Origin: an uncultured Patescibacteria group bacterium
GTDB lineage: Bacteria > Patescibacteriota > JACMRA01
Direction of reading: 5' to 3'
NCBI GenBank assembly: GCA_938041505.1
Contig: CALITC010000009.1
Location: forward strand, 1 to 44,035
DNA: 44,035 nt
The translations under genes and the position numbers were made by a program. Under the pieces are notes generated by a model. The model was not told where the DNA came from and did not search any database. It saw only the letters and a list, made by a program, of their open reading frames with translations. Positions within the stretch are counted from its first letter, which is position 1. Each line of letters opens with the position of its first letter. Below, one piece after another: positions 1 to 44,035 of the stretch.

Positions 1-29
1 ATCAAATACTTTTATTAAAGTTTAACTAG

Positions 30-60
30 CTACTCTTTACCCATATCGAGTAGTATTTTT
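30..60 (+). terminator. Intrinsic terminator of a gene left of the window
   Basis: CTACTC at 30-35 pairs with GAGTAG at 48-53 and is followed by TATTTTT. The shape is right for a rho-independent terminator on the plus strand. The gene it serves would lie outside the window. Confidence 0.5.
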
Positions 61-114
61 CAACATTACATTCTATATATCTCTTACTTTTACTGACTTC
101 ACTTGAAAAAATTG

Positions 115-231
115 ATGTTCAAAAATAGAACCCTGCAAGCCTACAAAAAACGAATTTCGAAATTCAAAAACTATCTACAACGAGAAGGTGTAGAATTCGA
201 TGAAATTTGGAATCTTAATCACAACTCTTAA
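115..231 (+). CDS. Possible small ORF, 38 aa
   Basis: An ATG-started ORF of 38 codons ending in TAA. The product is basic at the N-terminus and ends in an acidic, aromatic stretch (EFDEIWNLN). There is no clear ribosome binding site, and I recognise no family. It is the only candidate in the first 340 bases. It could be a remnant or chance. Confidence 0.22.
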   Translation: MFKNRTLQAYKKRISKFKNYLQREGVEFDEIWNLNHNS

Positions 232-286
232 GCAGATAATTAGCCACTACCACACTACCCTTTTGAACTTCATCAGGTTAGTGTAT

Positions 287-315
287 TTGACAATAGTAGT
301 TTTCTAAGCTAGTAT
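287..315 (+). promoter_or_regulatory. Sigma70-type promoter of the 348 gene
   Basis: A perfect -35 TTGACA at 287-292, a 17-bp spacer and TAGTAT (4 of 6) at 310-315. The predicted start of transcription is near 322, about 25 bases upstream of the TTG start of the next gene. Confidence 0.55.
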
Positions 316-347
316 TGGATGCTGTTTAGAAAAATAGGAGACAAAAC

Positions 348-668
348 TTGCAAGCACTAACCATCACACAATCGAAGGAAACAAATACAGCTCAAGAATT
401 TTTCAAGGCTATGCTATACTCCTTTGAAATACCAACTAGTGTAAACTGGGGAAGTTTTCTCGAACATAGAAAATGGCTACTACAAACCATCAACGAAGAC
501 TTTAACATAGAAAGAGCACTAGAAGAAATTATCATATTTCTCAAAGTCTGCAACGAAGTAGGTATTATTGAAAAACAGAAATTAGATCTTCTTAGCTCAA
601 TCGTGAATTCTTTGGTGCATTACCATAACGAAGGAATTCTGAAAAAAGCGAATTGGGGGTTTTTCTAG
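348..668 (+). CDS. Hypothetical protein, 106 aa, TTG start
   Basis: I do not recognise this family. The 106-residue product is soluble, with no signal peptide or membrane segment, and looks mostly helical (residues about 45-95 are rich in Glu, Leu and Ile). The TTG start at 348 is supported by AGGAG at 336-340, seven bases upstream, one of the few clear Shine-Dalgarno sites in the window. A consensus-like promoter lies just upstream and a hairpin terminator follows at 708-740, so it is a single-gene transcription unit, convergent with the pair at 752-1577. It is probably a real gene, but its function cannot be stated. Confidence 0.6.
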   Translation: MQALTITQSKETNTAQEFFKAMLYSFEIPTSVNWGSFLEHRKWLLQTINEDFNIERALEEIIIFLKVCNEVGIIEKQKLDLLSSIVNSLVHYHNEGILKKANWGFF

Positions 669-707
669 CAATAGTAAGTTAAAACATCTCCAGTATCTAA
701 ATAGAAA

Positions 708-740
708 TAGCGCAAACTTTAAGTGAGCGCTAATTTTTTT
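708..740 (+). terminator. Intrinsic terminator after the 348 gene
   Basis: TAGCGC at 708-713 pairs with GCGCTA at 727-732, and ATTTTTTT follows to 740. It lies between two convergent genes. On the minus strand the following tract is weaker (TTTCTATTT), so it works mainly for the plus strand. Confidence 0.65.
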
Positions 741-751
741 GCATAATCTAA

Positions 752-1195
752 TTATCCAGTTGTATTCAAGAACGCATTCATGAGTTCGGCTCGAATTTGT
801 TCAGTAGCTTTATTTTTTTTATCAAGATAATTCTCCGCCAAGTAATCAATATTTTCAAGATATTCTCTGGCCTTAGTGCTGAGATACAGATCTTTCAGCT
901 GATTAGCGATCTCATCTCCAGTGTCTGGAGTTTTCTCAAAGAGCTCAATAAGCTTTTTACCATCGTATACAACTGATTTTGCCATCGCAGTGATAATTTT
1001 AACAGCTTTTTGTTGCTGCAACGCCAATGGCCCTGCCTCCTCTCCTCGAGATTTGACTTCCGATATGGCATCATTCAAATAATTTATAATCTCCTCTCTA
1101 AACTCACCAAGTGTCTCGGCATAATCTACACCTTCTTCTGAAAGCAAGGACAGTAATATAACATCATTACTAACCCATACCAAAACCTGACTCAA
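752..1195 (-). CDS. Hypothetical helical protein, overlaps the upstream gene
   Basis: A 147-codon reading frame that appears all-helical and charged, with no membrane segment or known motif. It overlaps the end of the upstream minus-strand ORF by 26 bases in another frame. No ATG start is available near the beginning: the longest frame starts with TTG at 1195, inside the upstream gene, and there is no Shine-Dalgarno site. Its first residues (SQVLVWVSN) look like an out-of-frame reading of the upstream C-terminus. The convincing protein begins around NDVILLSLL. It could be a translationally coupled partner, or the second half of one longer gene split by a frameshift near 1160-1195. Confidence 0.5.
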   Translation of the reverse strand: MSQVLVWVSNDVILLSLLSEEGVDYAETLGEFREEIINYLNDAISEVKSRGEEAGPLALQQQKAVKIITAMAKSVVYDGKKLIELFEKTPDTGDEIANQLKDLYLSTKAREYLENIDYLAENYLDKKNKATEQIRAELMNAFLNTTG

Positions 1196-1577
1196 TACTC
1201 GAGTCTTCTACACCTATGCTGTCAGGATCTAATATTGTATTAATCTTTTCTCGAACCTCATCATCAATATATCTAGATTTTTGTATGATATCCAAAGCAG
1301 TCATCACATCGTCAACACCCTCGTTAAATTCTTTTCCATCCATCACATCGTTTAACACAGTCTCCATAAAGACCTCTGCTCTCTCCTCAACAGGAGAAGA
1401 TTGAATGTATGATAATTCTATAATGCCCGTGTAGAGATTCCCTTCTTTCACACCATACTCGCTCAATTCCTTAGCCACTCTAGCAAATTTTTCAAACTTG
1501 TTTTCTGATTTATTGTGCCCAGAGGAATCCTCGACAGACTCCATACTATTGGTCATTTTAACTTTTTCTGTTTTCAT
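1170..1577 (-). CDS. Hypothetical acidic helical protein, 135 aa
   Basis: I do not recognise this protein. It starts with ATG at 1577 and is acidic and helical after a polar, low-complexity N-terminus of about 25 residues. There is no signal peptide or membrane helix. The ATG has no Shine-Dalgarno site but lies about 14 bases downstream of a predicted transcription start, from a good promoter (TTGTAC, 17 bp, TATACT). It ends in TAG within the start region of the next ORF, which suggests an operon of two or a broken single gene of about 280 residues. The C-terminus (SIESGFGMG) is unremarkable. Confidence 0.55.
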   Translation of the reverse strand: MKTEKVKMTNSMESVEDSSGHNKSENKFEKFARVAKELSEYGVKEGNLYTGIIELSYIQSSPVEERAEVFMETVLNDVMDGKEFNEGVDDVMTALDIIQKSRYIDDEVREKINTILDPDSIGVEDSSIESGFGMG

Positions 1578-1597
1578 ATTTGTTTTTTAATAGTATA

Positions 1598-1626
1598 AGT
1601 ATAGCAAACATTCCATAATAGTACAA
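1598..1626 (-). promoter_or_regulatory. Promoter of the 1577 gene
   Basis: Read on the minus strand: TTGTAC (1621-1626), a 17-bp spacer and TATACT (1598-1603). A second overlapping TATACT lies at 1592-1597. The leader is very short and A-rich and has no Shine-Dalgarno site. Confidence 0.55.
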
Positions 1627-1724
1627 ATACTACGTGCTCGAATACACCCAGGTTCAATGCAGCCTTCAATAAAAAAGACCGTTTCATTTAAGAAATCGGT
1701 TTAATGTCATATTTCGTATTGCAG

Positions 1725-2069
1725 TTAGTTGGATTTTTTAACTGGTGTTACAAATCGATTGTGCGTCAGTACTTCGTGCTTCATAAGCTGCTTGGCAAGC
1801 TCTAGGCACTTATCAGCATACTGGCGCTTGTGTTTTTTGCGTTTGATTTGGGCACTTACATGGTGGATATCATAACAAGTAGAACTCCTATACTCTGTAT
1901 AAAGATCGACAATCTGAGGATCATCGGTAGTTGAATCAACAGCTCGCAGCTCGAGAATATCAGGGTGAGCTATATCAGTATTAGCCTCACAAGAACTTTG
2001 GACCACGAAAAAGCACAAAATCGAACAGAAAAATAAACCCGTAAACATGTGTATACGTGAATAAGCCAT
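1725..2069 (-). CDS. Small secreted protein with signal peptide, 114 aa
   Basis: The N-terminus has a hydrophobic core (about residues 9-24, GLFFCSILCFFVVQSSC) followed by SCEANTD, typical of a Sec signal peptide. A lipobox reading (VQSSC) is weaker than usual. The mature part is about 85 residues, with two cysteines (STCYDI and DKCLEL) and a basic centre (KRKKHKR). I recognise no domain. ATG at 2069 is the first start and has no Shine-Dalgarno site. The gene stands alone on the minus strand. It is likely an exported accessory protein of unknown function. Confidence 0.5.
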   Translation of the reverse strand: MAYSRIHMFTGLFFCSILCFFVVQSSCEANTDIAHPDILELRAVDSTTDDPQIVDLYTEYRSSTCYDIHHVSAQIKRKKHKRQYADKCLELAKQLMKHEVLTHNRFVTPVKKSN

Positions 2070-2186
2070 AATTGATAACCAAGTAAAAATTGAGCGGCTT
2101 AAGCAAGCCTAACAAAACTATGAAGTAAGTGCAAGTACACTCAACCTTCTGGAGATTATTGGCCTATATCCAAAAAGGAATAAATA

Positions 2187-2215
2187 TTGACATTAACAAT
2201 TATATATGTTACTAT
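2187..2215 (+). promoter_or_regulatory. Sigma70-type promoter
   Basis: TTGACA at 2187-2192, a 17-bp spacer and TACTAT at 2210-2215. It faces right toward the 40-aa ORF and the decayed toxin-antitoxin region. The 2070-2246 stretch holds nothing else I can identify. Confidence 0.5.
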
Positions 2216-2246
2216 TATATTAACCTATAGTAAGTAGACATATATA

Positions 2247-2369
2247 ATGAATACAACAAAACTAATTTTGCAGATATTGATGGCCAATATTATTGCTTGG
2301 CAAGATAGAACACAAACCAGAATAGACAACTTGTATAAGAAGTCGAGAAACCCGCAAAAAGCTGAATAA
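2247..2369 (+). CDS. Possible small protein, 40 aa
   Basis: An ATG-started 40-codon ORF about 25 bases after a predicted transcription start. The N-terminus is hydrophobic (residues 4-18) and the C-terminal half basic. The weak hairpin TACCACC (2394-2400) with GGTGGTA (2414-2420) follows it. There is no Shine-Dalgarno site or recognised family. Position after a good promoter is the main support. Confidence 0.3.
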   Translation: MNTTKLILQILMANIIAWQDRTQTRIDNLYKKSRNPQKAE

Positions 2370-2404
2370 AGGCTTAACAAAATTCTATGCAAATACCACC
2401 CTAC

Positions 2405-2525
2405 TCAATGTAAGGTGGTACTAATTTTACCCCTACTCTTGACCCAGTACCAAGTAAGATATATAAGGATAGAAGCAAAAGTAACCTCAGACACGATTAG
2501 CGTCATCTCCATTCCGAAAACAAAG
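2405..2525 (-). pseudogene. 3'-end fragment A of the GT-C/YfhO-like membrane protein gene
   Basis: On the minus strand this stretch encodes the last part of the membrane protein at 5345-8455: LIVSEVTFASILIYLTWYW, then VKSRGK, a private tail and TGA at 2405-2407. That is the C-terminal transmembrane anchor. The region coding for FGPQKWFERG is missing. The bases around 2501-2520 (CATTCCGAAAACAAAG) match sequence that lies further 5' in the intact gene, so the fragment seems to carry an internal deletion of about 70 bases. No start or upstream domain remains. It is the leftmost of three such fragments, all in the same orientation. Confidence 0.7.
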
Positions 2526-2599
2526 AATATTAGACAGGATTTCAAAATAGCTATACAAATCTATACAAGTCTATCAAACAAAAAAACAAAGGAGTATAC

Positions 2600-2827
2600 A
2601 TCCGACTAACAGAAGAATTAGATCATTATATCCGAGATCAAGCTGACAAAGAAGCTATTAGCTTCAGTGCTTTTGTCCGTCGTTTGCTTGCTAAAGATAT
2701 GAATGCTCACGAATACTTAATGAGCTCAGCCAAGAATAAAAAGCATCTCCAAAAATCACTTACAGAACTCAAAACTGGGAAGATAGTAAAAAAATCAATC
2801 AAAGACCTCAAGAGCTACGAAAAGTAA
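2600..2827 (+). pseudogene. Ribbon-helix-helix antitoxin, start codon degraded
   Basis: The frame encodes a 75-residue protein with the classic RHH layout: a strand (RLTEEL), helix 1 (DHYIRDQADKEAI) and helix 2 starting SFSAFVRRLL, then a basic C-terminal tail likely to bind the toxin. There is no ATG, GTG or TTG start near the N-terminus. The position where a start is expected, five bases after a good AAAGGAG site (2588-2594), reads ATC. Upstream the frame is closed by TAG at 2531. It lies directly before a YoeB-like toxin frame with one codon between stop and toxin start. The order and spacing are those of a type II toxin-antitoxin operon. The ATC may be a lost ATG or, less likely, a rare start. 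Confidence 0.7.
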
Positions 2828-2830
2828 GCT

Positions 2831-3094
2831 ATAGCTCTCGAAAATATTTTATTCTCCAAAAGAGGCTGGGATGACTATCTACACTGGGTCAAATACGACA
2901 AAAAGATCTTGAAGAAGCTTAACAAACTAATTGAAGAAACCAAACGAACCCCCTACACTTGAACTGGAAAACCCGAACAACTCAAAGCAAACTTCAGCGG
3001 ATTTTGGAGCAGAAGAATTACCCTCGAGCACAGAATAGTGTACCGAGTTAAAAGTGACAATATAGAAATCCTCCAATGCAAAGATCATTACTAA
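2831..3094 (+). pseudogene. Txe/YoeB-family mRNA interferase toxin with in-frame TGA
   Basis: The 87-codon frame aligns by eye with YoeB/Txe along its whole length: LFSKRGWDDYLHW, then KILKKLNKLIEE, GKPEQLK, FWSRRITLEHRIVY and a C-terminal KDHY. In the family the Arg of the SRR segment and the C-terminal His-Tyr belong to the ribonuclease site, and both are kept here. Two lesions stand out: the expected start reads ATA (2831-2833), and TGA at 2960-2962 sits at the Gly of the conserved G-x-GKPE motif. Everything after the TGA is still well conserved, so inactivation is recent or the TGA was once decoded. The stop (3092-3094) overlaps the stop of convergent fragment B. Confidence 0.75.
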
Positions 3095-3262
3095 TGTATA
3101 TCCTTGCCCCTACTCTTGAAGTAGTACCAAGTAAGATAAAGGAATATCAATCCAAAGGTAGTTCCAGACACAATCAGCCCCCGCTCAAACCACTTTTGCG
3201 GACCAAACTCAATCGTCAACTCCAGATCATAAGACCCATCCTCATTCCGAATACAAGCCCCA
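3091..3262 (-). pseudogene. 3'-end fragment B of the GT-C/YfhO-like membrane protein gene
   Basis: On the minus strand this encodes about 56 residues matching the C-terminus of the 1036-aa protein: GACIRNEDGSYDLELTIEFG, then PQKWFERGLIVSG, a membrane helix (TTFGLIFLYLTWYY), FKSRGKDIH and TAG. Homology to the intact gene begins abruptly at 3262 (CAAGCCCCA) and upstream sequence is unrelated. It is the longest of the three fragments. Its stop overlaps the toxin stop, so this junction joins fragment and toxin cassette exactly end to end. Confidence 0.75.
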
Positions 3263-3291
3263 TTACAGGTTTTCTATTACAACCAAACCAA

Positions 3292-3630
3292 TTATTTTAC
3301 TGGTTTAATTCGAATTGCGCGGACACCAAAATTTTGTTCCTGTTCTTTTGTAAAAAATTTATAATACACCTTAGCTGCATCTTCAGCGGTGTCTTTATCA
3401 GGAATAACATTCTTGACACCTTCGGTCCTTACCATATCGTAAAACGATATGTAATCAGCAATACCCACGATTTTAAAATGAGTATTACTAATGTTTAAAA
3501 TATCCTCTATTTTCATATTCTTGAATTTACCTTTATTAAGACGACCTTCAACTGTTTTTATTCCTTTTAATATATAAGACAAGTAAGGCTCTTGTACATT
3601 TAAATTATATTTTTTAATTGTATTTTGCAT
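3292..3630 (-). CDS. ASCH-domain protein, 112 aa
   Basis: A single ASCH (PUA-like fold) domain. Typical features are an N-terminal strand region ending in a basic helix (YILKGIKTVEGRL), the middle block with DYISFYDMVRTEG, and the C-terminal YYKFFTKEQEQNFGVRAI block that closes the barrel. ASCH proteins bind RNA or modified nucleosides; YqfB of E. coli is an N4-acetylcytidine amidohydrolase. The Lys and Glu of KTVEGR sit where ASCH proteins keep conserved active-site residues. The upstream neighbour on the same strand is a GNAT-ASCH fusion. A hairpin with a T-run abuts the ATG, so expression probably depends on read-through or an undetected promoter. Confidence 0.75.
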   Translation of the reverse strand: MQNTIKKYNLNVQEPYLSYILKGIKTVEGRLNKGKFKNMKIEDILNISNTHFKIVGIADYISFYDMVRTEGVKNVIPDKDTAEDAAKVYYKFFTKEQEQNFGVRAIRIKPVK

Positions 3631-3636
3631 AAAAAT

Positions 3637-3668
3637 TTAGGTTACTTAAAAAGCAACCTAACGCATTT
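3637..3668. terminator. Bidirectional hairpin terminator between GNAT-ASCH and ASCH genes
   Basis: TTAGGTT at 3637-3643 pairs with AACCTAA at 3655-3661. T-runs follow on both strands: CGCATTTTTT on the plus strand, and ATTTTT on the minus strand, which runs straight into the ATG of the ASCH gene at 3630. Confidence 0.6.
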
Positions 3669-3669
3669 T

Positions 3670-4461
3670 TTAGACTATGTCAAAGTCAAAAACTCTCACA
3701 CCTCCCAATCTTGCAACTTTTTCATCGTCATAAAATTTTTGATATTCATGTGACACCTGTTTTGAAGACATAAAACCTGGAATAAGCTGATTGAAATCTT
3801 CAAATTCTAGCATTTTTTGAATACTAGAATACTCTCGAATCTCGTTAATACGAATTATGACTGATTTTTTAGCGTGCTGATTGAAAAGTATAACTCTATC
3901 ACCAAGCTCTATCTTGTTAATGTGAGCATGTTTTACTCGACATTCCAAAGATTTTTTGCCTGATAAGATTTGATCTAAGTATTTTGATTTCATCCTTAAA
4001 TCACGAGTATGAATAAGTTTTTTAACCAGAACAAATTCAGTAACATCTTTCTTGTATTTGCCATGAAGACATTTAACGATCACAAAACCATTCTTAAGAA
4101 AAAATGAAAGTGAGTCATGTCTTTCTTGCGAAACAGTAACTGACAGCTCTTCTGCTCCGAGAGCATTAGCATACTCGTAAGCTTTACGAATGAGTAAAGA
4201 GCCTATACCCATGTTTCTAGATAATGGAAATACCATTAATGTAGAAATTTTGATATAGTTCTTATTAGGATTATTCTTTAAGCAAAGAAAGCCCTTTGGC
4301 ATATCATCATTACCAACTGCCACAAAGGCATTTTTATCACTATTTGAATCATACCAACTTTTAATCATTCGCGATTGATCGCCATATAACGGAACAAGTA
4401 GCTCATTAGCCACTTCAGTAAGTAAAGCTTTATCTTTCAACGAAATTAGTCTAACCTTCAT
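3670..4461 (-). CDS. GNAT acetyltransferase fused to an ASCH domain
   Basis: Two domains. Residues about 1-150 are a GNAT N-acetyltransferase: the acetyl-CoA loop is RNMGIGSLLI, preceded by the ISTLMVFPLSR strand and followed by SLSFFLKNGF, the usual C-terminal GNAT motif. Residues about 155-263 are an ASCH domain (YLDQILSGKKSLECR, then IELGDRVILFNQ, and KFYDDEKVARLGGVRVF at the end). GNAT enzymes transfer acetyl groups to amines. ASCH domains bind or hydrolyse modified nucleosides, so acetylation of an RNA or nucleotide substrate is a reasonable guess, not shown. It has its own strong promoter at 4494-4522, and AAGGG lies about nine bases before the ATG. It occupies the same cassette as the lone ASCH gene. 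Confidence 0.8.
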   Translation of the reverse strand: MKVRLISLKDKALLTEVANELLVPLYGDQSRMIKSWYDSNSDKNAFVAVGNDDMPKGFLCLKNNPNKNYIKISTLMVFPLSRNMGIGSLLIRKAYEYANALGAEELSVTVSQERHDSLSFFLKNGFVIVKCLHGKYKKDVTEFVLVKKLIHTRDLRMKSKYLDQILSGKKSLECRVKHAHINKIELGDRVILFNQHAKKSVIIRINEIREYSSIQKMLEFEDFNQLIPGFMSSKQVSHEYQKFYDDEKVARLGGVRVFDFDIV

Positions 4462-4493
4462 TATTTTGTACCCTTAGACATTGTACAAGGCGT

Positions 4494-4522
4494 ATCATAA
4501 TACATATATTAAGTATTGTCAA
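4494..4522 (-). promoter_or_regulatory. Promoter of the GNAT-ASCH gene
   Basis: On the minus strand: perfect TTGACA (4517-4522), a 17-bp spacer and TATGAT (4494-4499). The predicted start of transcription lies about 26 bases before the ATG. It is one of the best promoters in the window. Confidence 0.7.
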
Positions 4523-4541
4523 GTCGCCAAATTCCCAAGCT

Positions 4542-4673
4542 CTAGGCGGCATTTTCTTTGCCCCTACTCTTAACCCAATACCAAGTAAGGTATATAAGGA
4601 TAGAAGCAAAGGTGACTCCACTTACGATAAGACCACGCTCAAACCACTTCTGAGGCCCAAACTCAATAGTCAA
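4542..4673 (-). pseudogene. 3'-end fragment C of the GT-C/YfhO-like membrane protein gene
   Basis: Encodes LTIEFGPQKWFERGLIVSG, then VTFASILIYLTWYWVKSRGK and a private tail ENAA before TAG at 4542-4544. The stretch 4600-4673 is almost base-for-base identical to 5400-5473 at the end of the intact gene (three differences in about 75 bases), then similarity stops sharply after CAATAGTCAA. This near identity, with no open frame upstream to preserve, points to a recent copying or recombination event. Confidence 0.8.
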
Positions 4674-4756
4674 TTAATCTTTGTATTATCTATTCTATTA
4701 GTTTCACCATAATCATAATTGACCAAAAACCCAAAATCAAATTTGCTTGATTATAT

Positions 4757-5236
4757 ATGAGCAATTATGCGTTTATAGATTCTCAAAATCTATACTTATC
4801 AATCAAAAAATTGAAGTGGAAATTAGATTTCAAAAAACTGAGAACATACCTCAAAGACAAATATGATGTAGAAACTGCTTATCTGTTCCTTGGATATATG
4901 GTAGAGCACCAAGATCTTTATCAAAGTCTTCAAAAAGATGGTTTTATTCTTATTTTTAAAGATAGTATGCGCCTACCGAACGGAACAATCAAAGGCAATT
5001 GCGATGCCGAGCTAGTTCTACAGGCTATGATAGACTACAAAGAATACAATAAAGCTGTTATTATAACGGGAGATGGGGACTTTGCTTGTTTGGTAAAATA
5101 TCTAAGAAAACAAGACAAGCTAGCAAAATTACTTGTACCTAATCAAAAGCAATTTTCAGGCTTGTTAAAAAAAGCAGCTCAAAACGATATAGACTACATC
5201 TCAAGCTTAAAATCAAAATTAGAGTACAAAAAATAA
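4757..5236 (+). CDS. NYN-domain (LabA/DUF88-like) putative ribonuclease
   Basis: A 159-residue single-domain NYN protein of the PIN-like nuclease superfamily. The acidic metal-binding set is visible: the first Asp in AFIDSQN (residue 8), an Asp in NCDAELV (about residue 83), and two in ITGDGDF (about residues 107 and 109). Members are expected to cleave RNA with a divalent metal, but substrates vary and are unknown here. The length is that of a minimal domain with a short basic C-terminus. ATG at 4757 has no Shine-Dalgarno site. It is on the plus strand, between 3'-end fragment C and the intact membrane protein gene. Its last codons overlap the T-run of the opposing operon's terminator. Confidence 0.85.
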   Translation: MSNYAFIDSQNLYLSIKKLKWKLDFKKLRTYLKDKYDVETAYLFLGYMVEHQDLYQSLQKDGFILIFKDSMRLPNGTIKGNCDAELVLQAMIDYKEYNKAVIITGDGDFACLVKYLRKQDKLAKLLVPNQKQFSGLLKKAAQNDIDYISSLKSKLEYKK

Positions 5237-5277
5237 AGCAGACCAGATAAGGACGAAACCTTTCACCGCTCTGCTTT
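5228..5277 (-). terminator. Intrinsic terminator of the 5345-10531 operon
   Basis: AAAGCAGA at 5235-5242 pairs with TCTGCTTT at 5270-5277. On the minus strand the hairpin is followed by ATTTTTTG, about 70 bases after the membrane protein stop. The T-run coincides with the 3' end of the NYN gene. On the plus strand the T-run is missing, though the hairpin may still protect the NYN mRNA end. Confidence 0.6.
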
Positions 5278-5344
5278 GTCGTGATTCTACAAGAATTATA
5301 CTCTTGATTTAATTACTTGTCAAGTGCTAAAAAGTTCATCATTA

Positions 5345-8300
5345 CTAAACTCTTTTTGATTTATAGTCCTTCGCCCACGTCCAAGCAAGATAAATAATTA
5401 TAGAAGCAAAGGTGACTCCACTTACGATAAGCCCCCGCTCAAACCACTTCTGCGGCCCAAACTCAATAGTCAACTCAAGATCATAAGACCCATCCTCATT
5501 CCGAACACAAGCCCCAGGAGCCTCTCCACAAATCACCTCAGGATCAACAACCCATCCATTCTTTCTTAGTACAGTACTATAATGAAAATTATTATACACT
5601 TTTTCTTTATCATAACGACCTCTTAATTTCCAGTCAGGATTAAACGTTTGCGATAAAATAACATGCTGTGGATCAGTTACATTATCCAAATCAATTTCGT
5701 ATTCAGTATCACTGATTTTATTATAGCTTTCTTCTAAGTCTGTAATCCTTTTTGCACTCTGCTCAAGATAAAAGATATTATCATAAGGCTTAGACTCAAC
5801 CAAACTAAAATTATCAAATAAGGTATCAACCTTAGTAAACTGGTCTTTAGGTATTGACTCTAATTGCAACTCTAAATCAGATGCACCATATGGCACCTTA
5901 AAAGATCTCTCAAAAGTATGCCAATTTTGGTTATCAATATTAACAAAAACCCTCTCTTGAGTATTGTCAATATCATTGTAACTAAGCAATAAAGAAAATG
6001 AGGCAGCATTATCACTTCTAAAATCAAAAGATAGGTCGTATTCGTGAAAATGATTTATCCCTATTCTCTGCTTTGTGCAAGCTGTATGTCTAGTTGAGCT
6101 CAAAAGCAAAGACTTATTTCCGTCACTTGAATCATCAGATAACTCCATCTCAATAATAGGATTATCGTCAAAATTATTACAATCACCAACCTTTTTTTGC
6201 CATAAACCTTCCTCAAAAGAGGGATTTAAAATATAATTACCGTCAGAAGTCAAATCTAAATAATTAATTTGAACCTCTTCTATATCAGTCTCTTCTATAT
6301 CTCTATGTTTATAGTATTCTTCTAATGATAATTTTTCCATCATATCACCAGATAACATAATTGAAATGTCACCATATTCTTCTATCTTACCAAGATATTG
6401 ACTTTCATTTGGAAGATTAAATATCTTATCATCTAGCAATATTTGATCTGCCTGACCTTCATAAATTACTTTCGATACAGGCTCAGTATTAAGGCCAGTA
6501 ATCTCAATGAACAAAACTAATTTCTGAGAAGATTCATCGTATTCATAAAAAATTCTAGATTTCTTGCCATTATAGAAAATTTTATAATCCTCAAGAGATT
6601 TTAGGCTTGAAAAATCAGATATATCGTAAATAGAAGAAAAGTATTCTTGGTTTTCTAACTCACCAACCGCAAAATCGAAATCTTGATATCCATACCTATT
6701 GAGCAGATAATCTGTAACTTCTTTAGAGTTTACATTAGAAAAATAATTATTATTCACAAACGAAATCTCGTCTTTGAAAGAAAGATTTTCATACATGGTT
6801 AGATTATTTTCATTAAAAATTTTTCTGAAATTTTTATTACGGTCTAAAATACTAGTATAGTCGGAGGGATCGGAGTTATAATATACATAAAAGTTATTAT
6901 CATTGTCAGCATCTTTATTAGGCACAACAATATACTTCGCATTTAACGAATTAGTAATGTTAGAGAAATCATGTCTCTTTAGTACAGAATTAAATTTTTC
7001 ATTATCCTTAAAATTAACAGATTCTTCTTCTCTCCATGGCGATATATTTTTGAAATTATTTGATAATAAAGAAGAATAATTTAACTTTTGTTTATCGCTT
7101 TCAAAAGAAATCCATTTCGAACTTCTCGGTACCGATAAAACCCTATAGCCTGAGTCTTTATCATTTTCAAGATATTCATTGATTAAGGTATATTCTAGAG
7201 GCATAACTTTTGGTGTATATACAGATTCTATTCTTCCACTGACAATATTTAATGAAGGGATAAATAAAAGTACAGCTATACCAAAAATAAATAATTTTGA
7301 AGCATACTCATACATAACTCTTTTTTTATTGCCTAAGAGATATTGTACGAATAAACCAACTATTCCTGAATAGCCTATAACAATAAAAAGATAAAATTTG
7401 GTTGCCTCTCTAAAGGCGGAGAAACCAGGTATATTTTTAAACAGCCATAAATATAGATCAGGAAATGGCTCATCAATTTGTTTTGAAAGAAGGATTCCTG
7501 CCAATAAAAAAAAGGTAAATATATACAAAAATTTTGCAGCATTTTTTCTCAAGAAGATAAAGGACAAGACTAATACTAGTGGCAAAATGTACAAATATAT
7601 TGAGATATTTTGTACAACAAACCATTCTGGCTTAGCATTATTCCAAAAAGGGTGATGTAAGTGAAATGCTGATAAAAAATTCCAATACTGACTCCCGAAC
7701 AAACCTCTATCTAAAACATCGTTAGAACCTTTTGATGCGAATAACGTTGGTAAAATCCAGTACAGGTTTGTGAATATAATAACAAGAAAAAATATCAATG
7801 CGTTATATAAATAAGAGAATAAAAATTTAAGCCTATTGATTCTAATGGTTGCTATATGAAAAATGAAAAAGATTAAAAAAATTATTAAAAATAGATATAA
7901 TGAACGAAAATCTATATACCCACAAATTACCAGGAAAAATGCAGATATAAAAGTATAAAAATAGCTTTTTTCTTTTAAAAGTTTTATGAAGAAACCGAAA
8001 GAAAAGAAACCGAAAATAAAGGAAAGGTTAAGCAGTAAGTGGCCTTGAGATGTAATAGTAAGGAAATAAGTATTATAGAGAACAAGTAGCACTGAAATAG
8101 AACGAGCCATTTTATTCTCGATAAACTGAGACAATAAAAAATAACTTGCGACTGGGGTTAGAATAATAATAGGTATAAAAACTAAAAACTTTTCTGCTAT
8201 ATTAGATTCAAAGCCAAACTCGCCAAAAATTCTAAAGAAATAATCAAAGGGAAATCTCCACAATATAACATTGAAAGAGCCTAGGGTGTTTCTTGCAGAC

Positions 8301-8455
8301 CATGCACTGCCAGTTGCTAAAGAAATTAGACTCTCAGATGAGTAATAGAGCCAATCACCTTTAGTAAAAATACTAAAAGAAATCCACCGAAAGTGAACTA
8401 CAATATTTAAAAGTATTAATAATATTAAATAAATATTTTTTTTAAAGAATTTCAT
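5345..8455 (-). CDS. Large polytopic membrane protein, GT-C/YfhO-like, with extracytoplasmic CBM-like domain
   Basis: A 1036-residue protein. Residues about 1-400 hold roughly 11-13 membrane helices in the layout of GT-C or YfhO-type glycosyltransferases, including the segment GFSAFREATKFYLFIVIGYS near residue 350, a pattern common in such proteins. Residues about 410-1000 are extracytoplasmic. Within them, about 745-885 (NPSFEEGLW to LFDNFSLVE) resembles a CBM4/9-type jelly-roll carbohydrate-binding module. The C-terminus has one anchor helix (about 1008-1027) and a basic tail. A role in lipid-linked glycan transfer at the outer face of the membrane is inferred. It is the last gene of a tight operon (three bases after the pyruvyl transferase). 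Its 3' end is copied three times downstream. Confidence 0.75.
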   Translation of the reverse strand: MKFFKKNIYLILLILLNIVVHFRWISFSIFTKGDWLYYSSESLISLATGSAWSARNTLGSFNVILWRFPFDYFFRIFGEFGFESNIAEKFLVFIPIIILTPVASYFLLSQFIENKMARSISVLLVLYNTYFLTITSQGHLLLNLSFIFGFFSFGFFIKLLKEKSYFYTFISAFFLVICGYIDFRSLYLFLIIFLIFFIFHIATIRINRLKFLFSYLYNALIFFLVIIFTNLYWILPTLFASKGSNDVLDRGLFGSQYWNFLSAFHLHHPFWNNAKPEWFVVQNISIYLYILPLVLVLSFIFLRKNAAKFLYIFTFFLLAGILLSKQIDEPFPDLYLWLFKNIPGFSAFREATKFYLFIVIGYSGIVGLFVQYLLGNKKRVMYEYASKLFIFGIAVLLFIPSLNIVSGRIESVYTPKVMPLEYTLINEYLENDKDSGYRVLSVPRSSKWISFESDKQKLNYSSLLSNNFKNISPWREEESVNFKDNEKFNSVLKRHDFSNITNSLNAKYIVVPNKDADNDNNFYVYYNSDPSDYTSILDRNKNFRKIFNENNLTMYENLSFKDEISFVNNNYFSNVNSKEVTDYLLNRYGYQDFDFAVGELENQEYFSSIYDISDFSSLKSLEDYKIFYNGKKSRIFYEYDESSQKLVLFIEITGLNTEPVSKVIYEGQADQILLDDKIFNLPNESQYLGKIEEYGDISIMLSGDMMEKLSLEEYYKHRDIEETDIEEVQINYLDLTSDGNYILNPSFEEGLWQKKVGDCNNFDDNPIIEMELSDDSSDGNKSLLLSSTRHTACTKQRIGINHFHEYDLSFDFRSDNAASFSLLLSYNDIDNTQERVFVNIDNQNWHTFERSFKVPYGASDLELQLESIPKDQFTKVDTLFDNFSLVESKPYDNIFYLEQSAKRITDLEESYNKISDTEYEIDLDNVTDPQHVILSQTFNPDWKLRGRYDKEKVYNNFHYSTVLRKNGWVVDPEVICGEAPGACVRNEDGSYDLELTIEFGPQKWFERGLIVSGVTFASIIIYLAWTWAKDYKSKRV

Positions 8456-8458
8456 AAT

Positions 8459-9664
8459 CTATAGTAACTCTTTTAAAATTGATACGTTTTCGAGTGACTT
8501 TGCTTTAACTCCTGGAATACTTTTCTTAAGTTCTTTAACTAACTTATTTCTATTCGTATTGATATAATCAATGGATCCATAGAAACCTTCTGGGGTAACA
8601 TGATCCTCATCTAACAACAGCTCGTTTGGATAACTTAATTGCTCCATAAGGCCTTTGAACTTAGGTTCGTAAGAAATACAAACAAAAGGCACGTTCTCAG
8701 CAGCTGCAAAAATAATTGCATGCATTCGTGAGCTTATTATAAAGTCAGAAATACTATACACACCTTTGATATATCTTGAGTCAGGACCGAATTTTATCAA
8801 ATCTATCTTAGACTTAAAATCAATAAACAAATCCTTACCCATATCATCATCAGCCTCAGTTTGCGAAACCAACACGACATGGTATTTATTTTTGATCAAG
8901 TATTGGATTGCTGATGACAATGCACCATAATAATTCTTATATTTCGCAGAAGATGATGGAGCTTTAATACAAATTGATACAATTGGCTTCTTCTTTTTTT
9001 GTAAATCTATCACATATTCATTCTCAATATTATTTTCGAGCCAAAAAGCAATATCCGCTGTAAGTTTAACCTTAGTATCAAGCTTCATTTGTTGGACATA
9101 TTCGAACGAGTCAGGTTCTCGAATCGTAATATAGTCCACCTTGTTCAAAATATACTTAGAAGACTTGTAAGATATATCTGTTTTGAAAGGTCCTACCGAC
9201 TGCGCAAAAATCATCACAGGTTTGTTGAGCAAAAGAGCAATCGAATATATAAATAATCTAAAGTAATATCGATAATAAGAACTAAGGAAACCTCCCCCTA
9301 CGCTTGTTAATATATCGATTTTTTTAAGCTCTTGCGCTTGTGCTCGTCTCGACGGTCTGATTAAAAACAAAAAGTTGAGAGTAAATCGAGACAAAGTCGC
9401 CCAAATCAAAAAACTCAAACTATCGTACAAACCAGCCACATAAGCTTCAAATCCTTTATCGAGATTCTCAAGGTTAAAAATTCTAGGATGTATAGTATAC
9501 TTATCAAAAAACTCAAGCGTTCTAAGATGTTTTGGATGTGAAGACTCAATGATTATTTCGCAATCTGGTATTTCTTGCTCGATTGTCCTCACCATAGACA
9601 TTAATATGGCAATATCTCCTGTGTTCATTGCATAGCAATCTGTAATCATTATTTTTTTAGACAT
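8459..9664 (-). CDS. Polysaccharide pyruvyl transferase family protein (CsaB-like)
   Basis: A 401-residue member of the PS_pyruv_trans family, which moves a pyruvyl group from phosphoenolpyruvate to a sugar of a surface polysaccharide. Visible marks are the N-terminal strand-loop with NTGDIAI (residues about 14-20), the glycine-rich VGGGFLSS near residue 123, FAQSVGPFK, the central TIREPDS, and the C-terminal SSRMHAIIFA motif near residue 313. The length fits the family. It sits between a GT2 gene (gap three bases) and the GT-C-like gene (gap three bases), so it likely decorates the glycan those enzymes build. In other bacteria such pyruvylated polymers hold SLH-domain proteins; no SLH domain is seen in this window. 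Confidence 0.85.
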   Translation of the reverse strand: MSKKIMITDCYAMNTGDIAILMSMVRTIEQEIPDCEIIIESSHPKHLRTLEFFDKYTIHPRIFNLENLDKGFEAYVAGLYDSLSFLIWATLSRFTLNFLFLIRPSRRAQAQELKKIDILTSVGGGFLSSYYRYYFRLFIYSIALLLNKPVMIFAQSVGPFKTDISYKSSKYILNKVDYITIREPDSFEYVQQMKLDTKVKLTADIAFWLENNIENEYVIDLQKKKKPIVSICIKAPSSSAKYKNYYGALSSAIQYLIKNKYHVVLVSQTEADDDMGKDLFIDFKSKIDLIKFGPDSRYIKGVYSISDFIISSRMHAIIFAAAENVPFVCISYEPKFKGLMEQLSYPNELLLDEDHVTPEGFYGSIDYINTNRNKLVKELKKSIPGVKAKSLENVSILKELL

Positions 9665-9667
9665 AGT

Positions 9668-10531
9668 TTATTTTTGTTTTTGTAGTTGTTGAATTTGTTT
9701 TCGCACCAAGCCGAGAAAGCCACCAGTAAACTCAACAAATTTCATAAAGAACAAGCTGACATATAATATAGGGTGAGTAAACAAATATTTAAAGTTTGCC
9801 AAGAAAATACCATATCTCAAAAAGATATTTCTAGACCATCTGTAATGTTGGGGGTGCTTTTCTGCAAAAAAATTGGCTGTATCGGCATAGCCCATCTTCT
9901 TTTTGGAAGTTTTGAATAATAGAATCTCACCTTCATTATGAATTAAATGATTCTTGGTTCTACCAATTTTATAGCCAGCACCACGCACACGAATATCAAA
10001 GTCTTTATCTTCTGAGAAGACCATTCTTTCGTCATGTCCGCCTATCTCTTCATAGATGGACTTTTTAATTATTCGCAAAGACTCCATGTTATCCACTCCA
10101 ATATAACATTTTTTCTCAAGCCATTTTACTTTGGCCCAAAAAGTAGTACCTATCGCTTCTTCAGGTATAACAAGCGCATCCCAACCTTGGTTAACAAGTT
10201 TAAATATTTCTCCCATTAATTCAGGGACAGTTCGCATATCGCAGTCGACGTGCATAAGATATTCACCTTTTGCATATGGGACAACACTTTTGCGACCTTG
10301 TGCCATAGATTTGTTAAGTTGATAATAACTGATATCTAATCCTTTATCGATGTATTTTTTGATAAGTAACTTAGTATCATCCTTCGATCTCTTATCGTCA
10401 TTAATGATAATTTCAAAATCTTTATATTGAGATTCAGCAAAGCTTTGAAAAAAACCTTGCAGAAAATTCTCACCGTTAAGGACAGGGACGATGATGGAGA
10501 AGAATGGGGTTTTGGTTGTTTTGGTGGGCAT
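9668..10531 (-). CDS. GT2 family glycosyltransferase
   Basis: A GT-A fold inverting glycosyltransferase, 287 residues. It has the N-terminal nucleotide-binding strand (FFSIIVPVLNGENFLQGF), the first acidic motif INDDKRSKDDT, the DxD motif in VDCDMR (about residue 95), and a later SEDKDFDIR, the position of the usual ED catalytic motif. The C-terminal region (about 235-275) has hydrophobic stretches that may attach it to the membrane. It is the first gene of the three-gene unit with the pyruvyl transferase and the GT-C-like protein. ATG at 10531 is preceded by a long C/A-rich leader without a Shine-Dalgarno site. The donor and acceptor sugars are unknown. Confidence 0.85.
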   Translation of the reverse strand: MPTKTTKTPFFSIIVPVLNGENFLQGFFQSFAESQYKDFEIIINDDKRSKDDTKLLIKKYIDKGLDISYYQLNKSMAQGRKSVVPYAKGEYLMHVDCDMRTVPELMGEIFKLVNQGWDALVIPEEAIGTTFWAKVKWLEKKCYIGVDNMESLRIIKKSIYEEIGGHDERMVFSEDKDFDIRVRGAGYKIGRTKNHLIHNEGEILLFKTSKKKMGYADTANFFAEKHPQHYRWSRNIFLRYGIFLANFKYLFTHPILYVSLFFMKFVEFTGGFLGLVRKQIQQLQKQK

Positions 10532-10701
10532 TTATGTTATTGTGTTTGTTTGTTTTTGTTTGTTCAACCCTCGAGCTGAACTATATTTTATGATCATCGT
10601 GAGTGGGTAGCTAATTGCACTCGTTGCAACCTATAATCTAGAATTAAATATATATCCTGTTTGTAGTATACTGCTACTATTACATAATGACAAATAAAAA
10701 G

Positions 10702-11581
10702 TGAACCTGTTCAATTAATCCTACCAAGAAAACGAGCCTCTGTGTATGTTGTGGTTACTATGCAACAACAATTCCTAACAGAAGCTCAATTTAATAGTAT
10801 CCAAAAGCATTTACTCGTCAAATCTAAAAAGCCTTTACAATATCCACTCCGAGATATCCTAGAAGGTGCGTTGTACATTCTCATCGGAGGTATCCAGTGG
10901 CGGTTACTGCCAAGTGACTACCCACCCTTTGGAGTTGTGTTCTACCACTTCTCTAAATGGAAGAAGCAGAAAGTATTTCAAAAGCTGGTAAAGAGGTTGA
11001 CTAGGAAAGTCAAAGACAAACTCTTAATCATCGATAACCAAAGTATTAGTGATACCGATTTACCAAGTAAAGATAAAAAGGGTTACGACGGTCACAAGAA
11101 ACGTAAGGGGAGAAAGAGATGTCTTCTGGTCGATAACCAAGGAGTGATCCACTGTGTCAGATACTTCCCAGCCAACATGCATGATGTTACCTGTGCTAAG
11201 AACATCATTGAGTACTACAAAGAAACCCCGCTCGGCAAAGAATCTGAAGAAGCAATTACAATCTACGGGGATAAAGGCTTTCACTCACCTAAACTTAAAG
11301 AGTGGGCTAAGCGTTACAGAGTCAATGTCCAAGCCATTCCGAAACTCAAAAAGCCTAATTTGGACACGAAAGCAGGAAGAGAACTATACCAAGAGCAATC
11401 AGGGTACTTGGTTGAGTCTATCAAAAAGATTAGATGGGTGGTAGAGAGAACCTTTGCTAATTTGCAGAAGTATCGCAGGCTTAATCTGAATTATGAGAGA
11501 ACTGTGTCAAGTTTAGAAGCTTTTACCTTACTGGCGGGTATTAGGATGAGGTTACGGCGGGGGATTAATTGAACAGGTTCA
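10702..11581 (+). mobile_element. IS5-type insertion sequence, about 880 bp
   Basis: The element is bounded by perfect 20-bp inverted repeats, TGAACCTGTTCAATTAATCC at 10702-10721 and its reverse complement at 11562-11581. It holds a single transposase gene whose TGA stop lies inside the right repeat. It sits in an intergenic space between the terminator at 11624-11656 and the start region of the GT2 gene at 10531, so it breaks no gene. The target duplication is unclear: AGT occurs on both sides if the ends are moved in by one base. No mutations are visible, so the copy is probably recent or active. Confidence 0.9.
10760..11572 (+). CDS. IS5-family DDE transposase
   Basis: A transposase of about 270 residues, complete. 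The N-terminal part has the helix-rich DUF4096-like block (YPLRDILEGALYILIGGIQW, then RLLP), followed by a DDE_Tnp_1-type catalytic domain. The DDE triad is visible: Asp in LIIDNQSI, Asp in TIYGDKGFHS and Glu in WVVERTFANL, the last followed by the usual YRRLNLNYE region. I place the start at ATG 10760 (MQQQFLTEAQF), as in relatives. A GTG at 10742 would add six residues. It is one of very few genes in the window that end with TGA. Confidence 0.9.
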   Translation: MQQQFLTEAQFNSIQKHLLVKSKKPLQYPLRDILEGALYILIGGIQWRLLPSDYPPFGVVFYHFSKWKKQKVFQKLVKRLTRKVKDKLLIIDNQSISDTDLPSKDKKGYDGHKKRKGRKRCLLVDNQGVIHCVRYFPANMHDVTCAKNIIEYYKETPLGKESEEAITIYGDKGFHSPKLKEWAKRYRVNVQAIPKLKKPNLDTKAGRELYQEQSGYLVESIKKIRWVVERTFANLQKYRRLNLNYERTVSSLEAFTLLAGIRMRLRRGIN

Positions 11582-11623
11582 GTGTTTTTTACCCAAAACC
11601 CAGTCTGTATCAACGTGCAGACG

Positions 11624-11656
11624 AAAAAAAAATCGATACCTTGTTGGGATATCGAT
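11624..11656 (-). terminator. Intrinsic terminator of the GT2-GT4 unit
   Basis: On the minus strand ATCGATATCCC pairs with GGTATCGAT (11656 to 11632, one bulge), followed by a run of nine T. It lies about 110 bases after the GT4 stop, which shows that the two glycosyltransferase units on either side of the IS are separate transcripts. Confidence 0.7.
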
Positions 11657-11764
11657 CCGTAAAATGTTTAATTGACAATGCTGAACTATCGCTTTTGCGA
11701 CCCGACCCTTTCTAGAACCTGATATATTATTGCTAGACACACTACATATACACAAAAATTGCTA

Positions 11765-12898
11765 CTATGTCAAGTCAATAGCTTTTCGAAAGTCTGCATA
11801 AGACCTCTCGAAGGTAATCGCTTTGGCTGAATCGAGAGCTTTTTGCCTTTTGGCTGTGTATTGCTTTGGCTTCTTTGCTACCAGCTTCTGCAACTTGAGC
11901 GCAGCCTTGGCCATGGCCTTGGGATTAGCATCTACCACTTCTCCACCTCCAGCAGCCCCGGCATCTCGAAGACCATCTACATCGTACACAATTGCCGGTG
12001 TCCCCATGCTATTAGCTTCTGTGACAATCAGCCCCCACCCTTCTTTGATACTACTACTACAGAGGACGTGAGCCCGCTGCATAAGGTTGAGCTTCTGTTC
12101 ATCAGTGGTGCGACCATAAAAAGTCACTTGATTCTCCAGATGATGTTTGAGTGCGTATGCCTTAAGCTCACTCTGATCACCACCTCCACTATACCACAAG
12201 CGGGCGTTGGGTAACTTGTCATGCACCAACTTAAAAGATTTTAAAACCTCCAACGGACGCTTCATTGGCCTTAGGCCAGAATGGAACAACATCGTAAACT
12301 CACTTTCTTTTGGCAAAGAGTCTTGGAGCTTGGCCAGCGGCTCGTTCTCAATACCTTCAGAGATTATACTCACCTGCTCTTCTCGGAAACCAAACCTCAT
12401 CATGTCTTGCTTGGTGCTATTGGATACGGTAATCAAGCCATTTGTAAGCTTGCTCTGCAACCAGGTCAAAAATGGCTCCACAAGCAGGTACCCAAGCGAC
12501 GACAGCGGTTGAATCATCTCCAAAAACCAAATCTCTCTCGCAAGCTGGTGGTAGAATAGATACTGCTTCTCTTGGCCTTTGTACAAACCAGTCAGGTATG
12601 GCAACGTATTCACTTCCTCTACAATGATCTCAAACTTATTCTTAAGATGCCGCTGATAATACCAAAAGGCTGCAAAGTAATGACCCAGCCGTGATGAGCC
12701 AGTACGGATAATCTGCACCCCGTCAATCTCCCCTATTTCGCTAGAGTAAGGGTAACGCGCCGTAAGTAACGTCACCGGATACCCATCTTGGACAAGCCTT
12801 TTGGCAATCTCATGAGTCACCACCTCAGCACCTCCTGCTTGCGGGTGCTCAATATCTTTCCAATTAAAAATGAGTATCGGGGGTCGGTTATCTGGCAT
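11765..12898 (-). CDS. GT4 family glycosyltransferase
   Basis: A GT-B fold retaining glycosyltransferase, 377 residues. The N-terminal domain has the acceptor-side glycine loop (HPQAGGAEVVTHEIAKRL, about residues 18-35). The C-terminal domain has FHSGLRPMKRPLEVL, where the basic residues contact the donor phosphate, and the EGWGLIVTEA motif (about residue 287) that carries the E-x7-E pair of GT4 enzymes, followed by GTPAIVYDVDGLRD. It is second in a two-gene unit, 15 bases after the GT2 gene, with a possible TAAGGA site upstream. It likely adds a sugar to the lipid-linked surface glycan; the specificity is unknown. Confidence 0.88.
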   Translation of the reverse strand: MPDNRPPILIFNWKDIEHPQAGGAEVVTHEIAKRLVQDGYPVTLLTARYPYSSEIGEIDGVQIIRTGSSRLGHYFAAFWYYQRHLKNKFEIIVEEVNTLPYLTGLYKGQEKQYLFYHQLAREIWFLEMIQPLSSLGYLLVEPFLTWLQSKLTNGLITVSNSTKQDMMRFGFREEQVSIISEGIENEPLAKLQDSLPKESEFTMLFHSGLRPMKRPLEVLKSFKLVHDKLPNARLWYSGGGDQSELKAYALKHHLENQVTFYGRTTDEQKLNLMQRAHVLCSSSIKEGWGLIVTEANSMGTPAIVYDVDGLRDAGAAGGGEVVDANPKAMAKAALKLQKLVAKKPKQYTAKRQKALDSAKAITFERSYADFRKAIDLT

Positions 12899-12913
12899 AT
12901 TTATAGAAAATCC

Positions 12914-13867
12914 TTACTTCTTTTTGCTTATTTGTCGAATTATATACATTGGCCGGTTAAGAATCTCAGTATGAATATGACATATATAGATCGCAATCAG
13001 TCCCAAACCCATCAAAATAATCCCTGTTAAAAATGTATTAAGTATTCCTACACTGGCTGAGCCAGTCACTTGCCAGCCCCATGCATCATCCAGCAGATAC
13101 TTATTGACCACAACCACCACACCCAAAATACCTGAAATAGTGCTGATAATGAGCCCAAGCCAACCTGCCAGCTTAAGCGGTACTAAGCTAGTTCCGATGA
13201 AAGTATTGAGAGCTAATTGTACGCGCTTCACAAAGCTATACGCCGGCTCACCAAACTGACGAGGTTTTTCTTCGTAGCTGACAAAATCTTGCTTGAACCC
13301 TAGCCAATCAATCAAAGCGCGCGTCATCCGGCCATGCTCGGTAAACCGCTTAAATTCGTCCATTACGATACGATCAATAAGCCTGTAGTCGAGAGCTCCT
13401 GACTTAATCTCAATCTCCGAGATAAGACCACATACGTGATAAAACGCCTTGGAACCGAGTATTTCGATAAGGTTATTGGTCTTTTTCTTATCTCTAATAC
13501 CGATTACTACGTCAGCGCCTTGCTGCCACTTCTCGACAAACTCTGGAAGCTTTTCAATCGGATATTGCATATCGACATCGACAATAATCGCTCCATCTCC
13601 GGTACAATTATTGATACCCGCACTGGTGGCCATCTCTTTGCCAAAATTGCGAGCGAATTCTATAAGAATCACATTTTTATCTTTCTTTTGCAGCTGTTCT
13701 ATCTCAAGAACAGTGTTATCTTTGGAGCCATCATCAATGAAAACGAGTTCGTAATCTATCTTCATTTTCTTGATTACTTTCATAATTTCAGAATATGCGA
13801 AAGAAATATTTGCTTCTTCATTATAACACGGCAGTAACAACGATAACTTTTGTTTTTTACTATACAT
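12914..13867 (-). CDS. GT2 polyprenyl-phosphate glycosyltransferase (DPM1/GtrB-like)
   Basis: A 317-residue protein with an N-terminal GT2 domain and two C-terminal membrane helices (about 232-255 and 268-292), the layout of GtrB/ArnC/DPM1 enzymes that load a sugar onto polyprenyl phosphate. Motifs are SLLLPCYNEEANI, VFIDDGSKDNT (about residue 42), ARNFGKEMAT and VDVDMQYPIE (about residue 96). It is the first gene of the two-gene unit with the GT4. The ATG is preceded by TATACT and a C/A-repeat leader with no Shine-Dalgarno site. The product would supply a lipid-linked sugar used by a GT-C enzyme, such as the membrane protein at 5345-8455. Confidence 0.88.
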   Translation of the reverse strand: MYSKKQKLSLLLPCYNEEANISFAYSEIMKVIKKMKIDYELVFIDDGSKDNTVLEIEQLQKKDKNVILIEFARNFGKEMATSAGINNCTGDGAIIVDVDMQYPIEKLPEFVEKWQQGADVVIGIRDKKKTNNLIEILGSKAFYHVCGLISEIEIKSGALDYRLIDRIVMDEFKRFTEHGRMTRALIDWLGFKQDFVSYEEKPRQFGEPAYSFVKRVQLALNTFIGTSLVPLKLAGWLGLIISTISGILGVVVVVNKYLLDDAWGWQVTGSASVGILNTFLTGIILMGLGLIAIYICHIHTEILNRPMYIIRQISKKK

Positions 13868-14031
13868 TTGGTGGTTTTTGTTTTTGTTTGAGTATATCTA
13901 AATAACCTTATACTTAGGTTGGATTAGTGTGATTTTTTAGCACAAAAATATACTCTGATATACCAATTATAAGTAACAAAACTATTCTATGCAACTTTTT
14001 TTCTATTTAATAATATTTATACAAAAATGTT

Positions 14032-14095
14032 TTGCCATTATGAGAACAGATAATAATATATTGTATTGACAAATTAAACAAAAAAGCCGTACACT
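14032..14095 (+). promoter_or_regulatory. Candidate promoters of the flippase leader RNA
   Basis: Two options. One is TTGACA at 14066-14071 with an 18-bp spacer to TACACT (14090-14095). The other is TTGCCA at 14032-14037 with a 16-bp spacer to TAATAT (14054-14059). The second would place the CCGTA/TACGG hairpin at 14087-14100 within the RNA. Confidence 0.4.
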
Positions 14096-14250
14096 TACGG
14101 AGCTGAGAGATAAAAACTTAGCATTTGTGTGTAGAAGAACCTGATGTGTAAGTAAAGTATCTTATTGCCAATACCAGATGCATACGCAGATAGAATTGAC
14201 AATGTGTACTTACGCCAAACCGCCCTTTTAGCCAAAGGGCCGTATTTTTT
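14087..14250 (+). ncRNA. Structured leader RNA or small RNA upstream of the flippase
   Basis: No gene of normal size lies in 13868-14283, yet a promoter and a strong terminator bracket about 160-180 bases. Visible helices are CCGTA (14087-14091) with TACGG (14096-14100), and GTAAGTA (14148-14154) with TACTTAC (14207-14213). GTAAGT could instead pair with ACTTAC at 14093-14098, so two exclusive folds exist. A 17-codon ORF (ATG 14178, TAG 14229) ends in the terminator loop. This could be an attenuator or riboswitch of no class I recognise, or a separate sRNA. The remaining part of the gap, 13868-14030, holds only the leader of the divergent GT2 gene. Confidence 0.4.
14222..14250 (+). terminator. 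Strong intrinsic terminator 33 bases before the flippase start
   Basis: GCCCTTT at 14222-14228 pairs with AAAGGGC at 14234-14240, loop TAGCC, followed by CGTATTTTTT. It lies between the leader promoter and the GTG of the flippase, so flippase expression needs read-through, antitermination or another promoter. Confidence 0.75.
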
Positions 14251-14283
14251 ACAAAATATTAAACCTAAAGTAAACTTACAGCT

Positions 14284-15582
14284 GTGATCACCAAAACATA
14301 CAATTTTATTATCAAAAATGAATTCTTAAGATCCTCAGCAATTGTATTCGCCTCCAGCTTATCGGTAGGCGTGCTTAATTATATACTGGTTATTTTTGCA
14401 AGCCGGGCACTCGGTCAAGAATACAGCACCTGGACCGCGTTATCAGGTATTGTTGCGATGCTGGCCACATTCAATAGCGGATTATTCACAGAGATCAACA
14501 AAACCTTCGCCAAGTTTGCCAAAGAATCACCTGGTAAAGCCCTCTCCTTCTATGATTATCTAATGAAAAAAGCCCGCACATTCTTACTCTTCGGCATTAT
14601 TGGAGCTCCCCTGCTCGGCCTAATTCTCAAGGCAATCACCAATACCGGCACAACCCCGATATTAGCAGTATTAGCCGTAGGTGTATTCTTAGGGATTTAT
14701 ACAGGGCTTAATAGATTCTTGCTTCTTGGCATGCTGCACAACCTTAAATTCGGCGCCGTCAACCTCATGACCGGGTTAGCCAGATTCATACCCACCCTAA
14801 TATTATTCAATCTAGGAATCAAAATCTGGGCCCTCCCTATAGGCTTACTCACGTCGCAAATTTTTGCTTATCTCCTAGCCCTTTACTATATTAAGAAAAT
14901 CAAAAAGCACGAAAAGCCAGACTCTACAAAACATAAATTCAAGCTCAAGCCATATCTGACCGCCAGTCTTAAAAGCACCGCCATCTTATTTTTGCTAGCT
15001 ACATCGCTTAACATTGCCCCTGTTATCTCAGAATCCACCCTTTCTGAATCAAACAAGGACTTATTCGCAGTCTTGTTCAACTTCGGTCAAATCATTCACT
15101 TCGGGTCAGTTGCCTTTACCCAAGCCATAGTTGTACACGCTGCCCGCTCAAAAACTAATAATATCTACTTCTTTTCAATCGGATTGATGGCTTTACTCAC
15201 CTCTTCTATCGCAGGGATTTTCTACTTCTTTGGTGATTTTATGCTTGGCCTGTTCGGCAGAGCTCAGTATACCGACCAGATAAGCTTGGTTTTGTACTAT
15301 TCTATCTTTATCGCCCTCTATAACGTGATATTCATCTCGGTACAGTACCTGCTTAGCCACAGTCGCTACAAAATTCTTCTGATCAGCCTACCACTATTAG
15401 GTATTAGTTTGATTGGAGGAATGTACTTCTCGAGCCAAATGTCTGATTCGGTTACCAACTACATAACCACCCAGATAATTATTGGCGGAATTGCAGCATT
15501 ATTTTATTTTGGATATATTAGCCAAGAAGGAATAAAAACATTGATTAAAAAGAAAAAAAGTTTTACAAGAGAACCATTATAG
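14284..15582 (+). CDS. Wzx/MATE-like polysaccharide flippase
   Basis: A 432-residue polytopic membrane protein with about 12 helices, in the layout of the MOP (Wzx, MurJ, MATE) exporter superfamily. The N-terminal segment has SSLSVGVLNYILVIFASRAL followed by GQEYSTWTALSGIVAMLATF, typical of Wzx-like proteins, where the first helix hairpin is followed by a Gly and acidic/aromatic turn. It would move the lipid-linked glycan made by the neighbouring genes across the membrane. The GTG start at 14284 has no Shine-Dalgarno site. The gene is divergent from the glycan units. A structured leader with a terminator precedes it, which suggests control by transcription attenuation. Confidence 0.8.
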   Translation: MITKTYNFIIKNEFLRSSAIVFASSLSVGVLNYILVIFASRALGQEYSTWTALSGIVAMLATFNSGLFTEINKTFAKFAKESPGKALSFYDYLMKKARTFLLFGIIGAPLLGLILKAITNTGTTPILAVLAVGVFLGIYTGLNRFLLLGMLHNLKFGAVNLMTGLARFIPTLILFNLGIKIWALPIGLLTSQIFAYLLALYYIKKIKKHEKPDSTKHKFKLKPYLTASLKSTAILFLLATSLNIAPVISESTLSESNKDLFAVLFNFGQIIHFGSVAFTQAIVVHAARSKTNNIYFFSIGLMALLTSSIAGIFYFFGDFMLGLFGRAQYTDQISLVLYYSIFIALYNVIFISVQYLLSHSRYKILLISLPLLGISLIGGMYFSSQMSDSVTNYITTQIIIGGIAALFYFGYISQEGIKTLIKKKKSFTREPL

Positions 15583-15602
15583 CATATACTAATACAGAGG
15601 TG

Positions 15603-15631
15603 TTGTGTAACTCACGATCCTCACTTATAAA
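15603..15631 (+). promoter_or_regulatory. Promoter giving a near-leaderless mRNA
   Basis: TTGTGT at 15603-15608, a 17-bp spacer and TATAAA at 15626-15631. The ATG of the next gene is at 15640, eight bases after the -10 box, so transcription should begin at or next to the start codon. Confidence 0.6.
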
Positions 15632-15639
15632 TACTTAGT

Positions 15640-15999
15640 ATGACCTTATCTAAAATTACTAAGAATCTCACTGCATCAATGCTTGTGTTTGGCATGTTAA
15701 TCGCCGGACTTATCGGTACGATTACAACTACTTCGGTTCCAGCACATGCGCAGTATGGCGAATTTGTAAGATGTGAAAGAATTCAAGACCCTGTTCGCAA
15801 AGAACGGTGTAACGCTAGAATTCAAGGTATTATCAACCGCAGAACCGATAATATCTTGGCTCGTGCCGCACGTCGTGTTCAGCGAATTATTGCAGGTAAC
15901 GCAGTTAACAAAAACGCGTTAATTCTCTCTGTGCTCAACGTAGCATACTGGGAAGTCTGGAATTTAATCAATGTCATCTACCCGCTAATTGGCGCATAG
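15640..15999 (+). CDS. Small secreted basic protein, 119 aa
   Basis: Residues 1-37 form a clear Sec signal peptide: basic start (KITKNLTAS), hydrophobic core (MLVFGMLIAGLIG) and cleavage after AHA. The mature protein of about 82 residues is rich in Arg, with two cysteines (RCERIQ and RCNARI) spaced to form a disulfide, then an amphipathic basic helix and a hydrophobic, aromatic C-terminus (SVLNVAYWEVWNLINVIYPL) that may insert in a membrane. I recognise no family. It has its own near-leaderless promoter and terminator. A peptide-like effector or a surface-associated protein are both possible; neither can be shown from sequence. Confidence 0.65.
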   Translation: MTLSKITKNLTASMLVFGMLIAGLIGTITTTSVPAHAQYGEFVRCERIQDPVRKERCNARIQGIINRRTDNILARAARRVQRIIAGNAVNKNALILSVLNVAYWEVWNLINVIYPLIGA

Positions 16000-16018
16000 A
16001 TTCGCACGGAATATAATG

Positions 16019-16054
16019 ACCCACCTCGAAATTTATCTTGGTGGGTGTATTTTA
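16019..16054 (+). terminator. Intrinsic terminator after the 15640 gene
   Basis: ACCCACC at 16019-16025 pairs with GGTGGGT at 16040-16046, followed by GTATTTTATG. It lies 20 bases after the stop codon. Confidence 0.6.
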
Positions 16055-16074
16055 TGTTAGAGCTTGATAAGCTG

Positions 16075-16659
16075 CTATTCTAAGTAAAGGCTTTCAAACT
16101 CAAAAGGTCTGAAAAGTGAGACATATTCGATATCAAAGGCTGATAAAAAACCCATGAAATCTTCATCTGCTTCTTTTCGATCGAAGACAGTGATTAGTTG
16201 TCTCACTTGGTGACCAAGATCTTGTAGCTCTTTAATGAAGGTTCTTACAGTGGCACCAGTAGTTACCACATCTTCGAGAACGACAATCTGTGAGTAATTC
16301 TCAATCTGCCCTTCGTAGGCGGCTTTTGTACCATGCTTTTTAGGCTTTTTGCGCTTTATCAGGATATTATATTGATCTACATATGTTGGTGCCATTGACA
16401 CAGCTACAGCCGAACATAGTGGTACAGCTCCAAACTCGACTCCTGCAATAACATTGGTCTCATCGGTATCAATCTTCTCTATGATCATCGAAGTAAGCAA
16501 CCTCAGAATAGCCGGGTTCATCATAGCTTCCTTTATGTTAATATAGTAGCTGCTTGTCGCCCCAGACGATAAAGTAAAAAAGGCACCTTTGGGAGCTCTC
16601 CGAATACATTTATCTGAAATAAACTTCTTAACTCGATCCAACTCTGTTTCTGTTACCAT
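16075..16659 (-). CDS. pyrE: Orotate phosphoribosyltransferase
   Basis: A type I phosphoribosyltransferase of 194 residues that makes OMP from orotate and PRPP. The PRPP loop is VVLEDVVTTGATVRTF. The N-terminal hood has APKGAFFTLSSGATSSYYIN, the usual PyrE signature (substrate loop, Ser-Gly, then Tyr-x-Asn/Asp), and the core has VIAGVEFGAVPLCSAVAV. The frame is open for 20 more codons from a TTG, but those residues are unlike the family, so I take ATG 16659 (MVTETELDRVKKFI) as the start. It stands alone, with no other pyrimidine gene in the window, which suggests salvage of orotate or a scattered pathway. Confidence 0.85.
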   Translation of the reverse strand: MVTETELDRVKKFISDKCIRRAPKGAFFTLSSGATSSYYINIKEAMMNPAILRLLTSMIIEKIDTDETNVIAGVEFGAVPLCSAVAVSMAPTYVDQYNILIKRKKPKKHGTKAAYEGQIENYSQIVVLEDVVTTGATVRTFIKELQDLGHQVRQLITVFDRKEADEDFMGFLSAFDIEYVSLFRPFEFESLYLE

Positions 16660-16900
16660 CTTAGTATAACTTGCAAATATTCCATTAGTCAGGTAAACAC
16701 AAAATATACAAGCGGTCAATTATTGCTCGAACCTGTTGAGTTAATAACCACTCCACTTACCCACCTGTTCGAATAAAAGAATCTTAGCGAAGCCCATCCC
16801 CCTCATCATTATCTTCCTAGAAAATAGGTTTTGTCTGTCAACTAACCACCAACAATTGCAGCTGATCAGATTATATTTTTCAAGATCCAACACACCTGGT

Positions 16901-16929
16901 TTGACATGAGGTTTTTTGTAAGCTAAAGC
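16901..16929 (+). promoter_or_regulatory. Possible promoter of the 16960 gene
   Basis: TTGACA at 16901-16906 with a 17-bp spacer to the weak box TAAAGC (16924-16929). The -35 is perfect, but the -10 matches poorly. The rest of 16720-16959 holds only a partial match to the IS end at 16729-16746. Confidence 0.3.
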
Positions 16930-16959
16930 TTTAACACCCCCTACAAAAGATATTTAATA

Positions 16960-17511
16960 ATGGTAGACCAAGTAAACAAGGCATTTTTAACGGCGACCAG
17001 TCAGTACCCGGATATTGCCGAGAGCATAACAAAATTAAAAGCCTCCAAAGCCCAACTCAAAAGTAAACACTCGGCCGGAAACCACTCGCTAAAAAGTACT
17101 CTCATCACATTTTCAGTTGCTGTTTGTTTTTATATTCCCACTTGGTACTTAAGTAAAAATTCAGACTATCTTAAGAACATCGTTTCGAATCAGATAACAA
17201 GCAGAACCAAAGTTATCAATATTATCTCAAAAGGGTACACCGAGAACACCCTAATACCCACTTTTCTAGGTTTGTTGCTAGCAGGAATAACCGGATATTC
17301 TTTCTGGTGTTATATTAACAAGCGATGCAAGGACAATTACACATATGCTTTTACATTGGAGTGTATCAAATTTATCAACGAAAACAAAGAGAGGTTAAGT
17401 AATAAAGATAAACTTTGTCTTATTAATCTATTCGAAGATGTTGATCTACCAAAAGAAGACCTCTTCGTCGTGATAGAACTCATGGAAACGAAGATAGTTG
17501 ATATGCTATGA
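16960..17511 (+). CDS. Hypothetical two-helix membrane protein, 183 aa
   Basis: I do not recognise the family. The N-terminus is helical and basic (about residues 1-40), then comes membrane helix 1 (about 46-64), a polar loop of some 30 residues, helix 2 (about 97-117) and a soluble acidic C-terminal domain of about 65 residues. Both termini would be cytoplasmic. Size and layout closely match the next gene (17850-18395), though sequence similarity is not obvious, so they may be a diverged pair or partners. ATG at 16960 has no Shine-Dalgarno site. It ends in TGA, rare in this window, and a strong terminator follows. Confidence 0.6.
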   Translation: MVDQVNKAFLTATSQYPDIAESITKLKASKAQLKSKHSAGNHSLKSTLITFSVAVCFYIPTWYLSKNSDYLKNIVSNQITSRTKVINIISKGYTENTLIPTFLGLLLAGITGYSFWCYINKRCKDNYTYAFTLECIKFINENKERLSNKDKLCLINLFEDVDLPKEDLFVVIELMETKIVDML

Positions 17512-17538
17512 AGGAAAGAAGTGTCTGTAATATAATCA

Positions 17539-17570
17539 AACAACCCACACAATTCGGGTTGTTTTTATTT
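17539..17570 (+). terminator. Intrinsic terminator after the 16960 gene
   Basis: AACAACCC at 17539-17546 pairs with GGGTTGTT at 17556-17563, merging into a T-run (TTTTTATTT). The following gap, 17571-17792, shows no gene or clear structure. Confidence 0.75.
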
Positions 17571-17792
17571 AAGCACCCGCTACAAAAATAATGCCCAAAT
17601 CATTTATAAGCCTGGGAAATGTCTTACCAATAGCCAAGCTTACCCTCACTTATATTCACATACACCCCAAAAGAATACGATGTGAGTAACAAAAAATCGT
17701 TATAAATAACCTTCTGTATAACGAGCATTTTCATAAATGGGAAATTCAGTATAAACAAATAGTATTTGAAACGAAACCTGTCTCAAATTAGA

Positions 17793-17821
17793 TTGACAAA
17801 AACATATTTTTAAGCTATAAG
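17793..17821 (+). promoter_or_regulatory. Strong promoter of the 17850 gene
   Basis: Perfect TTGACA at 17793-17798, a 17-bp spacer and TATAAG at 17816-17821. The leader of about 22 bases carries AAGG at 17839-17842. Confidence 0.7.
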
Positions 17822-17849
17822 GTAATTAGAATTACAATAAGGTAAAAAA

Positions 17850-18395
17850 TTGGAAACTTTGAATCTCAACGAAATCAAGAAATCAGAAATATTAAAATTC
17901 AATAAATACAAGTTTAGGTGCCTGAGAATTATCTACAAGCGCAGATGCTCATATTATTTTACTTTGATGCAAACAATTGTATCCTTAAGTATTGGAGCAA
18001 CAAGTACACTAGCTGTCCAGCACATACTTAAAGAAGGAATGCCTCTATTAAGCAGATCCGAGGAGTCGATTACATACTTAAATCCTAATAACAATCAAAA
18101 GGTAATTGAAGCATTTTTATTCTTCAAAGAAGTGTTCACTCCCCTATTAACCGGATTTCTAACCGGGGGTTTAAGTTTGTGGATTACACATTATCTGTAC
18201 ATAATAAAACCAGAAAAACAAATAAAATTTAAGCTATATTTATCACTTTTAGAAATTGCTTCATCCGAAAAGATAAATCCTACACTCTCCGGTATTGCAG
18301 ATATTACAGAAGCAGGAGAAGGTATTTTTCAGAACATATACCAGCTGCCGACAATTATAAAGGCCATGGAGCATAATTCTAAAAGAATGATATAA
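17850..18395 (+). CDS. Hypothetical two-helix membrane protein, 181 aa
   Basis: Unrecognised. The N-terminal 35 residues are basic (KYKFRCLRIIYKRRC), membrane helix 1 covers about 39-58, a loop of about 38 residues follows, helix 2 covers about 96-118, and the C-terminal 60 residues are soluble and helical. Layout and size mirror the protein at 16960-17511. The TTG start at 17850 is seven bases after AAGG, downstream of a near-consensus promoter. A terminator follows directly, so it is a single-gene unit. Two such proteins side by side between pyrE and dnaE may act together at the membrane, but nothing in the sequence tells how. Confidence 0.6.
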   Translation: METLNLNEIKKSEILKFNKYKFRCLRIIYKRRCSYYFTLMQTIVSLSIGATSTLAVQHILKEGMPLLSRSEESITYLNPNNNQKVIEAFLFFKEVFTPLLTGFLTGGLSLWITHYLYIIKPEKQIKFKLYLSLLEIASSEKINPTLSGIADITEAGEGIFQNIYQLPTIIKAMEHNSKRMI

Positions 18396-18420
18396 ATTAT
18401 CCAACATTCGTTATTTAATT

Positions 18421-18448
18421 GATTGCATACTTATGCAGTCTTTTTTTT
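18421..18448 (+). terminator. Intrinsic terminator after the 17850 gene
   Basis: GATTGCAT at 18421-18428 pairs with ATGCAGTC at 18433-18440 (one G-T pair), followed by eight T. The T-run overlaps the stop codon of the convergent dnaE. Confidence 0.75.
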
Positions 18449-21290
18449 AAGCAGGTATTTTCTCCAATTTAAGCACCCCCTTCTCTACCAGTTCCTTCTC
18501 TCCGAGCTCATCCAGGCTTCCAGAAACAATCAATGCCTCTAGTGAACGCTTATTAAAGCCTTTGAAAGTACTCATCCTATCCAGAAAATTATCAATATCG
18601 ATAAATCGCCCACCTTTCTCTCGCTCTTCGATCATGTGCGCAATCACATCGCTTCCAAGATTCTTGACTGAGCTTAATCCATACCGAATGGTCGTATCAT
18701 CTACAATACTGAAGTTATCAAAGCTCTGATTCACATCCGGTGGCAGGACCACAATTCCCATTTGCTCACACTCATTAATAGCTTGTGCAATTTTCTCTAA
18801 GCGGCTCGCCTCAGCCGTCATGAGCGCCGTCATAAATTCCACCGTATACTCAGCCTTCATATACGCCGTCCAATAAGCTACCATTCCATAGGCCGACGAG
18901 TGAGCCTTATTGAATCCGTACGCCCCAAATGGGACCATCAACTCCCAAATCTCTTCTGCTTTCTCCTTAGTAAGACCAGAATGCTCCACACAACCATTCA
19001 CGAATATCGGATGTTGCTGATCAATGACGGCTTGAATCTTCTTACCCATTCCTTTACGCAGCTTATCAGCCATCCCCCAATCATAACCAGCTAGCTCAAT
19101 AGCTGTCATCAATAAATCCTCTTGGTAAACAAATATTCCGTAAGACGCCTCCATCCATCCCACCATTTGCGGCACAATATACTCCACCTTCGAAGCGTCT
19201 TTTTTGCGCATAATGTAGTCAGGAATACTCGCCATCGGACCCGGACGATAGAGGGCAACCATCGCCATCAAATCTTGCACTTTGGTTGGTCCCATTTCTA
19301 CAAGGTACTTGGTCATAACCGCACCAGATAATTGGAAGGTTCCCATAGTCCGGCCTTTGGTAAGCAAATCAAAAGTCTTCTCACTCTCCAAATCGATATT
19401 CAACAAATCTATCTCTTTGTTGTGCCGAGACTCGGTAATCTCAATCGCATTACCCAGAATCGCCAAGTTCCTAATACCCAAGATATCAAGCTTCACCAGA
19501 CCTATCTTCTCACAATTTCTCATATCGTACTGACACACCACCATGCCGTGATCAGTATCCCATTGCACCGGGCAATAATCAGTCATTTTAGTTGGACTTA
19601 TCACCACACCTGCCGCGTGACACGAAGCATGCCGGAAATTCGCCTCTATTTTGCGTCCAAGTTCGATAATCCGATTCGCTTCTTCATCGCGCTCAACGAC
19701 CATCCGCAATTCTTCTGATGTTTCCATCGCCCAATCAAAAGTCGTCTTCTTACCCTGAGGGGCTATCGGAATAAGTTTGGAGAGTTTGTCACACTTCTTG
19801 TAAGACACTCCCAGAGCCCTACCCACATCACGCACAGCCGCTCTTGGAAGCATGGTTCCAAAGGTAATTATCTGACACACATGATCTTCACCATATTTAC
19901 GGCGGATGTAGGCAATTACCTGATCTCGCTTGTCATCTGCAAAATCCCCATCAATATCAGGTGCAGAAGGACGAAGCGGATTCAAAAACCTTTCAAATGG
20001 AATAATATACTGGAGCGGGTCAAGAATATTAATCGAGTTGAGCAGTCCAACAATCGATCCGGCAGCCGATCCACGAGTATTAATAACAATTCCATTATCC
20101 CGGCAAAACGACATGATATCTCCAAACACCAGGAAATAATCTGGATATCCTTTGGTAATAATAATATCGAGCTCATACTCAATACGTTTGACATACTCAG
20201 CAATCGGTATTCTTTCAAAATACTCGGCATCGTATCCAGGTAATAAGTCCAGGTTCGGTTTCATCTGCTCAGTATAAGCTTTAAGCTCAACGAACTTTGC
20301 ATATGGGTAGACTTCTTTCCACTCCAGCTTAGTCTTCTCGGGACGAAATCTCGTTATAAAACCAATATAGGTCTCCCATCTTAGCCTCGTCTCTGGCTCT
20401 TGCCCTTCTGGAAGATGGAATATAGGGAAAAATGCTTCACTCGCATACGTATCATAGTCAGTCCGGAAAGTTACATTGAATTCCGCCTCCAGATCTTCCG
20501 TCTCAAAACATTCTGGGACATAGGCATATTCTTTCTTAAGTTGTGCCACCGAAGGCAGAGACAGATTTCGAGGGATTGTGACCCCTGCGGCCCGCTTACC
20601 ATCTCGCACAGCAAGAACTATTCTAAACACCTCTTCGTCTTCAGGTTCCAAATACCTCGGCGCTGGTGATACGACATACCGAACTCCATATTTTTTACAA
20701 ATAGCAACTGCTTGAAGATTCCAAGATTCGACCTGCTCAAGCGAGTCTTCACGCATTTTGACCGCCAGTTCTACCAAAAAATTATCTTTACCTACAGCCT
20801 CAACATAAGCTCCTAGCACTTTCTCAGCTTCAGAGGCTCTGTCAGCCTTAATCATTTGTATAAATTCGTGCTCAATACCACCAAGAACTACTTTGATGTG
20901 AGCTGTATCTTGTGTATATTTTTGCAGATTCTCAAGGGTAAGATGGTATTCAGGGTCTTCTTGCTCAACACGGGCAATCGATATCAGCTCCATCAAATCC
21001 TTGTAACCTTGCTCATCTTTGGCTAGTACTGCCATAACAGAAAAAGCCTCTCGCTTACCATAAGCACCTTGACTCTCACTAATATTCGGTATTTTGATTG
21101 TAAATCCAGTAACCGCATTCACCTCTTTCTCCTTGGCATAGTCTATAAACTCAGGAAATCCAGACCCCGAAGCCTCGTCCGTAATCGCTACCGAAGAATA
21201 ACCTTTGGCCATAGCATCATCGACGAGCGCAGGAATCTTAGGAACAGCCGACAGCAAAGAATAATGAGTGTAAGAACGAGGCAAAAACAT
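18447..21290 (-). CDS. dnaE: DNA polymerase III alpha subunit, short form
   Basis: The replicative DNA polymerase, 947 residues against about 1160 in E. coli. Order: an N-terminal PHP-like domain (about 1-270), then the polymerase core. Catalytic acids are visible in PDIDGDFADDKRDQ (about residue 443) and in KLDILGIRNL (about residue 600). YRPGPMASIP, GIFVYQEDLL and NKAHSSAYG are the usual later core motifs, and a helix-hairpin-helix region near the end follows GLSSVKNLG. The PHP metal motif (H-x-H in relatives) reads RSYTHYSLL, so PHP nuclease activity is probably lost. The protein ends soon after the HhH region, so the OB-fold and tau-binding parts are missing. The start ATG 21290 is preceded closely by GAGGT. 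Confidence 0.92.
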   Translation of the reverse strand: MFLPRSYTHYSLLSAVPKIPALVDDAMAKGYSSVAITDEASGSGFPEFIDYAKEKEVNAVTGFTIKIPNISESQGAYGKREAFSVMAVLAKDEQGYKDLMELISIARVEQEDPEYHLTLENLQKYTQDTAHIKVVLGGIEHEFIQMIKADRASEAEKVLGAYVEAVGKDNFLVELAVKMREDSLEQVESWNLQAVAICKKYGVRYVVSPAPRYLEPEDEEVFRIVLAVRDGKRAAGVTIPRNLSLPSVAQLKKEYAYVPECFETEDLEAEFNVTFRTDYDTYASEAFFPIFHLPEGQEPETRLRWETYIGFITRFRPEKTKLEWKEVYPYAKFVELKAYTEQMKPNLDLLPGYDAEYFERIPIAEYVKRIEYELDIIITKGYPDYFLVFGDIMSFCRDNGIVINTRGSAAGSIVGLLNSINILDPLQYIIPFERFLNPLRPSAPDIDGDFADDKRDQVIAYIRRKYGEDHVCQIITFGTMLPRAAVRDVGRALGVSYKKCDKLSKLIPIAPQGKKTTFDWAMETSEELRMVVERDEEANRIIELGRKIEANFRHASCHAAGVVISPTKMTDYCPVQWDTDHGMVVCQYDMRNCEKIGLVKLDILGIRNLAILGNAIEITESRHNKEIDLLNIDLESEKTFDLLTKGRTMGTFQLSGAVMTKYLVEMGPTKVQDLMAMVALYRPGPMASIPDYIMRKKDASKVEYIVPQMVGWMEASYGIFVYQEDLLMTAIELAGYDWGMADKLRKGMGKKIQAVIDQQHPIFVNGCVEHSGLTKEKAEEIWELMVPFGAYGFNKAHSSAYGMVAYWTAYMKAEYTVEFMTALMTAEASRLEKIAQAINECEQMGIVVLPPDVNQSFDNFSIVDDTTIRYGLSSVKNLGSDVIAHMIEEREKGGRFIDIDNFLDRMSTFKGFNKRSLEALIVSGSLDELGEKELVEKGVLKLEKIPA

Positions 21291-21325
21291 TACCTCAAGT
21301 TAAGATTAGATTCCAAATATTGTAA

Positions 21326-21342
21326 ACCCACACAAAGTGGGT
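21326..21342 (-). terminator. Weak hairpin between the lysine-rich gene and dnaE
   Basis: ACCCAC at 21326-21331 pairs with GTGGGT at 21337-21342. Only a poor T-tract follows on the minus strand (TTTACAATATTT), so some transcription may continue into dnaE. Confidence 0.35.
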
Positions 21343-21373
21343 CAATTCATAATAGGTTATTACAACGACACCA

Positions 21374-21895
21374 TTACTGAATCATCAGCTGCAAGTTCTG
21401 TACATCGCTTTGTAGATCTGCAATATCCGCCTGCATCACCGAGAATGAAATAATTGTAGTCAATAACAAAAAGAATAGAGATAATGCAATCAACACATCC
21501 AAGCGAAGCAAGAAGTTGATTGGATTGCTAATTGGAGCAACGTTCTCTACCAATTTTGGCTCGATCTCAGATAGCTTCAAAGCTTTCTTTTTGGTAGTTG
21601 TCTTTCTTTTCTTAGTTGTCACATTCTTTTTTGCTGGAGCAGCCTTAGTAATCGCTTTTGTCTTTACAGTTTTTGATTTACTCACAACTTTTTTAACAGT
21701 CTTCTTAGGAGTTGCTTTTTTTGTTACTGCTTTTTTGACAGTTTTTGCTGGAGGTGATTTTTTCACAACATTCTTAACTGTAGGCTTAGCTTTTTTCAGC
21801 TTTGGTGCCGTAACTTTCTTTTTAAGGATTTTTTTTGTTGGTTTTTTTGCAACAGTTTTTTTGATCTTTTTTGTTTTAGTTTGTATTTTAGCCAT
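21374..21895 (-). CDS. Histone-H1-like lysine-rich protein with C-terminal membrane anchor
   Basis: Residues 1 to about 115 are a low-complexity tail of Lys, Ala, Thr, Pro and Val with repeated KK-TVKK and AKK units, like the C-terminal tail of histone H1 and bacterial H1-like DNA-binding proteins. Then comes a short acidic linker (LSEIEPKLVEN), a strong membrane helix (about 131-152, LDVLIALSLFFLLLTTIISF) and a C-terminal leucine-heptad stretch (MQADIADLQSDVQNLQLMIQ) that could form a coiled coil. If the tail is cytoplasmic, this would tie DNA or RNA to the membrane. It has a promoter (TTTGCA, 18 bp, TATACT) and a short A-rich leader. It lies directly upstream of dnaE. The combination is unusual. 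Confidence 0.7.
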   Translation of the reverse strand: MAKIQTKTKKIKKTVAKKPTKKILKKKVTAPKLKKAKPTVKNVVKKSPPAKTVKKAVTKKATPKKTVKKVVSKSKTVKTKAITKAAPAKKNVTTKKRKTTTKKKALKLSEIEPKLVENVAPISNPINFLLRLDVLIALSLFFLLLTTIISFSVMQADIADLQSDVQNLQLMIQ

Positions 21896-21921
21896 ATTTT
21901 TTTGTTTAGCTTACAAGTAAC

Positions 21922-21951
21922 AGTATACACCACTTTTGTAAGATCTGCAAA
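21922..21951 (-). promoter_or_regulatory. Promoter of the lysine-rich protein gene
   Basis: On the minus strand: TTTGCA (21946-21951), an 18-bp spacer and TATACT (21922-21927), about 27 bases before the ATG. Confidence 0.5.
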
Positions 21952-21967
21952 TTGATAAATATTCTCA

Positions 21968-22174
21968 TCAAAATGAGGATTTAAGATATCTATAATCTAA
22001 AAACAAAACTGTTAGATACAAACCCAAACCAGCCACTAACACTTTAATTGATTCAAGACCAAGCAGAGTCATTAAAGAAAACAACAACACAGCTACAAAG
22101 ATACCTGGAACAATTGTTATAAAAAGAAAGAAGAAAGACTTAAAAGGATTTTTAATACCCAAGAATAAAGCCAC
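21968..22174 (-). CDS. Possible small two-helix membrane protein, 68 aa
   Basis: A GTG-started ORF coding for a very hydrophobic product with two membrane helices (about 13-36 and 43-60) and a basic end (DYRYLKSSF). There is no Shine-Dalgarno site and no recognised family. It ends in tandem TGA TGA. Hydrophobic pattern and position between genes on the same strand support it. The following leader region (22175-22259) has no other feature. Confidence 0.45.
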   Translation of the reverse strand: MALFLGIKNPFKSFFFLFITIVPGIFVAVLLFSLMTLLGLESIKVLVAGLGLYLTVLFLDYRYLKSSF

Positions 22175-22259
22175 TATATAACCTATAGGGAAAAAAGGTG
22201 GTTAGCAAAGAAAGTAACAGAAGTTTAGTTTTAGACATAATACATGTATAGCAAATATT

Positions 22260-22288
22260 TTAAAAAAACTCTAGTACCTAACTAGAGT
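22260..22288 (-). terminator. Intrinsic terminator of the 22324-22932 gene
   Basis: ACTCTAGT at 22268-22275 pairs with ACTAGAGT at 22281-22288. On the minus strand seven T follow the hairpin. Confidence 0.7.
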
Positions 22289-22323
22289 GTAAATGATAAC
22301 GTGTTTAATCACCATTATAATGA

Positions 22324-22932
22324 TTAGTAATTTCGTAAAGTACCGTCATCATATGTACGACACTGCCCTACTGGAACTGATCCAAGATTAACTATTCCGC
22401 CTAAATCAATAGTGCGCCCGCCAGTATGAATGACATGAATTGCAAATTGCACTGGTGCGTTATTTGCACTACTTGTCAGTAGCCAATAACCTCTTTGTTT
22501 ATACCATCGACGATCTCCAGATCTGGAATTATACTTAGAAGCACCTAAAGAGCGCCAATTATAGTTTGTGGTATAAGCAAGTGGAACACTCTTTACATTG
22601 TAACCTGTAACATAAGAAGATTTCATTTTGAATTCAACTCTTCTCACGCAATTTGATCGGGAACCAGCTTCGGCAATAACTCGAATCTGCATCACTGATG
22701 CATGGTTACAAAAGCGAACATACTTAATCTCACCAAAGATACCATCTCTTTCTTGGTAATTCCTAGAAGCGCTTGCTCCTGAAATCGGCAATTGAGATAG
22801 TAAGACTCCCAACATAAGCGCACTCGAAATAGCCAGTTTTTTTGGAATCAGCTTAGAAGCTATCTTAAGCGTCGGGCTTTTAGATAACTCAAAGAAATTA
22901 TTGAGCATAATAAATAACTCCATATATATCAT
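22324..22932 (-). CDS. Secreted protein of unknown function, 202 aa
   Basis: The N-terminus has a long basic region and a hydrophobic core (about 33-50, LAISSALMLGVLLSQLP) ending in SGASAS, a Sec signal peptide. The mature part, about 150 residues, looks beta-rich with many Tyr, Arg, Ser and Gly, and has three cysteines (RFCNHA, SNCVRR, GQCRTY). No domain is recognised. Possible starts are 22932, 22923 and 22908. The promoter region holds a perfect palindrome over the -10 box, so a repressor probably controls the gene. It is monocistronic, with its own terminator. It could be an exported surface or host-contact protein. Confidence 0.6.
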   Translation of the reverse strand: MIYMELFIMLNNFFELSKSPTLKIASKLIPKKLAISSALMLGVLLSQLPISGASASRNYQERDGIFGEIKYVRFCNHASVMQIRVIAEAGSRSNCVRRVEFKMKSSYVTGYNVKSVPLAYTTNYNWRSLGASKYNSRSGDRRWYKQRGYWLLTSSANNAPVQFAIHVIHTGGRTIDLGGIVNLGSVPVGQCRTYDDGTLRNY

Positions 22933-22960
22933 TAAATAGAATCAAGTACAAAATAAGTCA

Positions 22961-22982
22961 CTGCCAGTATAATTACTGGCAG
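22961..22982 (-). promoter_or_regulatory. Perfect palindrome over the -10 box, candidate operator
   Basis: CTGCCAGTA (22961-22969) and TACTGGCAG (22974-22982) are perfect inverted arms around TAAT. On the minus strand TATACT at 22966-22971 serves as a -10 box for the secreted protein gene. There is no T-run on either side, so it is not a terminator. A dimeric repressor bound here would block the promoter. Confidence 0.5.
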
Positions 22983-23051
22983 CAAAATGAATAATACTTC
23001 GATAACTTAGTAGTAAGTTTACCTATTTTTTACATAATATCAAGTATAATT

Positions 23052-23080
23052 TTGACATCTGTATGATTACTTGGTAATCT
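23052..23080 (+). promoter_or_regulatory. Candidate promoter of the SanA-like gene
   Basis: TTGACA at 23052-23057, a 17-bp spacer and the weak box TAATCT at 23075-23080. An alternative -10, TATGAT at 23062-23067, has no good -35. Either gives a very short or no leader before the GTG at 23089. Confidence 0.35.
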
Positions 23081-23088
23081 TTAGCAAC

Positions 23089-23688
23089 GTGTCCAAAAGA
23101 TATACCATCCTTGCAATAGCAGTCTTCGCTCTCCTTCCTTTATTGGGGTTTAACTTGGCGTTATTAAGCAAACCAGATTCCATGCCTCAAACAGCAATGG
23201 TCTTCGGTGCGGGAATTTTGGACGAAAACACCCCTACAGCCGTTCTCAAGAACCGATTAAACAAAGCTATTGAGCTATACGAAGATGGAGATATTGAAAC
23301 AATCTTAGTCACTGGAGATAATCGCGAAGAAAGTCACAACGAACCCCAAGCCATGAAAACATACCTGTTAGAACAAGGAATTCCCGAAGAAAACATTGTA
23401 CAAGATTTTGCAGGACGCCGGACTATAGAGAGCTGTTGGCGAGCAAAGAATGTATTTGGTGGTAGTGGCGTCTACACCATCACTCAAAATTTCCACTTGG
23501 CAAGAGCAACCTACCTCTGTAGATCTTTTGGCTTGGATGTAGTACCTCTAGAAGCCAAAAACGCTAGCTATCAAGGGGGGTTTAACGGATATATTCGCGA
23601 AATACCTGCATCTTGGGCTGCCTTAATCGAAAGCTTTAATTATAAGTCAGCCACAACAGGAGACGGCACCGAACCCCAAATTAATTAG
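23089..23688 (+). CDS. SanA/YdcF-like DUF218 membrane-anchored protein
   Basis: About 199 residues: an N-terminal anchor helix (SKRYTILAIAVFALLPLLGF) and one DUF218 domain outside the membrane. Motifs are TAMVFGAGILDENTP, the VLKNRLNKAIELYEDG helix, ILVTGDNREES, the NEPQAMKTYLLEQGIP helix, VQDFAGRRTIESCWRAK and ITQNFHLARATYLC, which match SanA-like members closely. Such proteins affect envelope integrity, and their chemistry is still poorly defined. The ORF can be extended to TTG 23071, but GTG 23089 gives a normal anchor start (MSKRY) and fits a near-leaderless mRNA. It is plus strand among minus-strand neighbours. No clear terminator of its own follows. Confidence 0.8.
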   Translation: MSKRYTILAIAVFALLPLLGFNLALLSKPDSMPQTAMVFGAGILDENTPTAVLKNRLNKAIELYEDGDIETILVTGDNREESHNEPQAMKTYLLEQGIPEENIVQDFAGRRTIESCWRAKNVFGGSGVYTITQNFHLARATYLCRSFGLDVVPLEAKNASYQGGFNGYIREIPASWAALIESFNYKSATTGDGTEPQIN

Positions 23689-23801
23689 TGAATAATTCAA
23701 ACAAAAAGCAAGATAAATAAAAGTTCATTTACAACCTCCTCAGTAAAACCCAACTTAATATCAAGGAAAAGCTATCTAATTCAAACATCAGTAAAGTTTT
23801 C

Positions 23802-23820
23802 AAAAACCCTGCGCAGGGGC
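23802..23820 (-). terminator. Likely terminator of nusG
   Basis: On the minus strand CCCT-GCGC-AGGG (23818 to 23807) is followed by TTTTTG, about 35 bases after the nusG stop. The stem is short but GC-rich. Confidence 0.45.
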
Positions 23821-23852
23821 AGAGTATTAAAAATGAGGGTTGAGGAAAAGAT

Positions 23853-24476
23853 TTAGTTAATAACCTTGCGTACCTCTAGGACATCAAGCTCAACTCGAGT
23901 TTCTCTATCGAAGATAGACAAGAGCACATCAATGCGGTTGTTTGGAGCATCTACGCCACACACCTTACCTTGCATATCTTTGAAAGGACCGTCAATAACC
24001 TTAACAAGGTTACCAATAGAGTAATCGATATTACTGACAGATTCGATAGTCTGAGAATCCTTGAACAGTTGCTCCTTAAGCCGATCGACATACCCCTCCT
24101 CTAGAGGCACCGCGTAATCACCAGTTCCAGCTATCTTCGAAATATACTGCGTGTTTTGAATCAAGTATCCGATTTCTTTGTCGAGAACAGTATGTACATA
24201 AATATAACCAGGGTAGACTTTCTCTTCTTTTTCCTTTTTATCGCCTTTAGCATTGGTCTTAACAACTGTCTTAGTTGGAATAAAAATTTCTAAAATTTTC
24301 TTTTGTAAGCTCAGGTTGGAAATTTTCTGCTCCAAAGTCTTTCGCACAGCATCTTCAAAGCCAACATATGTCTGGACAATATACCAGTGCGGCTTATTAT
24401 CGTCCATTACTGTCTTTATCTCATGGACTGCGTGTTTATCTTTCTTGTTTTGAGCGGCATTAGAATTGGAAGCCAT
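23853..24476 (-). CDS. nusG: Transcription termination/antitermination protein NusG
   Basis: 207 residues. The NGN domain spans about 28-140 (HWYIVQTYVGFEDAVRKTL at its start, then IFIPTK, and KVYPGYIYVHT, a family hallmark). The KOW domain (about 150-207) includes GNLVKVIDGPFKDMQGKV. NusG binds RNA polymerase and links it to Rho or the ribosome. The N-terminal 27 residues are a polar extension. It follows secE on the same strand with a 163-base gap, the common secE-nusG order; that gap (24477-24639) contains the hairpin TTTTGC-GAAA-GCAAAA at 24588-24603 and no gene. The ATG has TATACA eight bases upstream and no Shine-Dalgarno site, so it may also be expressed alone. Confidence 0.95.
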   Translation of the reverse strand: MASNSNAAQNKKDKHAVHEIKTVMDDNKPHWYIVQTYVGFEDAVRKTLEQKISNLSLQKKILEIFIPTKTVVKTNAKGDKKEKEEKVYPGYIYVHTVLDKEIGYLIQNTQYISKIAGTGDYAVPLEEGYVDRLKEQLFKDSQTIESVSNIDYSIGNLVKVIDGPFKDMQGKVCGVDAPNNRIDVLLSIFDRETRVELDVLEVRKVIN

Positions 24477-24639
24477 AATAATATTGTATAAAATTTGATG
24501 AATTGTAGTGCTATACTTGCTTTTCGTAGTCCTTAGCGGGTCTTAATCACAAGGAGAAAACGAAATTGAGATTGAATGAAGTGTAGCTTTTGCGAAAGCA
24601 AAACTAAACAAAATGATATCTCTTACAAGGAAGTATACA

Positions 24640-25011
24640 CTAATTATCTCTAAATGTCAGGTCGTTTAGCAAATCTTGCGAACATCCAGATAAAATTTCA
24701 TTCCTTTCACCATCTCCTTGAGTGATTTCAGTTGTGCACCCTACAAACTTAAAGCCAGATGTAAATACGTTATCTACCAAACCTAAGAATAGCGAAATTG
24801 CCACTGTAAACATGACAATTACCGCAGACCAACGAGAGGTGTATTTCCATGTAGGCCACTCAACCTTCTTTAACTCTGCAACAGTAGATCTAAAAAAACC
24901 TGGTTTCTTTTCTTGCTTCTTGATAACTTCAGTAGATTTTTTAGTTTCTACGTTCTTTTTATCAATTTGTGCATCAACTATTGCATCTTTCTTACTACGA
25001 GATATTGCCAT
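24640..25011 (-). CDS. secE: Preprotein translocase subunit SecE, extended C-terminus
   Basis: 123 residues. The family signature is AELKKVEWPTWKYTSRWSAV (about 45-64), an amphipathic helix followed by one membrane helix (about 63-87). SecE clamps SecY in the membrane. The N-terminal 40 residues are charged and Lys-rich, and about 35 residues follow the membrane helix, with two cysteines (VGCTTE and SGCSQD) that would lie outside the membrane. Bacterial SecE usually ends shortly after the helix, so this tail is unusual. It is upstream of nusG on the same strand. Confidence 0.92.
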   Translation of the reverse strand: MAISRSKKDAIVDAQIDKKNVETKKSTEVIKKQEKKPGFFRSTVAELKKVEWPTWKYTSRWSAVIVMFTVAISLFLGLVDNVFTSGFKFVGCTTEITQGDGERNEILSGCSQDLLNDLTFRDN

Positions 25012-25292
25012 ATTCTAATATTAAATTATAATAAACGACCTAAGATTTATATATAGTTAAAAGTGATACAAAAAAGTTTTTTTGTCAAAGTAAGTCGGCG
25101 ATTGAGACCCTCATACTAGATTCACAAAGTGAATCGAACCGAAGGAGCTGGTATAAGCTGAACTTGTTCCCGCTACAATGAAAACAATTGAGCAACCTTT
25201 ACTTAGCACAAAACACCGAACCGAATGGGGCTCGACTTGATCAAGAACTATCTCGGTTTACAACTAAGCAGAAAGGGCAGCTAACCCTTACC
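25012..25292. other. Intergenic region upstream of secE, no gene
   Basis: I see no ORF of interest and no tRNA. It contains GATTCAC-AAA-GTGAATC (25119-25135), a perfect 7-bp hairpin without a T-run, and the self-complementary run around 25067-25086 (ACAAAAAA paired with TTTTTTGT). TTATAAT near 25027-25033 on the minus strand could be the secE -10 box. Confidence 0.4.
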
Positions 25293-25326
25293 AAAAAAAA
25301 TACCTTGGACAAACAAAAATCCAAGG
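25293..25326 (-). terminator. Intrinsic terminator of the giant gene
   Basis: CCTTGGA at 25303-25309 pairs with TCCAAGG at 25320-25326. On the minus strand the hairpin is followed by TATTTTTTTT. It lies about 90 bases after the stop of the giant gene. A second hairpin, ATTAGG with CCTAAT at about 25342-25358, lies between stop and terminator. Confidence 0.8.
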
Positions 25327-25417
25327 CATTCAAACACAAAACATTAGGGAATTCCTAATCCGGGTTAGTATACTTAAAGACGGATAATGAGCTTCAAGCA
25401 AGGTCCCCGGAAGTATT

Positions 25418-28400
25418 CTACGGCAACACCTGACAATCTCCAGAATGTTCAATTGGCGTGGTCGCGTCCTCCATCACCACCGCACATATCTGTGTGGCTC
25501 CAGCTGGCCTACTAGCAATTGGAATCTCATACTGAGTTGTATCAAAGTGCTCTAATCCTGTACTCGCTGCAGTTTCAGTATCCCAGTAGAACCGAATATG
25601 TCTTCCTGCTATTTCTGGGTTAAATCCTTGTGTTGAGAACGTTACTCGGTAGAAATCTCCATTGGTTGTGTCGTTGACCAATGTAGCGTTCGTGATTCTC
25701 ATAGTATAGCTACCGGTACCTGCGCCTAAGTTGCTCACTACAGTGTAATTACCCGCTGCCAAGTCAGTAAATTGATACTGTCCTGCACTTCCTGCGCTAA
25801 TCGCTCTATCGGCATCTCCAGAGAGTATAAAGTCAGTAGTCAGAAGTGGTGTTTCATTGTCTTCTAAGGTATTTGGATCTCCGTCCAAACCATCAGGCTG
25901 ATAGATTCCATCTCCGTTGACATCAATAAATGCGAATCCAGTGATTGATGCGTTGTTCGTCACCACATCTTGAGTTTGATAGAAGGCAAACGCTTGTTGC
26001 TGGTTGAGACCAAATTGATTGAAGGCATACACTGCTTCGTCTACCACCCCTAGACTCAATCCATCACCGCCTGGCCCGTGCACTCCACCTCGACGACGCG
26101 TTGTTATATGATCCTGCCCTGGTAAGTTAGCAAGCTTTCTGATCGTGTACGAAGCCGGAGATCCGTCTATCTCTGCTGGCAGTGCTTTCCAATTACACAC
26201 ATCACTTCCGGTATAACTTAGAGAGTTCAGGGTTCCAAGACTACCATAGTTCAGCCCACTACAATCAAGCACAATACCAGTGTTGTTGTTCACCAGTTCG
26301 TAATCTTGGTTCCCAACAACTTCGTCAAAATCTCCGTTACTGTAGCTACTAATCACCCCATCTCCGTTAAGATCCAAGACTGAATATGCTGCTAGTTCAT
26401 TGGTAAACACATAGGTGTAATTATTGGTGACATCTGTTCCAGTTGTTAGTACTTGTTTTCTTGATAAATTGAAGCTAAACGAACTATTCATGTCATCAAA
26501 ACAGCCAAACAAAGTCATACACTGAGGTTGAATAGTATTAATAATCGAATCTGTGGTTTCTACAAATGGAATATATGAGCCAGGGGTATTGGGGTCATCT
26601 TGGAATAACTTGTAGAAACCAGTCTCAATTCCAGTAAACGTATAGTTTCCGTTCACATCAGTCGGTGCATCAGCCGAGATAATCTGACCATTCGGTCCAT
26701 TAATCTTAACGGTAGCACCTACCAAGGCTTGTTCGTTATCGAAGGTTTCAGGATCACCAGGATTTCCTAAAATACCGTCATCCCCATTTACTTCAAACGT
26801 TTCATTGAGTGTACCTCTGTCGATAAATACATTTCCTTGAATACTGTTATCTGTCCGTGGTTCAAACGCCCACCGCACCCAGTTTTTACCTTGCGGTGCT
26901 AAAGTAAAGGTGTTTGTTAGCACTCCAGTCGAGTTGCTAGCCAAGATAAGAGTTGGATCGTTGATGGTGAGATCGATAGTGTAGGTTCCTGGTTTGAGTG
27001 TGCTATTGATAAAGTAACTGTCTCCTAAATTATTGATATCTACACATCTGTTAATTGCTGGTATACCACACGTTGGAGTAATATAATCTGTATTTATTAT
27101 TGTTTCATTCGGCTGACCTTTCTCATAAGTTAATACAACTGTGTAATCCCATGTTGCCACACCCTCACTCTCGATATTATTAATGGCAATCTCTCGTCCT
27201 CGAGCTGTTTCGTTAGGACTCTCTTCGATCACTCCATCCCCATTGTTATCTACGAATGCATCTGCTCCGATATACCCAATATATCCATACGTCATATCTC
27301 TATTAAGTAGTTCAGAAGTACCTCCCAACACAGTGATATATCCACCAGAAGAACAATTAGCACATTCAGTCCCAGTCGGCGGTGCGTTAATGACCACAGT
27401 ACTGTAAGATCCCTCTGGAATACCATGCCCTCCTGGAATCCAACTAAACTCACCATTTGCGTCGGTGATTTCTGTGGCTACCAATTCACCGCTACCATTC
27501 CGGATTTCAACGGTGTACCCCACTAGAATCTCATCGTTATCGAAATCTGTTACAAGCTGATCGTCTGCTCCGTCTACGTCGGCACCTCCGCCAACTCCAC
27601 GATTAACATAAACCTGTCCACTAATTTCAGTACCAAAAAGAGGGTTGAATCCGTATTTATACGTCGTCGACTGACCTACAGTTTGTGCGTGATTCTTAAC
27701 TAACTCTCCAGCCTGAATTTCGGTGTAATGCGGCGAAGATGTATTAGCATCAATCGGTTCAATATCTATCATTTCCACTTCATAATCTCCTGGAATTACA
27801 CCTGGAATACCTCCAAAAGCAACACCACTATAACCAATCGCAGGAACCGAATTAGACTTAACATTATACGGCACCACTCCAAGAATATCTCCCGTGACTG
27901 CGTCTCTAAGTTCAAAACTTCCATATACATTTGAAGTCGGAGTTGGTACGGACCCACACGATTGTAAGTAGCAAGAATTTTCATTACCTGATAGTGTTAA
28001 GTCTTGGTTTTGATCAATATATGGATATGCTTCCACCTCACCTGTATACAGCAATGCTTCGTCTTGCACTATAACACTACCTGGTGTCAGTGGTGTACGC
28101 AACACTGGATAGTTTGGCGCATTTGACGGATAATTATCGAAGAAGATCGAGTTAACTTCATACGCTGGAGCAATATGATCACACTCCTTAGCCCGTACAC
28201 CAGTGAGCGAGCTCTCATCAGTTACCGTACCTTGCCTCACAACCGCGTACTCTCCTGGTACTATTCCATAAAAGCCTCCACTGCCATCAGAAAATTGTAC
28301 ATTTGTATTATCAAACTTATAATCTCCATTCGCGTTTGTGACTGTTGTTGGCGGATTAGCATTCCACACGGCTAACGGTACAGGGTCTTGAAAACCGTTA

Positions 28401-31400
28401 TAACACTTAATTAATTCTAAAGTCACCCCGTCATACGCAAAGTCATTATCATAGTCGTAGTCGTAGCCACTAGTGTTAGCAGGGTCATCAGTCACTTCCG
28501 TTTTATCATCTCCGCCATCTTCGTCCAAACCGCCTGTATAAGGTGCGCTGCTACCATAGATTGGTCTATTGTGCCAAATCGTTCCTTCAATCTCAGACTC
28601 AGTTTGGTCAATTACCTGGTTAGAAAAAACTCGAGTCTCTATATCTGTCACCTCGGTACCAAGATATATAGTCCGCGTCCAGTTTGTCTCATCAGTCTGA
28701 TCGAAGAATGTTATAGGATACTCTCCACTTGACCCAAAGGCTCCATTGTTAGCTGTACCAAATGCATCACTTAACGACACGGTGTAATCTCGTGGAGGTA
28801 ACTCTTCAACACAAGGCGAACTACCGTTAATAGAATACGTACCTGCCGATTGTTGACCATTAAAGGAGTTGTAAGAAAGGCTGTAGCTTGCTCCTTCATT
28901 CGCAGTAATATCATAATCAACACCCATATCGTAGTTCCCATCTTCGTTTATATCGATATATAAGAACGGACAGATTCTTGCCGTAAATTGGAAGCTCATG
29001 TCTTGCTCGTACGCTTTGTTGTTGAGACCTGTACCAGCGTCGTTAGTTATCACCACTGGAATGACAGAAGGATTTGGCGTGATTGACTTAATACCCACCA
29101 AGCTATTGTTCGGCACTCGCACTTCATAGTCCCCTACTCCTAGTCTATCGAATGAATAGTTTCCTTCCGCATCTGACACCGTTGTATCTACTTCTTCGTA
29201 GAGTGTTGTGGATGTGTTGAGCTTAAAGAGTTTTACTGTCTGATCTACTACCGGCACATCATTATCAAACACCGTAAGTTCGAAGTTATCAGCTCCAGCA
29301 ATATCATAATTATTATTCTCATCACGATCCACATACAAGAAACCAAAGATTGCCCCAAGAGTAAAGTCTGGATTCTGCGTGAAACCGAAATCTTGTAAAA
29401 TATAGTCTTGGCTTACCGCCGTAATATCTTGGTAGAAATCATTCGGATCTGTACCCGACTGCATTACTTCATTAGTATTCCAATACTGACCTGGGAAATA
29501 AGTGTTTACGCCCTGCAACTCTACGCGGTAATCATCAGCAAATAGCCCAGTGAAACACTCCAAACCATTACCACTTAAAGTAACCGAGGTGTACGGATTT
29601 ACTAAGTCGCTACCTCGATACAGATTAACCACAATACCACTAAGCTGTGTTTCGGTCGTTGGGTCATACACTGCATTAAAGTCCAAATCTTCAAACGTGA
29701 CTTGTGGACAGATCGTCACATCCCCTGTGTACCCAAAGTCAAAATTCTGTGTTTGACCTGGACTCAAAGTAATTTGCTGCACTCCACCAGTGGTTGAGAG
29801 AGATCCAAGTGGCTTGTCTGTATCTGCTACATCTAGTGTGTACTGACCTGGCGCTACATTGGTAAAACAATTCGTTCCTCCAGTAATTGCAATTGCTGGA
29901 TAGTTAGTAGACCCTTGCAGTGTAGTTAATTCCACTATTGTTCCATCAGGAAGATATGTATCCAATCCTGCATCATATTGACCGTTGGAGTTAAAGTCTT
30001 CAAAGACATTGGCGGCACAGATTTGTCCATTTCCATTGTAACCAAATTCTGGTTCATACTTCTGACCAAATACTAAATTCGAGGTGGTATCAGGGTTGTC
30101 GTTAGGCGAGCCATTGGCAATTGAAGTGGTGATCGTGTAATCCGGATACGCACTAGACTCAATGATGTAGCTTTCTCCTACCTCGGTATATTGTGTATCA
30201 AAACAGTTTTCTCCTTGCGTACTAGTGATCGTCTCAAGTAATGATCCAAGATCATCTTTGAGTGTAACCGTAACCAAACCGAACCGGAATTCATTTCCAT
30301 CGAACACACCGTTCCCGTCGTCGTCTCTATACACCACAGGGCAGATTAGTGGTCTTCCATCATATCCGAATGGTGTATTTTCTGTATTCCCAGCGGTTGT
30401 AGTCACGTTAATCACCGTTCCTCCAGTCGTCGAAACCGTATTCTCTGGTCTTTCTTGAGATATAATGTACGATCCTTCCAGCAGCTCTGTGAAACAGTTA
30501 GTTCCGGCTGAGTTAGTAGTAAGTGAACCGATTGTTGTGTTCGAAGTATCTTTGAGTGTTGTCGCCACCCCTGTTAAAGTAGGCTCACTATCAAACGCTC
30601 CGTTTCTATCCAGATCCTGGAATGTGGGGGTTGGACAGATCGTCGTGTTCCCCTTGTATCCAAATGGTGTCTCAACCTGCACGCCAAATGCTTGGTTGAA
30701 GGTGTAATTAACCGCTGTTGATGTCAACACCCCTCCATTCGGTACATCTTGCTCCACAAAGAAATCATAATCCCCTCCTGTATCTCCAGTATCTACCGCA
30801 GCAAAACAGTTGCTACTGTTGGTAAGAATAGTTTCAAGTAAAGTTCCCGAATTATCTGTTCCTCGATAGAGTCTAGTATTCAAGTTCCCAATCTCATCCT
30901 CCCCATCTTGCCACACCCCATCTTGGTTGTAATCCGCGAAAGTTGGATTTGGACAAATCTCAGCGGTGTTTTCGTATCCGTAAGACTCATCGTAGATATT
31001 AGTTGTCGCACCATTTCCAGATCCTGGAGTTGCCGTCACTGTTCTAATCAGCGCCTGGACACCTGTAAGCTCAATATCTGAGACAGGGTTATCCGTTTGA
31101 ACCGTATATACTGCTTCCAGTAGTTCAGTGGCACACGTTTGCCCACCGGCATCACTCGTCGTTACACTCACTAAATTACCAAATTCATCTCTAACACGCC
31201 AACCAAATCCAGGCAGTGTAGCTTCAAGTCCATCTAAGACCGAATTAGCGTTGTTATCCATATATACAGAATTTAAACAAACATCCACAATACCTTTGAA
31301 CCCAAAGCTTACATTCTCATCTTGGTTTGGCAGTGGATCAATATTCACACTAAGACTTGTTGAAGTGGTTTCTACTGAGTTACTAGGAGCGGTGATATTG

Positions 31401-34400
31401 ACTTGGTAGTCTTCAGCCTCCGCTCCACTTACATCCTGGAAACAATTGAGTCCTTGATCGTCAGTTGTTAGACTTGCAATTGTGTTGGTCGTGTTGTTGT
31501 CTATCAAATCTACGTTCAGCCCTGCAATATATGGCTCATTAGTATTTCTAGTTCCGTCTTGATTGTAATCTCGGAATGGAAGTGGGCAAATATCTATCTC
31601 ATTCGGTAAGACATCAAACGTAGTTGCAATAGTGGTTAGCGGCCCAGTAGCTCCTTGCACAGTTGTTGTTACTTCGTGAGGACCTTCCGCGTCTGGAATC
31701 GGATCTACATAACACTCCCCATCAATCACATTTCCATTCTTCGTCAAAGGTGTGGAGAATCCTGGACCCGAGAATGTCATACTACAAGCCACCCCATCCA
31801 AAGGTAATCCATTACCGGTATCAACCAATCCGGTGGTGGTTGCGTCAAAATTATATCCTACATAGATAAGCTGGTTGTTAAACACTACTGTCCCTGAGTT
31901 AGTTGGTTGCCCTGGGTTGTTTGGATCTTCTTCGGCCTCCCCTGAAGGATCAAAGCTGAAGCCATTCCCCGCACTTGCCTCTGTAGCAAATTCCAAAGTC
32001 ACCGGTCGTTGTACCTTGTTCCCTACTTCAGTAAAGCCTGTTCCTGTAGGGCTCATACCTGTTGGGATATCCATCTCGATTACATAATCATCTGGGATCT
32101 GCGGCTGGAAACATAGCGAACCATCAGCTTGAATTGTTTCAATTGGTGTTGCTAGATCTGTAGCTAGATATAAGGTGACTGCTAGTGTGTTGCTTCCATC
32201 AATCAAACTCACATCGCTTCCTCCAAAAACTCCATCCTCATCCACATCATTAAATATTGGGTGTGGACAAATATTCTCATTTCCGTTGAAACCAAATGCT
32301 CTGTTCTCAGTGCCACCTGCAGCTAAGTTAATCGTGAAGAAATTGTTTCCTCCTGTTGGCAAAGTCTGTGTTCCGCCAGGGCCACCTGTTAAAATTTCTA
32401 GTGTGTACGTTCCATCAAAGAGGGCTCCGAAACATTGGTAGCCTGTATCTACGCTAGTCTTAGTGTCAATTGTTGCCCCTGAGTTATCTTTGAGCCGCAA
32501 ACTACTTCCGGCAAATAATAGCTCGCTTCCATCATAACTTTGATCGCTCGTATCATCTCTAAATACCAATCCACAAATACTTGCATTGTTCAAAGCTTTG
32601 ACTTCTGTTGGAGTAGCCCCTGTCTCAAATTCTTGCCCTGCTACCGTCACTCGAGAAATCATTGTTGCAGTTCCTAGGTTACCTTGTGCGCTCATTGGTG
32701 TAGTACAGTACCCGCCATTCGTCGTCCCAGTAACTATCTCTGGAGTCTGCCCGCTCACCGTGAGCTCATTTTCACATGGCAAACCATTCGCTAAATTTGT
32801 TGTTCCGTTATGCTGTTGAAGATATGGAGAGGTAAGTGTCGGTGCTTGTCCCAGTACAATTGGGTCTGGATTAGAAGTCGTAGCTCCTGGGATAAATCCA
32901 CCTGTCAAATCAATATTATAGAGTCTATCAAAAGTTGTACTTGGTGTAGTAAGGGTTCCAGAATCTCCAAGAATATTGAGTACAAAGCTATACTCACCTT
33001 CCACCTCACTGCCGCCTTCCAAAAGCCCTGCCTGTGGAATCACAACCTGACATTCACCATTAGCTGCCACTGTAGAATTAAAGGTAAATGTGGTAGTATT
33101 AGGATTAGTGACCACAAACTCACAAGTTGCATTTTCAAGTGCACCATCTGTAATGGAATCTAATAATCCGTTGACTGTAAGAGTTACGTTTTCATTCAAG
33201 AAGGCAGGGTCTGGTGAATTCGATTGAGTGCTAAACTCTGCCTTTCCAGCATTAGCTGAGTCTTCCTTGGCTACATCACTTGGTGAACCAACGAGCGGGA
33301 ATGTATCCTGTCCACTTAAGAATGAATGAGTGACTCCATCTACCACTAGATTTACTTGTGAAACTACATCCACTGACGCTCCTGTGAGGGTACTTGCTGG
33401 TACTTCAAATTGACATTGGCCAGTGCTATTAATTGTTGAGCTATACAACTCGAATCCGGCGTTATCGGTAACTTGAATCAAACAAGCAGTTCCTTCGTCA
33501 ATCGGTGTTACACCATCGTATTTGTAAACAATCGGTGAAGTAAGAGTGTTAACCTCATCTCCAACCAAAGGGTCTTTGTCAGTAGTATTTGCTCCACCAT
33601 ATATAATACTTCCTGTTAAATCAATATCAAAAGCTCTATCAAATGGTACTGGATCGGTAATCAGCGTACCTGTATCTCCTGCAATCTCTACTGTGACATT
33701 ATATGTACCAGCGACTGTAGGCAGTTCAAATTCTGTAAAGTTATAGCTACACTCACCTCCCACCATATTCGCGCTGGTGAAGGTTTGATCGAAGCTACTT
33801 GGTCCTGTGATGCGGAATAAACATGGTAAGCCGTTTAACTCTTGATCGTTACCGCTATCTACATACCCTGTAGAAGTAATTGTCGTTGTCTGGCCGATGA
33901 TTTGTACTGCAGCTGGACTTAAGGTTGCGTATTGCGGCTTGGTCTCGTTTGGGGTGATTTGGGCTTTAGCTAGATTAGAACCTTGAGGAGCTACGGTGAA
34001 TTGCAATGTTACACTCTCTGCTGTGGCCGCTACATCTGTACCTGTTACAGTAATAGTAGCATCGTAAACACCAGTTGCTGTTGGCGCAGTAAAACTTGAT
34101 GGCATCACACACACTCCATCAACCACATTACCTCCGGTGATTGTTTCATTATAGTTACCGCTATCTCCAGTGACTGTAATATCACACAACACATCATCGT
34201 AATAGCCATCTCGAATTGGATTACCGTGCACATTTAAAATATTTTCAATCTGCAAATCATACGTTACATTAGCTTGAACTGGAAATGGATCTGAAGCAAA
34301 CGTTGCCGACGCTAGCCCAGCTTCTGGAATCTGATGCTCGTAGATTGTTCCGTCTATATTTACTGCATCAAACCCATTAATTCCACCTGAGGATTCCGAA

Positions 34401-37400
34401 ATAATATTATTATCTTTATCTTGATAATATAGCGCAATTCTACCCCCAGCACCACGTCCAGCCTGGTCACCAGAACCATCTCCTCCACGAGATTGTATCA
34501 ACCCTGAACCATTTAATTCTTGGACATCAAGCCAAATCGAACCACCAGAGCCACCAGGTAAATATCTAACACCAGAAGCTCCATTTTCTCCGTTTGCAAT
34601 TATTGCACCATTGAGCAAGAATGAATTAACAACTTCAAGCTTCACAGACCCTGCGCCATCACCATCTCGAGCCCCTCCAGACCCAAGCTCATCAGGTTCT
34701 GACTTCGATCCATATGCCGGACCTCCTAGACCGGAGACGAACGATGATCCGCCGTCACCACCTTTGTTTCCATAGCCACCGCCACCAGCGTAACCGCCAC
34801 CTAAAATAGTACCTGCGCCTGGACCATAACCCTGACCTAGAACTGGATCATTTGTATCTTGTCCTGATATATACCCTTTTTCAGAAACGTTAATCTCTCC
34901 TCCTGCTTCAATTATCAAATTATCCAAAACCAAGTCCAGCTTATGCTCCTCGGTTGTGCTATTTTTACTATGAGTCAAAACACCGGTCGACCCTATAGCA
35001 ATATCATTAAATGTTCTTTGATCGACACCACCAAACTCAACCACACCTTCCAAAACAACATCAAGCGGGCTTGAAGAAAATATCTCCTCATCAAAAGTAA
35101 TTTCACTTTCAGCGGGTACAAACAACGACTCGTCGATTGACACACTATTGGTAAAAACAACCTTAGCTTTATTGTTTACGGTGACCTCTGTGTATTCTAG
35201 CACACCTGGATTAAACTGCTTATCTATCTCTGTTATAGCTACGTTAGTAGAGGTAGAGTTGATGTTGTCACCATTATCAATAGCTAAATCTTCTCTTGAG
35301 GTTGACTCAACATGTAAGTAAATAGTTCCAGCTCCTCCAATTTGAGCGGTAGAAGTTCCAGCAGCTGCGGACAACAAACCTCCAAAATTGTTCGTATTTA
35401 CATGTGCTGCAACACGACCACCCGCACCACCACCACCATGGTATGTACCTCCACCGCTGCCTACATTCTTACCTGCGCTTCCATTAGCAGAAATAGCACC
35501 TGTTCCCGTGAAATCATTGGTGTAGATAAGTACGCTACCCCCTGCACCGCCTCCAGGTCGCTGCTCTACTGCAGCAGAAGCATTCATATTAATAGCGCCA
35601 TTTACTTCCAAATCTCCTACAATATCTAATGTTATTGCACCCCCTCCGAATCCACCTATTGAAGAAGTCCTACTACTTCCAGAGCCACCGCTTCCAAATT
35701 CACTTGGATACTTGACTGATCCATACTGGGGTGCATTTACGTCTATTGGGTTGAGGCTTATACCTCCATAACCACCATGACCAGCACCATTGCCTGAAGC
35801 AGTATATTTTCCTCCACCAGGGCCTTCTCCATCAGTTGGGCCAAAACCTCCAGCATATCCAGCCCCAACTCCATCAATATCGCCGTTAATTATGGCACTA
35901 TTAGCGATAATTTTAATCAAGGATTTATCTTCCAACGCTGCTGTAACACCTGTTTCCAGTAGGAATTCATCAATATTACAGTGAATTCCAGCAATTGTTT
36001 CGTTGGCACTAATTATCCAATCCTGCCCACCATGGTCTACGTCACACCCTAAGGCAGTCCGCTCTTGCGAATTTGACTCGATTGAACTACCTACGCTGTT
36101 CACCGCTCGGACTCTGAAGTAATATGTTGTGAATTGATCTAAGTCAGCGATTACAAGACTTGTATCTACACTAACTCCATCGTTGTAAGTTTGCACATTA
36201 CTAAAGTCACTTTGAGTCGCATATTCAATAATATAATCAGAGATCGGCTGTCCATTATTGCCAGGTTCAGTCCAACTAAGCTCAATCACCCCAGAGGCCG
36301 GTTCAGTTAGTACCAGATCGTTAATACTATTAGGTGGTAAGTCTACACCATAATCATATGCCGCTATAAGTTGGGCAGCATTCCCTAAGATCGATGTATA
36401 CTGCACATCTTTGTCAGTACCGGTGTTAGCTGGAGCTCGACCAATATACGTTTGAGAGTCAACGAACTCCATATCATCTAAATAGATTCCATCAACAGTA
36501 ATAGGCGCTGCTTGAATAGCATCTACGGTATTATCCTCTAGCGCAGAATACTTCACCTCAAGATATTCATCTAAAATAGCAATTTCGGGGTCGGTAAGTG
36601 CTTTAGTAAAAATCAAAATTTCGTTAATACCACCTTCAAATTTGCCACTGTTGGCATGTGTTCCTATGAACCCACTATTACCAGTGGCAAGATGTGCTGA
36701 AGAGCCAGGTAAAACGCCTCCGAGCACACCATTATAGTAGATTCTTTTGTTAACTCCTGACTCTAACACACCTACATGTCTACTGTTCTCTCTAACCGTA
36801 AATCCTGGCACAGCAATAGTAGCAGCTGTAAAATTATACCTTTGGAAATAAGCACTTGTATCAGCATTATACCCTAAGCGAGTATCCCTACCATTACTAA
36901 ATCCTTGGGTGCCAATTATCCACTGCTCACCTTTGACGGAATCTCTAAAGGAAGAGGTTACCATAGTATAATTGGTGTTCACAATGCCGTTGTAGTTTGT
37001 AGCAAACAAATCCCCACCATCAAAATATATCGACGGTAATGCTTGGTGCGGGCTCTTTACCAACGTAGGAGTAGATGAGGAAGTGGCATCAATGCCTTTT
37101 CTTCCTTCCCATGTGGTAACTGTGCTGTCTAAGTCCACCAACACATCTGAAGCAGCGAAGTGAGTATATAATTCTGTATCACCTAACAGAGCTCCAAAAC
37201 TAAATACAGATCGATCACTTTTAGAAGTTGTAGATGTAGAAGCGTATTGCACAGTAAATGTATTAACTCCAGAATTCAATGATGGGATTCTCAGCCATAG
37301 CGGCGTAAATTCTGCTCCGCAAGACCCATCTAGATAATAATCAATAGGAGTACCTGTTGAATCTAACACACTTATATTAGAACAATCCACATCCAAAGCT

Positions 37401-40400
37401 TCAAGTTCAATTGCTGACTTAGTATCAATAGCAATAACAGTCTCATGGTCGGTAACTACATCACCTGTATCATTGTTAATTTCCACCTCTTGAACATAAT
37501 ACAGAGGAGAAAAGTAATCACCTTTTATCACTACATTATTCCCACCTTGATCAGGACCTTCTGTTGGAGTAATTGTGTAGATCTCTGGAAGCTTATACTC
37601 ATAACTATCGGTAGAAGTAGTTGTTATATATTCTGATACATGAACCGTTATGTCTGTAAAACCATCTCCCACACCATTAACACCTTCAAGTTTAGATTGT
37701 GGAACCACAGCTTCAATAAACTGTGCATCAGCACTTACCACAGAGAGTGGTGAGAAGTTAGCTATGGATACAGAATCTGTTGACTGAGATTCGCTAGAGA
37801 TGTTAGTAACTGAAGGTAAGTTAGCTATATCATAAAGCCTATACTTATGATTCAAATAACCCCTTATTGCATCATTATTAACAGAGTCATTCTCTTTAAG
37901 AACTATCAACTCAGAAATCTCCGCATCAAGATAATCAGTTCCTTGAGAATCTAAACGAGCACCAATAAAAGCTTCGTTTGGTGTAAGATTGGTTGTTGGT
38001 GCTTCGGTAGTTGAGTCTTTAGTAACAGCATTAACAAACCCTTCTGCACCTCCTGAATCAGCACGTAATTCGAACAAGATAGGTACGCTGTTATCTTCAT
38101 TCAAAATCAAAGTCTGATGAGGAGTAATACTATCCCAATACTGAAAATTAATATTTTGGTTACCTGCAAGTTGATATCCTTGCCGTTTTTGGAAAGTAAA
38201 ACTACCCCCTGTACCATCCACTTGGTTAGTATATACATACCCTCGCTCAAGAGTGCTCGAACTTGGTTCGTTATTCTTAAGCACCGCAAAATGAGTAAAT
38301 TCTGAATGAAGTACTTCAGGGTCAAGCTCAAAATAATCACCTGCACCGTCAAAAACTACTGCTGGCCGAGAATTTATCGCATCTCTTACAATAACTGGGT
38401 CACCTGCAACAAGTCCATGCCTACCATAATTGGATCTATCAAACCAGTCTGGAACTGTCGCTCCATTTGCAATACTATTAAAACCATCACTGTTTGCTTG
38501 CATCCAGAGAGTTACATTACTAGAAGTCAGTGGATTTCCAAAGCTAAAGTTATCAATATTTGATTCGGCAGATAGTGTAGGATTCCCGTAAGTCATCGTA
38601 ACAACATTATCTCCATCTACAAGCGTAGGGTATTTAATCCACACTAGTGTCTCAGCTGTATTGCAACCACTCTCTATGAAGTACTCAAGATTACTCCCGT
38701 TAGTATCCTGAAAACGTAAGTCTGAGCAGTCACTCTTCATTTGAGATAAAGATCTTGTATCTAACTCAACCAATACTTCAGCATCTGTTATAGAAGCACC
38801 TGTGGGATTATTAATCGTGATATCTTTCTCAAAAAGGAAGATATCATAACTACCAAAACTTACTGTGGTGAGTGTACGAACTTCACCAAATTCATAAGTT
38901 GGCATATCTTGTACATCGCGCAAATCGTATTTCTTACTAAGATAATCATCAACAGCATCTCGATCAGAAGATCCCAACGGCTGATCAAACAATATAAGCT
39001 CTGCCATTTCAAAATCAGCCTGACTCATAAATAACCCTTGAGTTTGAGGATTTCCATAAGATGTTGAAGCAGACCCTTGAAATGCACCGTTATAGTAAAA
39101 CGTACTTGACGTGCCAGCCCTAAAAGTACCTAGCTGAGTCCAATCTAGTGTTGCCGCTGGGCCAAAATCATGGAAGCTAAATCCTCCGTATATCCAGTTG
39201 TATCGATTATTCCTAATTCTATGACCAGCACCATTAGCTCCGCCATCTCCGTTATAGAACAAATTAGCATTAGGAATGGTATTCAGCTTGCTGACCGAGT
39301 ATGTTGTAAACTCTGTACCTGTCTGCAATACTGGTCCTGAGAAACCACTATTCAAAAGGTTTATTGATGGTTTTCCATCCCTTTTATTATAGTTTATGTC
39401 TGCGCCAGAGAGCTCCGTAGCCAAAATTGAGTGAGATTCATTAGCTGAGTTAGACCATTCAGTGACTTTATCATTGGCATCTAGAGATATTCCATTGTTT
39501 GCTTTAAACCATCCAACATTAGCACTATCACCAAGTATACCAAAGCTAAAAGGTGTAATATTACTTCTTGATTCTACAGTACTGCTGTCGTAAATTAATT
39601 CTATAGAAACGCCGTCAATCCCTAATACCGGAATTTGTACCCAAATAACTGTATTTATAGTATTACAACCACCATCTATCCAGAATGGTATATCAACACC
39701 ATCTAGCTGAGCTCTAATATTTGTACAGTCAAAATCAAGAACTCCTGAATCAATAAGATCTTTAGTATCAACTACCAAATCAATCTCTTCTTCAATTAAT
39801 GTGTCACCAGTGGGATTAGAGATGTCCACCGCTTGTATCTGACCATTACCAGAAAAACCATCTCCATTTATCAAAACCGTATTACCACCCTCCACCGGAC
39901 CATCAGCAGGAGAAACACTACTAATTTGAGGGTTAACATACGAATAAGCACTGATCGCTTGATTACCATACTGTGTAGTCAGTGTAACATTAACAGAGCC
40001 AGATCCATCACCCCCTAAACTTGATTGAGGTGTTACCACTTGAATTTCCTCATCGCTAATAAAAGTCAGTGCTGATGGGGAATCACCACTTGCAAACTCA
40101 ATATCGCCAGCTGTCAGATTTGCGGGAAAAGAATCACCTCTAATGGTTATAGTCTGGCCTCCACTAATAGGGCCAGTTGAAGGGGAGATACTACTTATGG
40201 TTGGGCCAGCAAACGTGTATCCATTTACCAAGGTATCGCTTTGAGTATCAACATTAGTAAGTGTAACATCCACAGAACCTAGCCCGTTGTTAGCTACATT
40301 AGCTGGGCTGACTATCACCTCAATTTCACCAGTTTCGAGTATATCTTCAATCGTTGCATTTATCCCATCAAATTGAACATCTAGTGCAATAAACGTGGGG

Positions 40401-43400
40401 TCTTGAGGTCCAAAACTAACAACTGGCTCGTTTTGCAGTGAGTCTTTAACAATAAAATTATCAAATGAATATTGACCGCCGTGTCCGTTAAATCCGATTC
40501 TGAACTCTGAATTTGAAAGGTTTGTAGAGTCGTAGAATGGAGTCCAGTTCGCACCATCAGTAGAAAGTTCATACTGTGCTCCTGCACCTTCTTTAAGTTT
40601 GATTCGGTGATATTTGTTTGCACAAGTCCCATGGTTTGCAGCACCCTTCACTTGCGAAGCATTTTCATAGACATAATTATTTGCAGATGCATAATAGAAC
40701 TTGTATGGGTGCTCTCCGAAACTTCCAGTACCCACGGGAGTCGTGGTGTTCATCCAACCATACATGATATTCCCAGAATTACCACAGTCAAACTTCGTTA
40801 TCAGCTCTTTTTCTCCACGCACAAAGGTCTGCTTAGAAAAAATCTGTGGTGCGTGCCAATTACCCGCGCCACTTGTAATATTAAGCTTACCATTAGAAAC
40901 ATTCATATACACTCCTTCAAAAGCCTGATCCCACTTGGTTTGATCAATTGCCGTACCTTCAAATGTCTCTAAGAATTCAAACACACCATCTGGATTCAAA
41001 CCATTTATACCTGGTTCAAGAAGCGCAAGCTTAAAGGTTTTTGTCTCATCTGCGACAAGACTGACCTTAGCATACATAAGCGTTTGCGCTGTCCCACAAG
41101 TTTCATTATCTACCCAAAAATCTTGAGCTGTACCACTAAATGTAAATTGAAAGTTTTTGCAATCAGCATCAGCTAAACCACTAGAAACAAGAGCTGTAGT
41201 ATCGTACAAGAATGTCACCACTTTATCTTCAAATTCTGGATTACCAGTATTATTAAGCTCCACTGATTGACCTCTTTCAGCAGTCGTATTATCAGCATTA
41301 ATAACCACAGTCTGCCCTCCTTCAGGCTCTCCAGTATTTGGTGTTACAGAATTGATACGAGGAGCAAATACTACATTATCCACATTGCTTGGCGAAGCCT
41401 GCTCCCCAGCAGAAGTTATGGCACGAATACGGAATTGATACTCTGGTCCATTGAGTAGATCAGTTAGGGTATAACTTGAAGCCGTGCTAACCCCATCATT
41501 ATATACAAGAATAGTACTAAAGTTATCTGCTGAGTACTCGATAACATAATCGGTAATTACCGATCCGTTTGCTGCTGGCGCGGTAAAACTCAAATCAACC
41601 TCACCATAGTTAGCATTAAGCACTGTAGTTAAATCAGTAATTGCACTTGGTAGGCTCGCAGGAGAAAGTGGAGAAGAGCTCGTATTGGTAGACCCTAAGG
41701 TATAGTACCCATCTTCCAAGTCGCTATTCGCAACAGTAAATTCTACAATACTACCATTTATCGCACTACTTTGTAATAGTACTGGATTATAGTCTCCTGC
41801 ACTGTAAGGACGATAGAGAAGTTCGTAGCCAGACCCAGCAGGGTTTCCACCAAGATACTCATCAAAATCAAAAATTAATGTAGCATCTGTAGACCCAGTT
41901 TTATCAAATGCAAAGTCATTATTCCATCGACTTACAATACCTGAGCCCAAATCTGAACCACTAAGACTGACAGGTTCGGCGGGGTCATAACCTAAGAAAA
42001 CCTTCGCATCATTTTGAGAATTAACCAACTCTACATCCAAAACTGTGTTGGTATTGTTTGGATTCTGTATCTCTGAATTAGCGCCAACTACACGTGAGTG
42101 AGTTGTACTATATTTGTATCCAGATATGCTCGGGTTTGCTGCAGAAGCAGCTAGAGATGTGCTCACAATATCTAATTCACTGTCGGATAGCTTTTTATTA
42201 AATAAAATTGAATTAAAAAATTGTCCGTCTAGTCCGTCACCGATGGTGGAAGGTACTTTTTGGCCTCCTATGTTTGAACTATTAGCTGATGGATACAACG
42301 TATCATTAATGTAAAACTCTGAACCAGAAAAACTGTTGTTTTCTAGTAAATGACTTATGTTTAAATATTGATTGGAAATATTTCCAAGACTATGAGAGCT
42401 GAATGAAGAATTGACCCCTCCATAAGTAATTCCGGATGTTGTCGCAGATATTCGATATCGACCACCAGTTCCAGTTCCAAAGCTATGGATATAATCAGTT
42501 CCAGCAATAGTATCAAATTTGAGATTAGCAATTGATGTATAATTCCCTCCCGTGTTCATTACAGTGTTGGGTACATTCGCGAGAGTGTCATTACCATCAA
42601 AATCCACGCTAGGAGCCCTAAGATCTGCATTATATGTCGGCCTTGCAGAAGCGGTACCTTGTGTAAAGTCTTTTGAAGCATCCCCCTCTTGGTTAACCCA
42701 GGTATTGATCTTACCATCAACTACTTGAGTAGTATCCAATTCATCAATAGCTGTAGCGTCTAAGTAATAATCAATTGAATCTTGGAAACACGAGCTAGTA
42801 TCCAGTGCGTATTTTTGGGATAGATAACACTCAACTTGCTCTCTTTCAGTTTGATTCAACGCTGTATCATATACCAGAATTTCTGCGATATCTCCATTCA
42901 AAAATGAGTCTGCCAGAGGAGCTAATCCTGTGTTATCACCATATACACCAACATACAGATTATCTGTAGTATCAAAATTATCAAATGATGCAGTAGCAGA
43001 CGACTGCTCTTCAAAAGAGCCATTTTGATACGCTTTGGTTCTTTGACCTCTCTCAATAACACCAGTTTTGATACTCATGCCAGGCGGAGCTACACTACCC
43101 AACTCATCTTGATTTGACCCAATATCTGCCAAAAAATCTAGAGTATTAGTAGGGGTAGATTGAAATATCGCCCATCTTCCAGTAAAATCTCGGGCGCTAC
43201 TTTTACCTACCACCCCAGGGTAACTAGTAGTATTAGAGTTTTGAGAAACGGCAATCACTGTCTTCCCTTTTGTTCCCAGATCCAAAATATCACCACCTTC
43301 TAAGAAGTCATCAACCCCATCGAATCTCACCACCTTTTTACCGTTGATGGCATTATGCACGACGGTTGGTTGACTTGCAGAGTCAGATTGAGAAATATCA

Positions 43401-44035
43401 TGATTATTGGCAGAATTATCTGGCCAAGCAGTTAGGGCAACACCATCACTTTCGGTTAAAGTGTCAGCATCGAGATGCAGGCTAAGAGGATTCCCGCAAT
43501 CTTCTACATCGATTGCATATTTATCTCCAAGGTAGCACCGGACTTCTGCATATTCTTCTTCTGTGAGAGGGCGGTCATAGTAGATAAACTCTGCAATATC
43601 ACCGTCCCAGAATGCGCCAGGTATTGCTGAATTAACCACACTAGCACCCAAAACAGGAGGTGCATCTACGCCATCGTAATTTACATAGTCATCAAAACTA
43701 GCATTTGTTGCAGAGTTAGAAGCATTGTTTAAAAATGAAGTTCCTGTTTGTCCATTTAACGTATATCCAGTCAGGAAATAATCAGTACCAGGGTTATAGA
43801 GGTTTGGAGTTATAGAATTATTATCATCGTCAGCTGCGAACAACCGCATATTGCTACCAGCAAAACCAAGGTTCATTCTCTCTGAACTTCCAGACCTATC
43901 AGAAAAAATTGACTTACTAGCTGAAGAATTGGCCTGAGCAACAGCCACTACTGTAGAGTTACTATCGTTATAAAACTCAGGTATTTGCAAATAATCATCA
44001 CCCCCATCAAACCGCACCGCCTTTTTACCATTTAC
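25418..44035 (-). CDS. Giant secreted multidomain adhesin-like protein, 5' end beyond window
   Basis: One frame of more than 6,200 codons, still open at the window edge (a GTG at 44017 lies inside a domain and is not the start). Modules in order: three LamG-like units, FN3, TIG and DUF2341-like units mixed with four more LamG/glucanase-like units, a second FN3 (about residues 2563-2656), two glycine-rich segments (about 2706-2873 and 3053-3193), Ig-like domains (about 3240-3800), and about 18 SdrD B-like repeats to the C-terminus. Such modules bind sugars or form long stalks. Paired cysteines recur in every module type. No LPxTG, SLH or C-terminal membrane helix is visible; the end is ICAVVMEDATTPIEHSGDCQ and four more residues. 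The N-terminus, with any signal peptide, is outside the window. A role in attachment to surfaces or host cells is inferred. Confidence 0.85.
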   Translation of the reverse strand, partial: VNGKKAVRFDGGDDYLQIPEFYNDSNSTVVAVAQANSSASKSIFSDRSGSSERMNLGFAGSNMRLFAADDDNNSITPNLYNPGTDYFLTGYTLNGQTGTSFLNNASNSATNASFDDYVNYDGVDAPPVLGASVVNSAIPGAFWDGDIAEFIYYDRPLTEEEYAEVRCYLGDKYAIDVEDCGNPLSLHLDADTLTESDGVALTAWPDNSANNHDISQSDSASQPTVVHNAINGKKVVRFDGVDDFLEGGDILDLGTKGKTVIAVSQNSNTTSYPGVVGKSSARDFTGRWAIFQSTPTNTLDFLADIGSNQDELGSVAPPGMSIKTGVIERGQRTKAYQNGSFEEQSSATASFDNFDTTDNLYVGVYGDNTGLAPLADSFLNGDIAEILVYDTALNQTEREQVECYLSQKYALDTSSCFQDSIDYYLDATAIDELDTTQVVDGKINTWVNQEGDASKDFTQGTASARPTYNADLRAPSVDFDGNDTLANVPNTVMNTGGNYTSIANLKFDTIAGTDYIHSFGTGTGGRYRISATTSGITYGGVNSSFSSHSLGNISNQYLNISHLLENNSFSGSEFYINDTLYPSANSSNIGGQKVPSTIGDGLDGQFFNSILFNKKLSDSELDIVSTSLAASAANPSISGYKYSTTHSRVVGANSEIQNPNNTNTVLDVELVNSQNDAKVFLGYDPAEPVSLSGSDLGSGIVSRWNNDFAFDKTGSTDATLIFDFDEYLGGNPAGSGYELLYRPYSAGDYNPVLLQSSAINGSIVEFTVANSDLEDGYYTLGSTNTSSSPLSPASLPSAITDLTTVLNANYGEVDLSFTAPAANGSVITDYVIEYSADNFSTILVYNDGVSTASSYTLTDLLNGPEYQFRIRAITSAGEQASPSNVDNVVFAPRINSVTPNTGEPEGGQTVVINADNTTAERGQSVELNNTGNPEFEDKVVTFLYDTTALVSSGLADADCKNFQFTFSGTAQDFWVDNETCGTAQTLMYAKVSLVADETKTFKLALLEPGINGLNPDGVFEFLETFEGTAIDQTKWDQAFEGVYMNVSNGKLNITSGAGNWHAPQIFSKQTFVRGEKELITKFDCGNSGNIMYGWMNTTTPVGTGSFGEHPYKFYYASANNYVYENASQVKGAANHGTCANKYHRIKLKEGAGAQYELSTDGANWTPFYDSTNLSNSEFRIGFNGHGGQYSFDNFIVKDSLQNEPVVSFGPQDPTFIALDVQFDGINATIEDILETGEIEVIVSPANVANNGLGSVDVTLTNVDTQSDTLVNGYTFAGPTISSISPSTGPISGGQTITIRGDSFPANLTAGDIEFASGDSPSALTFISDEEIQVVTPQSSLGGDGSGSVNVTLTTQYGNQAISAYSYVNPQISSVSPADGPVEGGNTVLINGDGFSGNGQIQAVDISNPTGDTLIEEEIDLVVDTKDLIDSGVLDFDCTNIRAQLDGVDIPFWIDGGCNTINTVIWVQIPVLGIDGVSIELIYDSSTVESRSNITPFSFGILGDSANVGWFKANNGISLDANDKVTEWSNSANESHSILATELSGADINYNKRDGKPSINLLNSGFSGPVLQTGTEFTTYSVSKLNTIPNANLFYNGDGGANGAGHRIRNNRYNWIYGGFSFHDFGPAATLDWTQLGTFRAGTSSTFYYNGAFQGSASTSYGNPQTQGLFMSQADFEMAELILFDQPLGSSDRDAVDDYLSKKYDLRDVQDMPTYEFGEVRTLTTVSFGSYDIFLFEKDITINNPTGASITDAEVLVELDTRSLSQMKSDCSDLRFQDTNGSNLEYFIESGCNTAETLVWIKYPTLVDGDNVVTMTYGNPTLSAESNIDNFSFGNPLTSSNVTLWMQANSDGFNSIANGATVPDWFDRSNYGRHGLVAGDPVIVRDAINSRPAVVFDGAGDYFELDPEVLHSEFTHFAVLKNNEPSSSTLERGYVYTNQVDGTGGSFTFQKRQGYQLAGNQNINFQYWDSITPHQTLILNEDNSVPILFELRADSGGAEGFVNAVTKDSTTEAPTTNLTPNEAFIGARLDSQGTDYLDAEISELIVLKENDSVNNDAIRGYLNHKYRLYDIANLPSVTNISSESQSTDSVSIANFSPLSVVSADAQFIEAVVPQSKLEGVNGVGDGFTDITVHVSEYITTTSTDSYEYKLPEIYTITPTEGPDQGGNNVVIKGDYFSPLYYVQEVEINNDTGDVVTDHETVIAIDTKSAIELEALDVDCSNISVLDSTGTPIDYYLDGSCGAEFTPLWLRIPSLNSGVNTFTVQYASTSTTSKSDRSVFSFGALLGDTELYTHFAASDVLVDLDSTVTTWEGRKGIDATSSSTPTLVKSPHQALPSIYFDGGDLFATNYNGIVNTNYTMVTSSFRDSVKGEQWIIGTQGFSNGRDTRLGYNADTSAYFQRYNFTAATIAVPGFTVRENSRHVGVLESGVNKRIYYNGVLGGVLPGSSAHLATGNSGFIGTHANSGKFEGGINEILIFTKALTDPEIAILDEYLEVKYSALEDNTVDAIQAAPITVDGIYLDDMEFVDSQTYIGRAPANTGTDKDVQYTSILGNAAQLIAAYDYGVDLPPNSINDLVLTEPASGVIELSWTEPGNNGQPISDYIIEYATQSDFSNVQTYNDGVSVDTSLVIADLDQFTTYYFRVRAVNSVGSSIESNSQERTALGCDVDHGGQDWIISANETIAGIHCNIDEFLLETGVTAALEDKSLIKIIANSAIINGDIDGVGAGYAGGFGPTDGEGPGGGKYTASGNGAGHGGYGGISLNPIDVNAPQYGSVKYPSEFGSGGSGSSRTSSIGGFGGGAITLDIVGDLEVNGAINMNASAAVEQRPGGGAGGSVLIYTNDFTGTGAISANGSAGKNVGSGGGTYHGGGGAGGRVAAHVNTNNFGGLLSAAAGTSTAQIGGAGTIYLHVESTSREDLAIDNGDNINSTSTNVAITEIDKQFNPGVLEYTEVTVNNKAKVVFTNSVSIDESLFVPAESEITFDEEIFSSSPLDVVLEGVVEFGGVDQRTFNDIAIGSTGVLTHSKNSTTEEHKLDLVLDNLIIEAGGEINVSEKGYISGQDTNDPVLGQGYGPGAGTILGGGYAGGGGYGNKGGDGGSSFVSGLGGPAYGSKSEPDELGSGGARDGDGAGSVKLEVVNSFLLNGAIIANGENGASGVRYLPGGSGGSIWLDVQELNGSGLIQSRGGDGSGDQAGRGAGGRIALYYQDKDNNIISESSGGINGFDAVNIDGTIYEHQIPEAGLASATFASDPFPVQANVTYDLQIENILNVHGNPIRDGYYDDVLCDITVTGDSGNYNETITGGNVVDGVCVMPSSFTAPTATGVYDATITVTGTDVAATAESVTLQFTVAPQGSNLAKAQITPNETKPQYATLSPAAVQIIGQTTTITSTGYVDSGNDQELNGLPCLFRITGPSSFDQTFTSANMVGGECSYNFTEFELPTVAGTYNVTVEIAGDTGTLITDPVPFDRAFDIDLTGSIIYGGANTTDKDPLVGDEVNTLTSPIVYKYDGVTPIDEGTACLIQVTDNAGFELYSSTINSTGQCQFEVPASTLTGASVDVVSQVNLVVDGVTHSFLSGQDTFPLVGSPSDVAKEDSANAGKAEFSTQSNSPDPAFLNENVTLTVNGLLDSITDGALENATCEFVVTNPNTTTFTFNSTVAANGECQVVIPQAGLLEGGSEVEGEYSFVLNILGDSGTLTTPSTTFDRLYNIDLTGGFIPGATTSNPDPIVLGQAPTLTSPYLQQHNGTTNLANGLPCENELTVSGQTPEIVTGTTNGGYCTTPMSAQGNLGTATMISRVTVAGQEFETGATPTEVKALNNASICGLVFRDDTSDQSYDGSELLFAGSSLRLKDNSGATIDTKTSVDTGYQCFGALFDGTYTLEILTGGPGGTQTLPTGGNNFFTINLAAGGTENRAFGFNGNENICPHPIFNDVDEDGVFGGSDVSLIDGSNTLAVTLYLATDLATPIETIQADGSLCFQPQIPDDYVIEMDIPTGMSPTGTGFTEVGNKVQRPVTLEFATEASAGNGFSFDPSGEAEEDPNNPGQPTNSGTVVFNNQLIYVGYNFDATTTGLVDTGNGLPLDGVACSMTFSGPGFSTPLTKNGNVIDGECYVDPIPDAEGPHEVTTTVQGATGPLTTIATTFDVLPNEIDICPLPFRDYNQDGTRNTNEPYIAGLNVDLIDNNTTNTIASLTTDDQGLNCFQDVSGAEAEDYQVNITAPSNSVETTSTSLSVNIDPLPNQDENVSFGFKGIVDVCLNSVYMDNNANSVLDGLEATLPGFGWRVRDEFGNLVSVTTSDAGGQTCATELLEAVYTVQTDNPVSDIELTGVQALIRTVTATPGSGNGATTNIYDESYGYENTAEICPNPTFADYNQDGVWQDGEDEIGNLNTRLYRGTDNSGTLLETILTNSSNCFAAVDTGDTGGDYDFFVEQDVPNGGVLTSTAVNYTFNQAFGVQVETPFGYKGNTTICPTPTFQDLDRNGAFDSEPTLTGVATTLKDTSNTTIGSLTTNSAGTNCFTELLEGSYIISQERPENTVSTTGGTVINVTTTAGNTENTPFGYDGRPLICPVVYRDDDGNGVFDGNEFRFGLVTVTLKDDLGSLLETITSTQGENCFDTQYTEVGESYIIESSAYPDYTITTSIANGSPNDNPDTTSNLVFGQKYEPEFGYNGNGQICAANVFEDFNSNGQYDAGLDTYLPDGTIVELTTLQGSTNYPAIAITGGTNCFTNVAPGQYTLDVADTDKPLGSLSTTGGVQQITLSPGQTQNFDFGYTGDVTICPQVTFEDLDFNAVYDPTTETQLSGIVVNLYRGSDLVNPYTSVTLSGNGLECFTGLFADDYRVELQGVNTYFPGQYWNTNEVMQSGTDPNDFYQDITAVSQDYILQDFGFTQNPDFTLGAIFGFLYVDRDENNNYDIAGADNFELTVFDNDVPVVDQTVKLFKLNTSTTLYEEVDTTVSDAEGNYSFDRLGVGDYEVRVPNNSLVGIKSITPNPSVIPVVITNDAGTGLNNKAYEQDMSFQFTARICPFLYIDINEDGNYDMGVDYDITANEGASYSLSYNSFNGQQSAGTYSINGSSPCVEELPPRDYTVSLSDAFGTANNGAFGSSGEYPITFFDQTDETNWTRTIYLGTEVTDIETRVFSNQVIDQTESEIEGTIWHNRPIYGSSAPYTGGLDEDGGDDKTEVTDDPANTSGYDYDYDNDFAYDGVTLELIKCYNGFQDPVPLAVWNANPPTTVTNANGDYKFDNTNVQFSDGSGGFYGIVPGEYAVVRQGTVTDESSLTGVRAKECDHIAPAYEVNSIFFDNYPSNAPNYPVLRTPLTPGSVIVQDEALLYTGEVEAYPYIDQNQDLTLSGNENSCYLQSCGSVPTPTSNVYGSFELRDAVTGDILGVVPYNVKSNSVPAIGYSGVAFGGIPGVIPGDYEVEMIDIEPIDANTSSPHYTEIQAGELVKNHAQTVGQSTTYKYGFNPLFGTEISGQVYVNRGVGGGADVDGADDQLVTDFDNDEILVGYTVEIRNGSGELVATEITDANGEFSWIPGGHGIPEGSYSTVVINAPPTGTECANCSSGGYITVLGGTSELLNRDMTYGYIGYIGADAFVDNNGDGVIEESPNETARGREIAINNIESEGVATWDYTVVLTYEKGQPNETIINTDYITPTCGIPAINRCVDINNLGDSYFINSTLKPGTYTIDLTINDPTLILASNSTGVLTNTFTLAPQGKNWVRWAFEPRTDNSIQGNVFIDRGTLNETFEVNGDDGILGNPGDPETFDNEQALVGATVKINGPNGQIISADAPTDVNGNYTFTGIETGFYKLFQDDPNTPGSYIPFVETTDSIINTIQPQCMTLFGCFDDMNSSFSFNLSRKQVLTTGTDVTNNYTYVFTNELAAYSVLDLNGDGVISSYSNGDFDEVVGNQDYELVNNNTGIVLDCSGLNYGSLGTLNSLSYTGSDVCNWKALPAEIDGSPASYTIRKLANLPGQDHITTRRRGGVHGPGGDGLSLGVVDEAVYAFNQFGLNQQQAFAFYQTQDVVTNNASITGFAFIDVNGDGIYQPDGLDGDPNTLEDNETPLLTTDFILSGDADRAISAGSAGQYQFTDLAAGNYTVVSNLGAGTGSYTMRITNATLVNDTTNGDFYRVTFSTQGFNPEIAGRHIRFYWDTETAASTGLEHFDTTQYEIPIASRPAGATQICAVVMEDATTPIEHSGDCQVLP
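25421..32590 (-). repeat. Array of about 18 SdrD B-like repeats in the giant protein
   Basis: Repeat units of roughly 100-130 residues, each opening with a strand and an acidic calcium-type loop (such as DYNQDGTRN, DVDEDGVFG, DLDRNGAFD, DINEDGNYD, DVNGDGIYQ). From about 32,600 down to 28,900 most units start with ICP and have a second Cys in a NCF or similar motif. Units nearer the C-terminus lose the Cys and resemble standard SdrD B domains (QGNVFIDRG, DANGEFSWIPGG). One Ig-like unit interrupts the array at about 31,610-31,900. Confidence 0.75.
31610..34310 (-). other. Ig-like domain block of the giant protein
   Basis: Several domains of about 110 residues with the pattern T-x-SP-x(n)-LNGLPCLFRITGP, then GGECSYNF, PTVAGTYNVTVEI and a linking FDRAFDIDLTGSI. 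Each has one cysteine pair. They resemble bacterial Ig-like stalk domains. The linker phrase FDR-hydrophobic-IDLTG recurs three times, which shows tandem duplication. Confidence 0.55.
34440..35900 (-). repeat. Two glycine-rich segments of the giant protein
   Basis: At 35,400-35,900 and 34,440-34,860 the product is dominated by Gly with Ala, Ser and Asn (GAGHGGYGG, GGGAGG, GGGYAGGGGYGNKGGDGG). Between and around them are beta-helix-like phrases (GDLEVNGAINMNA, GGSVLIYTNDFTGTGAISAN, GGSIWLDVQELNGSGLIQS). The two halves repeat the same order, so this is a duplicated module. Confidence 0.65.
36050..44035 (-). other. LamG/FN3/TIG/DUF2341-like module array of the giant protein
   Basis: LamG-like units near 43,500-44,035, 42,800-43,470, 42,140-42,780, 38,900-39,520, 37,850-38,500 and 36,520-37,170, most with VRFDG-x-DD or similar and a GDIAEFIYYD end. 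A glucanase-like unit lies at about 40,430-40,980. TIG units start near 41,370, 40,210, 39,940 and 37,590 (SSISPSTGPISGGQTITIRG). DUF2341-like units (NPTGDTL, DTKDLIDSG, DFDCTN, WIDGGCNT) occur four times, three of them directly after or within reach of a TIG unit. FN3 units lie at about 41,385-41,640 and 36,050-36,330. Confidence 0.65.

Follow-up and report, generated by a model that had tools for sequence, protein, structure and literature searches.

In the reading that we favour, at a probability of about 0.53, the open reading frame (ORF) of 173 amino acids (aa) at 21374-21895 on the minus strand of the window (the whole stretch of 44,035 nucleotides analysed here) encodes a genuine small membrane protein, limited to its lineage and presumably expressed, with a lysine tail that is most likely generic, a polybasic cytoplasmic tail such as its own genome also puts on unrelated membrane proteins. 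This is a more economical reading than the proposal of the first-pass annotation that the protein fixes the chromosome or nascent DNA to the membrane, an interpretation which is possible but weakly supported.

Anatomy of the Lysine-Tailed Protein

The ORF and its parts are as follows:

21374-21895, minus strand: lysine-tail ORF, 173 aa, putative bitopic membrane protein (ATG start, TAA stop; hydropathy and charge)
21584-21895, minus strand: tail rich in K, T, V, A and P, residues 1-104, predicted disordered and cytoplasmic (composition; AlphaFold2 model)
21434-21526, minus strand: membrane helix, residues 124-154 (hydropathy peak at 134-153; helix 125-172 in the model)
21377-21433, minus strand: short acidic C-terminal end, residues 155-173, about three heptads, predicted outside

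By composition, residues 1-104 hold 42 K, a single R and neither D nor E. Residues 1-118 comprise 44 K, 18 T, 13 V, 12 A and 8 P, with a net charge of +42. They are followed by the hydropathy maximum (residues 134-153) and by the acidic end of 19-20 residues, which holds three D and neither K nor R; the stretch between tail and helix (residues 105-123) is of mixed composition. With a lysine fraction of 25%, the ORF ranks first among the 778 ORFs of 100 aa or more found in 717,916 bases of its own genome, and its tail is unusual in degree. Only two weak arrays of tandem repeats were detected in the tail.

The first-pass annotation had described an H1-type tail joined to a membrane helix and a leucine-heptad C-terminus. 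Its coordinates are exact, although it does not mention that the gene lies on the minus strand, and tail, helix and heptad are indeed present. The tail, however, exceeds a textbook H1 tail in T and V and falls short of it in A and P, and the heptad is mixed rather than built from leucine (F151, M154, I158, L161, V165, L168, I172); the likeness to H1 is one of composition only. When the last 20 residues are shuffled, approximately 1% of the permutations fill all a/d positions of some register; the heptad is real but short. Because it spans about three repeats in a single orphan sequence, the oligomeric anchor that had been suggested is only a possibility. AlphaFold2, run on the single sequence, returned one helix (residues 125-172) and an unstructured tail at a mean pLDDT of 65.5, with block means of 92-95 across residues 131-150; such a model says little on oligomers.

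Comparison of the protein with Pfam and PHROGs (both at E ≤ 1) and with the PDB (E ≤ 10) gave no match, and nothing above a cut-off was obtained from NCBIfam. An FtsB/FtsL-like divisome protein was considered for its combination of helix and coil and rejected, given the lack of a Pfam match and a coil of about 20 residues.

The segment preceding the helix carries a charge of +42 and the segment following it one of -3. By the positive-inside rule, a single-pass protein with the tail in the cytoplasm and the short acidic end outside is thus predicted. The opposite orientation, named in the first-pass annotation as the finding that would speak for a surface or cell-contact role, would put the tail outside the cell, where it might serve cell contact or the capture of polyanions. 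The window does code for a protein of very large size that is probably exposed at the surface (25418-44017), but the charge asymmetry speaks against an extracellular tail, as does the lack of a signal peptide ahead of it, and we regard this arrangement as highly improbable. The ORF of the large protein, on the minus strand, comprises 6199 aa, extends almost to the window end and contains many repeated segments; by reading, it looks like a surface protein.

Which Strand Is Coding

A second ORF overlaps the lysine-tail ORF in antisense, and a promoter-like site precedes the latter:

21516-21920, plus strand: antisense ORF, 134 aa, hydrophobic, TTG start
21922-21951, minus strand: promoter-like site TTTGCA-18-TATACT, immediately before the 173-aa ORF (consensus match only)

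The two ORFs cannot be told apart by synonymous codon use (0.108 for the 173-aa ORF against 0.123 for the antisense ORF), and together with the lack of relatives of the minus-strand protein this leaves some room for the view that the plus-strand ORF is the gene, or that neither is expressed. We consider this very unlikely. The minus-strand ORF is the longer one and is favoured because it begins with ATG rather than a lone TTG, because it shares the direction of dnaE at a distance of 83 bp, and because proteins of the same genome with a Pfam-confirmed family bear similar tails. Further support comes from the promoter-like site just upstream, although eight such sites were found in the region against 4.3 expected by chance, and from the coherent layout of a helix with a clear charge asymmetry.

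Search for Relatives

The class was represented by six metagenome-assembled genomes: the genome of the window (G000; 1,124,582 bases on 26 contigs, completeness given as 68.8%) and five others (G001 to G005). In a full-length search up to E ≤ 10, no relative of the 173-aa ORF was identified in these five, which are 78-85% complete, such that absence of the gene elsewhere in them is not certain. The one extra match is located in the own genome and has three stops inside.

At the level of the phylum, a search of 379 genomes at E ≤ 0.005 retrieved two non-self matches. One (E 6e-4) is the start of a large protein with a signal peptide and a coil, the other a frame with stops; neither is a relative, and no convincing one was found among the 378 other genomes. 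The C-terminal 66 aa, compared with 58 genomes at E ≤ 1, gave ten non-self matches in nine genomes (E 0.018-0.36). All ten were judged to be chance similarities, either stop-containing frames or membrane segments; the proteins contributing these segments (FtsX, FtsH, transporters and others, assigned by reading) carry no comparable lysine-rich tail. Phage records and viral contigs contained no relative either.

Neighbourhood and Linkage to dnaE

The genes next to the lysine-tail ORF are the following:

18447-21290, minus strand: dnaE, 947 aa, ending after the HHH domain (Pfam DNA_pol3_alpha, finger, HHH_6 and PHP; family alignment)
22324-22932, minus strand: 202-aa ORF, no family found, upstream neighbour in the same direction as the 173-aa ORF
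23071-23688, plus strand: DUF218 gene, the divergent dnaE neighbour in G001 and G005

That the lysine-tail gene lies directly upstream of dnaE, as previously noted, is correct: both are on the minus strand with a gap of 83 bp. The linkage is not conserved in the class, for which six genomes were examined. The upstream regions of dnaE, read in the other five, contain the gene in none of them (0/5). Instead, dnaE is preceded by DUF218 genes in G001 and G005 (49% and 46% identity, respectively, to the DUF218 gene of the window), by a 209-aa ORF in G002, by an 85-aa membrane protein in G003, and by a 448-aa multi-span, MurJ-like protein in G004, the last three assigned by reading. Relatives with the same layout and dnaE linkage, which the annotation had proposed to look for, were not found in these genomes. 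In the window, it is the lysine-tail ORF and the 202-aa ORF, both on the minus strand, that separate dnaE from DUF218. Matches to the 202-aa ORF in the class are confined to two short pieces in G004 (L082, L083), the larger of which is a frame with a TAG inside and perhaps a decayed copy.

Two further observations concern dnaE in the relatives. In G001 it consists of two ORFs that overlap, 3722-4327 and 4324-6588 (L035:3722-6588), for which a frameshift, a sequencing error or a truly split gene are all possible. In G005, a TatA-like protein with a lysine-rich C-terminal tail (L034:11044-11274, minus strand) adjoins dnaE downstream.

DnaE itself is short throughout the class (932-956 aa in five of the genomes) and terminates directly behind the HHH domain (window 18447-21290; L032, L033, L034, L036). 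In most other genomes of the phylum that were searched, the open frame measures 1075-1311 aa. A separate scan of genome contigs with DnaE recovered contigs of the same five class genomes, under labels in mutual disagreement (Peregrinibacteria, SR1, Patescibacteria, Gracilibacteria and Paceibacterota), and two unrelated bacteria. The region past HHH usually provides clamp binding, an OB fold and tau binding, and judging from the sequence it is missing from the class DnaE. Conceivably, a lineage-specific tether could keep replicating DNA near the membrane beside the C-terminally short DnaE and partly replace clamp or tau contacts. The short DnaE is class-wide while the gene for such a tether is found in the own genome only, and we give this idea hardly any weight.

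Lysine-Rich Tails on Unrelated Proteins

The generic reading of the tail draws mainly on a scan for comparable tails, defined as a 30-aa stretch with a net charge of at least +12 and at least nine K in ORFs of at least 60 aa. For the own genome, the scan covered 717,916 of 1,124,582 bases (64%; the window and 35 further stretches) and used mechanically called ORFs, some of them spurious. Ten of 1655 ORFs passed, and half of the ten have a predicted membrane helix:

21374-21895, minus strand: the 173-aa ORF
Signal peptide, DUF1775 domain (Pfam E 5e-9), helix and lysine-rich C-terminal tail
192-aa multi-span protein with lysine-rich C-terminus
G000:C4:25882-26880: cyclophilin with lysine-rich N-terminus, helix and Pfam Pro_isomerase domain (E 4e-29)
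430-aa protein with basic N-terminus and helix, lytic-enzyme matches only weak

Two of the four further helix ORFs, the DUF1775 protein and the cyclophilin, thus belong to a Pfam family above the cut-off. The five ORFs without a helix encode ribosomal proteins L2 and L20, GrpE, a glycosyl hydrolase 57 (GH57) and a sigma-70/TsaE fusion. In 355,234 bases of the five relatives, two of 708 ORFs passed, one of them with a helix; the tail of the TatA-like protein of G005 stays under the threshold. The habit of adding lysine tails is clearest in the own genome.

The fusion joins a primary-type sigma-70 factor (regions 1.2, 2, 3 and 4) to a C-terminal TsaE, the ATPase of the tRNA t6A pathway (L110:7117-9264, that is G000:C4:27117-29264; L132, L133, L134, L135, L136). 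Near full-length matches free of internal stops, with frames of 719-742 aa, are present in all six class genomes, and the domains were confirmed by Pfam in G000, G001 and G005. No paper on such a fusion was among the literature matches listed.

Like the 173-aa ORF, the cyclophilin begins with a lysine-rich tail followed by one membrane helix; it differs in carrying a folding enzyme after the helix, placed outside the cytoplasm by the charge rule, and in its shorter tail (72 aa before the helix, net charge +17). In the six cyclophilin orthologues, taken as the best match per genome, the segment preceding the helix measures 20-72 aa, some of these lengths being upper limits since the first ATG, GTG or TTG was taken as start, and its net charge ranges from +1 to +17. 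Such tails therefore seem to come and go while the enzyme is kept. Since similar tails are found on the cyclophilin and on the DUF1775 protein, a tail of this type alone is no pointer to chromosome work.

As a generic tail, the lysine-rich segment would probably act through bulk electrostatic forces at the inner face of the membrane. Its charge would set the orientation of the protein at insertion, according to the positive-inside rule; it would press on acidic lipid head groups and may bind any polyanions nearby, probably with no dedicated chromosomal partner. Several points count against the generic reading. The tail of the 173-aa ORF is the longest of those found, and just 2/708 ORFs exceeded the threshold in the sample of the other five genomes. 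Unlike the cyclophilin, the protein possesses no other domain, and so its function must lie in the tail, the helix or the short end. Moreover, an anchored polycation of this size is expected to bind nucleic acid if any is near.

For lysine-rich tails, RNA is as good a ligand as DNA, and the basic tails of some insertases bind ribosomes. By analogy, the tail may keep ribosomes or RNA at the membrane. It would suit this role that ribosomal proteins L2 and L20 rank with the most basic cytoplasmic proteins sampled and that secE and nusG (the latter recognised by reading) are encoded a few genes upstream of the 173-aa ORF. We found no conserved linkage to genes of secretion or translation, though, and an anchor for RNA or ribosomes appears rather improbable to us.

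Comparison with Known H1-Like Proteins

The closest parallel, compared by description, is Rv3852 ('H-NS') of Mycobacterium tuberculosis. An excerpt of PMC8233713 presents it as a nucleoid-associated, DNA-bound protein whose lysine-rich repeats resemble those of H1/H5 and which a C-terminal helix tethers to the membrane. The same excerpt reports that the protein becomes nucleoid-condensing when deprived of this helix, and gives its distribution as M. tuberculosis and slow-growing relatives only. Its status is disputed: in a statement of PMC6155035, which cites Odermatt 2017, the nucleoid function is disproved, whereas a passage of PMC10665949 counts Rv3852 as an established nucleoid protein. 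The view that such a function is not known for bacterial H1-like proteins does not hold in light of the description in PMC8233713; the literature already contains a lysine-rich nucleoid protein anchored in the membrane, albeit a contested one. The 173-aa ORF shares the basic region, the helix near the C-terminus and the inside tail with this layout, as far as predictions go, and differs by a tail of 104 residues devoid of acidic residues and by an acidic end with heptads.

By analogy with Rv3852, the protein could be a membrane-anchored nucleoid protein whose tail binds DNA non-specifically and whose helix keeps part of the chromosome, or nascent DNA, at the membrane. The layout, which equals that of Rv3852 in the excerpted description (PMC8233713), the predicted cytoplasmic tail and the position next to dnaE are consistent with such a tether. 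Against it stand the lack of relatives and of a conserved dnaE linkage in the five other class genomes, the similar tails on proteins with extracytoplasmic jobs such as the cyclophilin and the DUF1775 protein, and the reported refutation, in the statement of PMC6155035, of the nucleoid role of Rv3852 itself. HU, furthermore, was found in all six class genomes, such that no chromatin protein is obviously missing. On balance, we consider a DNA tether unlikely.

The long lysine-rich, low-complexity region (42 K in 104 residues) is a trait shared with the H1-like proteins AlgP, chlamydial Hc2 and the Burkholderia family NF038053, for none of which we know of a membrane helix. Against NF038053, the 173-aa ORF scored 6.5 bits at a cut-off of 80 and so falls outside that family. 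AlgP has been linked to the spacing of polyphosphate granules (excerpt of PMC9239181); hence, H1-like tails can serve polyanions other than DNA. Prokaryotic transmembrane histones, described in 2024 and said in an excerpt of PMC11390915 to lack DNA-binding residues, likewise join the name of histone to a membrane helix, but they are families defined by a folded histone domain, and the 173-aa ORF has no histone fold. Our literature search found no paper on histone-like nucleoid-associated proteins of Patescibacteria.

If DNA tethering were true, the protein would add to Rv3852 a second, apparently independent example of a membrane-held bacterial H1-like protein. The occurrence of H1-like lysine tails on a folding enzyme and on other membrane proteins as well means that composition alone is no proof of a chromatin protein; on the reading favoured here, the lysine tail of the 173-aa ORF is most likely one more generic polybasic tail at the cytoplasmic face of the membrane.

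Follow-up and report, generated by a model that had tools for sequence, protein, structure and literature searches.

The 44,035 bases analysed here (the window, which is the entire contig C9 of its bin) carry on the minus strand a single stop-free frame of 6,205 codons (6,205 residues), whose product, judged from its sequence, is most likely an extracellular adhesin, rich in acidic residues and stabilised by disulfides and calcium. For the full reading, in which an ultrasmall Patescibacterium exports this multidomain adhesin through Sec, we estimate a probability of about 0.68. As far as the protein sequences can be read, the window protein and both relatives carry DUF2341-LamG cassettes inserted within TIG domains. 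This nested building plan appears to be previously undescribed; no description of a nested TIG architecture was found in the open-licence papers searched.

The frame takes up 18,618 of the 44,035 bases (42%), in agreement with the uninterrupted gene of more than 6,200 codons and over 40% of the window that the preliminary description had claimed. It closes with a TAG stop at 25418-25420 and has its earliest in-frame GTG at 44017, while its 5' end is truncated at the contig edge and not by a stop. A frame of 6,205 codons is far beyond chance, and its composition shifts smoothly, GC drifting from 0.40 to 0.455. Gracilibacteria, under which the named relative RU_4_5 is filed, are a group with known reading of TGA as glycine. 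Since the giant frame contains no TGA (673 glycine codons, none of them TGA) and ends in TAG, its reading is independent of the SR1/Gracilibacteria code. Code 25 (TGA = Gly) was rejected for this gene on the same grounds and because the open reading frames were near-unchanged under it; two of the 19 window frames inspected end in TGA, though TGA reassignment is not apparent here. Downstream of the terminator-like hairpin lie secE and nusG. The spacer of roughly 400 bases that separates secE from the giant gene (25012-25417) contains hairpins and gave no tRNA or Rfam match, and searches for tRNA and Rfam families across the whole window were likewise negative.

Table 1. Position of the giant gene, its domains and the adjoining hairpin in the window.
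Feature	Position	Strand	Remarks
Giant gene	25418..44035	-	6,205 codons present, TAG stop, 5' end cut at contig edge
Three LamG-like (concanavalin-A type) domains, first incomplete	42146..44035	-	Residues ~1-630; Pfam Laminin_G_3, two stretches
First fibronectin type III domain	41366..41638	-	Residues ~800-890; Pfam fn3 (2 stretches), position read from sequence
Nested module 1	40202..41362	-	TIG N-half 892-916, 300-residue insert, TIG C-half from 1217
Uninterrupted TIG	39935..40204	-	Residues 1278-1367; Pfam TIG and NCBIfam match
Nested module 2	37592..39931	-	Two DUF2341-LamG cassettes in a row interrupt TIG; insert of 692 residues
Nested module 3	36341..37588	-	A single DUF2341-LamG cassette interrupts TIG; insert of 334 residues
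Second fibronectin type III domain	36056..36322	-	Pfam
Glycine-rich region	34466..36028	-	Two GPGGG/GPGAG-led units
Ig-like repeats with cysteine pairs	32591..34468	-	Read from sequence; 10 Cys; collinear in G001
Ten SdrD_B-like repeats	28751..32578	-	Residues 3820-5095; Pfam SdrD_B 180 bits
More SdrD/prealbumin-like domains	25751..28750	-	SpaA, CarboxypepD_reg matches; aligned with G001
C-terminal domain, ~100 residues	25421..25750	-	Also in separate proteins beside lgt
Intrinsic-terminator-like hairpin	25298..25331	-	87 bases past the giant stop; -17.7 kcal/mol, z = -4.9

The module types named in the preliminary description were all recovered: LamG_3, fn3, TIG, DUF2341 and SdrD_B scored above their Pfam cut-offs, the glycine-rich stretch (residues 2670-3190) holds 21% Gly, and the Ig-like repeats were recognised by reading the sequence. 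Pattern searches additionally found FDG..D and YL..KY signatures in the LamG-like region, and the insert of nested module 1 contains DUF2341 and a concanavalin-like stretch. Each of the ten SdrD_B-like repeats has exactly two Cys, and most of them contain a calcium loop of the D.[DN].[DN]G type. The protein is strongly acidic, with 806 acidic (D+E) against 245 basic (K+R) residues, and the only membrane-type stretch detected after the N-terminal segment is a single marginal 19-residue window in DUF2341. VKOR was sought in the source bin (1.12 Mb, 26 contigs, estimated completeness 69%) and was not found.

Relatives of the same layout occur in two other genera of the family (G001 and G004). In G001, Candidatus Gracilibacteria bacterium RU_4_5 (JAAUSE010000001), the relative spans start to stop from near contig position 31599 to 11712 (~19.9 kb), two frame jumps dividing it into open frames of 2,498, 1,860 and ~2,286 residues; at 4.7-fold coverage, sequencing error is a possible cause of these jumps. 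The C-terminal ~3,600 residues of the window protein (2609-6205) are collinear with it at 33-35% identity (700 and 1126 bits), and G001 has three of the glycine-rich units, whereas the earlier LamG/TIG part aligns at 24-26% identity and differs in module numbers. The relative in G004 is a 4,001-residue frame with the same N-terminal layout, cut on its 3' side by the contig end. An unbroken frame, collinear relatives in two genera and signal-like N-termini followed by Calx-beta together uphold the view of one giant surface-type protein. A central role, as the preliminary description had proposed, was not shown, as a recognisable copy was present in only three of the six sampled family genomes (three genera), all of them incomplete bins. 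Two of the three genomes without a copy lack both a C-terminal relative and DUF2341, and the third has one short DUF2341 frame; absence from incomplete bins is not proof of true absence.

The preliminary description had also taken TIG followed by DUF2341-like and LamG-like units for a repeated super-module. These modules are indeed present, but they are not neighbours, the cassettes being nested inside TIG. The order is a TIG start of 25 residues (P..G...GG.. and one strand), then DUF2341, LamG and the remaining TIG, and the insertion point is constant, after about position 25 of the ~85 positions of the domain. When the insert was omitted, both halves of the split copies fitted, in order, a TIG profile of 85 positions built from three uninterrupted TIGs, with the N-halves covering positions 1-25 and the C-halves starting at positions 29-45. 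The split modules examined number 13, of which 3 lie in the window, 4 in G001 (one spanning a frame jump) and 6 in G004; their joined halves scored 25-76 bits with this profile. As a control, each N-half was joined to random pieces of the TIG-free part, 500 per module, and the true joined halves exceeded all 500 controls in 10 of the 13 modules, while the remaining three, which include window modules 2 and 3, were reached by 2, 3 and 7 of the 500. With the independent Pfam TIG model (cut-off 20.9 bits) the joined halves of window modules 1, 2 and 3 reached 28.5, 25.0 and 20.8 bits, the first two passing and the third falling just under, and two joined modules from the relatives reached 47.7-49 bits. 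Moreover, the first 27-41 positions of an alignment of the TIG N-half and DUF2341 find their counterpart in IPT domains of MET and plexins. The inserts measure 300-358 residues for a single cassette and 516-692 for a double one or one with a SPRY-like stretch, a label given from reading the sequence. Structure prediction by segments neither supported nor opposed the nesting: the AlphaFold model of one nested module was poor and not interpretable (pLDDT 45, pTM 0.38). Because most TIG copies here are split by inserts of 300-700 residues, such copies are under-reported by profile searches.

In a survey of 380 genomes of the phylum, 66 matched the TIG-DUF2341 alignment, and a single match across the junction (positions 1 or 2 to ~112) was obtained only in the source bin (G000), G001 and G004. 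The matches of other genomes covered DUF2341 or TIG alone, except for some starting at positions 6-25; two genomes of this latter kind (G140 and G181) were read by eye and have no TIG half. In a genome of another family (G247), reading revealed a TIG N-half that is followed by DUF2341 and then, after a much longer insert, by a TIG C-half. The nested arrangement, as far as these sequences indicate, is thus rare yet not limited to one family.

The 5' end of the gene was sought in the bin with the N-terminus of the G001 relative. Contig C24 of the same bin gave the sole match to this N-terminal part of the query, in an open frame (13712-14244, 177 complete codons) that reaches the contig end. Its translation opens with basic residues, goes on to a hydrophobic segment, the A-x-A-like motif EKASASS and a Calx-beta domain (38.4 bits with Pfam, cut-off 27), and is 39% identical to the G001 N-terminus (E 1.7e-22). 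A hydrophobic segment with an A-x-A-like motif is shared by the relatives in G001 and G004 and by the C24 piece; in G001 it is followed by Calx-beta, and the start of the G004 relative is similar. We therefore regard C24 as the likely, putative 5' end of the giant gene. Of the refuting conditions named in the preliminary description, a missing signal peptide and an assembly fusion, most of the outcome speaks for its reading. Because the contigs are without overlap (none of at least 9 bases was found), we only infer the join of C24 to C9. If this join is right and the gap is about as long as in G001 (some 65 residues), the full protein would have ~6,400-6,450 residues. Contig C7 was rejected as the 5' end; it too has an open frame at its end, but with other content and no overlap. 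C7 encodes at 6396-11501 a second large surface-type protein of 1,701 aa with a LamG-like start and a LIRTGG plus membrane tail, followed by the other large frame, open at the contig end.

Further surface-related genes were observed in the bin. The C-terminal domain of the giant protein recurs in proteins of ~640-660 aa adjoining lgt in the source bin (G000, contig C1) and in G001 (C44), and the one on C1 ends in an LPxTG-type tail. Its AlphaFold model (pLDDT 63) gave weak FN3-like PDB matches, none with E < 0.001, and no phage relatives were found for the C-terminal 860 residues of the giant. The window itself contains a cell-surface glycan cluster (5345-13867) with three glycosyltransferases (two GT2, one GT4), a CsaB-like polysaccharide pyruvyl transferase (124 bits, under the 213-bit cut-off), a protein of 1,036 aa that matches CBM_4_9, and an IS4/5-type transposase frame (10742-11572, plus strand).

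The open frame, the domain identities with their nested order, the orthology and a signal-like N-terminus in the relatives are observed, and from there we infer the export, stalk shape, binding and attachment of the proposed adhesin. The N-terminal signal or anchor segment would carry the chain across the membrane, and a long stiff stalk would be built from the C-terminal 3,600 residues, with their glycine-rich and Ig-like parts, SdrD_B and prealbumin-like repeats, paired Cys and calcium loops. The N-terminal part would display the LamG domains and the DUF2341-LamG cassettes, held out from the TIG scaffolds, and the cassettes are probably glycan- or protein-binding, as assumed from other proteins. 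Between genera the number of cassettes varies but the stalk is kept, a pattern that would be expected were the N-terminal part the one in contact with a partner cell or surface. That the protein attaches to host cells or surfaces is plausible, and similar Patescibacteria proteins have been read in this way in the literature; on the whole, the observation in the preliminary description was confirmed and its interpretation was supported in part. More tentatively, TIG may act as an insertion platform in which cassettes of DUF2341 and LamG, whether single, double or extended by a SPRY-like stretch, enter at one fixed loop, and heads could be gained, lost or swapped with the stalk undisturbed, changing the partner specificity of an episymbiont. 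A conserved stalk with variable nested cassettes is a concrete candidate for partner-cell recognition in Patescibacteria, a largely open matter, and the cassettes of ~300-350 aa are defined pieces for its study.

Other explanations of the giant frame were weighed against the adhesin. A protein that builds a cell coat or fibre (as a sheath, an S-layer-like layer or a matrix fibre) and lacks binding to a specific partner would account for the length, acidity, repeats, cysteine pairs and missing clear anchor, and giant proteins of Vampirococcus are thought to be behind its fibrous surface (PMC8080830). However, the many LamG and DUF2341 cassettes are more typical of ligand recognition and their number varies on the N-terminal side, and we consider such a coat unlikely, though it is the strongest of the competitors. 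The protein could also be released, because its C-terminus has no recognisable cell-wall anchor: neither an LPxTG motif nor a membrane segment was found in the last 300 residues, although the bin encodes two sortases. A secreted, cell-free protein that captures or degrades polymers would fit this, as would the overlap of LamG folds with glucanase folds, but it seems improbable, as Pfam and NCBIfam scans detected no catalytic domain, the GH16 catalytic motif was absent by pattern search, and the N-terminal segment, if uncleaved, could anchor the protein.

That the frame is an assembly product fusing separate genes, the caveat raised at the outset, could be argued from the incompleteness of the bin (69% complete, 26 contigs) and from the three frames of the G001 relative. 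Nevertheless, accidental fusion is strongly disfavoured because independent genomes share the module order over the compared stretches, and the frame shows a smooth shift in composition; we judge this explanation very improbable.

The size and kind of the protein are not new. Earlier papers describe giant DUF2341 proteins of Patescibacteria, and among 287 genomes of the phylum examined here for DUF2341, 70 carry it, the longest frame reaching 8,175 residues; this frame (G106:C4), in another Patescibacteria genome, exceeds the giant of the window. With MSCRAMM adhesins of the SdrD type (NF012181) the protein has SdrD_B repeats with calcium-loop-like motifs in common, but it scores 31.9 bits against a family cut-off of 2,500, exceeds the 1,379-position model more than fourfold in length and is without the C-terminal LPxTG/membrane segment. 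The 'SPEARE' type giant surface proteins of nanohaloarchaea (8,880-9,409 aa) likewise combine an ultrasmall host-dependent cell, Ig-like domains, supposed host contact and, to go by the putative 5' piece in our case, a signal peptide, but carry a VirB4/TraG-like ATPase domain (PMC10266531), which the Pfam scan did not find in the 6,205 residues present here. Giant membrane proteins of Vampirococcus lugosii, of up to 4,163 aa, offer a parallel in that they come from a group of small-genome episymbionts, are exported and very large, and contain fibronectin and other adhesion domains, although their described domain set is another one (WD40, PKD, DUF11, integrin) (PMC8080830). For Patescibacteria, 149 proteins of more than 4,000 aa were reported, 82 with FhaB and/or DUF2341; the giant FhaB/DUF2341 proteins, among them one of 6,025 aa in Patescibacterium danicum, are read as adhesins (PMC11809585). 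With 6,205 residues, DUF2341 above cut-off and a relative named within the Patescibacteria group, our protein belongs among the DUF2341 giants, and it shares with them phylum, size class, DUF2341 and the supposed adhesion role. It differs from them in that Pfam scans found no FhaB-type domain, and in its LamG, TIG and SdrD_B domains, with DUF2341-LamG cassettes nested in TIG.
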